Source: Ruficoccus amylovorans | Lineage (GTDB): Bacteria; Verrucomicrobiota; Verrucomicrobiia; Opitutales; Cerasicoccaceae | Reading direction: 5' to 3' | Assembly (NCBI RefSeq): GCF_014230085.1 | Contig: NZ_JACHVB010000025.1 | Span: 1-64,000 of the forward strand | DNA length: 64,000 nucleotides | In this document: piece after piece, positions 1 through 64,000 of the stretch | How positions within the stretch are numbered: position 1 is the first letter of the stretch | Layout of the letters: the number at the start of each line of letters is the position of its first letter | Translations under genes and position numbers: made by a program | Notes under the pieces: model-generated | Told to the model about the DNA's origin: nothing | Database searches by the model: none | The model's input: only the letters and a program-made list of their open reading frames with translations

Positions 1-470
1 CTCCACATCATTTCGATGGGATTGAGGTCCGGGGAGTAAGCCGGCAGGAAGCGGACTTGGGCCTTGGCCTGCCGGATCAGATTGAGGGTGTCCTCGTTTT
101 TATGGGCGCGCAAGTTGTCCATGATGACGATGTCTCCGGGACGCAGGGAGGGGACGAGGATCTGGAGCACATAGGCTTGAAAGACCTCGGTGTTAGCCGC
201 GCCCTCAACACTCATGCAGGCGGTGGTGCCGTCCAGGCGCCCGAGGAGATCATCGTGGTGGTGTGCCAGTGTCCATGCGGAGCATGGCAGAGCAGACGTT
301 GGCGCCCGAGGGGCGCGACCCCGTAACCGGGTCAGGTTGGTCTTGGCCGCCGACTCGTCGATGAACACGAGCCGCGCCGGGTCGAGGCCGCCTTGGCTGC
401 GCTTCCAGCGGCGGCGGGCTTGCGCGATATCGGGGCGGTTTTGCTCGGAGGCATGGAGCGTCTTTTTTTA
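1..470 (-). CDS. IS630-family transposase, DDE catalytic half (orfB), partial
   Basis: This is the -1 frame continuation of the ORF at 332-802, starting at the seven-A run and open to the window edge. My own translation gives the family sequence KKKTLHASEQNRPDIAQARR, then LVFIDES (first catalytic Asp), IVIMDNLRAHKNED (second Asp) and LNPIEMMW (catalytic Glu). No stop interrupts the frame. Between about 312 and 235 the family-like reading (HAPHGHWHTTTMIS) lies one frame away, as if a +1 and a -1 indel compensate each other. About 20 residues upstream of LDGTTACMSVEG are thus scrambled, and the protein may be inactive. The frame has no start codon of its own. Confidence 0.7.
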
Positions 471-802
471 TATGTCAGCCCCAGCTTGTCCAGAGCCCAA
501 TGGATCGCTCCGACCGTATAGCCTAAGTCCAGACGCTCCTTGATTTCGGCCAAGGTCAAGTCCGGATGCTGCCCCACCAATGCCTTCAGTTCCGGCCCAT
601 GATCAGGCAATAAGCGTGCCTTGCGGCCCGAAAACCGATGCCGGGCTTCGATCAGGCCAGTCCGGCGCCGTTGCTGGATCAGCTTCTTCACCATCCCCAA
701 CGACACCCGGAAACGCTGAGCCACCTCGGCCTGCGTGCACTTGCCTTCATCGTAGCTCTCCACGAGCCGCCGTCTCAAATCCAACGATAGCGTTTTCATC
801 AC
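332..802 (-). CDS. IS630-family transposase, N-terminal ORF (orfA)
   Basis: The 156-residue frame encodes the helix-turn-helix half of an IS630-family transposase. It begins MMKTLSLDLRRRLVESYDEG and runs through an AQRFRVSLGMVKKL helix-turn-helix to LDKLGLTYKK. After a run of seven A's on the coding strand (463-469) the frame turns into unrelated Ser/Arg/Pro-rich sequence, while the genuine family sequence continues in the -1 frame. About the last 40 residues are therefore probably out of frame. The arrangement fits programmed -1 frameshifting, used by many IS630 elements, but simple decay is also possible. Confidence 0.8.
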   Translation of the reverse strand: MMKTLSLDLRRRLVESYDEGKCTQAEVAQRFRVSLGMVKKLIQQRRRTGLIEARHRFSGRKARLLPDHGPELKALVGQHPDLTLAEIKERLDLGYTVGAIHWALDKLGLTYKKRRSMPPSKTAPISRKPAAAGSAAKAASTRRGSCSSTSRRPRPT

Positions 803-854
803 TACCCACTACCAGATCCCAGAGAAAATAGCTACAGTTTTATTTGAAACGCTC

Positions 855-970
855 TAAATGGCTAATTGTTAATTGTTGGATGCGGAACGTAGAAAACAAC
901 AATTAGCCATTTTAACCATTTAGCCATTCGGTCTTTTTGTAGCGGCTACGACTTTACTTAAACCGCTCTA
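855..970. repeat. MITE-like element, copy 1, interrupted by IS630
   Basis: This stretch matches the interior and right end of the complete element at 15454-15612. It shares the TAATTGTT core, the GTAGAAAACAACAATTAGCC stretch and the end CTTAAACCGCTCTA. Its left end is missing because the IS630 at 1-856 inserted at an internal TA. Its right-end TA (969-970) is also the insertion point of the second IS630. It is non-coding. Confidence 0.85.
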
Positions 971-2126
971 GTGTGCGGTTACCGAAGTTTACTGCATAAT
1001 TGAGCAACTTTAGCGAGGATAGCATCTGCGGAAGCGGTCCAGACGAAGGGCTTTGGATTTTGGTTGTGTTGTTCGATGTATTGGTTGATGGCCCGCTTAA
1101 GTTGGTCAAGGGCTCCGAAGGAGCCTCTGCGGATGGCCCGGGAGGTAATGAGGGCGAAGAAGCGTTCGACCTGATTGAGCCAACTGGAGTGAGTGGGGAT
1201 AAAATGCAGGTGCCAGTGCGGCCGCTTGCTGAGCCACTGGTTGACGGTGTCGGTTTTGTGGGTGGCGTAGTTGTCCAAGACGATGTGGATGTCGAGTCCA
1301 TCGGGCACGGTGCGTTCGATCTGGCGCAGGAAACTGAGGAACTCACGGCTGCGGTGGCGTGGTTTGAGGCTGCTAATGACCCGTCCAGTGGCCACGTCAA
1401 GAGCTGCAAAAAGCGAGGTGGTGCCGTGGCGGTAGTAATCGTGGGTCTGCCGCTCGGGCGCGCCCGGACGCAAGGGCAGGATCGGCTGGCTGCGTTCCAG
1501 GGCCTGAATCTGGCTCTTTTCATCCACGCAGAAGACCAGGGCGTTGTCCGGCGGGCTCATGCACAGGCCCACCACGTCGCGCACCTTGTCCACAAAGTAA
1601 GGGTCTTTGGAGAGGGTGAAGCTCTCAGTGCGATGCGGTTGCAACTGAAAGGCACGCCAGATGTGCGAGATGGTTTTATTGGACAAACCCGTGCTCTGGG
1701 CCATCAAGCGCGTGCTCCAGTGAGTGGACGCCTCCGGCTTCTGCTCCAAAGTCAGACGCACCACTTCGGCCACCTGCTCATCGCTGATCGTACGGGGACG
1801 CCCACTGCGAGGCGCTTCGCTCAACGAAGGCAAGCGACCGGCGGCAAAACGCTTTCGCCAGTAGCCCACGGTCTGGGCATGGACGGACAACTCATCCGCA
1901 ATGGCCCGATTGCTCAGCCCCTGCGAAGCCAGCAAGACCATCTTCGCCCGTTGAACCTCCTGCGCCGGTGCGTTACGCTTACGAATCAACCCATCAAGGG
2001 TCGATTGCTCTTCCTCGGATAAGAATATTGGCGTTACCGGCCTGCCCAAACGTGACATCCATACATAATGACATTATCAGATTAAATATCAACTAATTTA
2101 TACAGTAAACTTCGGTAACCGCACAC
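971..2126 (-). mobile_element. IS630-family insertion sequence, complete
   Basis: This is a complete element of about 1156 bp. Its terminal inverted repeats are 24 bp and perfect: 971-994 reads GTGTGCGGTTACCGAAGTTT followed by ACTG, and 2103-2126 is its reverse complement. TA dinucleotides flank both ends (969-970 and 2127-2128), as expected for TA target duplication. It contains one transposase gene on the minus strand. It landed on the TA that ends MITE copy 1, giving a MITE/IS/IS nest. The intact frame and perfect repeats point to recent insertion. Confidence 0.93.
979..2058 (-). CDS. IS630-family transposase
   Basis: The 359-residue transposase fills the IS at 971-2126. The N-terminal part carries a helix-turn-helix (LSNRAIADELSVHAQTVGYW) and a linker rich in RSGRPRTISDEQ. 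The C-terminal part is a DDE nuclease of the Tc1/mariner-like IS630 type: LVFCVDEKSQIQALER (first Asp), IHIVLDNYATHKTD (second Asp) and HSSWLNQVERFFALIT (Glu). All three acidic residues are present and the frame is unbroken, so it should be active. The stop codon falls within the inner part of the terminal repeat, typical for compact IS elements. It is unrelated in detail to the transposase at 1-802. Confidence 0.95.
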   Translation of the reverse strand: MSRLGRPVTPIFLSEEEQSTLDGLIRKRNAPAQEVQRAKMVLLASQGLSNRAIADELSVHAQTVGYWRKRFAAGRLPSLSEAPRSGRPRTISDEQVAEVVRLTLEQKPEASTHWSTRLMAQSTGLSNKTISHIWRAFQLQPHRTESFTLSKDPYFVDKVRDVVGLCMSPPDNALVFCVDEKSQIQALERSQPILPLRPGAPERQTHDYYRHGTTSLFAALDVATGRVISSLKPRHRSREFLSFLRQIERTVPDGLDIHIVLDNYATHKTDTVNQWLSKRPHWHLHFIPTHSSWLNQVERFFALITSRAIRRGSFGALDQLKRAINQYIEQHNQNPKPFVWTASADAILAKVAQLCSKLR

Positions 2127-2155
2127 TAGCCGCACAGGCCGGTTAAGCGCTTTCC

Positions 2156-2800
2156 TTATCCTCGCGCCAGCAGCGGAAGGAGCGTCATCACCGCCACCAG
2201 CAACAGGATGCCTCCTCCCAGCGGGTTAAGCTTGTTAATGGAACGCAGGCTGATCCGCTCCGGTACCCTGCGGCCAAACACGCGCGCCAGCGTCACCATG
2301 TAGAGCCACCACACGGCAGTCCCGCAGACCGCCCCGACCACCACCATCAAGGCATGGCCGGGCTGATTGGGCAGGTGGTCTTCCAGCCCCGCCGCGACGC
2401 AGAAAGCCATGTATCCGAAAAAGCGCATCGGCATGCCCATCGATACCGCCATCGTACCCCGGAATATCCGGCTGGCCCCGCCGGGCAAGACGGGGCAGTC
2501 CAGGGAATCCGCCCGACGCGCCCGGAACATGACCAAGGCCATATAAACCAGTGTCAGAGCGGCCAACACGCGGAAAATCCAGGTCAACTCCGACTGGAGC
2601 GGCAGCATCCACAGCACCGCCATCAGCGCGACCGATGTGGTAATCCAGGCTCCCTGCCCCAGCGTGATTCCAAGCGCCGCGGCTAATCCTGCCCTCAGCC
2701 CGTAACGCCGGGTGACCTGGACACACCAAACGGTTCCGGGCACCATGATGACGGAAAAGATAAAACCGAGCACGAAGCCCTTGAGCAAGACGACGGTCAC
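2156..2800 (-). CDS. LysE/RhtB-family amino-acid exporter
   Basis: The 214-residue integral membrane protein has about six hydrophobic segments and the usual length of LysE/RhtB exporters. The N-terminal LLKGFVLGFIFSVIMVPGTV and the following RRYGLRAGLAAALGITLGQG match the family's first helix and its conserved G-rich loop after helix 1. Members export amino acids or small metabolites using proton motive force; the substrate cannot be told from sequence. It is a lone gene beginning just after the IS630 junction. The 300 bp upstream (2801-3107) hold no convincing gene. Confidence 0.8.
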   Translation of the reverse strand: MTVVLLKGFVLGFIFSVIMVPGTVWCVQVTRRYGLRAGLAAALGITLGQGAWITTSVALMAVLWMLPLQSELTWIFRVLAALTLVYMALVMFRARRADSLDCPVLPGGASRIFRGTMAVSMGMPMRFFGYMAFCVAAGLEDHLPNQPGHALMVVVGAVCGTAVWWLYMVTLARVFGRRVPERISLRSINKLNPLGGGILLLVAVMTLLPLLARG

Positions 2801-3107
2801 AAGCTAAAAAGGGTTGTTGCGACCTATCTGGCACGCGTTTACCCGGCAGCGCAAGGGGGAAAGCGTCTCCCCCCCCTCCGTCCCGGAAAAAACCATCCGG
2901 AAAACGCCCGGCCCTCCTCCCCGACCCACCAGTAAACTGCTAGCGCCGTCAGCCACCCACCCGGATGGATGACAAAACCGCAATCTTTCTGCGCTCTGAG
3001 CCAATAACCTGTTGACAGGCCCTGCACAAAAATCCACAAAGACGGGTTTCCGCGTCCTGTTCACAGGCCACAAGGCCAACGGATGCTATGCTGTACGAAA
3101 CCACGCG

Positions 3108-4871
3108 ATGGAGAATTTCGCCGACCAATGTCTTGATATGGCCCAGTCCATCCTGGGTCAGAACCTTAATGCGATCAACGCCGACGGTTCCATAACGCCC
3201 GTTGACGGCGAAATGGGCCGTTTTGATGAGCCCGGCCACGCCGCCCTCGCGATTGGAGAGTACCACCGTGCCACCCAGCAGTCGCGCTTCGGCGACTACG
3301 ATCTGGTGGACCTGGTGGCCCGCACCGTCACTGCGCAAGCCTTCATCGAGGAAGAAGCCGAAAACGGGCTGGCCTACTCGGCCCTCGGGCTGCTGGCCTT
3401 TGGCCCCTCGAAGGAGCGCAACCCGGTCTGGGAGCGCCTGCTTGAGCCGACCCGCGAGACGCTCGACCACCGCCTGCTCCAGCGCACCGACTACGACAAC
3501 CACCTCCAGGCGTTCAACATCGCCAAGGCTGTCACGCGCTTCAGCATGGGCCTGTCCAAGAAGGACGAGACCGGCAAGCTGATCGACCGCTTCGTCGAGC
3601 GCATCAAGGTCAACAGCAGCGCCGGCTACTGCGACGACCATCCCGAAGGCTTCGGCGGCTGCTTCGACATTTACGGCGTCCTGAGCTTTGTCTTCATCCG
3701 GCAGGCGCTCCAGCTTCACGCCAATATCCACCTGCGCGACCGCAAGCTGCCCAGCCTGCGCACCCACGCCGGCAAGTACATCAAGATGCTGCCCGACATC
3801 GTCCGCCAGGACGGCCTCGGCTGGGCCTATGGCCGCGGCATCGGTGCCTACGGCCAGATGCACTGCATCAGCCTGATCCTGCAGGCCATGCGCGACGGCT
3901 GGATCGCTGACGAGGAAAAGCCGAAGTACTTCGACATCCTCCGCCGCCTGTTCCAGTTCTTCTTTACCACGTACCTGGACCACGAGCACGGCTTCCTCGT
4001 CATCCGCGACGGCGAGCGCACCACCGCTGACACGCACACCACGCGCATGGCTAACTTCGACGCCGCGCGCTACCTGTGCCAGTGGGCCCGTCTGGCCAAG
4101 AGCATCGGCGGCAGCATGGACGCCAAACCCGCTCCGGCCAAGCGCTCCGGCCGCTTCGTGGTCTTCGACAAAAGCCACCGCAAGGAAAACGGCCTCTTCA
4201 ACTACTTTGACCCGGAAAGCAGCCTGCACGTGCAGATCCCGCTCGTGAGTGCCGGTTCCGAGTGCGGCGAAAGCAGCTCCTCGCTCGCCTTCCCGCACTG
4301 CCCCGGCATCATCGACTGGCCCGCCAACAAGCAGATCCCGATCCTCCTGCCCGAGCTTACCTTCGGCAAGGAGAAGGTCATCCCGGCCTTCTACGGCAAG
4401 AACTGCACCACCGGTCTGGGCCTGCGCAACTCCTTCTTTTTCCGCTACGACCAGCCCGAACTGGTCACGGTGGACGAGCGCTTCCTCACCGGCGTGGGCT
4501 CCTGCAAGGTCAACTGGACCTTCCTCGGCGGCAAGATGACCAGCGAGTTCATCTTCACCGTCAAGAACCAGGTCCAGCTCGACAGCATGCGCTACGTCAT
4601 CGCCATCGGCGCACCGCACACCCGCTACCGCAGCGGCCTGACATACACCATCGGTGAAGGCGGCCTGCGCCCGGTTGTGATCAAGGACGACTTCCAGGCC
4701 GTCTGGGGCGAAACCGAGGTCGTGACCGATGACCCTGACTACCGCAGCTACTGGGGCAACATCCACTACCTCCAGCACCTCGTGCGCGATCATCCGCTGA
4801 TTATGCGTCCGGGCCTGAAGTACCGCCTCGTGGTTGAGTTCGAGCCCGACATCGCCTTCGCCGACGCCTAA
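3108..4871 (+). CDS. Conserved-looking protein of unknown function, 587 aa
   Basis: This is a large soluble protein with no signal peptide or membrane segment. I do not recognise the family with certainty. The first half is helical with aromatic and acidic stretches (GYCDDHPEGFGGCFDIYG, GLGWAYGRGIGAYGQMHC), and the second half looks beta-rich. This resembles the layout of (alpha/alpha)6-barrel polysaccharide lyases or hydrolases, but no catalytic motif is secure. I chose the ATG at 3108 (MENFADQCLDMAQ); an in-frame ATG at 3012 would add 32 residues of unremarkable sequence. Neither start has a clear Shine-Dalgarno. A 648-codon open frame on the opposite strand is a high-GC shadow. A strong terminator follows. 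Confidence 0.75.
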   Translation: MENFADQCLDMAQSILGQNLNAINADGSITPVDGEMGRFDEPGHAALAIGEYHRATQQSRFGDYDLVDLVARTVTAQAFIEEEAENGLAYSALGLLAFGPSKERNPVWERLLEPTRETLDHRLLQRTDYDNHLQAFNIAKAVTRFSMGLSKKDETGKLIDRFVERIKVNSSAGYCDDHPEGFGGCFDIYGVLSFVFIRQALQLHANIHLRDRKLPSLRTHAGKYIKMLPDIVRQDGLGWAYGRGIGAYGQMHCISLILQAMRDGWIADEEKPKYFDILRRLFQFFFTTYLDHEHGFLVIRDGERTTADTHTTRMANFDAARYLCQWARLAKSIGGSMDAKPAPAKRSGRFVVFDKSHRKENGLFNYFDPESSLHVQIPLVSAGSECGESSSSLAFPHCPGIIDWPANKQIPILLPELTFGKEKVIPAFYGKNCTTGLGLRNSFFFRYDQPELVTVDERFLTGVGSCKVNWTFLGGKMTSEFIFTVKNQVQLDSMRYVIAIGAPHTRYRSGLTYTIGEGGLRPVVIKDDFQAVWGETEVVTDDPDYRSYWGNIHYLQHLVRDHPLIMRPGLKYRLVVEFEPDIAFADA

Positions 4872-4903
4872 GCACGACCAAGGCAACAAAACCAATCTTT
4901 TTC

Positions 4904-4936
4904 ATAAACCGGTCCCGTTGGGGCCGGTTTATTTTT
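4904..4936 (+). terminator. Rho-independent terminator after the 587-aa gene
   Basis: A 13-bp near-perfect stem (ATAAACCGGTCCC with GGGGCCGGTTTAT, one T-G pair) is followed by TTTTTG. It also contains the stop codon of the convergent gene that ends at 4929. Confidence 0.85.
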
Positions 4937-5474
4937 GTTTCAAGACAGGCACCGGCGGCTCAGCAGTAAGCACACAGCAACAGCGCCAACAAATCGCCCA
5001 CGGCACGCGTTTATTGTTCCGGCATTTGGACGCAATCCAGCCCAGCACCCCGGCAATACCGAGGACGGGAAAAATCGGAAGCTCCCTGCGTTCGATAATG
5101 ACCAGTATGATGCCTACGGTTACGCTGACAATGCCTCCAATCGCCAGAACCGTACCCACTGGAGTAAGCGGCCCTTGTATGGTCTTCTCCTCAACGTAGC
5201 ATTCACCACCACAACGCGGGCAACTCGCCTTGTGCTTCGAACGAGGCGGTGTCGGCAAGAGTCGCACCCAGGGCGGATTATTACCCGTCTGGCCGACGTG
5301 GATGACATAAAGAGGATAGTCAGGGTCGTCATCGAGAATCGCCTGCGCCTGATCCAGACGGACCGGGCGCTGCGGCGGATAGCCAGGAGCGTCCGGATCA
5401 CGCGTCATGTACCAACTGTCCTGCAACGAATTGACAAACATCCATTCTCTCAGATTGAGTCCAGCCATCGACAA
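4929..5474 (-). CDS. Small membrane protein with zinc-ribbon-like cysteines
   Basis: The 181-residue protein is of unknown function. Residues 1-75 are hydrophilic and contain a GYF-like or SH3-like stretch (WYMTRDPDAPGYPPQRPV, YPLYVIHVGQ). A CPRCGGEC motif near residue 85 and CWRCCC near the C-terminus together could bind zinc. Two hydrophobic helices lie between them (VGTVLAIGGIVSVTVGIILV and FPVLGIAGVLGWIA). The pairing of CxxC knuckles across two membrane helices suggests a membrane-anchored zinc ribbon. The start at 5474 is the first in frame; the next Met is two residues later. Confidence 0.6.
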   Translation of the reverse strand: MSMAGLNLREWMFVNSLQDSWYMTRDPDAPGYPPQRPVRLDQAQAILDDDPDYPLYVIHVGQTGNNPPWVRLLPTPPRSKHKASCPRCGGECYVEEKTIQGPLTPVGTVLAIGGIVSVTVGIILVIIERRELPIFPVLGIAGVLGWIASKCRNNKRVPWAICWRCCCVLTAEPPVPVLKQK

Positions 5475-5603
5475 TCATTAAAAGGTACAGAGCCATTTCA
5501 ATCAAGGACGATTCACGTCCCTCCAACGTAAAACCAACGCCGGACAAATCTTCACCCGGAACGGCTTGCAGCCGGGCCTGTCGAAGATTACTGTTACCGC
5601 TAT

Positions 5604-6365
5604 ATGTCAGATTCCCCCGCACGCATCGCCATCGTGACCGGAGCCAGCTCCGGCATCGGTGAAGCCACCGTCCGCCGCTTTGTAGCCCAGGGCTACGGCG
5701 TCATCGGCAACGCCCGCTCCGCCGACAAGCTCGCCGCGCTCGAACAGGAACTGGGCCCCAGATTCAAGGGCGTGGCCGGAAGCGCCGCCGAACAGGCCGT
5801 CATCGACTCGCTCTTTACCGCCGCCAAGGACACGTTCGGGCGCGAGGCTGACCTCGTCGTGGCCAACGCCGGGACCGGTCTGGGCGGGTCCGTCCAGAGC
5901 GCCGACATCGAAAAGTACGAGACCATCTGGAAGCTCAACGTCGAGGGCGCCCTGCGACTCATGCAGACCGCCGCCAAAAAGCTTGTCGCCAAGCAGGAGA
6001 AGGATTACCCGCAATCGGCGGCCGACCTCGTCGTCATCGGCTCGGTCGTGGGCAAGCAGATCTCGCCCTTCAGCGCCGTGTACGGCTCGACCAAGTGGGC
6101 CGTCCACTCGCTGACCGAGGGCCTGCGCCGTGAGATAGGCCCCAAGGGCGTGCGCGTCACCATCGTCGCGCCGGGGATCGTCGTGAGCGGCTTCCAGGAT
6201 GGGGCCGGTTACTCCGACGAAACCGTCAAGCACTTCCATGAGAGCTTTGGCCCGCTGCTGGTCGGCGACGACATCGCTGAGGCCATCGAGCACCTTGTCG
6301 GGCTACCCGCCCACATCCACATCAGCGACATCACCGTCCGCCCCACCCGCCAGGATTACCCCTGA
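5604..6365 (+). CDS. Short-chain dehydrogenase/reductase (SDR family)
   Basis: The 253-residue protein has the classical SDR length. The NAD(P)-binding TGASSGIG motif is at residues 12-19. The structural NAG occurs in VVANAGTG, the catalytic Ser in VVIGSVVGK, and the YxxxK pair in VYGSTKWAVHSLTEGLRREI. The sequence after the active site (GVRVTIVAPGIVVSGF) is typical of the YdfG/SDR-type oxidoreductases that act on 3-hydroxy acids or short alcohols. The exact substrate cannot be assigned. It stands alone, with a palindromic repeat 29 bp after its stop. Confidence 0.9.
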   Translation: MSDSPARIAIVTGASSGIGEATVRRFVAQGYGVIGNARSADKLAALEQELGPRFKGVAGSAAEQAVIDSLFTAAKDTFGREADLVVANAGTGLGGSVQSADIEKYETIWKLNVEGALRLMQTAAKKLVAKQEKDYPQSAADLVVIGSVVGKQISPFSAVYGSTKWAVHSLTEGLRREIGPKGVRVTIVAPGIVVSGFQDGAGYSDETVKHFHESFGPLLVGDDIAEAIEHLVGLPAHIHISDITVRPTRQDYP

Positions 6366-6393
6366 GCCGGAGCGTGACGCCAGGAGACTTTTT

Positions 6394-6469
6394 TTAACAG
6401 GAAGGCCGGGAAGGACATAAAGAAGTAGCGAAAACAAGGATTTCCGCTCTGTCCGGCCTTGCTGTTGAA
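6394..6469. repeat. Palindromic dispersed repeat, copy A
   Basis: The left arm TTAACAGGAAGGCCGGG (6394-6410) pairs with the right arm CCGGCCTTGCTGTTGAA (6453-6469). Other copies lie at 10916-10993, 29791-29810 (left arm only) and 31116-31183. This copy lies between the SDR gene and sufS. It could form an RNA hairpin at the 3' end of the SDR transcript. Confidence 0.75.
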
Positions 6470-6576
6470 TCCTCCCTTTCCCACCAACAGGTAAGAACCG
6501 GACCTAGGCCTTGCCGGAGAATTAACCGGCATTTGGCTTGCGGACACATGGTTTTGAGTTAGATTCTCAACTAAGA

Positions 6577-7842
6577 ATGATTCCAAATAAGAGCAATGGA
6601 ACTGCGCTCGCCGACCATCCCGAAGTGGATGTGGCGGCGTGGCGCAAGGATTTCCCGATACTGGCCCGCGAAGTCAACGGCAAGCCGCTGGTGTATCTCG
6701 ACAACGCCGCCTCCGCCCAGAAGCCGCTCGCCGTCATCGAGCGTATCGAGCGCTACTACTCACAGGAGCACGCCAACATCCACCGTGGCGTCCACTTCCT
6801 GAGCCAGGAGGCGACCGGGGCCTACGAAGCCGCCCGTGAGACGGTGGCCCGGTACTTCAATGCCGCCGAGGCGCGCGAGTGCATTTTCACACGCGGGGCG
6901 ACCGAGGCCATCAACCTCGTGGCCAGCACCTGGGGCGAGGCCAACCTGCACACTGGAGACGAGATCCTGCTCACCGTGATGGAGCACCACGCGAACATCG
7001 TCCCGTGGCAACTGCTCGAAAGTCGCCTCGGAGTGAAGCTCGTGGTCGCGCCCGTCTCGGACGCGGGCGAACTGCTCATCGACGAGTGGGAAAAGCTTAT
7101 CGGCCCGAGAACGAAACTGGTCGCTCTTTGCCACGCCTCCAATTCCCTCGGCACGATCAACCCGGCCAAAGAACTCATCGCCAAGGCCCACGCCCACGGC
7201 ATCCCTGTGCTCCTCGACGGTGCCCAGTCTTCCGCCCACCTCAAGATCGACGTGCGCGACCTCGACTGCGACTGGTTCGTGTGCAGCGGGCACAAGCTTT
7301 TCGGGCCGACCGGGATCGGCGTCCTCTACGGCAAGGCCGAGCTCCTCGGCGCCATGCCCCCCTATCAGGGCGGTGGCGACATGATCGAGCGGGTCAGCTT
7401 CTCCGGCACGACCTTCCGGGGCCTGCCCGAGCTTTTCGAGGCCGGCACGCCCAACATCGCCGGAGCCATCGGACTGGCCGCCGCGCTCGACTACGTGGAG
7501 AGCATCGGCCACCCGGCCATCGCCGCGCAGGAGGCCGATCTCCTCGCCTACGCCACCGCGCAGCTTGAGCAAATCGAGGGCCTGACCATTTACGGGCGTG
7601 CCGCGCGCAAGGTTGCGCTCATTTCCTTCAACATCGCAGGCATCCACCCCAACGACATCGGCACCATGCTCGACTCCGATGGCATTGCCGTACGCACCGG
7701 CCACCATTGCACCATGCCCCTGTGGGAACGCTTTGGACTCACCGGCACCGCCCGAGCCTCCTTCGCGTTTTACAATACCCGCCAGGAAATCGACGCCCTC
7801 GTCGCCAGCCTGAACAAGCTCCGCAAGCTGTTTCTCCCGTAG
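6577..7842 (+). CDS. sufS: Cysteine desulfurase, SufS/CsdA type (class II)
   Basis: This PLP enzyme converts cysteine to alanine and passes the sulfur to Fe-S cluster assembly. The protein starts near PILAREVNGKPLVYLDNAAS, the classic SufS entry, and has THP-type motifs (FTRGATEAINLVA, MEHHANIVPWQ). The PLP lysine is K240 in CSGHKLFGPTGIGVLYG. The active-site cysteine is C378 in RTGHHCTMPL. Length (421 aa) and all key residues are normal. I chose the ATG at 6577; the longer reading from 6538 uses TTG and adds 13 non-conserved residues. A SufU-like gene follows 67 bp downstream, the usual pairing for sulfur transfer. Confidence 0.94.
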   Translation: MIPNKSNGTALADHPEVDVAAWRKDFPILAREVNGKPLVYLDNAASAQKPLAVIERIERYYSQEHANIHRGVHFLSQEATGAYEAARETVARYFNAAEARECIFTRGATEAINLVASTWGEANLHTGDEILLTVMEHHANIVPWQLLESRLGVKLVVAPVSDAGELLIDEWEKLIGPRTKLVALCHASNSLGTINPAKELIAKAHAHGIPVLLDGAQSSAHLKIDVRDLDCDWFVCSGHKLFGPTGIGVLYGKAELLGAMPPYQGGGDMIERVSFSGTTFRGLPELFEAGTPNIAGAIGLAAALDYVESIGHPAIAAQEADLLAYATAQLEQIEGLTIYGRAARKVALISFNIAGIHPNDIGTMLDSDGIAVRTGHHCTMPLWERFGLTGTARASFAFYNTRQEIDALVASLNKLRKLFLP

Positions 7843-7909
7843 GGCGGGCTAAGCTGCTTCCCCGAAAAAAGCCTTTGCGTCCGGGGTGTTCTTTACGGTT
7901 AAAAAAGAC

Positions 7910-8341
7910 ATGCCGCTGACACCGGAGCTTTACCAGGAAATCCTGCTCGACCACAGCAAGCATCCGCGTGCGCGCGGCCTGCTCGAAGCCCCCACCCACG
8001 GTGCCGAGGCCAAGAACCCCGAGGCCGGTGACGAAGTGGCGCTCACTCTGCGCACCGACCCCAAAGGCAAAATCGTCGCCATCGGCTGGGAGGCCGCCGG
8101 AAGTGCCGTGCTGCGTGCTTCGTGTTCGCTCATGAGCGAGCGGGTCAACGGCTTGGACATTGACGAGGCCAAGGCGCTGGCCGGGCGCTTCCGCGCATTT
8201 CTGACCGGCCCCGAACCGGCGGAGGCCGAGACGGACTTTTGGGAAGACGCCGCCGCCCTCGGAGGCATCCGCCACCTGCCCCCGCGTGTCAAATGCGCCA
8301 TGCTTCCCTGGCGGGCACTGCTCGCGGTCGAGGAAGTGTGA
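7910..8341 (+). CDS. SufU-like protein lacking two conserved cysteines
   Basis: This is a 143-residue NifU_N/SufU-fold protein placed directly after sufS. It starts MPLTPELYQEILLDHSKHPR, which aligns with SufU. In SufU-type proteins zinc is held by Cys-x-Asp, Cys and Cys, and the first Cys accepts sulfur from SufS. Here the first site reads NPEAGD (Cys to Ala at 39, Asp kept), the second reads GSAVLRASC (Cys to Ser at 65), and only the last Cys (RVKCAMLPW, C129) remains. A cysteine at 72 is displaced by seven positions. It is therefore either a non-canonical scaffold or partner, or a degenerated one. The upstream Met at 7886 is less likely. Confidence 0.8.
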   Translation: MPLTPELYQEILLDHSKHPRARGLLEAPTHGAEAKNPEAGDEVALTLRTDPKGKIVAIGWEAAGSAVLRASCSLMSERVNGLDIDEAKALAGRFRAFLTGPEPAEAETDFWEDAAALGGIRHLPPRVKCAMLPWRALLAVEEV

Positions 8342-8388
8342 GGGAGGAGCGAAAGGGGTATTCGGCGGCCGCCCCGCCCGGAAAGAAG

Positions 8389-8793
8389 CTACTTCGTAAA
8401 AAGCCGGGCGATGGAGGGTTTGTTGAGCACGTAGAGCGCCCAGCCGCAAGCCCCCAGGCCGACCACGGTTGTGATCCAGAAGGAAACGATGAAGCCCATG
8501 CTCTGCCCCTGCCCGTAGGGAGGTGCCCACCGGATGAGGGCGATCACCAGCGGCGCCGCCACAAAAATCAGCGTGACAATCGAGATCGTCAGCGTGAACA
8601 ACCGCCAGTACGGCTTCAGGCGGATCAGGCCAAAGCCCGCCAGCAGCAGGAGCACCATGAAGTTGATATTGGCACCGTTCTGGTTGACGATGGAGATGAT
8701 GGCCTGCACCAGCGCGAACGCGCCGAGCGCCATCAGGACCCCCGCGAGGATGGTCAGTTCCTTAGGAAGGTCGCCTGCTTTGGGGAATTTCAT
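8389..8793 (-). CDS. Small integral membrane protein, unknown
   Basis: The 134-residue protein has four hydrophobic segments: LTILAGVLMALGAFALVQAI, INFMVLLLLAGFGLI, LTISIVTLIFVAAPLVIALI and FIVSFWITTVVGLGACGWAL. It has a short charged N-terminus and a basic C-terminal tail. I do not recognise the family. It lies 32 bp downstream of hisF on the same strand and may be co-transcribed with it. Confidence 0.65.
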   Translation of the reverse strand: MKFPKAGDLPKELTILAGVLMALGAFALVQAIISIVNQNGANINFMVLLLLAGFGLIRLKPYWRLFTLTISIVTLIFVAAPLVIALIRWAPPYGQGQSMGFIVSFWITTVVGLGACGWALYVLNKPSIARLFTK

Positions 8794-8825
8794 AGTTATT
8801 TAAATAAGCTCTGATACGGACGGGC

Positions 8826-9710
8826 TCAAGCTTCGAGTGGCAGGCGCACGGGCAACCCGGCTCCGGCCAGTTTCTGCTTCGCCTCCAGGATCGAGTACGT
8901 GCCGAAGTGGAAAATCGACGCCGCCAGCACGGCGCTGGCTTTGCCGTCGCGGAGCACATCCACGAGGTGGTCAAGCGTGCCCGCCCCGCCCGAAGCGATA
9001 ACCGGCACCTCCACCGCTTCGCTCACGGCGCGGGTCAGTTCGATGTCATACCCGGCCTTGGTGCCGTCGGAGTCCATACTGGTCAGGAGGATTTCCCCCG
9101 CGCCCAGCCGCACGACTTCGCGAGCCCAGTCGATCACGTCCCATTCGGTTTCCTTGCGTCCCCCGTGCGTAAAAACTTTCCAGGTCAGCTTCGGCTCTTC
9201 CCCCGAGGATTCACCACCGTCCCCCTGGGGGGAGGAGCCTTTCTGGCTCCGTAGGGGGCTTGCCTCCTCAGTGTCCGCGGGCGCAACCCGCTTAGCGTCG
9301 ATGGCGACGACGATACACTGATTGCCGAAAATCTCGGATGCCTCGCGAATAAGGTCCGGGTTCTGGACGGCGGCGGTGTTGAGCGAAACCTTGTCGGCCC
9401 CGGCATTGAGCATGGCACGGATGTCGTCCACCGTGCGCAGGCCGCCCCCGACCGTCACCGGCATGAAGCACTCCGAGGCCGTGCGCTCGACCACATCCCG
9501 CATGATCGCCCGCTCGTCACTGGAGGCCGTGATGTCGAGAAACACCAACTCGTCCGCCCCCTGAGCCTCGTAGGCTTTGGCCTGCTCGACCGGGTCGCCC
9601 GCGTCGATCAGATTGACGAAATTGACCCCCTTGACTACACGCCCGGCGTGGACATCGAGGCAGGGAATAATACGGACACTGACTTGCCCGGAGTTTGCCG
9701 TCTCTTTCAC
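8826..9710 (-). CDS. hisF: Imidazole glycerol phosphate synthase, cyclase subunit HisF, with insertion
   Basis: HisF forms a TIM barrel that uses ammonia from HisH to close the imidazole ring in histidine synthesis. Catalytic Asp residues are in [17 protein letters not shown] and [16 protein letters not shown], and phosphate loops in [12 protein letters not shown] and VIASGGAG. The family is about 253 aa. This one is longer because of roughly 30 extra residues rich in Ser/Gly/Glu between VVAIDAKRV and [10 protein letters not shown]. That insert is encoded by a hairpin repeat (9234-9257) also found just upstream of the gene. The start is uncertain: GTG at 9710 gives a near-normal N-terminus, and TTG at 9776 would add 22 residues. 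Confidence 0.88.
9234..9257. repeat. Hairpin repeat inside hisF
   Basis: GGAGCCTTTCTGGCTCC (9234-9250), a 6-bp stem with a 5-nt loop, is followed by GTAGGGG. The same block occurs in opposite orientation at 9789-9812. It lies within the extra segment of hisF and keeps the reading frame. Confidence 0.7.
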
Positions 9711-9776
9711 GCGGGCAACTCTCACCACCTCCCCCCTCCAGCGCAAGCCGTTTATGTGCGTGCCCGCACTGGACAA

Positions 9777-10029
9777 TGAGGGGCTGCGCCCCTACGGAGC
9801 CAGAAAGGCTCCTACCCCATGCGCGGCCTAACTCTTAGGCGGGGCGGCGGAGTCTCCTCCAGAAAGCTACACCACTCCACCGCCTTCAGGCCAAACACAC
9901 GCAGTTCGTTTGAGTCGGCGTCAACCGCCGTTGCCCATGCCGCCGCGTTGGCGGCGGCATCACGGTACGCAGTACCGAGGGTGCAGGGCATGCCGTGCCG
10001 CAGTAGCGAGGGCGGAGTGCAGGCCCTGC
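9777..10029. other. Repeat-containing gap between hisF and the EEP-family gene
   Basis: No gene is supported here. It contains the inverted second copy of the hisF hairpin repeat (9789-9812). A perfect 10-bp hairpin lies at 9937-9960 (ATGCCGCCGC, loop GTTG, GCGGCGGCAT). A short iterated stretch at 9960-10020 combines GCAGTACCGAGG-like and GCAGTAGCGAGG-like units. It looks like a landing site for small palindromic elements. Confidence 0.6.
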
Positions 10030-10920
10030 CTAGAAAGCCAGTTCGACGCAGACGGGGCGGTGGTCGCTGGCGGTGCGGGTAGCGGGCTGGATGTCGATGA
10101 TGCGGGCCGAACCTTCGACCACGCGCCGGGCCAGCGCGGGGGATACCAGCAGGAAGTCCACCCGCTCGTAGAGGTCGCGCTTGTGGTAATGAAACGTCCA
10201 GACCTCGCCCCGCGAATCCTGCGCCTCGATGAATTGCGCCAACTCGCGCTTGCCCACGCTGAGAAAACGCCGCAGAGGCGTGCTTTCGCGGGAGTCGTTA
10301 AAATCGCCCGCAATGAGGTAGTTGGCCGTGTCGGGGTCGGGGTAGTTGGCGCGGATCAGGTCGCGGGTCGCCTGAGCCTCACCGGCCCGCTGCTTCGCGG
10401 CCAGCGGGTCGGAGTCGCGAATCGTCCAGCGGCTTTTCAGATGAACGACAAACAAGGCCCACGGCACACCGGCGGTTTCAAACTGTACCTCCAGCAAGCC
10501 CCGGCGGACCTGCTCGCGTTGGCCGTCGAAGGTGAACCCCAACCGGTCGTGCTGAAGCACGCGCGCGAAGGGCAGGCATGAGAGCACGGCGGTGCGGCGC
10601 TCGTCGTCCGGCCCCATCATGACGGCGGCGTACGGGTAGTCGAGCCCCTCGGCCCGCAGGTCGTGCTGGAGTTCCTCCAGGTAGTCGGGGCCACCGATTT
10701 CCTGCACGGCGAGCACATCGGCGGCGACGGCGCGGATAACTTCGCGCAGGGCTTTTTTTTCCGCCTCCGGCTTAGGGTAGTCCGTCCGCCAGTGGCCGTC
10801 AGCCATCCGCCCCATCGGCAGGTAGTTTTCCAGATTATAGGTCGCCACCCGGACAGTCTCGGCCCCGCTCAAAGCGAACGGCACTACCCAGAGCAAAATG
10901 GATAAAAAGAGAGGATTCAA
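10030..10920 (-). CDS. Secreted endonuclease/exonuclease/phosphatase-family protein
   Basis: This is a member of the EEP (DNase I/exonuclease III-like) superfamily, which hydrolyses phosphodiester bonds in DNA, RNA or lipids. Motifs in order are RVATYNLENYL (Asn), VLAVQEIGG (metal-binding Glu), FVVHLKSRW, LIAGDFNDSRESTPLRRF (Asp-x-Asn) and ATRTASDHRPVCVEL (catalytic Asp-His). An N-terminal hydrophobic stretch (LFLSILLWVVPFALSGA) looks like a signal peptide, so the enzyme is probably exported. The start is unclear: GTG at 11013 would run through palindromic repeat B, while TTG at 10920 gives a compact signal peptide. The substrate is unknown. Confidence 0.82.
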   Translation of the reverse strand: MNPLFLSILLWVVPFALSGAETVRVATYNLENYLPMGRMADGHWRTDYPKPEAEKKALREVIRAVAADVLAVQEIGGPDYLEELQHDLRAEGLDYPYAAVMMGPDDERRTAVLSCLPFARVLQHDRLGFTFDGQREQVRRGLLEVQFETAGVPWALFVVHLKSRWTIRDSDPLAAKQRAGEAQATRDLIRANYPDPDTANYLIAGDFNDSRESTPLRRFLSVGKRELAQFIEAQDSRGEVWTFHYHKRDLYERVDFLLVSPALARRVVEGSARIIDIQPATRTASDHRPVCVELAF

Positions 10921-10993
10921 CAGGAAGGCCGGGAAGAACAAAAAGGACAGGCAAGAACGGGGGGCTCCGCCCTTGCCGACCTTTCTGTTAAAA
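10916..10993. repeat. Palindromic dispersed repeat, copy B
   Basis: The left arm TTCAACAGGAAGGCCGGG begins at 10916 and the right arm CCGACCTTTCTGTTAAAA ends near 10994. It lies between the M48 protease gene and the EEP gene, both on the minus strand. It overlaps the possible start region of the EEP gene. Confidence 0.75.
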
Positions 10994-11090
10994 AGGAAAC
11001 CTCCTGCCGTCACGGTCTCGTTATCACTTCAATTGAGAAACAGAGTTAACACCATCACCACCCTGCTCACGATTTCCCATTCTGCTGGCT

Positions 11091-12338
11091 TCACCCGCCC
11101 TTGAGGGCGGTTTCACGTTCCAGCAGGGTTGGGTGGGAGTAGTGGAAGGCGCTGTAAAAGGGGTGCGGGGTGAGGTTGCCGAGGTTTTTCTCGGTCAGCT
11201 TGTGCAGTGAGGCGATGAGCGGCTGCGGGTCATCGCCCATGACCTTGCGGGCAAAGGCGTCGGCCTCGTACTCGTGCTTGCGGGAGAGGCCGTTGAGCAG
11301 CGGCGAGAGCCAGAAGCTGAACAACCCGCTCAACAGCATAAACAACAACAGAGCCGGGACCATCCCGTCGGCCAGTTGGAAGCCGAAAGCCTCGTAAAAC
11401 CACGCCTGTCCGGCCAGCAGCCCGAGCACACCGAAGCCCACCAGGCTGGCCAGCGCGGAGATGATGAGCATCTTCGGCACGTGGCCCTTCTTATAGTGCC
11501 CGATCTCGTGCGCGAGCACGCTCTCCAGCTCGATGTCCTCCAGTTGCTCGACCAGCGTATCGTAGAGCACGATGCGGCGGAACTTCCCAAAGCCGGTGAA
11601 AAAGGCGTTCGAGTGGGTGGAGCGGCGGCTGCCGTCCATCACATGGATGGTCCGGGCCGAGAAGCCCGTGCGCTCCCCGAGCTTGAGCAGGCGGGAGCGC
11701 AGTTCGCCGTCGGGCAGGGGCGAAAGCTTATTAAAGAGCGGCAGGATCAGGCGCGGATAGAGCAGGAGCAAGAGCAGTTGGAAGCCGAAAAACGCCACGA
11801 AGGCCCAAAACCACCACGAGTTCGGCAAAATGCGAAAAAACCACAGCAGCAGGCACAGCAGCGGGTAGCCAAGGATGGCCGCCAGGAGCAGGCCCTTGAG
11901 CTTGTCGCTGATCCAGGTGCCCAGCGTGGTTTTGTTAAAGCCGTAGCGGGCCTCGATCTTGAACGTGCTGTACAGCTCCAGCGGGACGCCCGGCAGCGAG
12001 AGCGCGATCAGGATGACAAACAGCACCAGCCCCTGCCCCCAGAGCCCGTCCCCGACCCACCCGGTCAGCCCGTAAAAGAGCCACGGCAACAGCCCCGAAG
12101 CCAGCACCACGGCCAGGACGACGGCATCCCAGGCGGTTTGAATCATCCCGAAATTCGTGTGCGTGAGGGTGTAGGAAACGGATTTTTTGTAGGTTTCCTC
12201 GTCCATAATCCCGGCGAAAGCCGCGGGGATGCTGTCGGCGTGGCGGAGGACTTCTCCGCGGTTGAGCCAGTCGAGCACCAGTTCGGCCACCAGTTTCAGG
12301 CCGATCAGGACGAGAATTGCGATCAGGAAGGGATGCAT
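11091..12338 (-). CDS. M48-family (Ste24/CAAX protease-type) membrane metalloprotease
   Basis: The 415-residue integral membrane zinc protease resembles Ste24. Residues 1-205 form the Peptidase_M48_N region with several membrane spans (MHPFLIAILVLIGLKLVAEL and onward). The catalytic HEIGH is at residues 276-280 (VLAHEIGHYKKGHV), and the third zinc ligand is the Glu in SRKHEYEADAFARKVMG. Two C-terminal hydrophobic helices follow the active site (MLIISALASLVGFGVLGLLA, MVPALLLFMLLSGLFSFWLS). Members cleave small or misfolded membrane proteins; in bacteria the role is probably membrane quality control. Full length, with all zinc ligands present. Confidence 0.93.
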   Translation of the reverse strand: MHPFLIAILVLIGLKLVAELVLDWLNRGEVLRHADSIPAAFAGIMDEETYKKSVSYTLTHTNFGMIQTAWDAVVLAVVLASGLLPWLFYGLTGWVGDGLWGQGLVLFVILIALSLPGVPLELYSTFKIEARYGFNKTTLGTWISDKLKGLLLAAILGYPLLCLLLWFFRILPNSWWFWAFVAFFGFQLLLLLLYPRLILPLFNKLSPLPDGELRSRLLKLGERTGFSARTIHVMDGSRRSTHSNAFFTGFGKFRRIVLYDTLVEQLEDIELESVLAHEIGHYKKGHVPKMLIISALASLVGFGVLGLLAGQAWFYEAFGFQLADGMVPALLLFMLLSGLFSFWLSPLLNGLSRKHEYEADAFARKVMGDDPQPLIASLHKLTEKNLGNLTPHPFYSAFHYSHPTLLERETALKGG

Positions 12339-12379
12339 AGGGATGCTAGAATGATTAAAAGAAAAGTACGCCGGGCCGG

Positions 12380-12718
12380 TCAGGCGGCAGGCGCCTCATC
12401 ATCGGAGTCTTTCTCAGGCAAAGGCTTGAGCTTCTTCAGGTTCTCTTTGAATCCAAACCCCAGCCAATAAACAGGCATAACGATCGGTGCAAAGATTAAA
12501 CCGAGAACCGTCCACCAGATTTTATCGTCCTGGGTACGACTGGAGTGCCAGAGGTCGATGAGCATGAGAACGGCCCCAACCAGTGCAATATACTTCGGGA
12601 CATCACCCGCCGTCTCTGCCAGATCCAGCAGACTTTGCAGGCCAAGCCACCCAGCCAAGAGCCTCAAGGGCAGCCAGAAGGCAGCGAAAGTGCAAAAAAT
12701 GATTTTTAGGGCAGGCAC
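12380..12718 (-). CDS. Small membrane protein, unknown
   Basis: The 112-residue protein has three hydrophobic segments (IIFCTFAAFWLPLRLLAGWL, YIALVGAVLMLIDLW, WWTVLGLIFAPIVMPVYWLG) and a charged C-terminal tail (EKDSDDEAPAA). It resembles short uncharacterised membrane proteins with a PLDc_N-like WW..L..I.P..Y pattern, but I cannot assign it. It lies upstream of the M48 protease gene on the same strand with a 41-bp gap, so they may share a transcript. Confidence 0.6.
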   Translation of the reverse strand: MPALKIIFCTFAAFWLPLRLLAGWLGLQSLLDLAETAGDVPKYIALVGAVLMLIDLWHSSRTQDDKIWWTVLGLIFAPIVMPVYWLGFGFKENLKKLKPLPEKDSDDEAPAA

Positions 12719-12874
12719 GGGCAGGATGGGAGAAATCTCGTTCGAACTCCCATGCCATAACGCCTGAAGCCCGGTGGCAAGGGCGAATTACACCCCGTTT
12801 TCGCCCCTCCGTCCGGGGCCAGAATCAGGCTTGCGTTTGCGCCTGACCGGGGTTTCACTTACCGCTAACCTAAT

Positions 12875-13126
12875 ATGCCGAAAACGCAAACGACGGAAGA
12901 AGCTGCGTCTTTCGAGGAAGCACTGGAACGACTGGAAAACATCGTTGAGAGCCTCGAAAGCGGAGACATCCCGCTCGCCGACCTGGTCACCAAATACGAA
13001 ACGGGCACCCGGCTGGCGAAGTTTTGCCAACGCAAACTGGACCAAGCAGAACAAAAAATCGAAAAACTCAGGCAGGAAGACGGACAGGTCAGCCTCGAAC
13101 CCTTCGACGCGCCCGCCGATTCCTGA
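12875..13126 (+). CDS. xseB: Exodeoxyribonuclease VII small subunit
   Basis: The 83-residue protein has the length and signature of XseB: SFEEALERLENIVESLESGD, then IPLADLVTKYETGTRLAKFCQRKLDQAE. XseB is a small coiled-coil protein that assembles on XseA to form the single-strand-specific exonuclease VII. No xseA is in the window. The gene precedes dxs by 61 bp, a neighbourhood (xseB, often ispA, then dxs) common in many bacteria. It overlaps a long open frame that continues into dxs, but that reading is a shadow. Confidence 0.93.
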   Translation: MPKTQTTEEAASFEEALERLENIVESLESGDIPLADLVTKYETGTRLAKFCQRKLDQAEQKIEKLRQEDGQVSLEPFDAPADS

Positions 13127-13187
13127 CTTTATTTTTTCAAGGCGATCACTATTCTCTCACTCGCCTGTTTATCTAAGACTATACGTT

Positions 13188-15131
13188 ATGGCTATACTTC
13201 CCTCCATCAAGGGCCCTCAGGACGTTAAAGCGCTCAGCAAGGAAGACCTTCCGCAGCTGGCCAAGGAAATCCGCCAGGAAATCCTCGAGGTGACTTCTGA
13301 AAACGGTGGCCACGTCGGCCCGAACCTCGGTGTCGTCGAGCTGACCATCATGCTGCACCGGCACTTCAGCACGCCGCAGGACCGTTTCGTCTTCGACGTG
13401 TCGCACCAGGGCTACGTCCACAAGCTGCTCACCGGCCGCCAGGGGGAAAAATTCCGCAAGCTGCGCCACAGCGAGGGTTACAGCGGCTTCCTCATGCGCG
13501 ACGAGTCCGAGCACGACTGCTTCGGCGCCGGGCACGCCGGTACGGCCCTCTCCGCCGCCGTCGGCATGGCCACCGCCCGCGACCTCAATGAGAGCCCCGA
13601 GCACGTCATCGCCGTGATCGGCGACGCCGCCCTGACCTGCGGCATCACGATGGAGGCCCTCAACAACATCAAGGCCAGTTGCAAGAAGCTCATCGTCATC
13701 CTCAATGACAACAAGTGGTCGATCGCCCCGAATGTCGGCGCCATCCCCACCTACCTCAACGAGCTCATCACCAACCCGGTTTACAACCGCTTCCACCAGG
13801 ACGTGGAGAGCTTCCTCAACGCCGTCCCCGGCGGCCAGGCGATCAAGAAATTCGGCAAAAAGGTCAAGCAGGAGACCAAGGACTTCCTCATCGACCAGAA
13901 CCCCTCCCTTTTCGAGAAGTACGGCCTGCGCTACATTGGCCCCATCGACGGCCACGACATGGAGCTGATGGACCAGTACATGCAGTTCGCCAAGGAGTCG
14001 AACGAGCCCGTCATCCTGCATGTGCTCACGACCAAGGGCAAAGGCTTCGACGTCGCCATGGGCGACCCGGAGAAGTGGCACGGCACCAGCCCCTTCTGCC
14101 TCACCAGCGGTAAGTCCAAGCCCGGCAAGGCCAGCGCCCCGCCCGCCTACCAGGACGTTTTCGGCAAGGCCCTGGTGGACTTCGCCAAGGCCGACAAGCG
14201 CGTCGTCGGCATCACCGGCGCCATGCCCTCGGGCACCGGCCTCAAGCATCTCGCCGACGAGGTTCCCGGCCAGTACTTTGACGTGGGCATCGCCGAGGAG
14301 CACGCCGTGCTCTTCGCCGCCGGCCTGGCCACCAGCAACATCAAGCCCGTCGTCGCCATCTACTCAACCTTCCTCCAGCGCGGCATCGACCCGATCATGC
14401 ACGACGTCGCCCTGCAAAAGCTCGACGTGATGTTCTGCATGGACCGTGCCGGGCTCTCCCCCAACGACGGGCCGACCCACCACGGCCTCTTCGACATCAC
14501 CTACCTGCGCGGCGTCCCGAACGTCATCATCATGCAGCCCAAGGACGAAGACGAACTGGTGGACATGATGAAAACCGGCCTCGATTTCAAGGGCCCGAGC
14601 TTCATCCGCTACCCGCGCGGCTCTGGCGTCGGCGTCCACATGAAGGACGAGCCCGAAGCCCTCGAAATCGGCAAGTCCGAGACCCTGCGCGAAGGCGACG
14701 ACATCATCATCTGGGCCCTCGGGCCGATGGTGCAGGACGCCTTCAAGCTCGCCAACAAGATTTCCGCCGAACAAGGCCTGAGCGTCGGCGTGGTCAACGC
14801 CCGCTTTGCCAAGCCCATCGACACCACGCAGCTTTTCAAGGACGCCAAGCACGCGCGCCTCATCGTCACGATGGAAGACCACATCCGCAAGGGTGGCTTC
14901 GGTAGCGCCGTACTCGAAGAGCTTCAGGACGAGGGCATCATGACGCCGGTCGTCCGCATCGGCTGGCCGGACAAGTTCGTCGCCCACGGCAGCAGCAATG
15001 CCGACCTGCGCGCCGCCAACGGCCTCAGCCCGCAGGACATGGAGAACGACATCCTCACCCGATTCCGTTCCCTGCCCGCCGCCACCGTCGAAGCCGCCTC
15101 CGAAAGCGTCACCTTCCCCAGCGGGAAATAG
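13188..15131 (+). CDS. dxs: 1-deoxy-D-xylulose-5-phosphate synthase, divergent
   Basis: DXS condenses pyruvate and glyceraldehyde 3-phosphate with TPP to start the MEP isoprenoid pathway. The 647-residue protein has the right domain order: TPP/PP domain, Pyr domain (DVGIAEEHAVLFAAGLA with the catalytic Glu; DRAGLSPNDGPTHHGLFD) and a transketolase C domain. Several normally invariant spots differ from the usual DXS. DVGHQ is DVSHQ, the GTGHSST loop is GAGHAGT, and the TPP-binding GDGxxTGG is GDAALTCG, although the later NDN is kept. I chose the ATG at 13188 because earlier in-frame codons overlap xseB in another frame. It is most likely a real but divergent DXS. Confidence 0.85.
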   Translation: MAILPSIKGPQDVKALSKEDLPQLAKEIRQEILEVTSENGGHVGPNLGVVELTIMLHRHFSTPQDRFVFDVSHQGYVHKLLTGRQGEKFRKLRHSEGYSGFLMRDESEHDCFGAGHAGTALSAAVGMATARDLNESPEHVIAVIGDAALTCGITMEALNNIKASCKKLIVILNDNKWSIAPNVGAIPTYLNELITNPVYNRFHQDVESFLNAVPGGQAIKKFGKKVKQETKDFLIDQNPSLFEKYGLRYIGPIDGHDMELMDQYMQFAKESNEPVILHVLTTKGKGFDVAMGDPEKWHGTSPFCLTSGKSKPGKASAPPAYQDVFGKALVDFAKADKRVVGITGAMPSGTGLKHLADEVPGQYFDVGIAEEHAVLFAAGLATSNIKPVVAIYSTFLQRGIDPIMHDVALQKLDVMFCMDRAGLSPNDGPTHHGLFDITYLRGVPNVIIMQPKDEDELVDMMKTGLDFKGPSFIRYPRGSGVGVHMKDEPEALEIGKSETLREGDDIIIWALGPMVQDAFKLANKISAEQGLSVGVVNARFAKPIDTTQLFKDAKHARLIVTMEDHIRKGGFGSAVLEELQDEGIMTPVVRIGWPDKFVAHGSSNADLRAANGLSPQDMENDILTRFRSLPAATVEAASESVTFPSGK

Positions 15132-15264
15132 CGCGCGGCCGGACTGGACCGGGTTACAACCGGTGGCACTGGGGCTTTGCACCTGAGCGTCACAAAGGTT
15201 GCTCCCCCCCCAACGATGGGTCCGCACTGCAGGACAATAACGCTCCGTCAAAACACATCTTTCA

Positions 15265-15297
15265 CGCACGGGTCTTCGGGCCCGTGCGTTTTTTTAT
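15265..15297 (+). terminator. Rho-independent terminator downstream of dxs
   Basis: CGCACGGG and CCCGTGCG form an 8-bp perfect stem around TCTTCGGG, followed by seven T's. It lies 134 bp after the dxs stop. Confidence 0.85.
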
Positions 15298-15453
15298 GCG
15301 GGGCGTTATGGCACTCTGAATAATCGCCGTCGCCGTTCCCTCTTCCTCCTTGCGCGCCCCAGTGTTCCTCTTTTCGTACCGCAGAGGCGCAAAGACGTAG
15401 AGATGTAGAAATCCCCCCGTGCCTCTGTGCCTCCGTGTGAGCTTTTTCTTATT

Positions 15454-15612
15454 TAGAGCGGTTTAAGAAATACTGTAGCCACCATCGTTAAATGGTTAAA
15501 TGGCCAATTGTTAATGATTGGATGCTGAGCGTAGAAAACAACAATTAGCCATTTTAACCATTTAGCCATTCGGCCTTTTTGTGGCGGCTACGACTTTATT
15601 TAAACCGCTCTA
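15454..15612. mobile_element. MITE-like element, complete copy
   Basis: The 159-bp non-coding element begins and ends with TA. The terminal repeats start TAGAGCGGTTTAA (13 bp perfect) and extend imperfectly to about 30 bp, including GTAGCCRCC on both sides. The interior is also an inverted repeat: AAATGGCCAATTGTT against AACAATTAGCCATTTT. The whole element can therefore fold into one long hairpin. The ends resemble the IS630 end at 830-856, so that transposase could mobilise it in trans. A second, broken copy is at 855-970. Confidence 0.85.
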
Positions 15613-15665
15613 AAAGTTCGCCCGGAGCCCCGCGAAAAAAGCCTCCCACGTACCATTCACCCGGC

Positions 15666-16526
15666 TCATTGTTCAACCGACAGCTTCGGCAGGATGCGGG
15701 TCACGAGCTTCAGGCCGGCGACCGGCTCCACACATTCGACAAAGATCGTGGCAGAGCCCTCCATCCCGGTACGATTCTCCCCGACCTCGGAAGCCACCGC
15801 ATAAACATTGAGCGGGACATCCGCCTGGAAAATCAGCGTGTAGCCCGCCGTCTCCACCACGGTCCCGACATTTTCCTCCGACACGGTGATTCCCCCCGCA
15901 CCCTTGACCAAAGTCGCAAAGATAAAGGCACTGCGCTTCCCCAGACGAACGGCCACTTCATCGACAATCCGGATTTCGCTCCCGGCCTGCCAGAACAGAT
16001 TCCGGTCCCACTGGGAAATGTCCGGGTCAGCCAGCGTCAGATCCAGATAAGCCTCGCCTCCCTTGTCGCCAATCTTGCGCACGTGCACCGGCATGTCCGC
16101 CGTCCCCTTTTGCGGCGAAACAACCTCCCCGCCTGCCATCCGCTCCGAAAGCGGCAGGAGCATATTGTTGCTCAGGACGTTTTGGTCCCCCCGGTTAAGC
16201 CCGAACGCACCGGACATGATTCTCACTCCGGTCGCGCCCCCCAACAAGGACAAGACCTCCGCCTCATCCTCCGGCCCTGACACCCAGGCCAGAACGACGG
16301 GCACCGCTCCCTTCGGAGCCGGTTCGTCCCGAAACAGCGCCCGGCTAAAACCACCCTCGCCCGCGACATAAATGTACTGGCTGACCGGGCTCGCCGTTGC
16401 CCCTTCGGCCGTCCCGGAATCGCCGGAAGCAAGATCGTTCGCGGTGGAGCCGTCTTCGGTGGGTTTACAGGCGCTCAAGCCCAAGAGCAACGACACAGCG
16501 AAAAACAACAACAGGCGAGGTATCAC
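15666..16526 (-). CDS. Putative lipoprotein of unknown function
   Basis: This is a 286-residue exported protein. Starting from the GTG at 16526 the N-terminus is a lipoprotein signal (IPRLLLFFAVSLLLGLSAC) with the lipobox LLGLSAC; the Cys should be lipidated. A low-complexity Ser/Thr/Gly/Glu linker follows, then a probably beta-rich domain with no motif I recognise. The longer open frame to 16655 adds 43 residues that do not look like a protein start. The stop is 53 bp from the MITE at 15454-15612. Confidence 0.7.
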   Translation of the reverse strand: MIPRLLLFFAVSLLLGLSACKPTEDGSTANDLASGDSGTAEGATASPVSQYIYVAGEGGFSRALFRDEPAPKGAVPVVLAWVSGPEDEAEVLSLLGGATGVRIMSGAFGLNRGDQNVLSNNMLLPLSERMAGGEVVSPQKGTADMPVHVRKIGDKGGEAYLDLTLADPDISQWDRNLFWQAGSEIRIVDEVAVRLGKRSAFIFATLVKGAGGITVSEENVGTVVETAGYTLIFQADVPLNVYAVASEVGENRTGMEGSATIFVECVEPVAGLKLVTRILPKLSVEQ

Positions 16527-16980
16527 GACAGGCAGTGTGCCGGGCCAGGCCTGAAAAGGCAATGGGATAAGCGCCGCGCATCTTCCCCCTCCGTACACGC
16601 TGTTCGCAAACAGCAATCGCCCTGCTTCGGCTTCTTTACCCAAGGGAATAAACACCCCCGTCTCTCCTCTCCCAGTATAGATGAATGTGATTGCCAGGGT
16701 CCATGCCAGTCCGCACCTTCTGCTGCACGGGCACAGTCAGCACCACGATCCTTTGCTTTTATGTAAAATAAATGCTAAATTGGCGGCAAGTACGCTCATT
16801 AGCTGTTTTTCACCTATATCCAAGAGCTACTGGGTAGGGTTTTTGCTTTATTTGGAAAAAATAAAAATATTACACTTAAACCCGACATCAATCTGACGAT
16901 TAACAAAAAACAGGGGTAAACTCTCGTTTCACCCTTTGGGTATTTATAGGCCAATCAATCTTTCGAGCAAAATAACTGAT
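16527..16980. other. Divergent intergenic region, AT-rich
   Basis: The 454 bp between the lipoprotein gene (minus) and the surface-protein gene (plus) contain no supported gene. The right half (from about 16750) is clearly richer in A+T than the coding surroundings and probably holds the promoter of the gene at 16981. I could not pick a convincing -35/-10 pair. There is no clear Shine-Dalgarno before 16981. Confidence 0.5.
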
Positions 16981-17799
16981 ATGAAATTCAACCTCCTCAA
17001 GACCACTTTCGGCCAGGCCGGCGTCGCCGCCGCCGCGATCTTCGGGTTGACCGCTGTTGCCAGCGCTACGCCGGTGTCGTTCACGTTCGATAGCTTTACA
17101 AAGTCTTCGACGATCAACACCAACATGGGCAAGCTCTACGTGGGCACCATCAACCTCACCTTTCTGGACGAGTCCAGCACGATGACTCCGATGCAAACGG
17201 TCGCCTTCTGCGCCGAGATCGAGCAGGTCATCAGCGTCGGCAGCACCTACACCAATTACCAGACCTACAGCCTGACCGATCCGGCCGGGCTGGCGCTCAG
17301 CGAGGCTCAGGCCCGCAATATCGCCATCTTGTACGACAAGTACTACCCGACCAACCAGGATCTCAGCTCCTGGAGCCAGGAGGACGCCGGCGCCTTTCAG
17401 CTCGCCTTGTGGGAGCTGATCTACGACGACGACGGTATCTGGGTGAACAACGGACTCTCGGACGGCAACTTCCAGGTCAGCGTTGATGACCAGCCGGCCA
17501 CGAATGGCCCCCAGCGCGAGCGTAATACCGTCAACCAGGCCAAGAACTACCTCAACTACGTCAATTCCGAAGCCCAGAACGGCAACAACTATCCGTATCC
17601 CGATCTGGTTTCCATCGTCAGCCCGACCAATCAGGATCTGATCGTGCTCGGCATCGCCATCCCCGAAGGTGGCGGCGGCTCGCCGGTCGCGGTGCCCTTC
17701 GGCGTCAATCCGCTGCCCGGCCTGGCGCTGATCGGATTCTTCGGCTGGCGTCGCCTGCGCAAGCGTATCAACGCCCGCAGCGAATCCGAACAGGCCTGA
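16981..17799 (+). CDS. Exosortase-type surface protein with thioester-like domain
   Basis: The 272-residue exported protein begins with a signal peptide (FGQAGVAAAAIFGLTAVASA, cleavage near residue 30). The mature part has the pattern seen in many PEP-CTERM-type surface proteins: VAFCAEIEQVI, then an ILYDKYYP stretch, then AGAFQLALWELIYD. Cys plus the FQ Gln may form an internal thioester in related families. The C-terminus has a tripartite sorting signal: VPFGVNPLPGLALIGFFG followed by WRRLRKR. It lacks PEP and instead resembles the PFEFSPGLG-type tail of cyanobacterial exosortase substrates. It should be a cell-surface or matrix protein processed by an exosortase, which is not in this window. 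An HpsJ-like gene follows. Confidence 0.75.
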   Translation: MKFNLLKTTFGQAGVAAAAIFGLTAVASATPVSFTFDSFTKSSTINTNMGKLYVGTINLTFLDESSTMTPMQTVAFCAEIEQVISVGSTYTNYQTYSLTDPAGLALSEAQARNIAILYDKYYPTNQDLSSWSQEDAGAFQLALWELIYDDDGIWVNNGLSDGNFQVSVDDQPATNGPQRERNTVNQAKNYLNYVNSEAQNGNNYPYPDLVSIVSPTNQDLIVLGIAIPEGGGGSPVAVPFGVNPLPGLALIGFFGWRRLRKRINARSESEQA

Positions 17800-17869
17800 G
17801 CCTCACGCTCAGTAATAAAAGGTTGTAAGTCGTAGGGTTTCCGCCTACCTAGCCAGATAACCGCTAGGA

Positions 17870-18628
17870 ATGAAAGCACTTACCCAACGCCTGAAGCAAT
17901 TCTACCGCCCGCTGGAGATCCAGGAGGGCGAGCCCAATCCGCTCCCTATCGTGGGAGCGGCCTTGGTTTTATTCGGTCTCTTTCAGTACGCGTACATCAT
18001 CTACCCGCTTCAGCCGGGAAGCGCCGACTGGGAATTCCTCACGATCAAGGCGCTGGTTGACAACGCCTTCACGCCCATCCTCGGTGTCGCGCTGTTTTTG
18101 GCCGGCTACACCATTGAGCTGCCCCTGTGGCGGCTGGCCGGGGCTCGCATCCTGACCTGGTTCAGCCTCGTCATGGCGGTGATCTTCGTCCTGCTCATGC
18201 CCCTGGCCGTCAATGACGCCCTGCGCCTGAGCAATGGCATGAACGCCCGCATGGCCACGGCGCAGAACATCTCCGCCACCCAGCAGCAGAAAGTCCGCAA
18301 GGCCCTTGACAACGCCACTAGCATGGAGGAACTGGAAATGCTCACCACGGTGCTGAGTCTGACCCCCTCTCTGGAGCAGCGTGCCCGGCAAATGCCTAAA
18401 GACTCCTTCGTCGAGCGCCGCGAGTGGCTCTGGGAAACGATCAAGTCCAACCAGAAGCGCATGCTCGATGAGACAAAGTCGCTCTTCAGCGCGAACAAGA
18501 CCACCCTGCGCAAGGATACGCTCAAGTGCGTCGGCGGGAGCGCCTTCGTCGCCGCGGTTTACTTTTACTTCTTCTTCGCCTTCCGCCGCGTACGTAGGAA
18601 GTACCGCCTGATCCAGGACGACGAATAA
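17870..18628 (+). CDS. HpsJ-like membrane protein
   Basis: The 252-residue protein has three N-terminal membrane helices (about residues 28-48, 66-84 and 94-114), a long charged helical loop (115-218) and one C-terminal helix (219-238). The pattern SADWEFLTIKALVDNAFTPILG, then LFLAGYTIELP, then LLMPLAVNDALRLSN closely follows cyanobacterial HpsJ, a protein tied to hormogonium polysaccharide and often found with exosortase-type sorting. This assignment is from remembered family pattern, not a search. It lies 70 bp after the surface protein with a PFE-like tail, which supports a joint role in surface or extracellular polymer formation. Confidence 0.6.
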   Translation: MKALTQRLKQFYRPLEIQEGEPNPLPIVGAALVLFGLFQYAYIIYPLQPGSADWEFLTIKALVDNAFTPILGVALFLAGYTIELPLWRLAGARILTWFSLVMAVIFVLLMPLAVNDALRLSNGMNARMATAQNISATQQQKVRKALDNATSMEELEMLTTVLSLTPSLEQRARQMPKDSFVERREWLWETIKSNQKRMLDETKSLFSANKTTLRKDTLKCVGGSAFVAAVYFYFFFAFRRVRRKYRLIQDDE

Positions 18629-18662
18629 GTCCGGCCCTCCATATCAAGGCCTATTTACTTTT

Positions 18663-18698
18663 TAAAACTCCCGCCCATCTTTGAGCGGGAGTTTTTTT
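18663..18698 (+). terminator. Rho-independent terminator after the HpsJ-like gene
   Basis: AAAACTCCCGC and GCGGGAGTTTT form an 11-bp stem around CCATCTTTGA, followed by a T run. It closes the two-gene unit 16981-18628. Confidence 0.88.
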
Positions 18699-18736
18699 AT
18701 CGCCATCCATCGCGCCCTGCTTTTCGTTCCCACATC

Positions 18737-19174
18737 ATGCCCCTGCCCAATGCACGTATCATGCTGCGCCGCACAAGCGCCTTCCTCGGCGGCTTCGCAG
18801 GTTATTTCGTGCTGACGCTGATCCTGATGCTGCTCAGTCTGCTGCCGCACCGGAGCGTGTCCTACGGCGAATTCGGCGAACTCAGCCTCATGCTGCTTTT
18901 CCCCTGCGCACTGGGCTACGCGCTCATCCTGTGGATCGGCCCCCGTCTGCCGCGCTGGAGCGTGGTGCCGTTCTCGCTCGGAGCCTATCTCGTCATGCTG
19001 CCAGCGGGATTCGTCCTCTACCTGCTGGCCAGCGGGCAGGTGGCCTCAATTCCGTGGCTGCAAGTCACCATCACCCACCATTACGCGACTTACTGGCCGA
19101 TTTTCGCGACTTATTTGATGCTCGTTTTCGGCACTCGGGTGCGCGCCCCGCGTTGCCCGCGGGACGACGATTAG
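18737..19174 (+). CDS. Small membrane protein, unknown
   Basis: The 145-residue protein has four predicted membrane helices: FLGGFAGYFVLTLILMLLSL, LMLLFPCALGYALILWIG, LGAYLVMLPAGFVLYLLASG and YWPIFATYLMLVFG. It has a short basic C-terminal tail. I do not recognise the family. It is isolated between a terminator and a convergent gene. Confidence 0.6.
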   Translation: MPLPNARIMLRRTSAFLGGFAGYFVLTLILMLLSLLPHRSVSYGEFGELSLMLLFPCALGYALILWIGPRLPRWSVVPFSLGAYLVMLPAGFVLYLLASGQVASIPWLQVTITHHYATYWPIFATYLMLVFGTRVRAPRCPRDDD

Positions 19175-19219
19175 GCTGCGTGGACAAAATACGGAACGAG
19201 CAGCCGCAGGGCGTTGGCC

Positions 19220-19648
19220 TCAATCCTCCTCCGGCAGAGCGGAGATGTTCGCCTTGCGCATGGTGAATGTATTGGTTTCGTCAATACGCCGGTACTCGAT
19301 GTGATCCATCAACTGCTTGCAGAAAAAGATGCCCAGCCCGCCGATGGGGCGCTCCTCCAGCGGCGCGTCGATGTCCGGCTCCCTGGCGTCGTGGAGCGGG
19401 TCAAAGGCCTTGCCGTGATCGCGAATAACCGCCTCCACCTCGTCGCCGATCAGTTTCATAGAGAGGTAGATATGATGCTGGGCGGGCACCTCGTAGGCGT
19501 AGGAGATGATGTTGGTCAGAACTTCGTCCAGGCAAAGGTTGAAGGTGTGGACGAGGGCCGGGTTCAGGTCGTGCGCCTCGCCGAAGCGCTCCAGGTCGGC
19601 GGCCAGTTGGTTGAGTTCCTTGACGTCGTTGATGTAGGTAAAGTCCAT
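19220..19648 (-). CDS. RsbW-type serine kinase/anti-sigma regulatory factor
   Basis: The 142-residue single-domain GHKL ATPase (HATPase_c_2) is of the anti-sigma/serine kinase type used in partner switching. The N box is LCLDEVLTNIISYAYE, the G1 box AVIRDHGKAFDP, and the G2 box PIGGLGIFFCKQLMD. Such proteins either bind a sigma factor or phosphorylate a STAS-domain antagonist. It lies 80 bp downstream of an RsbU-type phosphatase on the same strand and is probably co-transcribed. A STAS protein is encoded at 41602-41937, not adjacent here. Confidence 0.85.
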   Translation of the reverse strand: MDFTYINDVKELNQLAADLERFGEAHDLNPALVHTFNLCLDEVLTNIISYAYEVPAQHHIYLSMKLIGDEVEAVIRDHGKAFDPLHDAREPDIDAPLEERPIGGLGIFFCKQLMDHIEYRRIDETNTFTMRKANISALPEED

Positions 19649-19728
19649 CGCGGCAGAGAGTATCGGGTCAGGTGAAGATAGTTTTACGAAAATGAGAGAA
19701 GGCCGGGGCTCCGGTATGGGGACAGCGT

Positions 19729-20931
19729 TTATTTGAAAATGATCTCCATGAGGGAGAAATCATCCTCGAAGGGGTCGCGGCCCTGAGCGCGGCGCACCCA
19801 GTCAACCATACTGGCGACCTTGCTTTTTCCCTCCTCGGGGGGGAGGCACAGGCCCGCGCCGAACTCCTCCTCGGTCATCATGCCGTGCCCGTCGGCATAA
19901 TCGACCTCGTACACGCCGTCACTGAAGACATACAGGGTGCTGCCGGACGGCACCTGCGTGCTGTCTGTGGTGAAGGGCGCACCGGGCATCCCGCCAATGA
20001 CCATCCCCGGCGTGAAGAGGGTTTCAAGGGATTCCTGCGGCCGGGCCGGATCAGTGATGAGGACGGCGGGCGGATGGCCGCCGGAGGAAAACTTCAGGGT
20101 GCGCGTGGGGCGATGGAAAACCCCATACCAGAGCGTGAAGTACATCTGGTTGTGCTTGTCCATGTCGAAGGCCTCGTTCAGCCCCGAGAGCACCGCTCCG
20201 GGATCGCGAAAATCCACCCCCGGCAGGGACTGCGCGCGCAGCACGTTGATGGCCGAGACCGAGTGCAGGGCCGCGCCGACACCATGTCCGGTCACGTCGA
20301 GCAGGTAGATGGCGAAGTGCTCGTCGTCGAGGTCGTGATAGCCGAAGGTGTCCCCGGCCAGGTCGGAGGAGGAGATAAAGACCCAGTCCGTCTTGACCAG
20401 GTCGTTCTCCATCGGGTCCGGAAAGAGCGAGCGCACGTAGCGGGCGGCCTCCTCCAGCTCCGCCTGGAGCGCGGCCTCCGCCTTTTTGCGCTGGAGCAGG
20501 TTGAGGTAGCCCTTGGAGTGGTAGCGGATGCGGGCGATCACTTCCAGCTTGTCCGGCAGTTTGACCATGTAGTCGTTTGCGCCCAGCTCGAAGGCTTTCT
20601 TTTTCGTCTCCGGCTCCTCCTTCGAGGACAGGACAATCATCGGCACCTCGCTAGTTTCGGCCTTGGCCCGGAAGAACTTGACCAGCGTCAGCCCATCAAT
20701 GTCCGGCATGACCAGATCCTGCAAGATCACGGTCGGCTTGATCTCCAAAGCGGTTTCAATGGCCTTGGCCGGGTCGTTGATCGAGTGAAAGGCGATGTCC
20801 GGCTCCCCGGCGAGCATGCGGCGCACGGCCTCGCAGACCATCGCCTGGTCGTCCACCATCAGGACTTTGATGGCCGGCTCCTGGCCGGGGCTGTCGGGCG
20901 TATTCAAGGCCTGAGTGAGAGCGTCCTTCAT
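19729..20931 (-). CDS. Response regulator with PP2C-type (RsbU/SpoIIE) phosphatase
   Basis: The 400-residue protein has two domains. An N-terminal receiver (about residues 20-140) carries the acidic pair (VLMVDDQAM), phospho-Asp (ILQDLVMPDIDG), Thr/Ser (IVLSSKEE) and Lys (DYMVKLPDK). A coiled linker rich in E/A (KKAEAALQAELEEAARYVRS) follows. The C-terminal SpoIIE-type Ser/Thr phosphatase has SSDLAGDTFGY, LLDVTGHGVGAAL and SDGVYEV metal sites. Such proteins dephosphorylate a STAS antagonist when the receiver is phosphorylated. I chose the ATG at 20931; the upstream frame to 21036 runs through an inverted repeat. It pairs with the RsbW-type gene downstream. Confidence 0.9.
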   Translation of the reverse strand: MKDALTQALNTPDSPGQEPAIKVLMVDDQAMVCEAVRRMLAGEPDIAFHSINDPAKAIETALEIKPTVILQDLVMPDIDGLTLVKFFRAKAETSEVPMIVLSSKEEPETKKKAFELGANDYMVKLPDKLEVIARIRYHSKGYLNLLQRKKAEAALQAELEEAARYVRSLFPDPMENDLVKTDWVFISSSDLAGDTFGYHDLDDEHFAIYLLDVTGHGVGAALHSVSAINVLRAQSLPGVDFRDPGAVLSGLNEAFDMDKHNQMYFTLWYGVFHRPTRTLKFSSGGHPPAVLITDPARPQESLETLFTPGMVIGGMPGAPFTTDSTQVPSGSTLYVFSDGVYEVDYADGHGMMTEEEFGAGLCLPPEEGKSKVASMVDWVRRAQGRDPFEDDFSLMEIIFK

Positions 20932-20975
20932 GAGCGCGGATTGAAACGGCCCACACCGTTCACGGCAAGGATAAG

Positions 20976-21121
20976 AGTTTGAGAGTTTGGGGTTTGAGCG
21001 TTTGAGAGTTACGGTGAAAAACGTGAAGACGGGCATGAAAACAGAACTGTTTTGTAAAAAAAGCTGCCCCGCAGCGTAGCAGCCGCCACCTTCAAACTCT
21101 CAAACCCCAAACTCTCAAACT
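20976..21121. repeat. 23-bp perfect inverted repeat with 100-bp spacer
   Basis: The left arm (20976-20998, beginning AGTTTGAGAGTTTGGGG) is the exact reverse complement of the right arm (21099-21121). Near-repeats of TTTGAGAGTT extend the left arm to 21009. The spacer holds a small palindrome (AAAACAGAACTGTTTT, 21038-21053) and a GC-rich stretch. It lies between the divergent phosphatase and rpmB genes, so it is part of the promoter region of one or both. Confidence 0.85.
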
Positions 21122-21193
21122 AAAAAAACCCTTGCCAAGACGCGCAGAAGGTCTAATTTGCCACGTTTTTCACTCAAGAGGAGAACCAATTCC

Positions 21194-21424
21194 ATGTCAC
21201 GCATCTGCATAGTCACCGGTAAACGCCCCCAACGCGGCAGCCGTATCCACCGCAAAGGTCAGACCAAGAAAAGCGGCGGTATCGGTACGCACGTCACCAA
21301 GGTCGTGAAGCGCACCTTTCGCCCGAACCTGCAGCGCATCCGGGTAAAGCTCCCCAGCGGCCAGGTCAAGCGCGTCTGGGTGTCCGCCAAGGCCATCAAG
21401 GCCGGCAAGGTCGAAAAGGCCTAA
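21194..21424 (+). CDS. rpmB: 50S ribosomal protein L28
   Basis: L28 is a 76-residue basic protein of the large ribosomal subunit. It begins MSRICIVTGKRPQRGSRIHR and contains TKVVKRTFRPNLQRIRVKL and GQVKRVWVSAKAIKAGKVEK, the standard L28 pattern. The start at 21194 is supported by a strong Shine-Dalgarno (AAGAGGAGA) about 10 nt upstream; the upstream in-frame Met at 21158 lacks one. No CxxC zinc pair is present, so it is the zinc-free form. It is a stand-alone gene ending at a terminator. Confidence 0.97.
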   Translation: MSRICIVTGKRPQRGSRIHRKGQTKKSGGIGTHVTKVVKRTFRPNLQRIRVKLPSGQVKRVWVSAKAIKAGKVEKA

Positions 21425-21451
21425 AACCTTTCGCCAACCCACTTTTTCCCA

Positions 21452-21477
21452 AACCCGGCCCCGTGCCGGGTTTTTTT
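21452..21477 (+). terminator. Rho-independent terminator after rpmB
   Basis: AACCCGGC and GCCGGGTT form the stem around CCCGT, followed by a T-rich run to 21477. It lies 28 bp after the rpmB stop. Confidence 0.88.
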
Positions 21478-21527
21478 GTCGCAATACCGTTGCAAACGCG
21501 GGCGAAGGGCCGCTAGGTTAAGGGCTT

Positions 21528-22484
21528 ATGCAAGCGGGACAAGCCGTTACGCGACACTATCCCATCCCCAGAATCGACTTTGCCGATTTCTGGGACATTT
21601 GCGGCACCTTCATGCGCATCCACCCCGGGCTCACGCGCATCCGCTACACCATCGAGGGCTCCGAGTCCACCTTGGCCGACCACGAGTACGACGTGGCCCG
21701 GATTCTCGACCGGCTCCACCGCCAGCCCCAGGACCTCCTGCTGATGGAGGCCGAGTTCGAGGGGCCGAACACCCGCGAGGGGCACGCCCGCGCCGTTTAC
21801 CGCCCCGTACCGGTGGACAGCGACCCCGGCGGCCTCACCATCTCGACCCCCAGCCTTTCCAAGCTCCTGCTCTACCAGTTCGAGAGCCTGCTTTACGATA
21901 AATACGACCTCGAAGAGCAGCTCCACCCCACGGTCAAATTCGGCAAGCCCTGCGAAGTGCTCGCCTCGATCATCGACCTGCGCGGCTTTTCCCAATTCTG
22001 CGAAAAGCCCACCATCGAGTCCCCCTACACCTGCGGGCTCATGCACTCCTTTTACCAGGCCGTGCGCCACGGCTACATCAAGTACCCGCCCGACCTGCTC
22101 AAATTCCTCGGCGACGGCGTGCTCGCGCTCTGGGAAACCACGGCCGAGGACCGCGAAGTCGCCATCGAGACCTGCCTCTCCGGCTCGCTCGATATCCACA
22201 ACCGCTGGCAAGTCGTGCGCCGCAGCCCGCAGTTCACGCACGGGGCGCCCGAGGAGGTCGCCGTCGGCATCTCTTTTGGCCTGGCCAGCCGCCTGCCCGA
22301 AGTCGGCGACTACATCGGTCGCCCCGTCAACATCGCCAGCCGCCTCAGCAGCGTCTGCCCCGGTGGCCAACTCTACGTGGACAAATCCGTCCCCGGCATC
22401 GGCCCCGAGTATTCCAAGGACGACGCCACCGCCCACATCAAGAGCTTCGGACGCTACTACATCTGGCGCATCCACGCGGTTTGA
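21528..22484 (+). CDS. Class III nucleotide cyclase-like protein
   Basis: The 318-residue protein has a novel-looking N-terminal region (1-140) and a C-terminal adenylate/guanylate cyclase homology domain. The first metal Asp is in LASIIDLRGFSQFCEK, the second in LLKFLGDGVLALWE. The substrate and transition-state region reads VGISFGLASRLPEVGDYIGR followed by PVNIASRLSSVCPGG, including the Asn and Arg. It may therefore make cAMP or be a degenerate regulatory cyclase domain. The N-terminal region has no sensor motif I recognise. The stop overlaps the region just before a gluconokinase gene, with no intergenic gap. Confidence 0.8.
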   Translation: MQAGQAVTRHYPIPRIDFADFWDICGTFMRIHPGLTRIRYTIEGSESTLADHEYDVARILDRLHRQPQDLLLMEAEFEGPNTREGHARAVYRPVPVDSDPGGLTISTPSLSKLLLYQFESLLYDKYDLEEQLHPTVKFGKPCEVLASIIDLRGFSQFCEKPTIESPYTCGLMHSFYQAVRHGYIKYPPDLLKFLGDGVLALWETTAEDREVAIETCLSGSLDIHNRWQVVRRSPQFTHGAPEEVAVGISFGLASRLPEVGDYIGRPVNIASRLSSVCPGGQLYVDKSVPGIGPEYSKDDATAHIKSFGRYYIWRIHAV

Positions 22485-22495
22485 AGAAATTTGTC

Positions 22496-23083
22496 ATGTG
22501 CGTGGTGCTGATGGGCGTCTCCGGCGCGGGCAAAACCCTGATCGGGCAAAAACTGGCGACAGCCATCGGCGGGGAGTTTTTCGATGGAGACGACTCCCAC
22601 CCCGCTGCCAACGTCGCCAAAATGCGGGCGGGCCTCCCCCTCGACGACGCCGACCGCTTACCCTGGCTGCGGCGGCTGCGCGCACTGATCGAGGAGCGCG
22701 AAGACAGGAGGAACGGGGCAAGGAGTGGATCCGGGTTCCAGACCGAGGCCTCAAAAACAGGCAGCGCGGAGGCCGGCGCTTCGGAGGGCTGCGCCCCCGC
22801 CATCACCCCGCCGCCGGTCATTCTCGCGTGTTCCGCGCTCAAAGCCAGCTACCGCGAGATTCTGGCCCCGGCAGGCGATCCCCGGGTACGGTTTGTCTAC
22901 CTGACCGGGAGCTTCGAGCAGATCGCCCAGCGCCTGCGGGAGCGCCGGGGACACTTCATGCCCGAGAGTCTGCTGCGCAGCCAGTTCGAGGCGCTGGAGC
23001 CGCCCGCAGAAGCCCTCAGCGTGGACATCGGGCAAAGCCCCGAAGCTATCGTCGCGCAGATACGCCACGCACTGAAGATATAA
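22496..23083 (+). CDS. gntK: Gluconokinase (GntK-type), with insertion
   Basis: This kinase phosphorylates gluconate to 6-phosphogluconate. It has the Walker A motif GVSGAGKT, the EFFDGDDSHPAANVAKMRAG substrate loop and PLDDADRLPWLRRL, all diagnostic of gluconokinase. The later ILACSALKASYREIL and YLTGSFEQIAQRL also fit, with the catalytic region RRGHFMPESLLRSQF. The family is about 165-175 aa; here an extra 30-40 residues of low-complexity sequence (about residues 69-105, rich in G/S/A/E) follow LRALIEERED. I chose the ATG at 22496; a TTG at 22481 overlapping the previous stop is possible. Confidence 0.88.
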   Translation: MCVVLMGVSGAGKTLIGQKLATAIGGEFFDGDDSHPAANVAKMRAGLPLDDADRLPWLRRLRALIEEREDRRNGARSGSGFQTEASKTGSAEAGASEGCAPAITPPPVILACSALKASYREILAPAGDPRVRFVYLTGSFEQIAQRLRERRGHFMPESLLRSQFEALEPPAEALSVDIGQSPEAIVAQIRHALKI

Positions 23084-23110
23084 TCGGGTCCGGCAACGAC
23101 CTAGGTGGTA

Positions 23111-23533
23111 TTAATCAACCCATCGCGTATCGGTCACGGTCTTGACATGCTGATGGTCGTCAAATTCGACCGCCACGCCCCCGCCGGAGAAATCAATAAA
23201 CCGCCACCCCGGCCTTTTCGTTTCGTAGAGCCAGATGCCGTCTTTTGCAATCCGGTCCGGTTCTCCAAGCATAAGCCTGACCTCGGCCTGGCTTTTATCT
23301 TTCAAGACATCTTCAGCCAGCAGCGCATCGACGTAAGTAAACCGGGTTTTCCGGTTCCCGTCCTTCCACGCTTCCGATGAAAAGACCGCCTTATCCGTGT
23401 ACACTTTCTCATTCACCCATCCGTAGAGCCGCCCGGCAACCATACCGCCAATAACCAGCAGGTAAGGTCCAAGCAGTCCCAGGGCAATCGCAAGAAGCAC
23501 CAGAACCAGCAGTCGCTTGGGGGCCTTTTTCAT
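23111..23533 (-). CDS. Membrane-anchored small protein, BamE/SmpA-like region
   Basis: The 140-residue protein has one N-terminal membrane helix (RLLVLVLLAIALGLLGPYLL) after a basic MKKAPKR start. The soluble part ends with QAEVRLMLGEPDRI and WLYETKRPGWRF. This resembles the short BamE/SmpA-type motif (V..LLG.P......W.Y) found in many envelope proteins, but the protein is not a canonical BamE and has no lipobox. The frame opens further to 23599; I chose the Met at 23533 because it begins the signal anchor. Confidence 0.6.
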   Translation of the reverse strand: MKKAPKRLLVLVLLAIALGLLGPYLLVIGGMVAGRLYGWVNEKVYTDKAVFSSEAWKDGNRKTRFTYVDALLAEDVLKDKSQAEVRLMLGEPDRIAKDGIWLYETKRPGWRFIDFSGGGVAVEFDDHQHVKTVTDTRWVD

Positions 23534-23683
23534 ACGATTATGCCTGCATGCGCGGGGCCGAGGATAAGCATCCGCGAAGCGAGGCGAAGGGATTTTCACC
23601 CTCCCTCACTTCGCGGCTCTTCGCGTGACTTCGCGGGCAGGGATATCCCTGCCCGGTGTGATTGAAAAACGGATGGGAGCCGG

Positions 23684-24646
23684 TTACAGCCCCATCATGA
23701 ACTGGAACATCTCCTCCTCCGAGCCGGGCAGGTTTTCGTGGCCGAAGTCCGGGTAGAGCAGGTAGGATTTTTCCGCGCCGATGGCGTTGTAGGCGGCGAA
23801 CTGCGTCGAGGGCGGGCAGATTTCGTCGCTCTGGGAAATGGCCATAAGCACCTCGCCCTTGATGCGGGGGGCCAGGTGGGTGATGTCGATGTAGCCGAGC
23901 TTTTCGAAGATCGCTTCCTCGCGCAGGTGGCGCGGGTCGAAGCGGCGGAAGTAGTCCCGCAGGCCGGTGTAGGCGCGCTGGTCGAGCCCCATTTCCCAGA
24001 CGCGCTTGTAGTCGCACAGGAAGGGGAACTTGGAAAAGGCGCGCTTGATCCGGGGTTCCAGAGCGGCACAGGCCAACGCCAACGCGCCTCCCTGGCTGCC
24101 TCCGCAGGAGCCGACGCGGGTCTCGTCCACCCACTCAAAGCCCATCACGATCCGGGCCAGCAGGGCTGTATCAAGGAAGACATTGCGGTAGTAGAGCTTT
24201 TCCGGTTCATCATCAAGGCCCTTGATTATGTGCCCGTGGAGGGTGTTGCCGCGAGTCGGGATGATATCGTCGGAGAGTCCACCCTGCCCCCGGCAATCCA
24301 GTCCGGCCACGGTGAATCCCGCCGCCACGTAGGGCAGCATGGCCACCCAGTCCGGGGCCGCCCCTGAGTATCCGTGGAAAAAGAGCAGGGCCGGAGCCGG
24401 CTCCTCGGGCAACTGCTTCGGAGTCACCACCCGGGCGTGAACACGGGCGCCGCCGGGACCGGTGAAGTGCATCGACTGGCAGGTCGCGTAGCTGACCGGG
24501 AAGTCCACCTCGCGGAAAGTCACTTGCGGGTCGATCGCGTCCAACTCGGACAGCCCCTTGGCCCAGAAGCTGTCAAAATCGGCCGGACACGGGTTCGTGC
24601 TGGTGCAGTTTACAAGTTCGTGAAGAGGTTTATCAACGACGGGCAT
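23684..24646 (-). CDS. Acetylxylan esterase/cephalosporin-C deacetylase-type (CE7) esterase
   Basis: The 320-residue alpha/beta hydrolase has the length and motifs of carbohydrate esterase family 7. These are LDCRGQGGLSDD (oxyanion RGQ), VGSCGGSQGGALALA (nucleophile Ser in GGSQGG), SQSDEICPPSTQFAAYNAI (catalytic Asp) and YPDFGHENLPG (catalytic His). CE7 enzymes are cytoplasmic and remove acetyl groups from short xylo-oligosaccharides or antibiotics. No xylan-use genes lie nearby, so the natural substrate is open. There is no signal peptide. Confidence 0.92.
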   Translation of the reverse strand: MPVVDKPLHELVNCTSTNPCPADFDSFWAKGLSELDAIDPQVTFREVDFPVSYATCQSMHFTGPGGARVHARVVTPKQLPEEPAPALLFFHGYSGAAPDWVAMLPYVAAGFTVAGLDCRGQGGLSDDIIPTRGNTLHGHIIKGLDDEPEKLYYRNVFLDTALLARIVMGFEWVDETRVGSCGGSQGGALALACAALEPRIKRAFSKFPFLCDYKRVWEMGLDQRAYTGLRDYFRRFDPRHLREEAIFEKLGYIDITHLAPRIKGEVLMAISQSDEICPPSTQFAAYNAIGAEKSYLLYPDFGHENLPGSEEEMFQFMMGL

Positions 24647-24778
24647 AAGACTTCCTGCTTACAGGATACCCCCGAAAAAGCAAGCTTGCGCAACAAGCTT
24701 GGCCAAAAACCGTTATCCGCTCCCGCAGGGCGGAGGCGCACACGGGCGGAAACCGCCAAGAAATCGGCGTTGCTGACC

Positions 24779-25186
24779 TCAGGAAGCGAAAAGCTTCACG
24801 AAGGGCTCGCAGGGCTGCTTCTCCCACTGTTCATAGGAGCAGCCGTAGATTTCATTGAAAACCGCGTCGAAATCGTCGTCCACCAACGAAATCGCCTCCT
24901 CGTTGCTCTTGCCCTCGGCTATGGTGGCCTTGCAGATCCAGTGCCGGTTGGTGTAGGCGTCGGCCAGCAGGTTGAACTCCACGCCGGGGTGCTCCTTGGA
25001 AAGGGCCTTCAGCTCCTTGAAGGGCGGCTCCCAGTCGGTGTTGAAATTCACCCGGCCATTTTCAGTCCGAACGAAGTTCCAGTTGTCCTGCGCGAGCTTT
25101 TCCAGCGCCGCGAAGGCGGCCGCGCGTTGAGCATCGTCACCGCCACTGACAGTGATGAGGTTGTTGATATCCCGTTCTTCAGCCAT
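24779..25186 (-). CDS. Hypothetical protein, 135 aa
   Basis: This is a soluble acidic protein that I do not recognise. It starts MAEERDINNLITVSGGDD and has a predicted alpha/beta pattern with a central segment rich in aromatic residues (TNRHWICKATI). It ends with an EIYGCSYEQWEKQPCEPF stretch bearing two cysteines. There is no membrane segment. Codon use matches the neighbours. It stands alone between the CE7 esterase and a receiver protein, both on the same strand. Confidence 0.6.
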   Translation of the reverse strand: MAEERDINNLITVSGGDDAQRAAAFAALEKLAQDNWNFVRTENGRVNFNTDWEPPFKELKALSKEHPGVEFNLLADAYTNRHWICKATIAEGKSNEEAISLVDDDFDAVFNEIYGCSYEQWEKQPCEPFVKLFAS

Positions 25187-25294
25187 GATCAGGTAAAAAT
25201 CCCGGCGTCAGCACGCCGCATAAAAGAGGAAGGCATTAGGGGCTGACTTCGCACGGGTCAACCGCCTTTTTCTCTCCACACTCCACCCGAACGC

Positions 25295-25717
25295 TCAATC
25301 CCCGTCGCCAATCCGGGCTAGAATCGCGCGGACATGCTCGCTGAAGTAACACTCATCGCGAGAGAGTGCCTCAATGGCGCGCTGAAATTCCTCCAGCCCC
25401 TCCCCTTTTTCGATAAAGCCGTCCACTTGGCCGTCACGGGCGATACGGACATTTTCCGGGGTAGCCGCTCCCGTGAAGAGAATGACTTTCGAGGCGGGAT
25501 GCTCACGCTTGATCAGATAGAGCGCCTCCAACCCCGAGATGGCCGGCACACGGATGTCAGCCAGGATCAGGTCCGGTTTTTTCTCATTGATCTCGCGCAT
25601 GGCGACTGCTCCGTCGCCACAGCTCCCGACGATCTCCATCTGCGTGAAAGAAGATATGAATGTCTGCACTAATTCCCGCAGCAGGGCCTCGTCTTCAATG
25701 ATGTAAGCCGTTTTCAC
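25295..25717 (-). CDS. Single-domain response regulator (CheY-like)
   Basis: This is a receiver domain of about 140 residues with no output domain. Acidic residues are in TAYIIEDEALLREL, the phospho-Asp in LILADIRVPAISG, Thr in VILFTGAATPEN and Lys in GFIEKGEGLEEF. I chose the GTG at 25717 because it starts just before the conserved TAYIIEDE strand. The longer frame to 25780 adds 21 unlikely residues. No histidine kinase is adjacent, so the partner is unknown. A short C-terminal tail (YFSEHVRAILARIGDGD) follows the domain. Confidence 0.85.
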   Translation of the reverse strand: MKTAYIIEDEALLRELVQTFISSFTQMEIVGSCGDGAVAMREINEKKPDLILADIRVPAISGLEALYLIKREHPASKVILFTGAATPENVRIARDGQVDGFIEKGEGLEEFQRAIEALSRDECYFSEHVRAILARIGDGD

Positions 25718-25968
25718 TTCTATAGATAGAGCCTGATCTGGCAAGCAAACCCCGTCAATCCACAATATGTCCACAAGCATCCAGTCAATACCCCACGAAT
25801 AAGACTACATAATATTACCTATCCCAGGACCGGGCTGATCCGTGTTCGTCCGCAGCCAGCTAAAGAAGCATTTTCGAGATTCACCTCCGGCCTCCTTTGT
25901 TACCGGCATAGAGTCTTACCGACCCAAAGCCAGCATTTCGCCCTAAAAGCGATCAAGAAAATCCAGAA

Positions 25969-26661
25969 CTATCCTCGCGGTACCGCTCCGCCGTAAAAGT
26001 ACCAGCCCAGCCCGATGAAAAAGAGGAAGTTTCCGTAAAGCGCATGCTCCAGTGTCACCAGGGCGAGCGAGCGCGTCCGCGCATAGGTGCTGGCAAAGAT
26101 CAGCCCACCAATCAAGCTCAGGGCCGGGGCCACGGGATTGATAAAGAGCACGTGCGCGTAGGCGAAAACGACCGCGCTCGCCGTGACCATCGCCCATCTC
26201 GCCGGAAAAAACGTCCGGTAGCGCCGGAAGAAAAACGTGCAGAAAATAAACTCCTGCGGCAGCGCCGAGAGCAACGGATACAGGACAAACAGCAACAGCA
26301 TGAACCCGAACTTCTCCCGGGGCAGTTGCAGCATTCGGTCCGGATCGTAGAAATACAGAAACGCCGCCATCGCCGCAGCCACCAGCACGAAGCGCGGCAG
26401 AATGAGTGAGAGGTTGCGGGTGTTGACCTCGCGCCAGCGCCAGACATCACCCCATCCCCGGAAATACCGCAGCCGGTAAACGATCCCGCAGTACAGGCAC
26501 GCCGCCCACAGGAACAGGATCATCTCCCCCGCCAGCCGCCCAACGATAATCAGCGTCGGCAAGGCCACGCACAAGAGCGCGAACTCCAGCATCAGCCCGG
26601 CCCGGCGCGCCGCTGTCACGCGGACCGCCTGCCCGGCGGGATCTGGGTATGGTTCTGCCAT
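25969..26661 (-). CDS. CPBP-family intramembrane protease-like protein
   Basis: The 230-residue membrane protein has about eight hydrophobic segments. It carries the three CPBP (CAAX protease/bacteriocin-processing, ABI) motifs: PQEFIFCTFFFRRY, FAYAHVLFINP and TLEHALYGN. In typical members the first motif has two adjacent Glu; here the first is Gln, leaving one Glu. The His residues of motifs 2 and 3 are present. Members are glutamic intramembrane proteases, but the role here is unknown. The gene stands alone. Confidence 0.78.
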   Translation of the reverse strand: MAEPYPDPAGQAVRVTAARRAGLMLEFALLCVALPTLIIVGRLAGEMILFLWAACLYCGIVYRLRYFRGWGDVWRWREVNTRNLSLILPRFVLVAAAMAAFLYFYDPDRMLQLPREKFGFMLLLFVLYPLLSALPQEFIFCTFFFRRYRTFFPARWAMVTASAVVFAYAHVLFINPVAPALSLIGGLIFASTYARTRSLALVTLEHALYGNFLFFIGLGWYFYGGAVPRG

Positions 26662-26757
26662 TTTCCCGACAGGGTACGCGCTATCGTTACCGACACAAGC
26701 ACCGGGCGTATTTCATCGGAAAAGCATTTGCCCAAGCCTATTCCCTTCTCCCATTCA

Positions 26758-27894
26758 TCAGTCGAAAATCAGGACCAGGTAGGCCAGAAAGAGCACGAGG
26801 TGAACCGCCCCCTGGATGAGATTCGTCCGGGTGCTGGCGAAGTTCACCACGCACACACCGATGGAAAGCCCCAGCAGGACGATTTCAGTTGGCTCCAGGC
26901 CCAACTCGAGCGTCTTGCCCGTGACCAGGCTGACGATCAGTACCGCCGGGATGGTCAGGCCGATGGTCGCCAGCGCCGACCCCAGAGCGATGTTGACCGT
27001 GCGCTGGAGCCGGTTCGCAACTGCCGCCCGGAACGCGCCCAGCCCCTCCGGCGAGAGTACGAGGATGGCCACCAGAAAGCCTCCAAGTGCCTGCGGCGCG
27101 TGCAGCGCACTCATCCCGTGATCGACCAGATAGGCCATCTTCTTGGACAGGAGTACGATGGGCAACATGCACAGGAACAGGAAAACCGCATGGAAAGCCG
27201 TCGAGCGGATAATCAGGTCGCCGTGGTCATCATGGCCGCCGGGAGTATCGGTCTCGACCGGTTGCTGGAAAAAGTTCCGGTGACGCCCGCTCTGCATGAG
27301 CAGGAAAATCGCGTACAGCACGATGGACGCCACGGCCAGGAATACCTCCATCGGCCGCGACGGCACTCCGCCCGGCGCCGAGTCGGTGAAGCGCGGCAGA
27401 ACCAGCCCCAACCCAGCCAGCGGGATGATGACGGCCAGATAGGCGTTCGCGCCCTGGAGGTTGTAGGTCTGCTCACGGTGCTTCCAGCCTCCGGCCAGCA
27501 GTGTGACCCCGAGCATGCCGTTGAGCACGATCATGAGCACAGAGAACATCGTATCCCGCGCCAGCGCCGGGTTTTCCCCGCCTGTGAGCATGACCGCCGT
27601 GATCATGACCACCTCGATACTGATGACCGAGAGCGTCAGGATGAGCGTGCCATAGGGCTCGCCGAGTTTGACCGCCAGGCAGTCGGCATGCTTGACCACC
27701 CCGAAGGCCAGCCAGAGCATGGCCCCGAAGACCCAGGCGAAAAGCAGCCCGTAAAGCAGCGGGCTTTCCACGTTTTTTACCCAGGGGGCTCCCACCGTCA
27801 TCAGGATCACGGTACTGGCCAGACCGACCCAGAGGGAGAATTCTTCGCGAAAGATACCTGACCGGCGAGCCGGTGCATGAGAGTCGTCAGTCAT
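26758..27894 (-). CDS. chaA: Calcium/proton antiporter, ChaA-type
   Basis: This is a 378-residue member of the CaCA cation/proton exchanger superfamily. About eleven membrane helices are visible, with the two alpha repeats: GEPYGTLILTLSVISIEVVM (first) and FLVAILVLSPEGLGAFRAAV with NIALGSALATIGLTIPAV (second). The acidic Glu in each repeat is present. These match ChaA, which exports Ca2+, Na+ or K+ in exchange for protons at alkaline pH. An intervening His/Asp stretch (GGHDDHGDL) fits the acidic loop. I chose the ATG at 27894; the frame extends 13 codons further. Confidence 0.88.
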   Translation of the reverse strand: MTDDSHAPARRSGIFREEFSLWVGLASTVILMTVGAPWVKNVESPLLYGLLFAWVFGAMLWLAFGVVKHADCLAVKLGEPYGTLILTLSVISIEVVMITAVMLTGGENPALARDTMFSVLMIVLNGMLGVTLLAGGWKHREQTYNLQGANAYLAVIIPLAGLGLVLPRFTDSAPGGVPSRPMEVFLAVASIVLYAIFLLMQSGRHRNFFQQPVETDTPGGHDDHGDLIIRSTAFHAVFLFLCMLPIVLLSKKMAYLVDHGMSALHAPQALGGFLVAILVLSPEGLGAFRAAVANRLQRTVNIALGSALATIGLTIPAVLIVSLVTGKTLELGLEPTEIVLLGLSIGVCVVNFASTRTNLIQGAVHLVLFLAYLVLIFD

Positions 27895-28059
27895 CGTGTT
27901 GCGTAGCGGAAAGTTCGGACCCCGAGCGTGCACGGATCAGGCTCTGAGTCAAACGCGACTTGAACGGGCTTGCCCGATAATCCGCACGGGGGATTTGCCC
28001 GGCAGCGGCGGAATGGGTTGGACAAGCACCGCGCTTTCGGTCTCCATGAAAGATTCACC

Positions 28060-29730
28060 ATGAGCGAAGCGACCGACAAGCCGAAGGACTTTATCCGCCA
28101 GATGATCGCCGAAGATGTCGCGGCGGGCAAACACGGTGGGCGCGTACACACGCGCTTCCCCCCGGAACCCAACGGCTACCTGCAAATCGGCCACGCCAAG
28201 GCCGTGTGCCTGAACTTCGGCATCGCCGAGGAGTTCGGCGGCAAGTGCAACCTGCGCTTCGACGACACCAACCCCGAGAAGGAGAGCCAGGAGTTTGTCA
28301 ACGCGATCAAGACCGACATCCGCTGGCTCGGCTTCGAGTGGGACCAGGAGTGCTACGCCAGCGACTACTTTGAGCAGCTCTACACCTGGGCCGGGGATTT
28401 GATCAAAAAGGGCCTCGCCTACGTGGACGAGCAGAGCCCCGACGACATCCGCCAGAACCGCGGCACCCTGACCGAGCCCGGCGTCAACAGCCCTTACCGC
28501 GACCGTCCCGCCGAGGAGAGTCTCGACCTGTTCGCCCGGATGCGGGCGGGCGAGTTCGACGACGGGACCATGGTCCTGCGTGCCAAGATCGACATGGCCG
28601 CCCCCAACATGAACCTGCGCGACCCGGTCATGTACCGCATCAAGCGCATGCACCACCACCGCACCGGCGACAAGTGGTGCATCTACCCCAGCTACGACTT
28701 CACGCACGGGCAGAGCGACTCCATCGAAAAGATCACCCACTCGCTGTGCTCGCTGGAGTTCGAGGACCACCGCCCGCTCTACGACTGGTTCATCGAAAAG
28801 CTCGACATTTTCCCCTCCAAACAGACCGAGTTCGCCCGGCTCAACCTCAACTACACCGTCGTGAGCAAGCGCAAGCTGCGCACGCTGGTCGAGGAAGGCC
28901 ACGTCACTGGCTGGGACGACCCGCGCATGCCCACCCTCTCCGGCATGCGCCGCCGGGGCATCCCCGCGCCCGCCGTGCGCGCCTTTATCGACAAGGTCGG
29001 GCTGACCAAGTTCAACTCCACCAGCGACATCGCCCTGCTGGAGCACGCCGTACGCGACGAACTCAACCGCAGTGCCGCCCGCCGCATGGCCGTGCTCGAT
29101 CCGGTCGAGGTCGTCATCACCAACTGGCCCGTCGGCCAGACCATCGAGGTGGACGCGGTCAACAACCCCGAGGACGAATCCGCCGGGACGCGCAAGGTGC
29201 CCTTCAGCGGCCGCCTCTACATCGAGCGGGAGGACTTCCGCGAGGAGGCCAACCGCAAGTATTTCCGCCTGAAACCCGGGGGCGAAGTCCGCCTGCGCTA
29301 CGCCTACATCATCAAGGCCGAGTCGGTGGAAAAGGACGCCAGGGGCAACATCACCCGCATCCTCTGCACCGCCGATCTGGACACCCTCGACAAGAACCCC
29401 GAGGACCGCAAGGTCAAGGGCGTCATCCACTGGGTCAGCGCCGAACACGCCGCCCAGGCCGAGGTCCGGCTCTTCGACCGGCTCTTTTTGGTGGAAAAGC
29501 CCGAGGCCGACAAGGATCGCCCCTTTACGGACTTTGTGAACCCGGACTCGCTCCAGACGATCACGGCCTTTGTCGAACCGGCGCTGGCCACCTCCGAGCC
29601 CGGCGCGCACTTCCAGTTCGAGCGGCTCGGGTACTTCACCCCCGACAGCCTGGACCACGTCCCCGGCGAGCGCCCGATCTTCAACCGCACCGTCACCCTC
29701 CGCGACTCCTGGGCCAAACAGGAAAGCTGA
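28060..29730 (+). CDS. glnS: Glutamine--tRNA ligase
   Basis: The 556-residue class I aminoacyl-tRNA synthetase charges tRNA-Gln. The HIGH motif appears as [20 protein letters not shown] and the KMSKS motif as [20 protein letters not shown], with [17 protein letters not shown] between. All are hallmarks of GlnRS rather than GltX. The C-terminal beta-barrels bind the anticodon and extend to [15 protein letters not shown]. The ATG at 28060 gives the standard N-terminus; an upstream in-frame ATG at 27970 adds 30 unrelated residues. It is divergent from chaA. Confidence 0.97.
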
Positions 29731-29790
29731 GCGGACGGCAGGGCCTGCGGTTTATACCGCCTCACGCCCGGTTTTACACCGCTCCAAGAA

Positions 29791-29810
29791 TGAACAGGAA
29801 GGCCGGGAAG
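29791..29810. repeat. Palindromic dispersed repeat, copy C (left arm)
   Basis: The block TGAACAGGAAGGCCGGGAAG lies 61 bp after the glnS stop. The right arm is not recognisable; a short GAGGTACCTC palindrome follows at about 29819. It is probably a decayed copy of the family at 6394, 10916 and 31116. Confidence 0.65.
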
Positions 29811-29898
29811 TAAGGAAAGAGGTACCTCCTCCAGCCCGTTTTCATCACAATCACGCACAAGAGCGGTAAGCCCGTTGCCGTGACCGAGCAAGCGGCGC

Positions 29899-30699
29899 TT
29901 AAACAGACTCTTCGAGGACGGGGTTGGTCAGGCGACCGATGCCGTCGATCTCGATGGTGACCTCGTCGCCGGGGGCGAGCCAGCGGGCCGGTTCGCGGGC
30001 CAGACCGACGCCCGAGGGCGTGCCGGTGAGAATGACCGTGCCGGGCAGGAGCGTGGTGCTGCCGCTGAGAAAGGCGATCAACTGCGGCACGGAAAAAATC
30101 AGGTCCGAGGTGTTCGAGTCCTGAAGTTTCTCGCCGTTGACAAAGGTGCGCAGGCCGACCGCGTGCGGGTCGGCGAACTCGTCCAGCGTCACCAGGCACG
30201 GTCCCAGCGGGCAGAAGGTGTCAAAGGTCTTGCCGCGCACCCATTGGCGGCCGCCACCGTTCTTTTGCCAGTCGCGGGCGCTAACGTCGTTGGCGGCGGT
30301 GTAGCCGGCCACGTAGTCCATCGCCTCGACTTCGGGGATGTTTTTCCCCTCTTTCCCGATGACCACGGCCAGTTCGCACTCGAAGTCCACCTGGTCGCTG
30401 CGCAGGCCGCGCGGGAGCAGGATCGGCCCGCCGGGGTGCTGGAGCGCCGTCGGGGCTTTCATAAAGACGATCGGATGCGGCGGCAGCTTCGCCCCCTGCT
30501 CGTCGGCGTGGGCGCGATAGTTAAGGCCGATGCAGTAGATCGCAGGCGGATTGACCGGAGCCAGAAACGCGGTCGGGACAACTTCCTCGTCCGTCGGCGT
30601 GAAGTGGGGGAACTCCCCTTCCAGCCGCAGATAGCGGCCCTCGGCCAGTTGCGCCCAAGAGCGCGTGCCATGCGGGTCTTCGTAGCGGATGATCTTCAT
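29899..30699 (-). CDS. Fumarylacetoacetate hydrolase (FAH) family protein
   Basis: The 266-residue protein has the FAH fold. Metal-binding Glu residues are in DQVDFECELAVVIGKEG, with the Asp in AANDVSARDWQ. Substrate-pocket sequence lies in YCIGLNYRAHADEQG, and the C-terminal TGTPSGVGLAREPARWLAPG is typical. Members hydrolyse, decarboxylate or isomerise C-C bonds in 2,4-diketo or 2-hydroxy acid intermediates. The substrate cannot be told, and no aromatic-degradation genes lie nearby. It is probably co-transcribed with purS, which ends 30 bp upstream. Confidence 0.9.
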   Translation of the reverse strand: MKIIRYEDPHGTRSWAQLAEGRYLRLEGEFPHFTPTDEEVVPTAFLAPVNPPAIYCIGLNYRAHADEQGAKLPPHPIVFMKAPTALQHPGGPILLPRGLRSDQVDFECELAVVIGKEGKNIPEVEAMDYVAGYTAANDVSARDWQKNGGGRQWVRGKTFDTFCPLGPCLVTLDEFADPHAVGLRTFVNGEKLQDSNTSDLIFSVPQLIAFLSGSTTLLPGTVILTGTPSGVGLAREPARWLAPGDEVTIEIDGIGRLTNPVLEESV

Positions 30700-30729
30700 G
30701 GCGGCTCCTGTTTTTTACTTAAAAACGAC

Positions 30730-30972
30730 TCAGGCGCCGATCTCGTAGCGGAAGTCCTCGATGACGGGATTGCTCAGAAGGTCCTGGCAAAGCTTGTCCA
30801 GCGAGGCGCGGAACTCCGGCGTATCCTGCCCTTCCACCTCAAACTCCACGGTCTTGCCCACCCGCACGTTGGCGGCGGAGGTAAAGCCCAGACTGTGCAT
30901 GGCATGGCCCACGGCCGCGCCCTGAGGGTCGAGAACGTTCTTCTTCGGCGTGACAAAAACGGTGATTTTCAC
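30730..30972 (-). CDS. purS: Phosphoribosylformylglycinamidine synthase subunit PurS
   Basis: PurS is the small subunit that bridges PurL and PurQ in the FGAR-to-FGAM step of purine synthesis. The 80-residue sequence starts (GTG, 30972) KITVFVTPKKNVLDPQG, followed by AVGHAMHSLGFTSAANVRVG and a C-terminal DFRYEI, the standard PurS signature. The open frame extends 12 codons upstream, but the GTG start places the first beta strand correctly. purL and purQ are not in the window. Confidence 0.93.
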   Translation of the reverse strand: MKITVFVTPKKNVLDPQGAAVGHAMHSLGFTSAANVRVGKTVEFEVEGQDTPEFRASLDKLCQDLLSNPVIEDFRYEIGA

Positions 30973-31115
30973 GCGCCCCAGCAAGACAGCCCAAACGCCC
31001 GCTGGCAAGCACTCTCGGCAAATTTACTTCACCGATGCGGCCCCGCGCTGGCCCCACACCCCTGGCCTCCCCTACCGTTTCTCAGCAGAATGAAACCGCC
31101 TTGATGATGCCGGGG

Positions 31116-31183
31116 ATTTAACAGGAAGGCCGGGAAGAACGCTAAGCAATCGCCTCCCGCACTTTCCCCTCTTCCTGTTAAAT
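31116..31183. repeat. Palindromic dispersed repeat, copy D
   Basis: The left arm ATTTAACAGGAAG (31116-31128, followed by GCCGGGAAG) pairs with the right arm CTTCCTGTTAAAT (31171-31183). The stop codon of cheB (31178-31180) lies inside the right arm, so the element supplies the 3' end of the chemosensory operon. Confidence 0.78.
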
Positions 31184-32221
31184 CTTTTGGGATGTCTCCA
31201 GCAGTGGTTTCAGGCGGGCCTTGACCGCTCCGGCAATAGCCGGGAGCGGCAGCACCTCGCAGGCGGCCTTGAGCGTCACCGCCGCCTTGGGCATACCGTA
31301 CACCACACTGGTGGACTCGTCTTGCGCGATGGTGTGCCAGCCCTTGTGGCGCAGCGAAAGCATGCCCTCGGCCCCGTCGCGCCCCATACCAGTCAGGAGC
31401 ACGGCGATCCCGCCGCGCAGCCAGTAATGCGCCGCCGAGTCAAACAGCACGTCCACCGACGGGCGATTAATCAGTTCGTGCGGCTCGGGGCTGTAGGCCA
31501 GAAAACCGCCGGGCCGCAGCATCAAGTGCTGGTCGCGTCCGGCGATAAGCACTTCCCCCACCTGGGGGACCTCGTGATTAGCCGCCAGTCGGACAGACAA
31601 CTCGCAGCGATGATTCAGCCACTCGGCCAGCCCGGCAGCGAAGTCCGGGTCCACGTGCTGCACAATGACGACCGGAGCCGGAAAATCCGCCTCAAAGCCG
31701 GACAAAAGCGCGGCCAACGCCTGCGGGCCGCCCGTCGAAGCCCCGACCACGACCAGTGGTGGCTGGGTACCGGAATCCGCCTGCCGGACAGGCGGCAAGG
31801 CTCCCACCGCGTTGCGCGGGTGGCTGTGCCCGATGGCGTAGCCCAGATGGGCGATCTTGTCCAGCAGGCTGCGCCCACCCTCTAGTTCGCCCGCCGGACC
31901 CAGCGTGGGAGTGACAGCGGCATCAAGAGCCCCGTAGCCCATCGCCTCGTAAACAAGCTCGCCGTGCGTGCTGACCGAGGCCGTCACGATCAGGATCGCG
32001 CAGGGGCACTCGGCCATAATCCGGCGGGTGGCCTCCACCCCGTCCATGACCGGCATGACCAGGTCCATTAAAATCAAATCCGGCGTATCCTCCCGGCAGC
32101 GGCGCAGGGCCTCCTCGCCGTCGCGGGCCATCCAGGTGACTTCGTGCTCGCCGGAGCTGGAAACCACTCGCCGCAGCGCCTCAATGGCGAGGGCCATATC
32201 GTTAACAATGGCGATCCTCAC
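31178..32221 (-). CDS. cheB: CheB-type methylesterase/glutamine deamidase (WspF-like)
   Basis: This enzyme removes methyl groups from chemoreceptors and is activated by phosphorylation of its receiver. The 347-residue protein has a receiver (1-120; phospho-Asp in LILMDLVMPVMDG) and a CheB domain. The catalytic Ser is in VVVGASTGGPQALA, the His in VIVQHVDPDFAAGLAEWL and the Asp in LLTGMGRDGAEGMLSL. It is last in a minus-strand operon and overlaps the CheA gene by 4 bp. Its stop falls in a palindromic repeat. By gene order it corresponds to WspF, the negative regulator of Wsp-like systems. Confidence 0.95.
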   Translation of the reverse strand: MRIAIVNDMALAIEALRRVVSSSGEHEVTWMARDGEEALRRCREDTPDLILMDLVMPVMDGVEATRRIMAECPCAILIVTASVSTHGELVYEAMGYGALDAAVTPTLGPAGELEGGRSLLDKIAHLGYAIGHSHPRNAVGALPPVRQADSGTQPPLVVVGASTGGPQALAALLSGFEADFPAPVVIVQHVDPDFAAGLAEWLNHRCELSVRLAANHEVPQVGEVLIAGRDQHLMLRPGGFLAYSPEPHELINRPSVDVLFDSAAHYWLRGGIAVLLTGMGRDGAEGMLSLRHKGWHTIAQDESTSVVYGMPKAAVTLKAACEVLPLPAIAGAVKARLKPLLETSQKI

Positions 32222-34629
32222 TCGCGCGGCCCTCCGATCAGGTCGTTGATCGCGCCGATGAAGGTCTCGTCCTGAAAGCTGCTCTTGGTCAGGTAATAAT
32301 CGGCCCCGGCCTCCAGCCCCTTGAGCCGGTCCTCCTCGCGGTCCTTGTAGGAGACGATGATGACCGGCAGGCGTTGCAGGCGGGAGTCCTGCCGGATGCG
32401 GGAGACGAACTCGTAGCCGTTGAGCCGTGGCATGTCCACGTCACTGACCACCAGGTCGAACTCGCCCAGGCGCACGGCGTTCCAGCCGTCGGCCCCGTCC
32501 ACCGCCACCTCGACGGCGTACCCGGCGTTTTCCAATAGCTGGCGCTCGGTCTCGCGCACGGTGATGGAGTCGTCCACCACCAGCACGCGCTTGACGGGGG
32601 CTTTTTCCTCCTGCTCGCTGTAGCGCGACTGCATGCTGTCGCCACCGGCCAGGAGCTTGTCCACCGAGTGCACGAGGTCCTCCACATCGAGGATCAGGAT
32701 CGGCTCGCCCTCCTCCGAGAGCGAGGCGGCGCTGACGCCGGGCACCTTGCCCAGGCGGCGGTCCAGCGGACGCACCACCAGGTCGGTCTCGCCGGTGAGC
32801 TTGTCCACCTCGACGCCGTAAAGGTTGTTGCGGTCGTTGACGACCACGACGTTGATGTGGCGCGCGATCATGCTGACCGCCCCGGCCAGCCCGAGGGCCG
32901 AGCGCGAAGACACCAGCCCGATATTCTGCCCGTCGAGGTCGAAGTACTGGCGGTTTTCCAGCACCTTTAAGTCGCCGATGTTGAGCAGGAGCGTGCGATT
33001 GATACGGCTGAGGGGAAAGGCGTAGGGCTCGCCATCTATCTCGACCAGCAGCGCCCGGATAACCGAGCGGGTGATCGGCAACTGGAGATGGAACGTCGTT
33101 CCCTTACCCAGCTCGGTCGAGATGCGAACCTGCCCGCCGACCTCCTGCATGAGCGTCATCACCACGTCGAGGCCGACTCCGCGACCGGAGATTTCCGTCA
33201 CTTGCCCGGCGGTAGAAAAGCCCGGCAGAAACAGAAACTCCAGCAACTCGTCGTGGTTGAGGCTGCGGGCCATGTCCTCGGTGGCGAGGCCCTTTTCTAC
33301 AATCTTGGCGCGCAGGCGCTCGACATCGACGCCGCGCCCGTCGTCGCGCACCTCCACGATGAGCATGCCAGCGCTGTGCCGGGCGAGCAGCCGCAGAGAA
33401 CCGGCCTCAGGTTTACCGGCAGCGGCGCGGTCGGCGGGCAATTCGAGCCCGTGGTCGCAAGCGTTGCGCAGGAGGTGGTTGAGCGGGGCCTCCAGCCGGT
33501 CGAGGATGTCGCGGTCCACCGGCGTTTCCTTGCCCTCGATGGAAAAGCGGATCTGCTTGCCCGTGGTCTTGGCCAGGTCCCGGATAAGGCGCGGGAAGCC
33601 CTGCACCCCGTCGCCGAAGGGCCGCATACGGCTCTCGAGCACCTCGCGGTAGAGCCGGTCCGAAAGTAATGTGTTGCGCTGGGAAAAGGCGGCGAAAACC
33701 TCCAACTGGTTGCGGATCGAGCGCAGATTCTCGTGCGCGGCCAGCCGGATCTGCTCCAGGTGGCGGTTGAAGCTGGCCGGGTTTTCGCCGTTTTCCAGCA
33801 ACTTGCATCCCTGATCGATGCGGGCGTTCAGCTCGGTCTGCGACTCCTTCAACCGCAGGAGCGTCTCGCGAAAATGCTCAAGCTGGCGCGTCTCCACCAG
33901 CGTCTCCGCCGCCAACCCCATGAGGCGGTTCAGGTTGTCCGCCGACACGCGCACGACCTGTTCAGCCCCGTGCGGGGCCGACTTCGATGCGGGTTTGGCA
34001 GCGGGGACGGACTTTTTATCGCCGGGGGCGATGGGCACGCTTCCGGTAGAAGCGGGTTGCCCCTCGACTTGCGCGGAGACGGTGACATCTCGCTCCCCGG
34101 CAACGGAGGAAGCATCGGCCTCGGAACCAGCCCCACCGGTGGCGGACGACTCGTCTGCATTCGCCGGGGCGGATTCCTTTGCGGTAGCGGAAGTGCCCCC
34201 GGCCCGGCAAGTATCCGGCACCGGACCACCCGCGCGGACAGCGTGCAAGGCTTCGGCCAGCACGGCGGAGCGGGGTTTGTTTTCTTCCAGCCAGGCGGGC
34301 ATGGTGGCAGCGTCGGGGCCGCCCGAGTCCACAAGAAAGTCCACCGTCCGAAGCAGCAGGTCAAAGAAGCCTTCGGGGAAGTCGAGCTTGCCCTCGCCCA
34401 CGGCGACAAAGACATCCTCCAGCGCGTGGGCGACAGTCGAAACCGGCTCCAGCCCGATGATGCGGGCCGCGCCCTTGAGCGAGTGGGCAGCGCGCATAAG
34501 GTTGTTGATCAGCGCGGTGTCGCCGGGTGCGTTTTCCAGCTCCAGCAACCCGTTGTTGAGCGCCGCGCCGTGCGTCTCCACCTCCTGTTGGTAGAGATCC
34601 AGCATCGAGAAATCCGGTTCGGCGGCCAT
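32218..34629 (-). CDS. cheA: Hybrid CheA histidine kinase with receiver (WspE-like)
   Basis: This is an 803-residue kinase of a chemosensory array. The order is an N-terminal Hpt domain (phospho-His 49 in RAAHSLKGAARIIGLE) and an Ala/Ser/Pro-rich linker (about 140-225). The dimerisation and ATPase domain follows (N box NHLLRNACDHGLELP; G1 VEVRDDGRGVDVERL; G2 SGRGVGLDVVMTLMQEVGG), then a CheW-like domain. The C-terminal receiver has VLVVDDSITVRETERQLL and the phospho-Asp in LVVSDVDMPRLNGYEF. A CheA with a fused receiver is typical of WspE and FrzE-type non-flagellar systems. It overlaps cheB by 4 bp and follows cheW closely. Confidence 0.96.
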   Translation of the reverse strand: MAAEPDFSMLDLYQQEVETHGAALNNGLLELENAPGDTALINNLMRAAHSLKGAARIIGLEPVSTVAHALEDVFVAVGEGKLDFPEGFFDLLLRTVDFLVDSGGPDAATMPAWLEENKPRSAVLAEALHAVRAGGPVPDTCRAGGTSATAKESAPANADESSATGGAGSEADASSVAGERDVTVSAQVEGQPASTGSVPIAPGDKKSVPAAKPASKSAPHGAEQVVRVSADNLNRLMGLAAETLVETRQLEHFRETLLRLKESQTELNARIDQGCKLLENGENPASFNRHLEQIRLAAHENLRSIRNQLEVFAAFSQRNTLLSDRLYREVLESRMRPFGDGVQGFPRLIRDLAKTTGKQIRFSIEGKETPVDRDILDRLEAPLNHLLRNACDHGLELPADRAAAGKPEAGSLRLLARHSAGMLIVEVRDDGRGVDVERLRAKIVEKGLATEDMARSLNHDELLEFLFLPGFSTAGQVTEISGRGVGLDVVMTLMQEVGGQVRISTELGKGTTFHLQLPITRSVIRALLVEIDGEPYAFPLSRINRTLLLNIGDLKVLENRQYFDLDGQNIGLVSSRSALGLAGAVSMIARHINVVVVNDRNNLYGVEVDKLTGETDLVVRPLDRRLGKVPGVSAASLSEEGEPILILDVEDLVHSVDKLLAGGDSMQSRYSEQEEKAPVKRVLVVDDSITVRETERQLLENAGYAVEVAVDGADGWNAVRLGEFDLVVSDVDMPRLNGYEFVSRIRQDSRLQRLPVIIVSYKDREEDRLKGLEAGADYYLTKSSFQDETFIGAINDLIGGPRE

Positions 34630-34631
34630 GA

Positions 34632-35222
34632 TCAGAGAATCTTGTTGCTGAGGCTGTGGAAGATGAGTTCGTCGTCGAGCCAGCCGATCTGCTGGCCGCG
34701 CAGGCTGAAGAGGCCCTTCGTGTAAGTGGCGAGAGCCTTGGCCACCGTCACCGGTACGGCCTGCATCTGCGTCAGTTCGAAGTGCACCACCCCGTAAACC
34801 TCCTCCACCCGGAAGGCGAAGGCGTTGTTGTCACGGCCGATGAGGATCATCCGGCGGTAAACGCGGCGGCTGAGGCTGGCGGCCTCGGCCTTGGGGTCGC
34901 GCAGCCCGAGCAGCGCCTGGAGAGCCACCGTCAACTGAAGCTCCCCGCGCACGTTGCAGACGCCCCGCAGCACGTCATTCGAGCGGCGGGGAATCCGGTG
35001 CACGGTTGCCTCGGCGCAGACCTCCTTAACCACCGGGCAGGCCAGCGCGAGCCACTCGTCCTGCAGGCGAAAAACCAGCAGGGCCACCGTCTCGCGCGTC
35101 TCCTCCTCGGGCGGGTTTTTGATACGCTCAATCCACTCCTCGCGGTAGCCCTCGGGGTACGGACGGTCAAGCAGGCTCTCGACCTGACGGTTTTCCGGCG
35201 GCGGTAAAAGTTCCTCAGACAT
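34632..35222 (-). CDS. cheW: CheW-like coupling protein (WspD-like)
   Basis: The 196-residue protein consists of an N-terminal charged extension and one CheW domain. The domain begins TVALLVFRLQDEWLALACP and includes HRIPRRSNDVLRGVCNVRGE, the coupling-protein signature. CheW links receptors to CheA in the array. It overlaps the upstream CheR-TPR gene by 8 bp. Having two CheW-type proteins flanking a CheR-TPR gene is the layout of wspB-wspC-wspD. Confidence 0.92.
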   Translation of the reverse strand: MSEELLPPPENRQVESLLDRPYPEGYREEWIERIKNPPEEETRETVALLVFRLQDEWLALACPVVKEVCAEATVHRIPRRSNDVLRGVCNVRGELQLTVALQALLGLRDPKAEAASLSRRVYRRMILIGRDNNAFAFRVEEVYGVVHFELTQMQAVPVTVAKALATYTKGLFSLRGQQIGWLDDELIFHSLSNKIL

Positions 35223-36510
35223 GGGCGGCCTCCAGCTTGCGGACGCGCGCTCTCAAGCGCTGCGCCTCCTGTGCCGAGCCCCGACGCTCGGCCAACAGCG
35301 CCATCTGCACCAGCGCGTCCAGGTGGTTCGGATTCAGGTAAAGGGCCTTGCGGATACAGGTCTCGGCCTCTGCCAGCCGCGATGAAGCCATCTCGATCTG
35401 CCCGAGCAAAAAGAGAGCGTCGGCACTTGGCTTATGGGTCTGCAAATGCGTCAGGCACTGCTCACGGGCGGCGGCGAGATTCCCCTGATCTGCCAGTCGC
35501 GCAATCTCGTGCAGGACCAGGGCGGAAGCGTCCTTTTCGGAGGAAGCGTTCACGGCCCCGGAAGTCGCGGCGGGAACGGGCGATTTTAAAGCGGAACGAG
35601 CGGGCACGACAGTTGAAGACCGGCGCGAAGCGGAACCCGATGCGGAAACCCGGCCTGTCTTGCGGGCGGGGACGGAGCATGGTTTAGCGACACCCGATGC
35701 CGGGACGCTCAGCCGCCGGCGGTAGCAGAAAGCGCTCGCCGGACCGGTCGGCTCAAACTCGCCCGTCAGCACGGACAGTCCGTCGGCGTGTCCGACGAAA
35801 AACAGCCCGCCGTCGGCCAATAGTTTCTGCATGTGGCCGACCACGCTGCGGCGAGCATCCTCGCAGAAGTAGATCAGCACGTTGCGGCAGAAAATCACGT
35901 CAAAAGACGGGGCGAAGGCGAGGCTGCCGGGATCGAGCAGGTTGCAGCGCTTGAAGGACACACAACGGCGCACCTGCTCGCGCACCCGCATCCCGCCCTC
36001 CGGAAGCGGCTCGAAGTGGTGACGACGGCCCTCAGCATCCTTCCCCCGGAAGGCCATCGAGCGGTACTCACCCCGGCGGGCGTGGACGAGGTTACGCTCG
36101 CTCACATCCCCGGCATAGACGCGGAAACTTCTTTCCGGCAGACCGGAGTCGATCAGTGTCATGGCAATCGAATACGGCTCGGGACCGGAGGCGCAGGGCA
36201 CGCTCAGTACGCGCAGCATGCGGTCGGGGCCGGACTGGCCGGACCACTCGGACTGGACCCAGCGGGCCAGAAAATCAAAGGGGGCGCGGTCCCGAAAAAA
36301 CCACGACTCGGGCACCAGTAGCTCGTCGACAAACGCCTCAAACTCCTCCCCCGACGCCAACAGCTTTTCCAGGTAGGCATCCTCATCCTCCACCCCGAGC
36401 TGGCGCATGCGGTGGTGCGCGGCAACGAGGCAGCCCGGCCCCGAAAGCACAGTATCGTCAAAGCCGTAGGTGCGGCGCAGGCGCTGGAGCATATCCGGCG
36501 GCAGGGTCAT
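35215..36510 (-). CDS. cheR: CheR-type methyltransferase with C-terminal TPR (WspC-like)
   Basis: The 431-residue enzyme methylates glutamates on chemoreceptors using SAM. The CheR domain (1-270) has an N-terminal helical region, the SAM-binding RVLSVPCASGPEPYSIAMTL and the DVIFCRNVLIYF motif. A Ser/Ala/Pro-rich linker (about 275-335) precedes a C-terminal TPR-like region (ALFLLGQIEMASSRLAEAET, then CIRKALYLNPNHLDALVQMA). CheR proteins with TPR tails are characteristic of Wsp-type systems. It overlaps the CheW gene on each side by a few bp. Confidence 0.94.
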   Translation of the reverse strand: MTLPPDMLQRLRRTYGFDDTVLSGPGCLVAAHHRMRQLGVEDEDAYLEKLLASGEEFEAFVDELLVPESWFFRDRAPFDFLARWVQSEWSGQSGPDRMLRVLSVPCASGPEPYSIAMTLIDSGLPERSFRVYAGDVSERNLVHARRGEYRSMAFRGKDAEGRRHHFEPLPEGGMRVREQVRRCVSFKRCNLLDPGSLAFAPSFDVIFCRNVLIYFCEDARRSVVGHMQKLLADGGLFFVGHADGLSVLTGEFEPTGPASAFCYRRRLSVPASGVAKPCSVPARKTGRVSASGSASRRSSTVVPARSALKSPVPAATSGAVNASSEKDASALVLHEIARLADQGNLAAAREQCLTHLQTHKPSADALFLLGQIEMASSRLAEAETCIRKALYLNPNHLDALVQMALLAERRGSAQEAQRLRARVRKLEAAHV

Positions 36511-36968
36511 GCCGGGACCTCCTTACACTGGCGCAGCAGGGCGCGAATCTCGGGGGTGATCAGTTCCTCGACCTCGACGCACTGGACAAGCTCGCCGCGG
36601 GCATCCTTGAGCACGCGGCCCAGGTGCGGGGCCTCCGGCGGGCGCAGCCCCGGGTCGAGCAGCGCGGCCTCGTCCACCGTCAGGGTGTCGGTGACTTTCT
36701 CGGCCAGCAGGGCGACAAGTTGGCCGCTCCCGCCGTTGGCCTCGACCACAAGGTAACGGGTGCTCAGAAAAATCTCCGCCGGGCGACCGACCGTTAACTG
36801 GCACAGGTCAATCACGGGCAGGATTTTCCCCCGATACTCGAAAATCCCCTTCACCGCGGCGGGAGTGCCGGGCACCTCACGCACGGGCATGGCGGGCACA
36901 ATCTCCACCACCCGCTGCGAATCCAGTCCGTAGCGGCGCGGGCCGAGTTGGAACAAAATGATCAACAT
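36507..36968 (-). CDS. cheW: CheW-like coupling protein (WspB-like)
   Basis: The single CheW domain of 153 residues starts MLIILFQLGPRRYGLDSQRV. It has VREVPGTPAAVKGIFEYRGK followed by ILPVIDLCQL, the typical CheW core. It is expected to couple the two upstream receptors to CheA. It lies 12 bp after an MCP gene and overlaps the CheR gene by 4 bp. Confidence 0.92.
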   Translation of the reverse strand: MLIILFQLGPRRYGLDSQRVVEIVPAMPVREVPGTPAAVKGIFEYRGKILPVIDLCQLTVGRPAEIFLSTRYLVVEANGGSGQLVALLAEKVTDTLTVDEAALLDPGLRPPEAPHLGRVLKDARGELVQCVEVEELITPEIRALLRQCKEVPA

Positions 36969-36980
36969 GGTCGGTGCGCC

Positions 36981-39185
36981 TCAGCCGCCGGAAGATTTTT
37001 TCGGGCGCATGGGAAAGGGCATGTTCGTCATGCCGGTGGTGTTGCGGTCGGCTACCTTGAAGCGGGAAACTTCGCGCCGCAGGTTGTTGACCGCCGTGTG
37101 CAGGGCCTGCGTGGCCTTGTCGAACTCGACCAGCGAATCGGCGCTGCGCTGCGCGCCGTCCTTGAGGTTCGTCATCGCGTCGCTGATCTGGGCCGCGCCC
37201 TGCGTCTGCGACTGCATCCCTTCCCGCACCTCGGCGAAGCGCGGGGAAAGCTCCTGTACGCGGCTGATGATGCCGTCGAGCTGGCGGCTGAGCTCGTCAA
37301 TCTCGCCCACGCCGCCGCGCACGCCCTCGGAGAACTTGTCCATCTCCATGACTCCGGCGGAGACGGCGCTCTGCATCTCCTTCACCATCTGGTCGATGTC
37401 CACCGTGGCCTTGGCGGTCTGGCTGGCCAGCCGGCGAATCTCACGCGCCACCACGGCGAAGCCCAGCCCGAACTCGCCCGCTTTTTCCGCCTCGATGGCG
37501 GCGTTGAGCGAGAGCAGGTTCGTCTGCTCGGAAACCTTGTTGATGGCGGTGACGATGCGGGTGATGTTGCTGGCCTTGTCGGAGATGGCCGCGAGCTTGT
37601 CCGAAATCGACTGCGTGGCCCCGTCCAGGTGGCTCATGGCCTCGGCCATGGCGGCGAGCTGCTGGCGGCCGGTCTCGGCCATGCCCGCGGTCTCGGAGGA
37701 GCTGGAGGAGACATTCTCCATCGTGTTGAGCAGTTCGCGGGAGGTTGCGCTGATCTGGCTCACGGCAGCGGCGATCTGCGTCGTCGAGGCCCCGAAGTCC
37801 TGAATCGTCGCCTCCTGCGACTTGGCCGTGCCGGTGATCCGGGTGGCGGTCGAGACAAGCTGGATAGTGGCGCTTTTGACCTGGAGCAGCAGGCCGTTGA
37901 GGCTGCCGACCATATCCTTGATCGCCTGGAGCAGTTGGCCGGACTCGTCCTTGGTATCGACTTCGACTTCCGCCGTGAGGTCGCCCCGGGCCACACGCTG
38001 GGCCAACTCGTTTGCTACCGAAATACGACGCGAGAAGGAATTGGCAAAGATCCAGATGATGAGAATAATCAGCAGCACCGTCACCCCGACCATCGCAAAG
38101 GTGAGCGCGGCAGATTCGCGGGTCGGCGCCATGATCTCGCTGAAGCTCACCGTCATGACCAGGCGCCAGCCCCCGGTGGGGATGTAGGCGCTGGCGATGA
38201 AGGAGCGCTCACCGCGCAGGGGGTCGTCGATCTCGATCACATCGGTGTTGCGTCGCGAGAGGGAAAAGCGCTGGAAGATGTCGCGGTAGGTGTTGCTGAC
38301 GTTGCCGTCGAGGAGGCGCTCGGCCTTGGCCTCGTCAAACTGGAGCATCCCGCTGCCCTCGTCGAAAGTGAAGACATCGGTCAGCATACGGCCTTTTTCA
38401 CCGGGGTTTTCCTGAACAAAGAGCTGGTCAACCGGCGCGGTCCGCAAGCCCGAGCCGTAGGTGGTTGAAATGATGCGCCCCCGGCTGCTGATGAGAAAGA
38501 ACTCCGCCGACTCGTAGGGCTTGAGCTTGTTGATGAACTCGTCGAGGAAGTCCAGACCCCGATCGATCCCGCAGATGCCCATGAAGCGCCCGTCGATGAT
38601 AATGGGGGCCATCTGTTCGACGATCAAGTTGGCGTGGTTATAAACGTAGGGCTCGGTCACGAGGAACGTCTCGCTGCTGCCGCGGATGTACTTCTCCTTC
38701 ACCCCGGCGTAGTAGAGCGCGCTCTCCATGTCCACCAGCGGCTCCAGCGTGTAGGCACCGTTGTTCTGCGGGTCGCGGAACCAATAGGCCAGGAAGCGCC
38801 CGTCGGCGTCGAGATAGGTGTCCCCGTCCTTGAAGTTCTGCACATACTCGGCGTCGCGTCCGTCGGCGTTGGGCTCGTAGCCGCAACTGGCCCCGATGAA
38901 CTCCGGAAAGTCGTCCAGCACGCCACGTAAAAGCTCGATTGTCTCCTCGCGCTTGCCGAAGAGGCCGTTCTGCTGGGCCAGGGCGAGCGTCCGCACGACG
39001 GAGACCGATTCGCTGTTGTCACGCTCGATTTCGAGGGCGGCTTTCTGGAGCTGTTCGGCGATGAGCTGCTTCTGCCCGGCGATCAAGGTGTCGCGCACCC
39101 GGAGCATGTTGAAGGCGGCCAGCGAGAGCATGATGACCAGCACCGGGAGCACCATCGTCAGCATGATTTTCGAACGCATCTTCAT
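36981..39185 (-). CDS. Methyl-accepting chemotaxis protein with dCache sensor
   Basis: This is a 734-residue transmembrane receptor. An N-terminal helix ([20 protein letters not shown]) is followed by a large periplasmic dCache-type domain (about 40-370, with [34 protein letters not shown] and [13 protein letters not shown]). A second helix ([20 protein letters not shown]) and a HAMP-like segment come next. The signalling region has the conserved tip [20 protein letters not shown]. It overlaps the previous MCP by 4 bp. There is no CheR-binding pentapeptide at the C-terminus. The ligand is unknown. Confidence 0.95.
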
Positions 39186-41425
39186 GACGGCTCCTCCTCC
39201 GAGGCGGGCTTGTCGCCGTCCATGCGGAACCGGGCGATCCCGTCCTGCATGGCCTGGACGGCGCGGTTGAGCTTGTCTGTGGTGTTTTTAAAACCTTGCA
39301 GCGAAGCGGAGGTCTGGTGGGCGGCGAGGTTGAGGTTGGCCACGGCCTCGGAAATCTGCGAGGCCCCCACGGCCTGCGAGGACATACCCTCGCGCACACT
39401 GTCGAAGCGCGGCGTAAGCGCCTCGACCTGCTCGATGATGTTCTCCATCTGTCCGCTGAGTTGGGCCGTGTTGTCAATGCCGGTGCGGACGGCCTCGTTG
39501 AACTTGTCCATCTCCATGACCCCGGCGGAAACCGAGGACTGCATCTCCTTCACCATCTGCTCGATGTCCTGCGTGGCCACGGCGGTCTGGTCGGCCAGGC
39601 GGCGGATTTCACGCGCCACCACCGCGAAGCCCAGCCCGTACTCGCCCGCCTTCTCGGCCTCAATGGCGGCATTGAGCGAGAGCAGGTTCGTCTGGTCGGC
39701 CACCTTGGCGATGGTCGTGACCACGGCGTTGATGGCCTGCGCACGCTCGGCGATGACGGAGAGCTTCCCGGTAATAGACCGGGTGGCCGTCTCCAGCCCC
39801 TCCGACCCCTCGCGCATCTCCTCCAGGTGTGAACGGCCCGCGCTGGCGATCCCGGCGGTGTTGCGGGCGCTTTCGGAGACCTTGTTCATGGTCTGGGAAA
39901 GCTCCTGCGAGGTGCTGGAAATCTCCTTCACGGCGGCGGCAATCTCGCTGGAAGACGAGCCGAAGTCCTGCACCGTGCCTTCCTGCGCCCGGGCCGTATC
40001 CGTCATCTCGGTTGCGGTCCCGGCCAGTTGGCGGCTGGAGTCGCGGACTCCTCCGACGAGGGCATTGAGGTTGCGGATCATCTTGAGGATGGCCCGGAAA
40101 AGCTGACCCGTCTCGTCCTGTTGATGGACGAGTTGGCGATTACCACTCTGCACCTGACAGCACTCTTCCATCTGCGAGGCGGCTTGCCCAAGGCGACCTT
40201 CGGCCACAAGTTCGGAAATATTCGTCAGGTAAGTGATCGGGCGGGCGATCCAGCCGCCCAGGACGGTGGCCAGCAAACCGACCACAACGAGCGTAGCGAT
40301 GGCCCCGATGAGGGTGTGCTTTAAAATCGCGGTAAAGGCGTGGGCCACCTCCTGATGCGGACGGTCGAACTCGCGCTCGAAAGCCGTCACCCCGACCACC
40401 CAATCCCAGGGCTTGAAGTAGGCGTAGTGGATTTCCTTGTAGCGGACATTGCCGGAAGCGTCCTGCCAAGCCACGTCTTCGGTCCCGACCTCGCCAGGCT
40501 GGAGCCGGATGGCCTTTTTGCGGATGTCCTCGATGTAGTCGCGTCCGTCGATGTCGCGCACACGGGAGATATCCTGCATCTCGGCCGCGCCGTCGCGGAA
40601 GAACTCGTAACGTCCCCGACCCATTTTATCCTGGCCGGGCATGATCCAGGCGTAGCCGGTTTCGCCCACTTCGATGGAGGACAAGGCCCGGCGCAGGCTG
40701 TCCACGCTCTCGCGCTTCACGCCGACGTAGAGCATGCCGATGATCTCCTCGCCCCGCGAATCATAAACCGGCTCATAGGCGGCCAGGTACCAACTGTTCA
40801 CCACGAAGGCGCTGCCCTGGTAAGTGTCGCCCCGCATGACAGTGGAAACGACCGCATTGGGTGTGCCGTCGGGATCGACGGCGGGGATGTAAGTGCCGAT
40901 GGCGCGGTCGCCCTCCAACGTGAGGACATTGGTGGCCACGCGCAGCATATCGCCCTCCTCGTTCATGCGCTGGAAAATCGTCGCCGTGCCGCCAACCATG
41001 TCCCGGACGGCGTCCACCAGCGCGGTGGGCTTGGCGGCGTCGACGTTCTGGCCGAGCCATTCCTCACCGAGGAGCATTTCGGGCAGTTCGAGGCCGCGCT
41101 TCTCGTCGTTAAGCTGGTTCACCGCGTTCCAGCGTACAAGCTCGGCTCCGAGACGCAGGCCGCCTTCTTCCTTTACGAGGTGGTCGGCCACCCCGAGGGC
41201 TGCGTCCACCTGAAGCTGGACGAGGTCATTGGCGTTGGCGCACAGGTTGTAAATGTCGCGGGTGGTCTGGTCGAGATTAGCCGCGACCATGGCGTCAAGC
41301 TGCTCGCCGATGATGTGCGTACTCTTGCGCTCCTGCACGAATATGAGCAGCGCCAGCACGATTGCCGGCAGCAAGGCCGAGAAGAGCGCCAGACCGGTGA
41401 CTTTGTGCCGGAGCTTAAGTTTCAT
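39182..41425 (-). CDS. Methyl-accepting chemotaxis protein with Cache_3-type sensor
   Basis: The 747-residue receptor is the first gene of the chemosensory operon. It has an N-terminal helix ([20 protein letters not shown]) and a periplasmic Cache region. The Cache region carries [20 protein letters not shown] and a long [20 protein letters not shown] stretch, typical of Cache_3-Cache_2 sensors. A second helix ([20 protein letters not shown]), a HAMP-like linker and the signalling tip [20 protein letters not shown] follow. The signalling half closely resembles that of the MCP at 36981-39185, suggesting an old duplication with sensor replacement. Confidence 0.95.
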
Positions 41426-41525
41426 CGCAACAATGGGTTACTTATCTTCGTCTCCGGTCCGCTTGGCAAGACGGGAGTTCGCGGCCAGCGACCGCGCCGC
41501 CGGAGTCGGCTCCGGCAGCCAGCGA

Positions 41526-41554
41526 TAAAAAAAGCGGCGTGGACACGCCGCTTT
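41526..41554 (-). terminator. Rho-independent terminator between the STAS gene and the MCP operon
   Basis: On the minus strand AAAGCGGCGTG and CACGCCGCTTT form an 11-bp perfect stem (41531-41554) and run into further T's. It ends the STAS gene transcript before the MCP operon begins. Confidence 0.85.
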
Positions 41555-41601
41555 GATCGATAAAGGGATTCGCTACTGCTGCGCTCCCGGACCTGTGCGG
41601 A

Positions 41602-41937
41602 TCAGGAGAGGGCCTGGAGGGCTTCCTCGCGGGTCGCGTAGATCGGGAAAATGCTGGTAAAGCCGGAGATTTCGAAGACCTGCTTGACGTTCGGGTTGAG
41701 CGTCGCCAGGGCGATGGACCCCGACTGCTTCTTGAACTGCTTGGCGGCGGAGAGCAGCACACGCAGGCCCGCGCTACTGATGTAGTCCAGCTCGCGGCAG
41801 TCCACCAGCACCTTGACTTCGCCCGCTTCGGCCAGCGAGGTCAGCTTTTCGTCCAGCGAGCCGGATGTGCTGACATCGAGACGCCCCTGGAGGCTGAGAA
41901 TATTGATGGAGTCCTGTTTTTCCTGGGTAATTTCCAC
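41602..41937 (-). CDS. STAS-domain anti-sigma factor antagonist
   Basis: This is a single STAS domain of about 111 residues starting at a GTG (41937; EITQEKQDSINILSLQGRLD). The phosphorylatable Ser region is RELDYISSAGLRVLLSAAKQ, the classic site targeted by RsbW-type kinases and RsbU-type phosphatases. The longer frame to 42123 runs over the neighbouring sugar transferase gene and is not supported. A terminator lies 48 bp after its stop. Its natural partners may be the RsbW/RsbU-type pair at 19220-20931. Confidence 0.9.
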   Translation of the reverse strand: MEITQEKQDSINILSLQGRLDVSTSGSLDEKLTSLAEAGEVKVLVDCRELDYISSAGLRVLLSAAKQFKKQSGSIALATLNPNVKQVFEISGFTSIFPIYATREEALQALS

Positions 41938-42044
41938 GGTGAGGGAGGTTTGATGGTTAAAGGTCGCCCCGACGGGGATTGGGTTGATAAAGACGCCAAG
42001 CCCCCTGTCTTTCAAGCGTTTTTTTGACAGGCCCCGCGAAGCCG

Positions 42045-43451
42045 TCAGTACGCCGAGGAGGGCGGGCGCAGGATCATATGCACCGTGCGCAGGATAATTT
42101 CGATGTCCATCCAGACCGACCACTCATTAATATACTCCAGGTCGTAGTGGACCCGCTGACGCAGCAGTTCCACGTCGGTGATCTCGCCCCGAAAGCCCTT
42201 ACACTGGGCCAGGCCGGTCAGGCCGGGCTTTACGAAATGGCGCTGCGGATAGATTTTCACGTCCTGGCTGAAGATCCGGTCGTGCTCGGGCAAGTGCGGG
42301 CGGGGGCCGACCACGCTCATTTCGCCCTTGAGCACATTAATGAACTGCGGCAACTCGTCCAGGCTCGTGCGGCGCATAAACTCCCCGAAGTGGAAAACCC
42401 GCGGGTCGTGCCGGGTCGCCTGCCTGGCCTCGTCTCCTTTGCGCCGCACGTGCATGGTGCGGAACTTGTACAGGACAAACTCCCGTCGGTTGTACCCCCG
42501 GCGGACTTGCTTGAAAAACACTGGTCCCGGTGACTCGCGGCGGTGGAAAAACCACACCAGCGGAATCATCACCGGCAGAACCAGAAAAACCACCGGCACC
42601 GCGATGGAAAGGTCGAGCAGACGCTTGATCATGCGGTTGAGCGGGCTTTCCAGCGGCTCTTCCCGCAGGGTGAAGAACGTGTGAGGGCCGTCCTTGACGC
42701 TGATCAGGGGGTAGTCGAAATATTCCGCCCAGGGGTTGAAAATCAGGATCTGGCAGCCCTCCTCCTCCGCTGCTTCGAGGATCTCCTTTACCCACTCCTT
42801 TGAGTGGCGGGTCTCCAGCAGGATGATCTGGTTGACCCCCTGCTCGCGGATCGTCTCCCGCAGCCGCGAGACATCTCCCAGCAAAGGGATATCTATCTGT
42901 TGCGGCTCCGTTTCGCCGTAGTTGAGCAGTCCGATCACCTCGATCCCGAGCGACTGCTTGCTGCGCAGCCAACCGGCGATGCGCGAGCACGAGGCCGTCG
43001 TCCCCACCACCAGACACGAGCGGGTGTTCTTCCCCCCCAGCACGTAGCGGGAGAGCCAGCCGGGCAGGAACATGTTCAGCGAAAACAGGATCAGGTACGC
43101 GCACACCAGGTACAAGCCGATGAACACACGGGAGATGGCCTTGTCCTTGGTCGCGAAGATGATCGCAAACAGAATCAGCACCAGAATGAAGATCTGGAGG
43201 TTTGTGACCTGAAAGACCCGCGCCCGGTCCTGCGCTGAGACCGACGGCCCCAGCAGGGTGTAGAAGTTGAAGAAAATCGCCCCGGCCGACACCAGGCCTG
43301 TCATATACAGGGGCCAGTTGATCAACTCATACTCCAGCCGCCCGGCGAACTCCACCCCGACCAGGGCCAGGACATAGAACAGCAGCGGCAACACCAGCAC
43401 GATAACACATCCGTGCAGGGCCAGGAGTCCTCTATAGCGACTGTCGAGCAT
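42045..43451 (-). CDS. Polyprenyl-phosphate hexose-1-phosphate transferase (WcaJ/WbaP type)
   Basis: This 468-residue enzyme should start a polysaccharide repeat by moving a sugar-1-phosphate onto undecaprenyl phosphate. The N-terminal half has four membrane helices and a Rossmann-like domain (NTRSCLVVGTTASCSRIAGW). A fifth hydrophobic segment leads into the catalytic domain: RGYNRREFVLYKFRTMH, RRTSLDELPQFINVLKGEMS and VVGPRPHLPEHD, with the family's key DELPQ. It is transcribed away from the rest of the locus, with a 292-bp divergent region between it and the GbsR-type regulator. The donor sugar cannot be told; UDP-Glc or UDP-Gal is typical. Confidence 0.93.
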   Translation of the reverse strand: MLDSRYRGLLALHGCVIVLVLPLLFYVLALVGVEFAGRLEYELINWPLYMTGLVSAGAIFFNFYTLLGPSVSAQDRARVFQVTNLQIFILVLILFAIIFATKDKAISRVFIGLYLVCAYLILFSLNMFLPGWLSRYVLGGKNTRSCLVVGTTASCSRIAGWLRSKQSLGIEVIGLLNYGETEPQQIDIPLLGDVSRLRETIREQGVNQIILLETRHSKEWVKEILEAAEEEGCQILIFNPWAEYFDYPLISVKDGPHTFFTLREEPLESPLNRMIKRLLDLSIAVPVVFLVLPVMIPLVWFFHRRESPGPVFFKQVRRGYNRREFVLYKFRTMHVRRKGDEARQATRHDPRVFHFGEFMRRTSLDELPQFINVLKGEMSVVGPRPHLPEHDRIFSQDVKIYPQRHFVKPGLTGLAQCKGFRGEITDVELLRQRVHYDLEYINEWSVWMDIEIILRTVHMILRPPSSAY

Positions 43452-43685
43452 AAGTCAGTATTCCTGCTTCTATCGGCAAATTCCGGGCGCTGTTTATCTG
43501 ATTCATCTCACAATACGTACGGATTTTCCCGTCCCCCTCGGCTCTGTCACGCTCCGGGGTGCTTGCTCCAGATTTCAAACACCCCTCCCGCCTGGCTGCA
43601 AATCTTTTCCCCGCTCCGGCTTTCACAACGAAACCCATTTGCCTCCAACGTTTTCAGGATTGCCAGCCGCAGGCATGCGCTTTAC

Positions 43686-43701
43686 TTCAAATATTATTGA
43701 A
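43686..43701. promoter_or_regulatory. Candidate operator dyad upstream of the polysaccharide regulator
   Basis: TTCAA, six bases, then TTGAA (43686-43701) is a short dyad in the AT-rich part of the region between the divergent sugar transferase and regulator genes. It lies 42 bp before the regulator start and could be an autoregulatory site for the GbsR/MarR-type protein. Evidence is only position and symmetry. Confidence 0.35.
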
Positions 43702-43743
43702 ATAAGGGTAAACCCCCTCCCCCTCCGACCGATGGAGACAACC

Positions 43744-44241
43744 ATGAGCACCGCCCCCGCAGACACGAGCCTCGGCCAGACCGAGCGGGAGATCATCGCG
43801 CTGATGGCAGGCGCGGTGCAGATGCTCGACCTGCCCAAGTCCCTGGGCGAAATCTACGGGCTGCTCTACGTCTGCGAGGAGCCCCTGTGTATGGACGACA
43901 TCATCAAGCGGCTCGGCATCAGCCTCGGCACCGCCAGCCAGGGGCTTAAGCAGTTGCGGGCCTTCCGCGCCGTACGCACGGTGGAAAAGCCCGGCCGCCG
44001 CTGCGACTACTACGAACCCGAAACCGAACTGCGCCGTCTCCTGGGGAACATCCTGCGCGAACAGCTCCAGCCCCGGCTCGACTCCGGTCAGGAAAAACTC
44101 CGCCAACTCAAGGATCGCCTGCGCGAGGAGCCCGACTCCGCCCGCCAGGCGCACCTTCGGCAGCGGGTGGACAAGCTATTCCGCTGGCACGCCAACGCCA
44201 GCCGCCTCCTGCCACTGCTCAGCACCCTGATGAAAACATGA
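43744..44241 (+). CDS. GbsR/MarR-family winged-helix regulator
   Basis: The 165-residue DNA-binding protein starts MSTAPADTSLGQTEREIIAL. The winged helix-turn-helix is GLLYVCEEPLCMDDIIKRLG, then ISLGTASQGLKQLRAFRAV, followed by a long C-terminal helix for dimerisation, as in GbsR. The start at 43744 has a good Shine-Dalgarno (GGAG, 6 nt away); the frame extends upstream without support. It is the first gene of the forward polysaccharide operon and overlaps the antiterminator gene by 4 bp, so it probably regulates this locus. Confidence 0.85.
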   Translation: MSTAPADTSLGQTEREIIALMAGAVQMLDLPKSLGEIYGLLYVCEEPLCMDDIIKRLGISLGTASQGLKQLRAFRAVRTVEKPGRRCDYYEPETELRRLLGNILREQLQPRLDSGQEKLRQLKDRLREEPDSARQAHLRQRVDKLFRWHANASRLLPLLSTLMKT

Positions 44242-44789
44242 CTTTCTCTGACCAAGCGGCGTGGTACTGCCTGAAGACCCAGCCCAAACGCGAGCGAGCC
44301 GCCGCGACGAGCCTGAGCGCGCTCGACGGGGTGAGCGTGCTCTTCCCCCAAGTGCGCTACCGGCGGCAGACTGCCCGGCGGGGACGCACGGTACTGGAAC
44401 CGCTTTTCCCGAACTACCTCTTCGCCCGCTTCCGCCCCCTGCACCAGATCAAGGCCGTGGGCTACGCCCGCGGAGTCGCCTATGTCGTGCGTCAGGGAAC
44501 AGACCTGATCCCCGTCCCGGCCTCCGTCGTCGAGGAGTTGGCCACCCTCGCCCCCGGCAACATCCTGGAGCTTCCCCTGCAGCCGGTCCAGGCCGGAGAA
44601 AACATCCGCATTATCGCGGGGATTTTCCAGGGCAACAGCGCCGATGTCGTCCGCCTGCTTCCGGGCTCCGAACGCGTGCGCGTGCTACTCGACATCCTCG
44701 GGCGCAGCCAGGAGATCGAACTTTCCCTCAACGAAGTGGAACGCCGCTACCGCCATCCGCTTGGTTCACAACCATCCGAAGGCTCCTGA
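44238..44789 (+). CDS. NusG/RfaH-family transcription antiterminator
   Basis: The 183-residue NusG paralogue resembles RfaH/UpxY-type factors of polysaccharide operons. The N-terminal NGN domain begins AWYCLKTQPKRERAAATSL and includes EPLFPNYLFARFRPL and RGVAYVVRQGTDLIPVP. The C-terminal KOW-type part has AGENIRIIAGIFQGNSADVV. Such proteins ride with RNA polymerase through long operons and suppress early termination. Its place at the head of a 17-kb run of overlapping glycosyltransferase genes fits that role exactly. Confidence 0.92.
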   Translation: MTFSDQAAWYCLKTQPKRERAAATSLSALDGVSVLFPQVRYRRQTARRGRTVLEPLFPNYLFARFRPLHQIKAVGYARGVAYVVRQGTDLIPVPASVVEELATLAPGNILELPLQPVQAGENIRIIAGIFQGNSADVVRLLPGSERVRVLLDILGRSQEIELSLNEVERRYRHPLGSQPSEGS

Positions 44790-44884
44790 CCTTCTGAAAA
44801 ACTCCCTTCAACCCGCATCCACGATTGGCTTTACCATCCGGTATCCGGCCAAGGGCGGCAGCGTGCCGACAGCTATTCACGCCC

Positions 44885-44915
44885 CGCGCCCATCATCGAA
44901 GCCGAAAGCATCTTT
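44885..44915 (+). pseudogene. Fragment matching the 5' end of wzt
   Basis: CCCGCGCCCATCATCGAAG at the start of this stretch is identical to the beginning of wzt at 46057, and about 24 of 26 bases match overall. Read in that frame it gives PAPIIEAESIFEK against [12 protein letters not shown] in wzt, then stops. It lies directly in front of the first copy of the intergenic repeat, so it looks like debris from a duplication or deletion. Confidence 0.6.
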
Positions 44916-44920
44916 GAGAA

Positions 44921-45030
44921 ATTCATAAATTTATTAATTCAGGATTCACATACGCGAAATCAATAAATTCCCCAATCGCTCCCCACCGTTCCACAATCTA
45001 CGAATCTCTAAAAATTCCGAATCTACGAAT
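44921..45030. repeat. Intergenic direct repeat, copy 1 (before wzm)
   Basis: AT-rich unit of about 110 bp that matches 45936-46041 in the same direction. Shared blocks are ATTCATAAATTTAT, AATTCAGGATTC, CCAATCGC and CTACGAATCTCTAAAAATTC followed by CGAATCTACGA. The last blocks contain iterated GAATCTACGA units. Together the two copies flank wzm. Confidence 0.85.
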
Positions 45031-45064
45031 TCCCCCACCAGTATCGCCCCCTGACAACCCGGCC

Positions 45065-45934
45065 ATGAGCGAACTTTCCACCGACAAAACGCTGCCCGTC
45101 ATCACCGTCATCCAACCCGCCCAGGGCTGGCTGCGTATCGACTGGCGAGAAATCTGGAACTACCGCGACCTGCTCCTGCTGCTGGTGCGGCGGGACTTCG
45201 TCTCCCGGTACAAGCAGAGCCTGCTCGGACCGCTGTGGTTCGTACTCCAGCCGCTGGTCATGACGGTCGTCTTCACCGTCATTTTCGGGCGCATCGCGCA
45301 GATTCCCTCCGACGGCGTGCCCCACACCCTGTTTTATCTCTGTGGACTTCTGGGCTGGAACTACTTCGCCCAGATTCTCAACGGCACCAGCACGACCTTC
45401 ACCTCCAACGCGCACATTTTCCAAAAAATATACTTCCCGCGTCTGGTGGTGCCGTTTTCGGTCGCCGCGTCGTCCATCTTTACCTTTATCATCCAGCTCG
45501 GGCTGTTCCTGCTCGTTTACGCCGGTTTCAAGTTCTTCTCCGACGCGGGCGCGAACTTCGGCATGACCTGGCGGGTCGTCTTCGTGCCGCTGCTGCTGGT
45601 GCACTCGGGCATCCTCGCGCTCGGAGTCGGGCTGTGGATGAGCGCCCTCACCGCCAAGTACCGCGATCTCTCCCACCTCAACCAGTTCATCATCCAGATC
45701 TGGCTCTACCTGACGATTATCATCCCCGTCTCCAGCGTCCCGGCCAAGTACCTGTGGTTCGTCCTGCTCAACCCGATGACCCCGATCATCGAAGCCTACA
45801 AGATAGCCTTCCTGGGCAAGGGCACCGTCGAACCTCTTTTCTACCTGTGCTCCATCGTCATCAGCCTCGGGGTCTTCTTCACCGGAACTCTCGCTTTCCA
45901 GCGTACCGGACGCACCTTCGCCGACACGGTGTAA
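45065..45934 (+). CDS. wzm: Polysaccharide ABC exporter, permease (Wzm/TagG type)
   Basis: The 289-residue ABC-2-type membrane protein exports lipid-linked polysaccharide with the ATPase encoded next. It begins with a cytoplasmic segment containing LLLLLVRRDFVSRYKQSLLG, then PLWFVLQPLVMTVVFTVIFG, the canonical Wzm entry. Six membrane helices follow (including YLCGLLGWNYFAQILNGTST and FTFIIQLGLFLLVYAGF). The C-terminal LLNPMTPIIEAYKIAFLGKG is diagnostic. It lies between the two copies of the intergenic repeat. Confidence 0.95.
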   Translation: MSELSTDKTLPVITVIQPAQGWLRIDWREIWNYRDLLLLLVRRDFVSRYKQSLLGPLWFVLQPLVMTVVFTVIFGRIAQIPSDGVPHTLFYLCGLLGWNYFAQILNGTSTTFTSNAHIFQKIYFPRLVVPFSVAASSIFTFIIQLGLFLLVYAGFKFFSDAGANFGMTWRVVFVPLLLVHSGILALGVGLWMSALTAKYRDLSHLNQFIIQIWLYLTIIIPVSSVPAKYLWFVLLNPMTPIIEAYKIAFLGKGTVEPLFYLCSIVISLGVFFTGTLAFQRTGRTFADTV

Positions 45935-45935
45935 G

Positions 45936-46041
45936 ATTCATAAATTTATAAATTCAGGATTCGTAGATTCAACATCAACATACTCCCAATCGCCGCCCCC
46001 TTCCCCAACCTACGAATCTCTAAAAATTCCGAATCTACGAT
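45936..46041. repeat. Intergenic direct repeat, copy 2 (before wzt)
   Basis: Second copy of the AT-rich unit at 44921-45030, starting 2 bp after the wzm stop and ending 12 bp before wzt. The second half is nearly identical to copy 1 (CTACGAATCTCTAAAAATTC and CGAATCTACGA); the first half has drifted. ATTCGTAGATTC at 45957 can pair with GAATCTACGA at 46031, giving this copy a long hairpin. Confidence 0.85.
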
Positions 46042-46053
46042 TTTTTTAAAAAA

Positions 46054-47367
46054 ATGCCCGCGCCCATCATCGAAGTCGAACGCCTCTCCAAGCTCTACCG
46101 TCTCGGCACGGTCGGGGCCGGCACCCTGCGCGAATCCCTCCAGCACTGGTGGGCCAGCCGCGTGCGCCGACGCGAGAGCGGCGACTGGCAAGCCAACTCC
46201 AAACTGAAAATCCCCGCCGGGCGCGCCGGTCCTCGCCCAAACACCATGTGGGCGCTGCGGGAGACCTCCTTCAGCGTCAACGAAGGCGAGACCCTCGGCA
46301 TCATCGGTCGCAATGGCGCGGGCAAGTCCACCCTGCTCAAACTCCTCTCCCGCATCACCGAGCCGACCACCGGCCGCGCCGTCATCCGGGGCCGCGTCTC
46401 CTCGCTGCTCGAAGTCGGCACCGGCTTCCACCCCGAGCTGACCGGACGCGAGAACATTTTCCTCAACGGCACTATTCTGGGTATGCGCCGCGGCGAGATC
46501 CGCGACAAGCTCGACGACATCATCGAGTTTTCCGAGATCGGGGCCTTTGTCGATACCCCGGTCAAGCGCTACTCCAGCGGCATGACCGTGCGCCTGGCCT
46601 TCGCCGTGGCCGCGCACCTGGAGCCCGATGTGCTCATCGTGGACGAGGTGCTCGCCGTCGGCGACGCCGCCTACCAGAAAAAGTGCATCGACAAGATGCG
46701 CGAAGTCGCCCGGCAGGGTCGCACGGTACTCTTCGTCAGCCACCAGCTCTCCACCCTGGCCAACCTCTGCGACCGCTCCATCCTTCTCCACGACGGCCAG
46801 CTCTGCGCCGACGGCCCTTCCCGCGAGGTCATTAATCAGTACCTCAACACCAGTTCCAAGCACTCCAGTCATCGCCTCTGGGAGACGCCCGAAGACGCGC
46901 CCGGCGACGACATCGCCCGCCTGCACGCGGTCACGGTTTTCTGCGACGGCATGCCCACCGACAACATCGAAATCGACCGCGACATTGTAGTGGAAATCCA
47001 ATACTGGTGCCTCAGAGACGGAGCCCGCCTCAACCCCGCCTTCATCCTCGTGGATAAAATCGGCACGCCCGTCTTTTCCTCTCCCAACCTGCCTTCCGCC
47101 CGCCTTGGCGACGACGAATGGGGTTACCGTCCCCACCCCGCCGGGCTCTACCTCAGCCGTATTACCATCCCCGCCAATTTCCTCAGTGACGGTCTCTACC
47201 GCGCCCACATCGCCATACAGACCGACGCCTCCCAGCTCAACGTCTGGGAGGAAAACGCGCTCACCCTCATGGTCCACGACACCGGCGCCATGCGCGGCGA
47301 ATACCATAACGCCTGGATGGGCCTGATCCGCACCCGCTTCGCCTGGGAGACCGACAAGGTCGAATAG
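46054..47367 (+). CDS. wzt: Polysaccharide ABC exporter, ATPase with C-terminal sugar-binding domain (Wzt type)
   Basis: The 437-residue ATPase powers the Wzm channel. Walker A is [16 protein letters not shown], the signature [20 protein letters not shown], Walker [20 protein letters not shown], and the His switch [15 protein letters not shown]. The ATPase part ends near residue 250. The extra 180 residues form a Wzt C-terminal domain, which in E. coli O8/O9a recognises the modified chain end. This predicts a capped polysaccharide, and candidate capping enzymes (a methyltransferase and an acetyltransferase) lie downstream. Confidence 0.95.
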
Positions 47368-47401
47368 TAAAAGTCCCAGGACTGCCCGCACCTGTACCCT
47401 C

Positions 47402-48070
47402 ATGGAAAACTACTTTAAAAGTCCCTTTAAAGGCGAACAACTCGCCAGCCAGGTAACAAACCCCAACATCCAGGTTGGCCGGTACAGCTACTACTCCGGC
47501 TATTACCACGGCCATTCGTTCGACGACTGTGCCCGCTACCTGCTTCCGGATCGCGACGATGTGGACCGTTTGATCATCGGCAGCTTTTGTTCCATCGGCT
47601 CCGGCGCGTCTTTCATCATGGCCGGGAACCAAGGCCACCGCTATGACTGGGTTTCATCGTTTCCTTTCTTCTATATGGATGATGAACCTGCGTTTGCAGG
47701 AGCATCCGATGCCTTTCAAAAAACCGGTGACACCGTTATCGGCAGCGATGTCTGGATCGGCTCCGAAGCGATGGTCATGCCCGGTATCAAGGTCGGTCAT
47801 GGGGCCGTGATCGGAAGCCGTGCATTGGTCACGAAAGACGTGGAGCCTTACACCATCATCGGCGGAAACCCTGCCAAAGTGATCAAGAAGCGTTTCCCCG
47901 AAAATCAGATTGCGATGCTCTTGGAACTGGAATGGTGGAACTGGCCGATAGAAAAGATCAAGGAAGCCATGCCCCTCCTGTGTTCAAACGACATTGACGG
48001 TCTCCACCGCTACTGGCAAACGACGCTGTCCAACGGCACAAACACGAACCGCGCAGACGCCAAAGAATGA
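47402..48070 (+). CDS. catB: CatB-type (xenobiotic) acetyltransferase
   Basis: This is a 222-residue left-handed beta-helix acetyltransferase. It starts [18 protein letters not shown] and includes [20 protein letters not shown] and [20 protein letters not shown]. The latter has the catalytic His of the xenobiotic acetyltransferase (CatB/Vat) family, and [12 protein letters not shown] follows the helix. CatB enzymes acetylate chloramphenicol, and the match to that subgroup is unusually close for a gene in a sugar locus. Its codon choice looks less GC-biased than its neighbours, suggesting later arrival. In this place it may instead acetylate a sugar. It overlaps the next glycosyltransferase by 4 bp. 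Confidence 0.88.
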
Positions 48071-49425
48071 CCAGCACCCCTCACGGCATCCACCCGGTCT
48101 TCGCCATCCCCGAATGGCTCCCCCATCTGGGCGGACTGGCGACTTTTTACGCGCACCTGGCCCGTTGCCGCAGCCAGCTCGGACTGCCCACAACAATCCT
48201 GACCACCCAGCGCAAACCGGAGAACCCCGGCTGGCCGGGCCTGGAAGTCGTCTGTGTCGAAGGGGACAAAAACCGCCGTTTCGTGCAGCTCAGCCAGGCC
48301 CTGCCCGAAGACTGGAAACTGGCCGCCCTCTCGCTGGCCACCGGCGCAGCCATGCGCGCCTGGCTGCGCGAACACGCGCCCAACTGCGCGGTCGTCTTCG
48401 CGGCGGAGTTTCTCGGCTACGCCTCCGCGCTCTGCGAAACGGGCCTCCCGCCTCTCGTGGTGACCGCCCACGGCTCGCTCGGGCAGATCGCCGCCCGTTC
48501 GCCCGCCGACGCGGGCGCGCCAGACCTGCCACTGGTGCGCATGCTCGAATCCGATGCCCTCCTGCGCGCCCACCTCGCCCACGCCTACAGCCCCGCCAAC
48601 TCCCGCGAATGGACCGCCACCCTCGGCCATGACATCCCCTGCATAGACCCGCCCTTTGCGCTGTCACAACTTTTGGATACACCAAAAAGCGCCAACCAGC
48701 CGCTGACCGGCGTTGTCCTCGGACGACTCCAGGACTGGAAAGGCGCGCAGACACTGGCCGACGCCCTCGCCCGGCTCGGGCCGGACTTCCCCCTGCGCAT
48801 CGACTGGCTCGGCGCGGACACCCGAACCGCTCCGGGTGGCACCTCCATGTCCGAGTGGCTACAAAAGGAGCACCCCACCATCTGGGGTAAAACTTTCTGC
48901 TGGCACGGCCCCGCCCCCCGCGAGGAGGCTCTCCGCCGGCAGGCCCGGGCGGACTTCGCGCTCGTTCCCTCACGCTGGGACACGCTCAACTTCACCGTGT
49001 TGGAGGCCATGGACGCGGGCGTGCCCGTCCTCGTCTCCAGCGGTACAGGCGCTTCATATTTAATCGAGGAAAACATCAATGGCCGCGTCTTCCCCGCCGA
49101 CGACCCCGAAGCCCTCGCCACCGTCCTACGCGAAGTCACTACCCACCCCGAGACGCTCCCGGCACTGGGCGAACGCGCCCGCACTTTCTTGCGCGAACGC
49201 TTCACTCCGAGCGGTTGTGTTGAGCGCTACGAGGAACTTGCCCGCCGGGCGCAAGCCGCCGCCCAAAAGCAAACCCTCCCGGCGGAAGGAGCCGCCAACG
49301 CCCTCCAGATGCTGACCGAAGCTCTCACCCAGACCGACGCCCTCCCCCGCCGCAGCGGACGCGAGCTGGCCCGTGCCTTGAGCCAGAAAGCCGGGGAGCG
49401 CCTCGGCATCCGCCGCAAGCCATGA
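48067..49425 (+). CDS. Glycosyltransferase, GT-B fold (GT4-like)
   Basis: This is a 452-residue glycosyltransferase of the GT4 type. The N-terminal domain starts [20 protein letters not shown]. The donor-binding domain has [40 protein letters not shown] and then [20 protein letters not shown], the E-x7-E-like region of GT4. A C-terminal Ala/Gln-rich helix follows. It overlaps both neighbours by 4 bp. Donor and acceptor are unknown. Confidence 0.88.
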
Positions 49426-50381
49426 GTGCCGACCCGACCCTGCAAGTTTCCGTGCTACTCCCGGTTTACAACGCCGGGCGCTACCTGCCCGAGGCACTGG
49501 AGAGCATTCTCGCGCAGGAGAACATTTGCTTTGAATGCGTCGCTGTCGACGACGGCTCGACCGATGACACCGCCGACATTTTGAATGACTTCGCGCGGCG
49601 CGACGCCCGCCTGCGCGTGCTCAGCCGTCCCAACACCGGCATCGTCGGCGCGCTCAACGACGGACTCGCACTCTGCCGCGCCCCCTACATCGCCCGTATG
49701 GACGCCGACGACATCGCACGCCCCGCCCGGCTCGCCCGCCAGGCCGCCTACCTCGACACGCACGCGGACTGCGTCGGCGTCGGCTCGTGGGTCGATTACC
49801 TCGACCCCGAGGGCGAGCACATCTGGACTTGGAAAATGAGCGCCAACCCCGCACAAATCGAACACGATCTGCTCGAAGGCGGCATCGGTGGCCTCGTCCA
49901 CCCCGCCATGATGCTCCGGGCCGACGCCATCCGTGCCGTCGGCGGCTACCAGGCCGAGTGCAAGGACATCGAGGACTACGACCTCTTCCTGCGCCTGCTT
50001 GAGCAGGGACATTTTTCCGTCCTGCCCGAGCCGCTGCTGGGCTACCGCCAGCACCCCGCCAGCATCAACGCAACCAGCAACCGCGGCGCCCGCACCGCCA
50101 TCGCCAACCGGCTCATGGCCGAGGCCCGCCAGCAACGCGGCCTTCCCGAAAAAGTCCTCACTCCGACCCCGGCCACACCCGAATCCAGCCAGTTGGAGTG
50201 GATCGACCTCGCCCTGCTCGATGGCAACTGGCGCAGCGCCCGCAAGACTACGTGCCGTCTTTTCAGAAGCGTCCCGCTCAAGACCGCCCCCTGGCAGGCC
50301 CTCGGCAAACTCATTCAGGCCGCGCTGGGCAAACTCCGCATCCGCGCCGGACGCATCCGCCAGTTCGTATCCATCTTTTGA
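49422..50381 (+). CDS. Glycosyltransferase family 2 (GT-A)
   Basis: The 319-residue enzyme has a GT2 domain starting QVSVLLPVYNAGRYLPEALE. The nucleotide-binding region is CVAVDDGSTDDTADILNDFA, the DxD metal motif is in ARMDADDIARPARL, and the acceptor region has DIEDYDLFLRLLEQG (ED-Y). The C-terminal 60 residues are helical and basic. It overlaps the preceding gene by 4 bp. Confidence 0.93.
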   Translation: MSADPTLQVSVLLPVYNAGRYLPEALESILAQENICFECVAVDDGSTDDTADILNDFARRDARLRVLSRPNTGIVGALNDGLALCRAPYIARMDADDIARPARLARQAAYLDTHADCVGVGSWVDYLDPEGEHIWTWKMSANPAQIEHDLLEGGIGGLVHPAMMLRADAIRAVGGYQAECKDIEDYDLFLRLLEQGHFSVLPEPLLGYRQHPASINATSNRGARTAIANRLMAEARQQRGLPEKVLTPTPATPESSQLEWIDLALLDGNWRSARKTTCRLFRSVPLKTAPWQALGKLIQAALGKLRIRAGRIRQFVSIF

Positions 50382-50421
50382 ATACATTTTTCACGAACCA
50401 TTTCCCCCGCTCACAACTGGC

Positions 50422-51198
50422 ATGACCACCACGGACAAAACCGTCACCATTCTCGGGCTTACCTTCTACACCGACACACTGGAAGCCGTGGTGGAAGCGA
50501 CCGCCCGCGACGGCGGGCTCCTCGTCGCTCCCGCCGGACCCAATCTGGGAGACATCCCCACGATGCCGGAGTACTACGACGCCCTGGCCAACAGCGACTA
50601 CTGCCTCACCGACAGCGGGTTGCTCGTCCTGCTCTGGAACCTGACCCACCGCCCCCGCATTCCCAAGATTTCCGGCTACCTGTTTTTCCGCGAACTGATC
50701 AAACACCCCGTCCTGCGCGAACCGGGCGCGACCTTCTGGATCATGCCCAGTGAAAAGGAAATGCGCATCAACCTGGCTTGGCTGAGCGACGTACAGGGCA
50801 TTCCCGCTCGCGAGGAGGATTGCTACCTCGCCCCGCTCTATCCCGGCTCCGGCGAAGTCCGCGACGACAAACTCGCCGCTCTGCTCGAAGAGCGCCGCCC
50901 GCGTTTTGTTTTTAACAACATCGGTGGTGGCACCCAGGAACGCCTCGGCCACACGCTGCTCCAACAGCTCAGCTACCGCCCGGCCATTATCTGCACGGGC
51001 GCGGCCATCGCGTTTTTCACCGGGCAGCAGGCCAATATCCCGCGTTGGGTGGACAAACTCTATCTCGGCTGGCTGGCCCGCATCCTCTCGGACCCGCGCC
51101 GCTACTTCCCCCGCTATTGGCGCGCCCTGCGTCTCGTCCCGCTGTTCCTGCGCTACGGGGCCAAGCGCCCGGCCATCTGCACCACCACTCAGTCATGA
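50422..51198 (+). CDS. WecG/TagA/CpsF-family glycosyltransferase
   Basis: The 258-residue GT26-type enzyme adds a ManNAc-like or similar sugar to a lipid-linked acceptor in related systems. It starts (ATG 50422) TTTDKTVTILGLTFYTDTLE and has APAGPNLGDIPTMPEYYDAL, CLTDSGLLVLLW and RPRFVFNNIGGGTQERLGHT. The pattern fits the family but is divergent: the usual TPN/LPDG motif reads as GPN and TDSG. The long upstream extension of its frame is a shadow in the previous GT2 gene. It overlaps the next gene by 4 bp. Confidence 0.78.
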   Translation: MTTTDKTVTILGLTFYTDTLEAVVEATARDGGLLVAPAGPNLGDIPTMPEYYDALANSDYCLTDSGLLVLLWNLTHRPRIPKISGYLFFRELIKHPVLREPGATFWIMPSEKEMRINLAWLSDVQGIPAREEDCYLAPLYPGSGEVRDDKLAALLEERRPRFVFNNIGGGTQERLGHTLLQQLSYRPAIICTGAAIAFFTGQQANIPRWVDKLYLGWLARILSDPRRYFPRYWRALRLVPLFLRYGAKRPAICTTTQS

Positions 51199-51986
51199 GC
51201 GACGCACCGCTAATCACCGTCATAACTCCGGTGCTCAACTGCGCCCGGTTTATCACCGGGTGCCTGGAGAACGTGGCCGCGCAGGACTGCCCGCAAGCCA
51301 TCCACCTCATCGTGGACGGACTCTCCACCGACGGCACGCCGGAGCTTGTGCGCGAGTTCGCCCAAAAACACCCGCGCGTAGAACTAATCTCCGAAAAAGA
51401 CAGCGGCCAGTCCGACGCCATGAACCACGGCATCCGCGAAGCCCGCACGCCGCTGATCGGTTTTCTCAATGCTGACGACTACTACGCCCCCGGCACCCTC
51501 AACCGCGTTTGCAAGCTTGCGCACGACCTGCCCGAGCCCGCCTTCCTCTACGGCAATCTGCATGTCTGGGGCGACAACGACCGCGACCTCGGCCTGAACA
51601 AGCCCGCCCCGCTCAGCCTCTACAACCTCTGCCGGGGCAAGCCCTTCCCGCTCAACCCCGCCTCGTACTTTTACCACAAGAGCCTCCACGAACTTGCCGG
51701 CCCCTACGATATCAAGGACCACATGACGATGGACCTCGACTTCCTTTTCCGCGCCAGCCAGCACGCCCGCATCCGCTACGTTGACGAGTGCTGGGGAAAT
51801 TTTCGGCTGATCGAAGGGACCAAGACCCAAGCCGAACTGGCCACCGGCGCGACCTTTGAACGTCAGCGCGTATTGATAAATCACTACATAAGAAAACTCC
51901 CTCTCCCCCTGCGTATCGCTGCCCGCACCGCCAATACCGTCGAACCTTTAGCAAAAAAAATCTCCCGCCGCCTCAAGCGTGGCTGA
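51195..51986 (+). CDS. Glycosyltransferase family 2 (WcaA-like)
   Basis: This is a 263-residue GT-A enzyme. It begins MSDAPLITVITPVLNCARFI and has the nucleotide region HLIVDGLSTDGTPELVREFA. NHGIREARTPLIGFLNADDY holds the DxD-like metal motif (NADDYY). MTMDLDFLFRASQHARIRYV lies near the acceptor site. This layout is common to WcaA-type GT2 members in exopolysaccharide loci. The start overlaps the previous stop (ATGA). Confidence 0.92.
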   Translation: MSDAPLITVITPVLNCARFITGCLENVAAQDCPQAIHLIVDGLSTDGTPELVREFAQKHPRVELISEKDSGQSDAMNHGIREARTPLIGFLNADDYYAPGTLNRVCKLAHDLPEPAFLYGNLHVWGDNDRDLGLNKPAPLSLYNLCRGKPFPLNPASYFYHKSLHELAGPYDIKDHMTMDLDFLFRASQHARIRYVDECWGNFRLIEGTKTQAELATGATFERQRVLINHYIRKLPLPLRIAARTANTVEPLAKKISRRLKRG

Positions 51987-51993
51987 CAAGACT

Positions 51994-53022
51994 ATGACCG
52001 ACCCCGATCCAACGCCCGGCATCAGTGTAGTTATTTGCTGTTACAACAGCCGCTCGCGCCTTCCCCAGACTCTCCGTCACCTGCAAGATCAGCAGGGCAC
52101 AGACGGGCTCGAATGGGAAGTTATCGTAATCGACAACGCCTCCACCGACGACACCGCCAGCGTCGCCGTAGAGACCTGGGAGCGCAACCCGGTGGCCCCG
52201 CTGCGCGTCGTGTCCGAGCCGCAGCCCGGCCTCAGCCACGCCCGCGCCCGTGGCGCGTCCGAGGCGGCCCTCCCCATAGTCGCTCTGGTGGACGACGACA
52301 ACTGGACACCCCCACACTGGCTGGCCACGGTGGCTCGTATCTTCCGTGACAACCCGATGGTCGGCGTCGTGGGGGGGCCGACCACGGAGGCGTGTGAGAC
52401 GACGCCCCCGGACTGGTTTGCGCAATTCAAGGGCCACTACGCGGTGTACGAGCTAGCGTCACCGGGAGGCATCGTGGAGAAGTATGTCTGCGGCGCGGGC
52501 CTGTGTTTCCGCAAAGAGGCGTGGGAAACGCTGCGGGCCGAGGGATTCGAGCCCGAGCTGAGCGACCGCAAGGGCAAGGAGCTGACCTCCGGCGGCGACG
52601 CCGAACTGTGCGCCGCGCTGCGGCTCAGCGGATGGAAAATCTGGTACGACCCGGCCCTGCTCATCCGGCACTTCATCCCCGCCGGTCGCCTGAACTGGGA
52701 TTACCTCACCCGACTCAACAGCGGCTTCGGCGCGCAGTCCGTATACCTCGACGCCTACTACGCCCTGCTGCCCGGTTTCACCACCGGACGGCCTCCTCAG
52801 CCCTGCTGGGTACGCGCCACCTTAAAGACACTCCGCTCCCTGCTTGGACTGGCCCCGCGCGTGCTCTTCCGCCCGACGAGAGAGAGAGAGGGCAGCGCCG
52901 ACTGGCTCGTATGGAAGGGCCAATGCACCCGCCTGAGAACCCTCTGGCGCGAAAAAAGCCGCTACGGCGAACGCTTCCGCCGGGTCGCCGGGGCGCACTG
53001 GAACCGCCTGCGCGGGTCATAA
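51994..53022 (+). CDS. Glycosyltransferase family 2
   Basis: The 342-residue GT-A enzyme begins TDPDPTPGISVVICCYNSRS. It has VIVIDNASTDDTASVAVETW, the metal motif in VALVDDDNWTPPHWLA, and VCGAGLCFRKEAW. The C-terminal third is basic and follows a GDAELCAALRLSGWKIWYDP stretch typical of EpsE/WaaE-like GT2s. I chose the ATG at 51994; a GTG at 51979 would overlap the previous gene. A gap of 86 bp separates it from the methyltransferase gene. Confidence 0.92.
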   Translation: MTDPDPTPGISVVICCYNSRSRLPQTLRHLQDQQGTDGLEWEVIVIDNASTDDTASVAVETWERNPVAPLRVVSEPQPGLSHARARGASEAALPIVALVDDDNWTPPHWLATVARIFRDNPMVGVVGGPTTEACETTPPDWFAQFKGHYAVYELASPGGIVEKYVCGAGLCFRKEAWETLRAEGFEPELSDRKGKELTSGGDAELCAALRLSGWKIWYDPALLIRHFIPAGRLNWDYLTRLNSGFGAQSVYLDAYYALLPGFTTGRPPQPCWVRATLKTLRSLLGLAPRVLFRPTREREGSADWLVWKGQCTRLRTLWREKSRYGERFRRVAGAHWNRLRGS

Positions 53023-53108
53023 ATCCGCCAATTTGCGCTTCGCTCTTTGCTTTAAGTTCCGATCAGATTGGCTTAACAGTTTTTAACAACCTCAAGACAC
53101 ACCCGATT

Positions 53109-53798
53109 ATGCCCAGACCCAGCTGCATGGTTTTCGCCGCCCGCTACCTCCCTCCTGATGAGATCCGCGGCAAGGAAGTGATCGAAGTCGGCTCCTGCGA
53201 CTTCAACGGCTCGATCAAGCCCTACGTCACCCACTGGGCGCCGAAGTCCTACCTCGGCATCGACATGATCGAAGGCCCCTGCGTGGACAAGGTCATGAAC
53301 GCCGACACGCTCGAACAGGAGTTCGGCCCCGAGTCCTTCGACATCGTCATCTCCATCGAGATGATGGAGCACACCCGCTGGTGGCGCACCTCCCTGACCA
53401 ACATGAAACGCATCTGCCGCCGGGGCGGCCTGTTGCTCATCACCTCGCCCGCCATCGGCTACCCCTACCACGGCTACCCGACCGACTTCTGGCGCTACGA
53501 GATTGACGACTTTAAAAAGATGCTGGCCGACTTCGAGATCCTCGGCATCGAGCGCGACGAGAGCGGCCCCGGCACCTTCGTTGTCGCCCGCAAGCCGATG
53601 GACTACCAGGAGTGCGACCTGGGGCCGATTGAGCTGTTCAGCGTGGTCACGGGGCGACGCACGCGCGAGATCGACGAGGCCGATTTTAAAAGCCCCTACT
53701 TCAAGCGCCAGGCACTCAAGGTCCGCCTCAAGGTCGCCACCAGCCGCCTCTACCGCTGGCTGGGCCGCTGCACATCGAAAATCCTTCGCCTCAAGTAA
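53109..53798 (+). CDS. Class I SAM-dependent methyltransferase
   Basis: The 229-residue protein has a Rossmann methyltransferase fold. Motif I is GKEVIEVGSCDFNGSIKPYV and motif II-like YLGIDMIEGPCVDKVMNADT. The Methyltransf_11-type FDIVISIEMMEHTRWWRTSL and GGLLLITSPAIGYPYHGYP follow. A C-terminal basic helix (YFKRQALKVRLKVATSRLYR) may sit on the membrane. In this operon it probably methylates a sugar and could cap the chain recognised by the Wzt C-terminal domain, which is inference. Confidence 0.85.
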   Translation: MPRPSCMVFAARYLPPDEIRGKEVIEVGSCDFNGSIKPYVTHWAPKSYLGIDMIEGPCVDKVMNADTLEQEFGPESFDIVISIEMMEHTRWWRTSLTNMKRICRRGGLLLITSPAIGYPYHGYPTDFWRYEIDDFKKMLADFEILGIERDESGPGTFVVARKPMDYQECDLGPIELFSVVTGRRTREIDEADFKSPYFKRQALKVRLKVATSRLYRWLGRCTSKILRLK

Positions 53799-53802
53799 CC
53801 CC

Positions 53803-54660
53803 ATGAAGCTGGAAAAAATCATCACCCTGGGCAACGAGCCGGTCAAGATCCCCCTGCTGGCCATGATCCGCTCCCTGCGGGCCACGGGCTGCGAGTTGCC
53901 CGTCTGGGTCATCCCCTACGACGACCGCACGTTCGATCTGCCCGAGGGCTGCCACTGGTGGAAAGACGACGCGCTCTGCGACTGGTTAAAACAGCAGAAC
54001 GCGCGCCCCGTCATGCGCAAGTACCAGTGCATGCTGGAGAGCAATTACCAGTTCGTCGATTCGGACGTAATCTTCCTGCGGGACCCCGCGCCCATGCTCG
54101 CCCCGCACGAAGGTTGGGTGGCCAGTTGCTGCCACTGGCACAACCCCGCCCACACCTACACCGAGCATTCTCTGCCCCTCATCCGCCAACGCACGACCAC
54201 CTGGCAGCGGCTGATTTTCAACACTGGGCAATTTGCCTGCGACCGGGCGCTCTACACCTTTGAATCCTTCAAGGAAACCGCCGCCAACCCCGAGTACCGG
54301 CGCACCATCCTCGACGACCCCTACCACGAGCAGCCGGGCATCAACCTGCTCGTCCACCTCTGCGGCGTGCCCATCTCGAACCTCACCCTGCCGCCCGTCA
54401 ACATGGAATCCACCTGGGCCGGGGACTACGGCGCCGACTATGAACGCTACTGGCAAGACGAGGCGCACAAGCCCGTCTTCATCCACTGGGCTGGTGAAAA
54501 GATGAACCCCGACAAGCCCATCTCAAAACTTTTCTTCCAGTACCTCAGCCCAGAGGAAAAGACCACTTTCCTCACCGCCAACGCAGAAAGCACGCCCGAC
54601 GCCGCCCGACGCTTCAAGCGCCGTCTGCGCGCCGCCTGGGAAGCCCTCACCGACGAATGA
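53803..54660 (+). CDS. Putative GT-A glycosyltransferase
   Basis: The 285-residue soluble protein starts KLEKIITLGNEPVKIPLLAM. It has a DxD-like site in YQFVDSDVIFLRDPAPMLA, similar to GT8/GT32-type or nucleotide-diphospho-sugar transferase-like enzymes. FNTGQFACDRALYTFESF and VFIHWAGEKMNP fit a retaining GT-A fold. The family cannot be named securely. It overlaps the next GT2 gene by 4 bp, so it is part of the operon. Confidence 0.72.
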   Translation: MKLEKIITLGNEPVKIPLLAMIRSLRATGCELPVWVIPYDDRTFDLPEGCHWWKDDALCDWLKQQNARPVMRKYQCMLESNYQFVDSDVIFLRDPAPMLAPHEGWVASCCHWHNPAHTYTEHSLPLIRQRTTTWQRLIFNTGQFACDRALYTFESFKETAANPEYRRTILDDPYHEQPGINLLVHLCGVPISNLTLPPVNMESTWAGDYGADYERYWQDEAHKPVFIHWAGEKMNPDKPISKLFFQYLSPEEKTTFLTANAESTPDAARRFKRRLRAAWEALTDE

Positions 54661-55493
54661 GCCAGCCCCGGTTTTCGGTCCTCATCCCGACCTGCCACCG
54701 CAACGACCTGCTGGCCAAATGCCTGGCGGCGCTCGCGCCGGGCAGGCAAACGCTGGGCGAGCCCTTCGAGGTCATCGTGAGCGACGACGGCTCCCGTGAA
54801 ACCGCCGAGGCGCTCATTAACGAAAACTTCCCCTGGGCCTGCTGGACGCCCGGCCCGAAGCGCGGCCCCGCCGCCAACCGCAACCACGCAGCCTCGCTGG
54901 CGACCGGCGATTGGCTCGCCTTCACCGACGACGACTGCATCCCCGCCCCCGGCTGGTTGGCCGGGTACGCGGCCGCGATCGACGCAGAGATAAAAGTTTA
55001 CGAAGGCCGCACCACCACCGACTATCCGCTGAAGGGCCCGCGCTTCCAGGCCCCGGTCAACGAAAACGGCGGTTACCTGTGGTCGTGCAACCTGCTGCTT
55101 GCCCGCGAGACCTTTGACCGGCTCGGCGGTTTCGACGAGGGATTCCCCTACCCGCACCTGGAGGACGTGGACCTGCGACTGCGCCTGGAAGCACTTGGCG
55201 AAAAACCGAAGTTCACCCCGGCGGCGGAGATCCTCCACCCCCAGCGCCCGGCCACCCCGTGGCTGCGCCGCGCCCGCTCGAAGCAATCGAGCGTTTACCT
55301 GTGCCACAAGTACGGCCGGCCGCTCAGCTTCGCCAACCTGGACCCGCTCTCCTTCGCCCGCATGGCCAAGCGCGCCCTCACCGGCCCCGGCCCCGCCGTG
55401 GACAAACTCGCCCGCATCGGCGGACTCGCCGCCGAGTTCCTTTACCTGATCCCTATGGTTCCGTATTGGAAATATCAATACAGCAAACGGTGA
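54657..55493 (+). CDS. Glycosyltransferase family 2
   Basis: The 278-residue GT-A enzyme begins SQPRFSVLIPTCHRNDLLAK. It has EVIVSDDGSRETAEALINEN, GPAANRNHAASLATGDWLAF with the metal motif TDDDCIP, and GGFDEGFPYPHLEDVDLRLR (ED-D-R). This is the standard GT2 set. It is compact, with the C-terminus near a hydrophobic EFLYLIPMVPYWKYQYS segment. Both ends overlap neighbours by 4 bp. Confidence 0.93.
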   Translation: MSQPRFSVLIPTCHRNDLLAKCLAALAPGRQTLGEPFEVIVSDDGSRETAEALINENFPWACWTPGPKRGPAANRNHAASLATGDWLAFTDDDCIPAPGWLAGYAAAIDAEIKVYEGRTTTDYPLKGPRFQAPVNENGGYLWSCNLLLARETFDRLGGFDEGFPYPHLEDVDLRLRLEALGEKPKFTPAAEILHPQRPATPWLRRARSKQSSVYLCHKYGRPLSFANLDPLSFARMAKRALTGPGPAVDKLARIGGLAAEFLYLIPMVPYWKYQYSKR

Positions 55494-56611
55494 AAATCTG
55501 CTTTCTGTGCAACAGTCTCGAACCGGGCCGCGACGGCGTGGGCGACTACACGCGCCTGCTGGCCGGGGCCTGCGAGGCCGCCGGGCACGCCACCGCCTGC
55601 TTCGCCCTGCGCGACCCTTTCGCCACCGGGGACGATCCGCGTCGCTTCACCGACGCGCTCGGCGACGCCGCCCAACAGGCGCGGCTACTCGCGCAGATCA
55701 AGGACTTCTCACCGGACTGGATCAGCCTGCAATTCGTCCCCTACGGCCTGCACCCCAAAGGGCTACCGCGACGACTGCCGGGACTCTTGCGCGCCTGCCG
55801 CGGCCCCTGGCGCTGGCAGGTTATGTTCCATGAAATCTGGATCGGCGGCAAGCTTGACTCCCCGCTCAAGGACCGCCTCGTCGGCCTCCTCCAGCGGCGC
55901 ATCATCCGGCGGGCCACCGATATTATTTCGCCGCTCGTGCACACTCACGCCGAGCCGTACCGCGTCCTACTCGACGGCCTCGGGCTACATGCTCGCCCCC
56001 TGCCGCTGTTCAGCAACATCCCCCCGCAGGCCGGAACCGCCGAGGGCATTCTGTATCCATTTCTGAATACACACGGCTTCGCCATCTCCGACCGCAACCG
56101 GAAGCAATTCCACCTCGGCGGACTTTTCGGCACGCTCCATCCGGAGTGGCCACCCCAGCCACTGCTCAACGCCCTGCGCGAAGCCGCCCGGCACGAGGGC
56201 CGACGCATCGCGCTTATCCACTTCGGCGGCATCGGCCCGGGCAAGGCGCTTTGGGAGTCGCTCATGCGCGACAACGACGAGCACCTCGCCCTCTTCGAAC
56301 TCGGACGGCTCGACGCCGACGCGGCCTCGCGACTAATCAACACGCTCGACTTCGGGCTGGCCTCCTCGCCCCGCAGCCTGCTGCAAAAAAGCGGCAGCGC
56401 CATCACACTTATCGAGCACGGCCTGCCCGTGATCGTCAACCGCGACGACGCGCACTACCCCGGCATCCCCCGGGAGCTTCCGCTGGGTGACCCGCAGTAC
56501 ATCGCTTTCGACGGCACTTTGCCGGACAATTTCTTTAACCTCCGCAGCCGGGCACCGGCCAGCCGCCTGCCCGCCGTGGCGGAAACCTTTCTTCACGATC
56601 TCGGCGCATGA
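55490..56611 (+). CDS. Glycosyltransferase, GT-B fold
   Basis: The 373-residue protein starts with GTG overlapping the previous stop (GTGA; KICFLCNSLEPGRDGVGDYT). The N-terminal GDGVGDYTRLLAG pattern and the later AASRLINTLDFGLASSPRSL with SGSAITLIEHGLPVIVNRDD fit a GT4-like enzyme. The middle (FGTLHPEWPPQPLLNALREA) is weakly conserved. The longer upstream frame is a shadow. Donor and linkage are unknown. Confidence 0.8.
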   Translation: MKICFLCNSLEPGRDGVGDYTRLLAGACEAAGHATACFALRDPFATGDDPRRFTDALGDAAQQARLLAQIKDFSPDWISLQFVPYGLHPKGLPRRLPGLLRACRGPWRWQVMFHEIWIGGKLDSPLKDRLVGLLQRRIIRRATDIISPLVHTHAEPYRVLLDGLGLHARPLPLFSNIPPQAGTAEGILYPFLNTHGFAISDRNRKQFHLGGLFGTLHPEWPPQPLLNALREAARHEGRRIALIHFGGIGPGKALWESLMRDNDEHLALFELGRLDADAASRLINTLDFGLASSPRSLLQKSGSAITLIEHGLPVIVNRDDAHYPGIPRELPLGDPQYIAFDGTLPDNFFNLRSRAPASRLPAVAETFLHDLGA

Positions 56612-57861
56612 TCCTGCTCAGCCACCCGACCGGCAACGAAAACCTCCGCCAGGCCATGCGGGCCATGCAGGAGGCGGGCATTTTGTATTCATTTTCCACT
56701 ACAATCGGACTGACGGCGGACAGTAAAATCGAATCACTCCCACTCCCCGGCCAGCTCAAACGCCAGTTGGCCAAGCGCCGCTACGCCATCTACGCTGCGC
56801 AACTGCGCCGCTCCCCGTGGCGCGAACTGGTGCGGCTCGCGCTGCTCAACCGTCCGGAAAATTCCCTGACCCGCCACGAGATCGGTCCGTGCAGCGTGGA
56901 CGGTGTTTACCGTGCCCTCGACCGCAAGGTGGCCCGTGCCCTGCGCGGCAAGGCGGGTCGCGAGGCGCAGGCCGTTTACGGCTACGAGGACGGCTGCCTC
57001 GAGCATTTCACCGTCGCCCGCGAGCGCGGACTGACCACGATCTACGAACTTCCCATCGCCTACGGCCCCTACGCCCACGCCATGCTGGCGGAGGAGGCGC
57101 GGCGGCGGCCCAACTGGGAGCCGACTCTGATCTCCACCCGCGACTCGGCGCGGAAACTCGACCGCAAGCGCCGCGAGTTGGAACTGGCTGACGTGGTGGT
57201 GTGCCCGAGCGCGTTTGTCGAGGACTCGATCCCGCCCGAACTGCGCGCGGGCAAGCGCCTGCTGCGGATGCCCTACGGCATCGATCCGGTGGAAGCGATT
57301 CCGCCCTACGAGCCGCCGCTTGAGCGCCCCTTGAGATTTCTGTACGCCGGTTCGCTCAGCCAGCGCAAGGGCTTGGCCGACCTCTTCGAGGCCTGGAACT
57401 CGGCCGCTCTCCCCCACACCGAGTTGCACGTCATGGGCTCGCGGCTGATGCCGGGGGCGTTTTACCGGGAGCTGTGCCCGACGGCGATTTTTCACGGCCC
57501 TCGCCCCCGGCCCGAAGTTCTCGCTCTGATGGACGCCTGCGACGTGCTTGTGCTCCCCTCGCTGGTCGAGGGGCGGGCCCTCGTCCAACTGGAGGCACTC
57601 GGGCGTGGACTGCCGCTGCTCATCACGCCCAACACCGGCGGCGACGATCTGGTGGAACCGGGAGAGACGGGCTTCATCACCCCGGCGCGTTCGCCGGAGG
57701 CGCTGGCCGAGCGGCTGGCGTGGTTCAGCCAGCACCGGGACGAATTGCCACGCATGCACGCCGCTTGCCTGAAAAAAGCCGCCACCGTCTCCTGGGAGCG
57801 CTACCGCGAGCAATTGTCTGGCGCACTGGTCAATATTCTGGAAGATCGCGCGCATGGCTAA
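56608..57861 (+). CDS. Glycosyltransferase family 4
   Basis: The 417-residue GT-B enzyme has a C-terminal GT4 domain. RFLYAGSLSQRKGLADLFEA (donor loop), FHGPRPRPEVLALMDACDVL and VLPSLVEGRALVQLEALGRG (E-x7-E) are followed by GLPLLITPNTGGDDLVEPGE. The N-terminal acceptor domain is atypical and basic. It overlaps both neighbours by 4-8 bp. The DNA near 56688 carries a 24-nt stretch shared with the gene at 61571-62578. Confidence 0.93.
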   Translation: MILLSHPTGNENLRQAMRAMQEAGILYSFSTTIGLTADSKIESLPLPGQLKRQLAKRRYAIYAAQLRRSPWRELVRLALLNRPENSLTRHEIGPCSVDGVYRALDRKVARALRGKAGREAQAVYGYEDGCLEHFTVARERGLTTIYELPIAYGPYAHAMLAEEARRRPNWEPTLISTRDSARKLDRKRRELELADVVVCPSAFVEDSIPPELRAGKRLLRMPYGIDPVEAIPPYEPPLERPLRFLYAGSLSQRKGLADLFEAWNSAALPHTELHVMGSRLMPGAFYRELCPTAIFHGPRPRPEVLALMDACDVLVLPSLVEGRALVQLEALGRGLPLLITPNTGGDDLVEPGETGFITPARSPEALAERLAWFSQHRDELPRMHAACLKKAATVSWERYREQLSGALVNILEDRAHG

Positions 57862-59200
57862 GGGCATCGGAACCAAGGGACTCATCAAGCTGCTGCTGTG
57901 GGCATACATCGCGCTGCTGCTGGGCGAGGGCGCGTTGCGCAAGTGGTTCCTGGTCCCGCTGTCCGAGCCGCTGCTCATCGTGCGCGACCCCATCGTGGTG
58001 CTGATCTACCTGCTGGCCTTCCGCGCGAACCTTTTCCCGGTCAACGGCTTTGTCATCGCCTCGATCTTTATGGGGTTCATGGCGTTTTTGTTCGGGGCGC
58101 TTTCGAGCGAGTCGAGCGTCATCGTCACTCTCTACGGGATGCGGATCAACTTCCTGCAAATCCCGCTCATCTTCGTCATCGGGCAAGTCCTCGACTACAA
58201 GGACTGCGTGCAGATCGGCAAAGTACTGATCGCGCTGGCACTGCCGCAGGTGCTTATCATGGTGCTCCAGTTCAGTTCGCCCCAGGGGGCGTGGATCAAC
58301 AGCCAGGTCGGCGGCGGCGAGGGTATCATGGGCGCGCTGGGCCGCTACCGCCCACCGGGCACGTTCTCCTTCATCACCGGACCGGCGGCGTATTTCCCGC
58401 TTGTGCTGGCGTTTGTCATCGCGTTTCTGCTGCACGAGGGCAGGCGCTATACCTGGCTGTGTTATATCGGGGCAGCCTCGGTCATGCTCGCCATCCCGAT
58501 CTCCATCAGCCGCCTGCTGGCGCTGACTTGCGCGCTGGTCATGCTGGCGGCCACCTACGCCTTTTACCGCCTGCCCAACCCGCCCAAGCTGATTATCCGC
58601 TCGGTAGGGGCGGCGGCACTGATCCTGGTCGTCGTACCGATGCTGCCCGTCTTCGACACGGCCACGGAGACCTTCACCGCCCGCTGGGTCAGCTCGACCG
58701 GGGAGGACGTGGAGGGCTTCAAGGAAGAAGTCGTGGGCCGCTTCCTCTACGGGCTGGTCGGGCTGCCCTTCAACGCACTTTTCGAGGCCCCGCTCACCGG
58801 GCACGGGATCGGAGTCGGCTCCAACGTCGGAGCCAAGATGCTGACCGGCGAGGTCACCTTTCTCATGGGCGAGAGCGAATGGCAAAAGGCCATCATGGAA
58901 ATGGGCCCGATGCTCGGGCTGGGCTTCATCGTGCTACGGCTCATGCTGGTGGTTTTCCTCTTCCGCTACGCCTTCAGCGCGCTGGGCCGGGGCAATGCCA
59001 TGCCGCTGCTGCTCTTCACCTCGTGCTTCACCCTCGTCCTCAACGGTCAATGGGGACCACCGACGATTCTGGGCTTCGCCATTCTCGGCAGCGGGCTGAC
59101 GCTCGCCGCCACCAAGACCTCCTCGCTCTCCGCCGAAGACGCCCCCAAGCTCCGCCAACCCGATGACCCCGCACCCGCCGCACATAGCGCTCATCGCTAA
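57854..59200 (+). CDS. O-antigen ligase/polymerase-like membrane protein
   Basis: The 448-residue integral membrane protein has about eleven hydrophobic segments and a large external loop near residue 270-310 (RWVSSTGEDVEGFKEEVVGR). It fits the Wzy_C/O-antigen ligase superfamily, for which the late G-rich APLTGHGIGVGSNVGAKMLT motif is typical. Such proteins polymerise repeat units or ligate chains to a lipid. In a locus that also has a Wzm/Wzt exporter its role is unclear; it may ligate rather than polymerise. It overlaps the next gene by 38 bp. Confidence 0.8.
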   Translation: MAKGIGTKGLIKLLLWAYIALLLGEGALRKWFLVPLSEPLLIVRDPIVVLIYLLAFRANLFPVNGFVIASIFMGFMAFLFGALSSESSVIVTLYGMRINFLQIPLIFVIGQVLDYKDCVQIGKVLIALALPQVLIMVLQFSSPQGAWINSQVGGGEGIMGALGRYRPPGTFSFITGPAAYFPLVLAFVIAFLLHEGRRYTWLCYIGAASVMLAIPISISRLLALTCALVMLAATYAFYRLPNPPKLIIRSVGAAALILVVVPMLPVFDTATETFTARWVSSTGEDVEGFKEEVVGRFLYGLVGLPFNALFEAPLTGHGIGVGSNVGAKMLTGEVTFLMGESEWQKAIMEMGPMLGLGFIVLRLMLVVFLFRYAFSALGRGNAMPLLLFTSCFTLVLNGQWGPPTILGFAILGSGLTLAATKTSSLSAEDAPKLRQPDDPAPAAHSAHR

Positions 59201-60314
59201 CTATGCCCCCGACCGGCAGGCAAGCATGCTGCGCTTCGCCGCGCTGCTGGAGACCGGGCTGCGCGACAAGGGCTGCCGCGTCACGCGGCTGGAGCCGAAA
59301 AAAGTCCTCGGCGGCCCCGGCCCGGCGGCCAAATGGCGCGGCTACGCGGACAAGTTCCTGCTCGCTCCCGCCAGACTCCGACGGCAACTGCAGAGGCTCT
59401 CTACCGGCGGCGAACGCCTCATCGTCCACCTTTGCGACCACTCAAACGCGCCCTACCTGCCACTGGCGCAGGGCCAGCCCACGCTGGTTACCTGCCATGA
59501 CGTGATGGCGATCAAGTCCGGTCTCGGTCTGGTTCCGCAGAATCCGACCCGCCTGAGCGGACGGCTCCTGCAAAACTGGATTTATCGCCATCTCAAGGAC
59601 GCGCCCTTCGTGGTGTGTGTGTCGGAGAAAACCCGCCACGACCTCCAAACCCTGACCGGTCTGCCAGACGAGCGGCTGGCTGTCATCCCCAACGCCCTCC
59701 CCTATCCCTTCCAACTCCTTCCCCCCGAGACAACCGACCGCCTGCTGCCCGGAAAAATAGACTGGCCGTACTTCCTGCACGTCGGCTCGGACGCCTGGTA
59801 CAAAAATCGCCCCGGCGTCCTCGCGCTTTACCGGGCCCTGCTCCCATCCCATCCGCAGGCGCGCCTGGTCTTTGTCGGGCCGGAGGATGCAGCGCTCACG
59901 CGGGAAATCCGCCAGCACCATCTGGGCTCCCGGGTTCACTTTCTCACCGGTCTGGACAACGCGCAACTCAACGCGATCTACGGCCGGGCCGAATGCCTGT
60001 TTTTTCCCTCCTGGGAGGAGGGCTTTGGCTGGCCCGTCGCCGAGGCCCAGGCCAGCGGTTGCCCGGTCGCCCTGACCGACCTGCCCCCCATGAACGCCAT
60101 TGGCGGCGAGGCCGCTATTCGCCTGCCGCCCCCGCCCCTCAGAGCCGACCAGACCGACAAATGGGCCGGGCAATGTGCCCCGCTCATCCTCGAATCGCTC
60201 GCGAACCGGTCAGCGCTCATCCGGAACGGGCTGGCCAATGCCGCCCGCTTTACCCCCGGCCGCATGGCGGAAGCTTATCTGAGTATTTATGCCCAGTTGA
60301 AGAATGGAGGATAA
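59163..60314 (+). CDS. Glycosyltransferase family 4
   Basis: The 383-residue GT-B enzyme begins TPHPPHIALIANYAPDRQAS. It has VVCVSEKTRHDLQTLTGLPD, the donor loop YFLHVGSDAWYKNRPGVLAL, HFLTGLDNAQLNAIYGRAEC and LFFPSWEEGFGWPVAEAQAS (E-x7-E region). This is a mannosyltransferase-like GT4 set. I kept the ATG at 59163 although it lies inside the previous gene, because family sequence starts directly after it. Confidence 0.92.
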   Translation: MTPHPPHIALIANYAPDRQASMLRFAALLETGLRDKGCRVTRLEPKKVLGGPGPAAKWRGYADKFLLAPARLRRQLQRLSTGGERLIVHLCDHSNAPYLPLAQGQPTLVTCHDVMAIKSGLGLVPQNPTRLSGRLLQNWIYRHLKDAPFVVCVSEKTRHDLQTLTGLPDERLAVIPNALPYPFQLLPPETTDRLLPGKIDWPYFLHVGSDAWYKNRPGVLALYRALLPSHPQARLVFVGPEDAALTREIRQHHLGSRVHFLTGLDNAQLNAIYGRAECLFFPSWEEGFGWPVAEAQASGCPVALTDLPPMNAIGGEAAIRLPPPPLRADQTDKWAGQCAPLILESLANRSALIRNGLANAARFTPGRMAEAYLSIYAQLKNGG

Positions 60315-60403
60315 ATACTCCATTAAGCGGGGATAAACAATCTATCATTGCCAGACCCTCGACGCCTTTGTTTTTTCTTCATCTACGCTTCATCTGCTGA
60401 TTT

Positions 60404-61567
60404 ATGAAAATTCTCCACGTCATCCACACCATGCGGCCCGAGTCCGGTGGAGTGGTCGAGGCTGTCCGGCTGATCGCCACCGCTCAGATCGAACTGGGAC
60501 ACGAGGCGGAAGTACTTTGTCTGGATGCAGCCGGCACAAATTGTCACGATCTCCCGTTTAACCTCTACGAAATCGGACCGGCCAAAGCCACCTACGGCTA
60601 CTGCACCGAACTGAAACCCTGGTTGCGCCAACACCATGACGAGTTTCACGCCATCATCGTCCACGGACTGTGGCAATACCTCGGGCTGGCCGTGCACAAC
60701 ATCCTGCGCCGCACCCGCACGCCCTACTACGTCTTTCCCCACGGCATGCTCGACCCGTGGTTCAACCAGGCCTACCCCCACAAACAGCTCAAAAAGCGGC
60801 TTTACTGGCGGTTGGCCGAGTGTCGCGTCCTGCGGGACGCCCGGGGCGTGCTCTTCACCTGTGAGACCGAACGTCAGCTCGCACGCACCTCCTTCAGCCC
60901 CTACGAGGCCAACGAAATCGTCGTCGGACTCGGTATCGAGGAACCTGCCTTCGACGCCACCGTCGCCCGTGCTGCTTTCAAGGAAAAATTCCCTGCCATC
61001 GGCGGAGATTTCCTGCTTTTTCTCGGACGTATCGACCCGAAAAAGGGTCTCGACCTGCTGGTGCTCGCCTATGACGGGCTTGTCAGCAACGGTGCCAATC
61101 TGCCGCCACTCGTGCTGGCCGGCCCCGGAGAGAACAGCACCTACGCCGAGCGGCTCAGAAGCCTGAGCAGTTCACCAAAGATCCATTTCACCGGCATGCT
61201 CTCGGGCGAACTCAAGTGGGGCGCGCTCAGTTGCTCGCAGGCACTCATCCTGCCCTCGCATCAGGAGAACTTCGGCATCGTCGTGGCCGAGGCCCTTTGC
61301 CTGAGCAAGCCGGTCCTCATTTCCAATAAGGTCAACATCTGGCAGGAAGTCCAGGAGGACGGCGCGGGCCTGGTCGAGAGCGACACCCTGGCCGGGACCG
61401 AACAACTCCTGTGCAACTGGCTCTCCCTCACCCGCGGAGAACGACACGCTCTCAGCCGTGCCGCCCGCCCGTGTTTCCAGAAGCGCTTCTCCATCCCCGA
61501 AGTCGCCCGGCGATTGATGGAAGTGCTTGGCCAAGAACAAGCCGAGAAAGACGCAGCGCACCGGTAG
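60404..61567 (+). CDS. Glycosyltransferase family 4
   Basis: The 387-residue GT-B enzyme begins KILHVIHTMRPESGGVVEAV. It has YYVFPHGMLDPWFNQAYPHK, the donor loop FLLFLGRIDPKKGLDLLVLA and LILPSHQENFGIVVAEALCL (E-x7-E), then GLVESDTLAGTEQLLCNWL. This closely follows exopolysaccharide GT4 members such as WcaI/RfaG-like proteins. It is the last forward gene of the locus, preceded by an 89-bp gap that may hold its own promoter. Confidence 0.94.
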   Translation: MKILHVIHTMRPESGGVVEAVRLIATAQIELGHEAEVLCLDAAGTNCHDLPFNLYEIGPAKATYGYCTELKPWLRQHHDEFHAIIVHGLWQYLGLAVHNILRRTRTPYYVFPHGMLDPWFNQAYPHKQLKKRLYWRLAECRVLRDARGVLFTCETERQLARTSFSPYEANEIVVGLGIEEPAFDATVARAAFKEKFPAIGGDFLLFLGRIDPKKGLDLLVLAYDGLVSNGANLPPLVLAGPGENSTYAERLRSLSSSPKIHFTGMLSGELKWGALSCSQALILPSHQENFGIVVAEALCLSKPVLISNKVNIWQEVQEDGAGLVESDTLAGTEQLLCNWLSLTRGERHALSRAARPCFQKRFSIPEVARRLMEVLGQEQAEKDAAHR

Positions 61568-61570
61568 AGT

Positions 61571-62578
61571 TCACGCCTTCACCATCAGCAGCGTGACCAG
61601 CTTCAAGCGGTGCTCAGCCCAACGGGCCTTATAGTCGATGTCCATGCCCAGGTCGTAAGTTTCCAGCCGCTCGGTCTCGCACTGGCGGATCAATTCCCAC
61701 TGGCAGAGGTTGCCGGGGGCAAGCGCTGCATAGGTGCGGTGATAGCTCATTTGCAGCCCGCGAAAAACCCCTCCCAGCGCCGCCCCGAAAGCGAATCCGA
61801 TGTCCTCCCCGTCGAGCCGGGCGAAGGCCGCCCGCAAACGACCCGCCGCGCAACTGCGCTGGATTAGCTCCTGATAAAAGGCCCGGGTGTTCGTCGACTG
61901 GAAAATACTCTCGCCCGCCTGCCATTTCCACGATTGCCGCTCGGCGGCCACGATGCGCGTAAAGAGCGCGTCCGGATCGTCCGCCTCCAGCACGCGCTCG
62001 AACTCAACCCCTGCCACCTGCGCTGCCCGCTCCGAGCGTCGCAACCCCGCCCGGAATTTTCCACTTCGGCGCGAGAGGAATCCCTCCGCCCCGCCCTCCA
62101 GGCTGGCTTGCAGGCAATCCGCCCCCGGCAGCGCGTGCACCTGCCAGCGTCCGCCGTATCCACGCCGCAAATACAGATGCAGGTCACTGTCCCAGGGGAT
62201 GCCCCCGAGCAGGACCAACCGCGCATCGGGCTTTTCTTCGAGCAAGAAATCTTCCAGCAGGTCCACGCTGTCGCGGGGGTCCGGCCCGAGCAGCGGGCAA
62301 CTGAAACACCACAGCGCGTCGAGCGGCTGGAGCGCCCCGACAAACTGCATCAGCGGCCCCTCCGCCAGCGCCAGCCAGCTCTCGCCCCGCCGGCGCACAT
62401 GCAGTTCGCGCTCGCCGCACAAGTGACGGTGAGCCGGTAACACCCAGTCCGAGCAGGAACAAAAACGCGCGATGGCAGGCGTTCGCGCGACGGCGGAGTT
62501 GTATTCATTTTCCGATACAATCTCAGAGTCCCCCGCCCCGCCTGATGACTTTTTCGCCTTCATTGACCGTGGGTACAT
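61571..62578 (-). CDS. GNAT/FemAB-like acyltransferase
   Basis: The 335-residue protein has two parts resembling the BcsL/CelD or FemAB-like (double GNAT) fold. FLSRRSGKFRAGLRRSERAA and WKWQAGESIFQSTNTRAFYQ, then the AFARLDGEDIGFAFGAALGG strand and ETYDLGMDIDYKARWAEHRL, match the acetyltransferase group often found in exopolysaccharide loci. It likely acylates a sugar or peptide. It runs against the operon and ends 4 bp from the last glycosyltransferase. The start is Met at 62578 or Met at 62563. Confidence 0.75.
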   Translation of the reverse strand: MYPRSMKAKKSSGGAGDSEIVSENEYNSAVARTPAIARFCSCSDWVLPAHRHLCGERELHVRRRGESWLALAEGPLMQFVGALQPLDALWCFSCPLLGPDPRDSVDLLEDFLLEEKPDARLVLLGGIPWDSDLHLYLRRGYGGRWQVHALPGADCLQASLEGGAEGFLSRRSGKFRAGLRRSERAAQVAGVEFERVLEADDPDALFTRIVAAERQSWKWQAGESIFQSTNTRAFYQELIQRSCAAGRLRAAFARLDGEDIGFAFGAALGGVFRGLQMSYHRTYAALAPGNLCQWELIRQCETERLETYDLGMDIDYKARWAEHRLKLVTLLMVKA

Positions 62579-62861
62579 TCAAAAACCATGCCAGCCCGGC
62601 GGCAATCAGAACTTTCTTCCCGCATGGAACCAGCCCCAACCCCAATCCGTACATTTACTGTCATTACCCATACATTTTAAGACACGCTAACCCGTGCGCA
62701 ATAAAAGGGACCAAAGCACCTAAAAACACATTAACCATTAATATACAAAACATTAAGAACATAAAACCAAACTCATAAACCATCTTGGCACGGGTCGAGT
62801 TATAAAAGCCATGTCCGCGCATGCGGGCATACTCACTCACCTAAACCTGAAACAAGATACC
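62579..62861. other. AT-rich intergenic region
   Basis: The 283 bp between the divergent acyltransferase and PspA-like genes are markedly A+T-rich at 62640-62780, unlike the surroundings, and hold no supported gene. It probably contains the promoter of the PspA-like gene. I could not choose a specific -35/-10 pair. Confidence 0.5.
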
Positions 62862-63518
62862 ATGAGAACATTCTGGAAACGCTGGAGAATCACCATCGGG
62901 AGCGGTTTCGAGTCGCTCATCACGCGGGTCGAAAACCATGAGGCCCTCGTGGCCGAGGCCATCCGCGAGGCCCAGTCCGCCGCCGCCAAGGCCAAGGTCA
63001 AACTCGCCCACGTGCGCCGCGACGGCGAACGCTTGCGCGAACGTGCCCGCACGCTCGCCACCGAGACAGAAAGCTGGGAGCGGCGCGCTCAAGCACAGGC
63101 CGACGACAACCGGGAGCGCGCACTGGAATGCCTGCGCCGCCGCAACACCACCCGCCGCGAGCTGGACAGCACAACCGCTGAGCTGGCCCGCCACGAACAA
63201 ACCGAGCGCGCCCTGAGCGCTGACATCTCCAAGCTCGAAGATCACGTGGCCGGGCTGCGCCGCCGCAAGAACGAACTGGCCGCCCGCGACTTCCGCGCCC
63301 GCGCGCTCAGCGCCACCTCTCCCGAGGAGGGCACGCTGCTGGGCGGCATTGATGACATCTTCGAGCGCTGGGAGCTGAAGCTGGCCGAGTCCGAAATTAT
63401 CTGCGAACCGGCCCCGGCGGACGATTTCGCGGACGGCTTCATGGCCGAGGAGGAAAAGGCTGAACTTGAGGCCGAACTCGACGCGCTTCTGAAGCCCGGC
63501 CCCGACGACCGGTCCTGA
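62862..63518 (+). CDS. PspA/IM30-like coiled-coil protein
   Basis: The 218-residue protein is almost entirely helical and highly charged. It starts RTFWKRWRITIGSGFESLIT, then RVENHEALVAEAIREAQSAA, similar to the entry of phage shock protein A/IM30 (a short amphipathic helix, then a long coiled coil). The coiled coil continues through DNRERALECLRRRNTTRREL and ALSADISKLEDHVAGLRRRK, and the C-terminus is acidic. PspA-type proteins bind stressed membranes. The frame runs further upstream, but the Met at 62862 is the natural start. Confidence 0.72.
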   Translation: MRTFWKRWRITIGSGFESLITRVENHEALVAEAIREAQSAAAKAKVKLAHVRRDGERLRERARTLATETESWERRAQAQADDNRERALECLRRRNTTRRELDSTTAELARHEQTERALSADISKLEDHVAGLRRRKNELAARDFRARALSATSPEEGTLLGGIDDIFERWELKLAESEIICEPAPADDFADGFMAEEEKAELEAELDALLKPGPDDRS

Positions 63519-63567
63519 TTTCCGATTCCTATCCTCCTCCTTCGCTAACCTTAAACCGACACTTCCG

Positions 63568-64000
63568 ATGAACTCTTCCGACACCTCCTTCCCTCCTCCC
63601 GCCAATCCGCTCAGCGAGCCGCCGCCGCTTCCGTCTCTGCCCAAGAGCGAGACGGAAGCGGACGGCGCTCCAGCCATGACGCCAATCCGGGAAACCCGGC
63701 CGGCCTCACACGCAGCCCGGGAGCCCATCTCGTGGCCCGACCTGTACCCGCGCATCCTCCGCTGGACCGGCGCGCTCATCCTCGCCGTAGCCGCCCTGTG
63801 TTTTCTCATCTCCGGCTGGGTCAACGGCTCGCCGCTCCTGCGCACGGGGAGCTTTCTGGGCTTCACCGCACTGCTGAGCGGGGCGGGGATTTTCTGCGCC
63901 TACCGCTGGCGAGAGGACAAAGGGGCACGCACGTTTCTGGCACTGGCCACGGCGTTCCTGCCCGCTAACTTCGCCCAGCTCGGCGCGCTGACCTTTGCCC
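63568..64000 (+). CDS. Membrane protein of unknown function, 3' end beyond window
   Basis: The open frame starts at ATG 63568, 49 bp after the PspA-like gene, and runs off the window without a stop (144 codons visible). The first 60 residues are Pro/Ser/Glu-rich (MNSSDTSFPPPANPLSEPPP). Hydrophobic helices follow (WTGALILAVAALCFLISGWV, FLGFTALLSGAGIFCAYRW, TFLALATAFLPANFAQLGAL). It looks like a multi-pass membrane protein with a disordered cytoplasmic N-terminus. It is probably co-transcribed with the PspA-like gene. Confidence 0.75.
   Translation, partial: MNSSDTSFPPPANPLSEPPPLPSLPKSETEADGAPAMTPIRETRPASHAAREPISWPDLYPRILRWTGALILAVAALCFLISGWVNGSPLLRTGSFLGFTALLSGAGIFCAYRWREDKGARTFLALATAFLPANFAQLGALTFA

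Follow-up and report, generated by a model that had tools for sequence, protein, structure and literature searches.

The DNA considered here, a stretch of 64,000 nucleotides from Ruficoccus amylovorans (Verrucomicrobiota) which is called the window in the following, contains a unit of two genes (Table 1). The first gene encodes PFE1, a predicted exported protein which ends with the sequence AVPFGVNPLPGLALIGFFGWRRLRKR, and the second one encodes HpsJ1, a membrane protein of the HpsJ_like_A family. According to hydropathy, the N-terminal hydrophobic stretch of PFE1 comprises residues 9–32, and HpsJ1 possesses hydrophobic stretches near residues 27–45, 59–84, 94–112 and 218–238, the last two being separated by about 100 residues. 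The unit is closed by a terminator-like hairpin, as had been described in an initial annotation made from the letters alone; a simple terminator scan with a loop limit of 8 bases does not list this hairpin. The G+C contents of PFE1 (0.61) and HpsJ1 (0.60) are close to the value of the window (0.62) and thus give no sign of a recent import. Upstream of PFE1 a lipoprotein-like ORF without NCBIfam or Pfam match is located on the reverse strand (15666–16655), and two ORFs resembling it are found at the corresponding place of the genome G128 (L019:2288–4197). Downstream of the pair, also on the reverse strand (19220–21036), two ORFs are present, one resembling an RsbW anti-sigma kinase and the other a response regulator/PP2C phosphatase; both were named by reading of the sequence. 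The same RsbW-like and PP2C-phosphatase-like neighbours follow PFE1 and HpsJ1 in G128 (L019) and G152 (L050).

Table 1 Features of the PFE1–HpsJ1 unit (positions are those of the window)
Feature	Position	Strand	Details
PFE1, predicted exported thioester-domain protein with PFE-CTERM tail	16981..17799	+	272 aa
Predicted Sec signal peptide of PFE1	16981..17067	+	residues 1–29, from sequence; putative cleavage site after ASA, before TPVSF
Thioester-domain-like passenger of PFE1	17068..17655	+	Cys77 (FCAE, 17209–17211), Gln140 (AFQLALWE, 17398–17400)
PFE-CTERM sorting tail of PFE1	17689..17769	+	PF motif, hydrophobic stretch, WRRLRKR; NF050011 and own-tail HMM
HpsJ1, HpsJ_like_A membrane protein	17870..18628	+	252 aa; NF050013 and hydropathy
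Intrinsic-terminator-like hairpin, then T run	18664..18694	+	−19.2 kcal/mol, z −6.3

The tail of PFE1 matches the NCBIfam model PFE_CTERM (NF050011) with 33.6 bits over residues 237–262 of 272 (cut-off 24), and in a search of the own genome the tail site reached 36.7 bits. In 14 control genomes no match of this model above the cut-off was detected. The genome of the window also contains 29 PEP-CTERM tails (TIGR02595, E ≤ 0.01), but neither PFE1 nor the second PFE-tail protein of this genome, PFE2, belongs to them; a PEP variant was set aside for this reason, and the tail of PFE1 is not a PEP tail. HpsJ1 reaches 146.1 bits with HpsJ_like_A (NF050013, described as 'cyanoexosortase A-associated'; cut-off 140) and 98.3 bits with HpsJ_fam (NF038305; cut-off 60). 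Both proposals of the initial annotation, a tail of the cyanobacterial PFE type and an HpsJ-like second protein, have therefore stood up to the HMM searches. The pair of PFE1 and HpsJ1 is kept in all four genomes of the genus, with intergenic gaps of 70, 200, 64 and −4 bp.

Three exosortases are encoded in the 4.5-Mb genome of the window. Two of them (contigs C34 and C20) are members of other classes with the EpsH family and XrtA as best models, whereas the third, a protein of 327 amino acids encoded near 156 kb of contig C63, has cyanoexosortase A (TIGR03763) as best model. TIGR03763 is the top model for all four HpsJ-linked verrucomicrobial exosortases scanned, with 69.3 (genome of the window, G000), 70.6, 62.1 and 48.5 bits, all below the curated cut-off of 150; a fifth enzyme (G128), compared with TIGR03763 alone, reached 64 bits. 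Because this cut-off is not attained, the label CrtA is withheld from the C63 enzyme and it is called CrtA-like. It matches the superfamily signature TIGR04178 (37.3 bits, cut-off 23), and the catalytic triad C189, R234 and H252 is invariant in the five HpsJ-linked verrucomicrobial enzymes. In all five genomes a further HpsJ gene, HpsJ3, is located directly upstream of the CrtA-like exosortase, whereas HpsJ1 adjoins a substrate gene; HpsJ3 of the genome of the window reaches 66 bits with NF050013 (cut-off 140). The same contig C63 carries, near 96 kb, a second pair in which the PFE2 gene is followed by HpsJ2. HpsJ2 is above the cut-off of NF050013 (151.4 vs 140 bits), and the tail of PFE2 is below that of PFE_CTERM (15.9 vs 24 bits). 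The search for an exosortase and for more proteins with the same tail, which had been recommended together with the first description of the locus, was thus successful on both points. Since the genome also has 29 PEP-CTERM tails, the PFE pathway is a small second pathway beside the PEP-CTERM system.

The distribution of the three components was determined in ten genomes of the family. HpsJ occurs in five of them, comprising all four of the genus and one of another genus, and PFE_CTERM matches above the cut-off as well as the HpsJ-linked exosortase were found in exactly these five; with a loose limit (E ≤ 1) some PFE_CTERM match appears in all ten. An HMM of the verrucomicrobial tails, built from ten of the 14 tails which it finds, is confined to the same five among the ten genomes. 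Nine of the 14 tails adjoin HpsJ, one adjoins the exosortase, three stand alone and one is a partial weak match. In evenly drawn samples of the phylum, HpsJ was detected in 2/145 and 3/387 genomes, all of the genus of the window, and the CrtA-like exosortase in the same three of the 387. The co-occurrence across Verrucomicrobiota, proposed earlier as a check, is seen for all three components within the family and for HpsJ and the exosortase in the sample of 387 genomes. Scans of viral contigs with the exosortase and HpsJ alignments gave no match. The stand-alone PFE-tail genes of sister genomes (L067:832–1587, L068:790–1590 and L069:838–1614) have no HpsJ neighbour, and those of L067 and L068 are thioester-domain paralogues. 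A further PFE-tail/HpsJ pair (G151 contig C47, L056:74–2208) consists of an unrelated passenger of 407 amino acids and a very divergent HpsJ.

The five genomes contain 14 HpsJ genes, nine of which adjoin a PFE-tail gene and five the exosortase. With 14 of 14 genes placed in this way, a chance neighbourhood of PFE1 and HpsJ1 was set aside. One could still argue that HpsJ is no sorting partner but an unspecialised small membrane protein belonging to loci for surface polysaccharides, which came to lie near these genes by chance, as its NCBIfam name alludes to hormogonium polysaccharide and many glycosyltransferases are present at the HpsJ locus of Halotia branconii. However, the verrucomicrobial HpsJ genes adjoin PFE-tail genes or the exosortase only, and in the stretches read no exopolysaccharide cluster was found beside the modules. 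Furthermore, overlaps of 4 bp between PFE1 and HpsJ1 in G151 and between HpsJ3 and the exosortase in G149 point to coupled translation. That HpsJ is such a bystander is regarded as unlikely.

Somewhat less likely still is the idea that the general PEP-CTERM exosortases encoded on C34 and C20 simply read the PFE tail as one more of their signals, while the CrtA-like enzyme and HpsJ serve otherwise, for example in exopolysaccharide formation. Three exosortases and 29 PEP-CTERM tails do coexist in the genome, and PFE1 has relatives with PEP tails in other parts of the phylum. On the other hand, in the five genomes of the family that lack HpsJ, general exosortases are present but PFE tails above the cut-off are absent, each of the 14 HpsJ genes is linked either with a PFE-tail gene or with the CrtA-like enzyme, and the PEP-CTERM model does not pick up the PFE tails.

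The components of this pathway were otherwise met in Cyanobacteria. In a tblastn search of 72,556 plasmids with HpsJ1, HpsJ3 of G149 and the exosortase as queries, one record was obtained with each query, and it was the identical plasmid of Halotia branconii, in which HpsJ is located directly before a cyanoexosortase-A fusion gene. A scan of named genomes with two short HpsJ motifs, which detects only HpsJ proteins bearing both motifs and may miss other phyla, matched 65 stretches. The 23 loci confirmed among them comprise two from Verrucomicrobiia (G151 and G149) and 21 from Cyanobacteria. Of the cyanobacterial loci, 17 include an exosortase, which in seven cases directly follows HpsJ, in agreement with the claim of the initial annotation that HpsJ is linked to such systems in Cyanobacteria. 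The exosortases themselves point in the same direction. When an HMM was built from the five verrucomicrobial enzymes, 18 cyanobacterial HpsJ-linked exosortases scored 54–78 bits and eight other exosortases of the family 6–37 bits; the reverse, cyanobacterial HMM gave 81–111 vs 30–50 bits for the others. In a midpoint-rooted tree with long branches the eight others were apart from the verrucomicrobial and cyanobacterial HpsJ-linked enzymes (100/100), and the grouping was unchanged when three long rows were removed. In the unrooted tree the three groups radiate from a single point, so that the tree alone is no proof of a verrucomicrobial–cyanobacterial sisterhood, and the reciprocal HMM scores, the gene order and the distribution are therefore relied on as well. 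The HpsJ tree places HpsJ1 beside the HpsJ of heterocystous Cyanobacteria (82/87) and HpsJ2 and HpsJ3 apart from it; the AU test does not reject a single clade of the verrucomicrobial copies (p 0.3). The history of HpsJ1 may be separate from that of HpsJ2 and HpsJ3.

From the restricted distribution and the closeness of the HpsJ-linked exosortases a transfer is likely, and the cyanobacterial-type pathway was probably acquired horizontally. The former suggestion of a sorting system 'acquired or shared' in this lineage fits these data as far as the event itself is concerned; direction, date and number of transfers are not implied. It would be a poor fit to assume that both phyla inherited HpsJ, PFE tail and CrtA-like exosortase from their ancestors and that the three were lost nearly everywhere else. 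The deep divergence with 20–30 % identity and long stems speaks for this view, as does the HpsJ tree, which does not nest every verrucomicrobial copy within Cyanobacteria and leaves a single verrucomicrobial clade unrejected. Nevertheless, with HpsJ limited to one genus in both phylum samples, near-universal losses would be needed, and the scan of named genomes added Cyanobacteria only. Such a common inheritance is considered improbable, and horizontal acquisition is preferred.

The passenger of PFE1 is a finding beyond the earlier description: it is predicted to be a thioester domain. Mature PFE1 contains one cysteine, which lies in FCAE, and a glutamine in AFQLALWE. Both residues are invariant in ten of ten aligned relatives, in which the context of the cysteine is [FY]C-x-[EQ], with Ser or Thr at the third position of the motif in some. 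The published motif of thioester domains (TED) is [YFL]C-hydrophobic-hydrophilic and PFE1 agrees with it (PMC8092201). With the Pfam TED model (PF08341; cut-off 22) the orthologue of G128 reached 22.3, two paralogues 21.3 and 20.7, G152 18.2 and G151 13.1, and PFE1 of the window had no match. Searching the PDB sequences with a profile of PFE1 gave nothing credible and a tblastn search of the plasmids with the thioester domain of G128 no match. AlphaFold2 modelled the domain from ten sequences with a pLDDT of 75.8 and a pTM of 0.79. The whole mature protein modelled from six sequences had a pLDDT of 49 and the Foldseek matches of that model are meaningless. Using the domain model, Foldseek placed thioester chains only 16th and 18th, with weak E values (0.6–0.8). 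In VIA-align the top 11 rows were all solved structures of thioester adhesins (Z 10.1 to 7.7, 142–168 aligned residues), followed by a row with Z 3.0. The marginal or missing Pfam matches and the middling model confidence would suit a structural domain of other use which looks like a thioester domain without forming the bond, but the single mature cysteine in its motif together with the invariant glutamine and the gap below the 11 adhesins make this quite unlikely. On the basis of the model and these residues, PFE1 is predicted to be a thioester-domain (Cys-Gln) adhesin, the bond itself being putative.

Relatives of the domain were found by HMM in 7/387 genomes of the phylum, four of them outside the genus. 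All of these four end in IPEP tails, of which two pass the Pfam PEP-CTERM model, one is under its cut-off and one has no match; they are encoded at L130, L131, L132 and L133 in other families of the Verrucomicrobiota. Exosortase-tailed thioester proteins may hence form a wider class.

Taken as a whole, the pair is likely to represent the substrate arm of a dedicated cyanobacterial-type exosortase pathway in a verrucomicrobial family, with a CrtA-like enzyme as processor, HpsJ1 as partner and a glue-type thioester adhesin as cargo. By analogy with exosortase systems (PMC12188702), whose products act in adhesion and biofilm formation, PFE1 would be exported by Sec, retained in the inner membrane through the PFE-CTERM tail and then cut or transferred at the PF motif by its cognate exosortase, for which the CrtA-like enzyme of C63 with HpsJ3 directly upstream is the likely candidate. 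HpsJ1, made from the same unit, is most likely a membrane partner which would escort PFE1 to the exosortase or further on towards the surface, and HpsJ1 and HpsJ2 are each the likely partner of their own neighbouring substrate. Delivered to the surface or into the extracellular matrix, the domain would act as a glue-type adhesin in which Cys77 and Gln140 form an internal thioester that covalently binds amine-bearing ligands. Several points speak against this reading. The two other exosortases of the genome could process the PFE tail, and the CrtA-like enzyme reaches only 69 of 150 bits; however, the genuine HpsJ-linked exosortase of Halotia is also under the cut-off (114.6 bits). Further counterpoints are the CrtA-associated C-terminal domain missing from the CrtA-like enzyme, the low score of HpsJ3 in the genome of the window, the PFE2 tail below its cut-off, the modules without an exopolysaccharide cluster beside them in the stretches read, the absence of a Pfam TED match in PFE1 and the weak Foldseek ranks. 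A more far-reaching reading is put forward tentatively and with slightly less than even confidence. It assumes that the whole module of PFE-CTERM tail, HpsJ and CrtA-like exosortase was transplanted into the Verrucomicrobiota, that the HpsJ belonging to each substrate is a substrate-specific exosortase partner, and that the module displays covalent thioester adhesins, while their relatives in the phylum still bear PEP-CTERM tails. The passenger would then have been kept, and the address label and the delivery machine exchanged.

In the literature searched, nothing was found on PFE-CTERM by name, on HpsJ joined with an exosortase or on a thioester domain joined with PEP-CTERM. Taken singly, the parts belong to a curated family or come close to one; in contrast, this literature did not yield a full set of them in non-cyanobacterial genomes, a separate HpsJ for every substrate or an exosortase tail attached to a thioester passenger. 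Nor is a molecular role assigned to HpsJ in the sources consulted. A small non-photosynthetic group carries a full sorting kit which was otherwise met in this analysis only in Cyanobacteria. As HpsJ stands one to one with a PFE-tail gene or exosortase and the genome of the window has only two tail proteins, the role of HpsJ can be tested in a system much smaller than the cyanobacterial one.

Among the known systems, the CrtA/HpsJ_like_A system of Cyanobacteria (TIGR03763, NF050013) is similar in that HpsJ is located directly upstream of the exosortase, HpsJ is above the cut-off, and the verrucomicrobial and cyanobacterial exosortases are each other's best-scoring counterparts in the set compared. 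It differs in that the verrucomicrobial copies of HpsJ are paired with individual substrate genes and have no adjacent polysaccharide cluster in the stretches read; unlike CrtA of Halotia, the verrucomicrobial exosortase lacks the CrtA-associated C-terminal domain and is below the CrtA cut-off. The PEP-CTERM/EpsH (XrtA-type) systems share the exosortase superfamily and the layout of the tail, but have another tail class and another exosortase clade, and the HpsJ partner is particular to the pathway described here. In Nostoc punctiforme an exosortase of cyanobacterial class, cyanoexosortase B, serves surface adhesion, and deletion of crtB abolished motility and biofilm formation (PMC12188702). 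This enzyme is of the CrtB class, unlike the CrtA-like one, and the description of its locus lists polysaccharide genes along with a CrtB-associated protein and makes no mention of HpsJ (PMC12188702). Thioester adhesins of this glue type are best known from Gram-positive bacteria, and with these (Cpa, SfbI, TIE proteins; PF08341) PFE1 shares the predicted fold, the [YFL]C motif and the conserved glutamine. However, it has an exosortase-type tail instead of an LPXTG sortase signal and a single short domain without Cna-type stalk. The occurrence of thioester proteins with exosortase-type tails, PFE as well as PEP, suggests covalent adhesion by diderm bacteria in which no sortase anchors the protein.

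The motif of the PFE-CTERM family is worded PFE, as in the name of its model. PFE1 resembles this family (NF050011) in its C-terminal PF motif, hydrophobic stretch and Arg/Lys cluster, but PFG, PFD or PFN replace PFE in the verrucomicrobial tails and the passenger is a thioester-like domain. Proteins with PFD/PFN-type tails, unnamed by PFE_CTERM, are also found near HpsJ on the Halotia plasmid and at the loci L093 and L094. On the Halotia plasmid (L085:6735–17328), four proteins with a tail of the PFDIPGGATIP type are grouped around HpsJ and the cyanoexosortase; their tails are possibly a further subclass.

Follow-up and report, generated by a model that had tools for sequence, protein, structure and literature searches.

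A Wsp-type chemosensory operon of Ruficoccus amylovorans and its probable output through a WspR-family receiver on a PP2C phosphatase

A seven-gene Wsp-type operon and a WspR-family receiver fused to a PP2C phosphatase were found in the window, the whole 64,000-nucleotide stretch of Ruficoccus amylovorans DNA that was analysed, and from the sequence it is fairly probable that they form a Wsp (alternative cellular function) system whose output is a partner switch, perhaps acting on the polysaccharide locus next to the operon. Wsp is a textbook route from surface sensing through c-di-GMP to biofilm. In the chain that we propose, two Cache receptors sharing one type of signalling tip would control the WspE-like kinase, which, judging from receiver orthology and gene position, would phosphorylate the WspR-type receiver of the REC-PP2C protein. 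The phosphorylated receiver would change the activity of the attached phosphatase, which would oppose the neighbouring RsbW-like kinase; the balance of kinase and phosphatase would determine how far a STAS protein is phosphorylated, the likeliest candidate being the one encoded beside the operon. Free STAS protein would then act on a target and alter polysaccharide production from the adjoining locus, a step suggested by gene neighbourhood and the weakest of the chain, and receptor adaptation would be provided by the CheR-TPR and CheB proteins. Because no GGDEF or PilZ domain was found in the genome, c-di-GMP would not be involved.

The Wsp-type operon and the missing diguanylate cyclase

All seven operon genes lie on the minus strand, and nearly all of them abut or overlap in an operon-like manner. 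Their order is that of the annotated wsp operon of Azoarcus pAZKH plus one extra receptor, and the encoded proteins are 34-55% identical to the Azoarcus Wsp proteins and 28-35% identical, or without a match, to those of the genome's own second chemosensory cluster; the WspE-like CheA is only 28% identical to the second CheA, and trees of WspE, described below, were also built. Judged by sequence, the operon core is orthologous to proteobacterial Wsp. The earlier note on this DNA had described seven genes in a Wsp-like order with an extra receptor, and coordinates, domains, Azoarcus gene order and identities all agree with that description. It had also given the two receptors different sensors and near-identical signalling tips; the sensor halves are indeed unrelated, but the second phrase was a mild overstatement, since identity extends to 73 of 100 residues in the tip region and to 46 of 60 at its core. 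The second chemosensory cluster (G000:C35:105000-124900, L070) encodes CheW, CheR, CheB and CheA proteins that are ~28-35% identical to the Wsp-type proteins.

Table 1. Features of the window that bear on the proposed system, in order of position.
Feature	Position	Strand	Basis
RsbW-like serine kinase (HATPase_c_2)	19220-19648	-	PF13581 1.4e-23
WspR-type receiver fused to PP2C/SpoIIE phosphatase (REC-PP2C), proposed output regulator	19729-20931	-	SpoIIE 1.1e-34; WspR structure matches
CheB with receiver, WspF-like methylesterase	31178-32221	-	PF01339 3.3e-57, PF00072 2e-15; 54.5% to Azoarcus WspF
CheA-REC hybrid kinase, WspE-like	32218-34629	-	Hpt, HATPase, CheW, REC; 46.6% over 812 aa to Azoarcus WspE
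CheW2, WspD-like	34632-35222	-	PF01584 4.7e-18; 34.7% to Azoarcus CheW at WspD position
CheR with TPR, WspC-like	35215-36510	-	PF01739 4e-43 and TPR; 38.5% to Azoarcus WspC
CheW1, WspB-like	36507-36968	-	PF01584 1.7e-24; 43.5% to Azoarcus CheW at WspB position
MCP2 receptor, dCache-like sensor, HAMP and MCP signalling domain	36981-39185	-	dCache_1 below cut-off; signalling half 46% to Azoarcus receptor
MCP1 receptor, Cache3-Cache2 sensor and MCP signalling domain	39182-41425	-	PF17201 9.8e-80; signalling half 50% to Azoarcus receptor
Terminator-like hairpin between STAS gene and MCP1	41531-41554	-	10-bp stem, then T-run
Single-domain STAS protein (anti-sigma-factor-antagonist type), candidate phosphatase substrate	41602-41937	-	PF01740 5e-23; TIGR00377 93.5 bits (cut-off 53.45)
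Polyprenyl glycosylphosphotransferase (PGT, EPS/WcaJ type)	42045-43451	-	TIGR03025 368.9 bits (cut-off 295.55); PF02397 2.1e-63
NusG-like protein, head of polysaccharide locus	44238-44789	+	PF02357 1.3e-13
Wzm-like ABC-2 polysaccharide exporter permease	45065-45934	+	PF01061 4.7e-19
Wzt-like ABC ATPase	46054-47367	+	PF00005 7e-22

The domain search gave no GGDEF match in the whole genome (4.5 Mb, a 64-contig draft with 97.8% completeness) and none in either congener; one of seven genomes of the family has a GGDEF domain, and control genomes gave matches. No PilZ domain was found in the genome either, and the textbook WspR output is thus missing. The earlier statement that no GGDEF gene is present here therefore holds genome-wide, also for GGDEF-receiver proteins elsewhere in the genome. 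Its description of the operon as being without WspR is right as regards a diguanylate cyclase, but a WspR-family receiver does exist, on the PP2C phosphatase.

A WspR-type receiver on a PP2C phosphatase

The REC-PP2C gene, which the earlier note overlooked together with its RsbW-like neighbour, lies on the same strand as the operon and 10 kb beyond cheB; in the genus it is always outside the wsp operon, at a distance of ~31 kb in G020 and on another contig in G039. Its receiver matched the solved Pseudomonas WspR structures 3i5a and 3bre at 9.5e-48 and 3.6e-47; PleD, at ~2e-15, came next among the families with a solved structure, and in bits the WspR structures scored 165 and the next best about 60. 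With the receiver of Azoarcus WspR it shares 61% identity, and a profile built on two WspR receivers of the GGDEF type gave it 196 bits and the window's WspE receiver 25 bits. This was the only WspR-type receiver found in the genome, and a search of the whole genome with the full protein gave no second copy at 1e-20. Among the aligned relatives, D28, D29, D73, S103 and K125 of the receiver and D195, D213, GHG, D339, D391 and D392 of the PP2C domain are invariant. The RsbW-like kinase gene follows eighty bases downstream, an adjacency that is kept in relatives, and all components of a partner switch (PP2C phosphatase, HATPase_c_2 kinase and a STAS protein with a phosphosite motif) are present in the genome. 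By these sequence comparisons, the REC-PP2C protein is very probably the cognate regulator of WspE. Divergent from its gene, and placed in the same way in both congeners, is a gene at 21528-22484 for a class III nucleotide-cyclase-like protein with no Pfam match (CyaB structure, 2.5e-5).

The distribution of these genes was compared over 103 genomes of the order, with a WspE ortholog taken at 444 bits or more (next score 293) and a WspR-type receiver at 144 bits or more (next score 89), thresholds that were chosen after the scores were seen. All 16 genomes with a WspE ortholog had the WspR-type receiver, which occurred in none of the 87 others; 13 of the 16 had the PP2C form and three (G008, G035 and G050) a histidine-kinase form directly after cheB. 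Every one of the 13 Wsp genomes with the PP2C form also had the STAS ortholog, and all three with the histidine-kinase form lacked it. The Fisher values for the two co-occurrences (4e-19 and 0.002) are optimistic, since the genomes share ancestry. STAS orthologs were also found in 15 genomes that have no WspR-type REC-PP2C protein. In two genomes, G031 and G047, a PP2C protein adjoins RsbW and STAS genes but carries a non-WspR receiver (33-34 bits), and no WspE ortholog was found in either, indicating that the phosphatase module also occurs independently of Wsp and that the WspR receiver goes with WspE.

Several variants were seen in the same survey. In L060:16835-19006, L062:16742-18823 and L063:17071-19194 the WspR-type receiver is on a hybrid histidine kinase encoded directly after cheB. 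G067, of the same genus as G016, G036, G051 and G092, has kept the STAS ortholog, and its WspE and REC-PP2C orthologs were not found. In sister genera (L055-L058) there is no cheB match after the WspE-like gene, whose Hpt region appears duplicated, and in L057 that gene is directly followed by one for a WecG-like glycosyltransferase.

Two other sources of an output were weighed against the REC-PP2C protein. The earlier note had proposed the receiver fused to CheA or the free receiver, given there as 25295-25717 and here as 25295-25780, and neither proposal stood up. Both congeners have kept the free receiver, and an orphan receiver can serve as chemosensory output, for which EpsW of Myxococcus is given as a case in PMC4671073; however, this one is not WspR-like, its best solved match being VraR at 56 bits with no match to the WspR receiver profile, and in the congeners it lies beside RraB/AXE genes, not beside wsp. 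A CheA-fused receiver is an ordinary part of WspE, found also in Azoarcus WspE and in GGDEF-type WspE, and an output through either the free or the fused receiver is highly improbable. A conventional diguanylate cyclase lying elsewhere, unassembled or diverged, and acting as WspR would be harder still to credit: the draft state and completeness of the assembly leave it some room, but GGDEF is missing from this genome, both congeners and most of the family, with the controls positive, PilZ is missing as well, and the WspR receiver sits on a different protein.

The STAS protein and the polysaccharide locus

Between the sugar transferase and MCP1 genes lies the STAS gene, with a GTG start at 41937, which the earlier note had also overlooked; its product carries a conserved SSAG phosphosite motif. 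The hairpin downstream of it, which has similar counterparts at the equivalent place in both congeners, parts it from the receptor genes, and the STAS gene therefore probably shares a transcript with the sugar transferase gene and not with wsp. Action of the REC-PP2C protein through RsbW and this STAS protein is favoured on sequence evidence, with less assurance than its pairing with WspE. No SigB/F/G-type sigma factor scored above the TIGR02980 cut-off in the genome, which leaves no candidate of this kind for the target of the switch; the target may be another sigma factor or no sigma factor at all.

As the earlier note had said, the operon stands beside a polysaccharide locus, and its suggestion that the system acts on that locus is plausible from gene neighbourhood. 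PGT, STAS and wsp genes are contiguous in three congeners. In G009 (L066) a gap of 6 bp separates the end of a PGT gene from the first receptor gene downstream of it, the Wzm-Wzt genes are divergent, and the REC-PP2C gene comes right after cheA. In G083 the STAS gene is still with PGT, NusG, Wzy, Wzm and Wzt genes, and wsp is at another place. In genus g2 the STAS, wsp and REC-PP2C genes are scattered, and in g2 and g3 of the family wsp, STAS and polysaccharide genes are mostly apart. Control of the polysaccharide locus by the Wsp output is accordingly put forward as tentative, at a little short of an even chance.

Two rival readings accept the REC-PP2C protein as the WspE output and differ on what follows. 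The switch may run a broader programme, such as attachment, stress or development, with the polysaccharide neighbourhood incidental. The position of the REC-PP2C and RsbW genes outside the polysaccharide locus in the genus, the scattering in g2, and the flanks of most PP2C-type wsp operons in other phyla, which have no PGT, Wzm or Wzt match, point that way, but the contiguity in the three congeners, the STAS-PGT pair of G083 and the PGT-wsp-REC-PP2C arrangement of G009 speak against it, and we consider this reading rather unlikely. Less likely again is that the REC-PP2C/RsbW pair has a STAS partner other than the protein encoded beside the operon. That gene is 21 kb from the pair and the genome has other single STAS proteins; however, the genes of the latter adjoin other PP2C phosphatase, RsbW kinase or SulP genes, and orthologs of the STAS protein beside the operon track the PP2C form of the output. 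We retain the chain from WspE through the REC-PP2C protein to this STAS protein as the preferred reading.

Three further observations concern this locus and the rest of the window. At 43744-44789 a gene for a small HTH-like regulator is followed by the NusG-like gene, which is possibly a dedicated antiterminator. The reduced operon of G009 (L066:4396-14619) has no cheR or cheB and reads PGT-MCP-MCP-CheW-CheW-CheA-(REC-PP2C). Near the window start, at 332-2058, there are two transposase-like ORFs, of helix-turn-helix and DDE type.

Relation to known Wsp outputs and to loci of other phyla

The Wsp R-system of Pseudomonas and Azoarcus shares with the present system the order and orthology of receptors, CheW, CheR-TPR, CheW, CheA-REC and CheB, and the WspR-family receiver. 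It differs in that here the output is PP2C and not GGDEF, no c-di-GMP machinery (GGDEF, PilZ) was found, two Cache receptors stand in place of one WspA, and the regulator gene is displaced from the operon. The WspH protein of Burkholderia (H-system; PMC8552884) also has a WspR-type receiver on a non-GGDEF output, which is a histidine kinase there and PP2C here; the three histidine-kinase genomes of the order have a WspH-like kind, encoded after cheB and not 5' of the operon. Among 794 Wsp systems surveyed in beta- and gammaproteobacteria, the outputs were only WspR or WspH, and no H-system had a 3' regulator (PMC8552884). The many outputs named in a survey of CheR-TPR (ACF) clusters include REC domains joined to family 2C phosphatases (PMC3447774); from this generic listing, phosphatase outputs in ACF pathways are known as a general idea, but as listed there they are linked neither with a WspR receiver nor with RsbW/STAS nor with a polysaccharide locus. 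Vibrio fischeri SypE-SypA and Nostoc Hmp (PMC8256260), likened here by description, have a STAS protein that is connected with a polysaccharide locus and controlled by a serine kinase and a phosphatase; SypE is one dual kinase/phosphatase protein, and Hmp belongs to a different chemotaxis-like system. The domain layout is also that of Pseudomonas RssB (REC-PP2C), but the score of 85 bits with the NCBIfam RssB model is far below its cut-off of 700, and the receiver here is WspR-like.

In the open-access papers searched, no description was found of a Wsp core combined with a WspR receiver on PP2C, RsbW and STAS, and this combination seems to be an undescribed third class of Wsp output, beside WspR and WspH. 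If the proposal is right, surface-type signalling would operate here without c-di-GMP, the sensor, kinase and receiver being kept and the diguanylate cyclase replaced by a phosphatase-driven STAS switch. A chain from WspE to PP2C to STAS would then be predicted in Planctomycetota, Verrucomicrobiota, Desulfobacterota, Acidobacteriota and other phyla; Wsp genes found there may by default be taken for c-di-GMP systems.

Linkage was assessed in 80 relatives from named genomes of many phyla, which had been found with a PP2C-bearing query and many of whose contigs end early. WspE or CheB was in the same stretch in 56 of them, and in 35 the REC-PP2C gene is on the strand of cheB and starts no more than 250 bp beyond it, where wspR lies in true wsp operons. 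A single locus holds all five of WspE, CheB, REC-PP2C, RsbW and STAS in each of L158, L164, L177 and L228, of which L164 is from the cultured non-pathogen Desulfoferrobacter suflitae DRH4, and in L174 and L175 RsbW and REC-PP2C are in different frames and hence separate neighbouring genes. In a phylum-wide sample, REC-PP2C matches were obtained in 38 of 388 genomes, most of them spanning receiver and PP2C.

The GGDEF and histidine-kinase types that were sampled for the WspE trees fell in one group amid PP2C types from many phyla, with a support of 98 SH-aLRT in the quick tree and 91/65 in the careful tree; the GGDEF types came from plasmids only, the PP2C loci had been drawn by a PP2C-bearing query, and the outgroup is a long branch. 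An evolutionary order with GGDEF last is suggestive only. That the PP2C partner switch is the older and more widespread Wsp output, and the c-di-GMP output of Pseudomonas a later replacement, is conceivable from the sequences, if somewhat doubtful. Two WspR-receiver proteins are encoded in tandem after cheB in L165 (7603-9165 and 9962-11227) and L187 (8332-9804 and 9986-11173), both from Deltaproteobacteria/Desulfobacteraceae MAGs; one of the two has neither PP2C nor GGDEF and is probably of the kinase type, and the other has PP2C.
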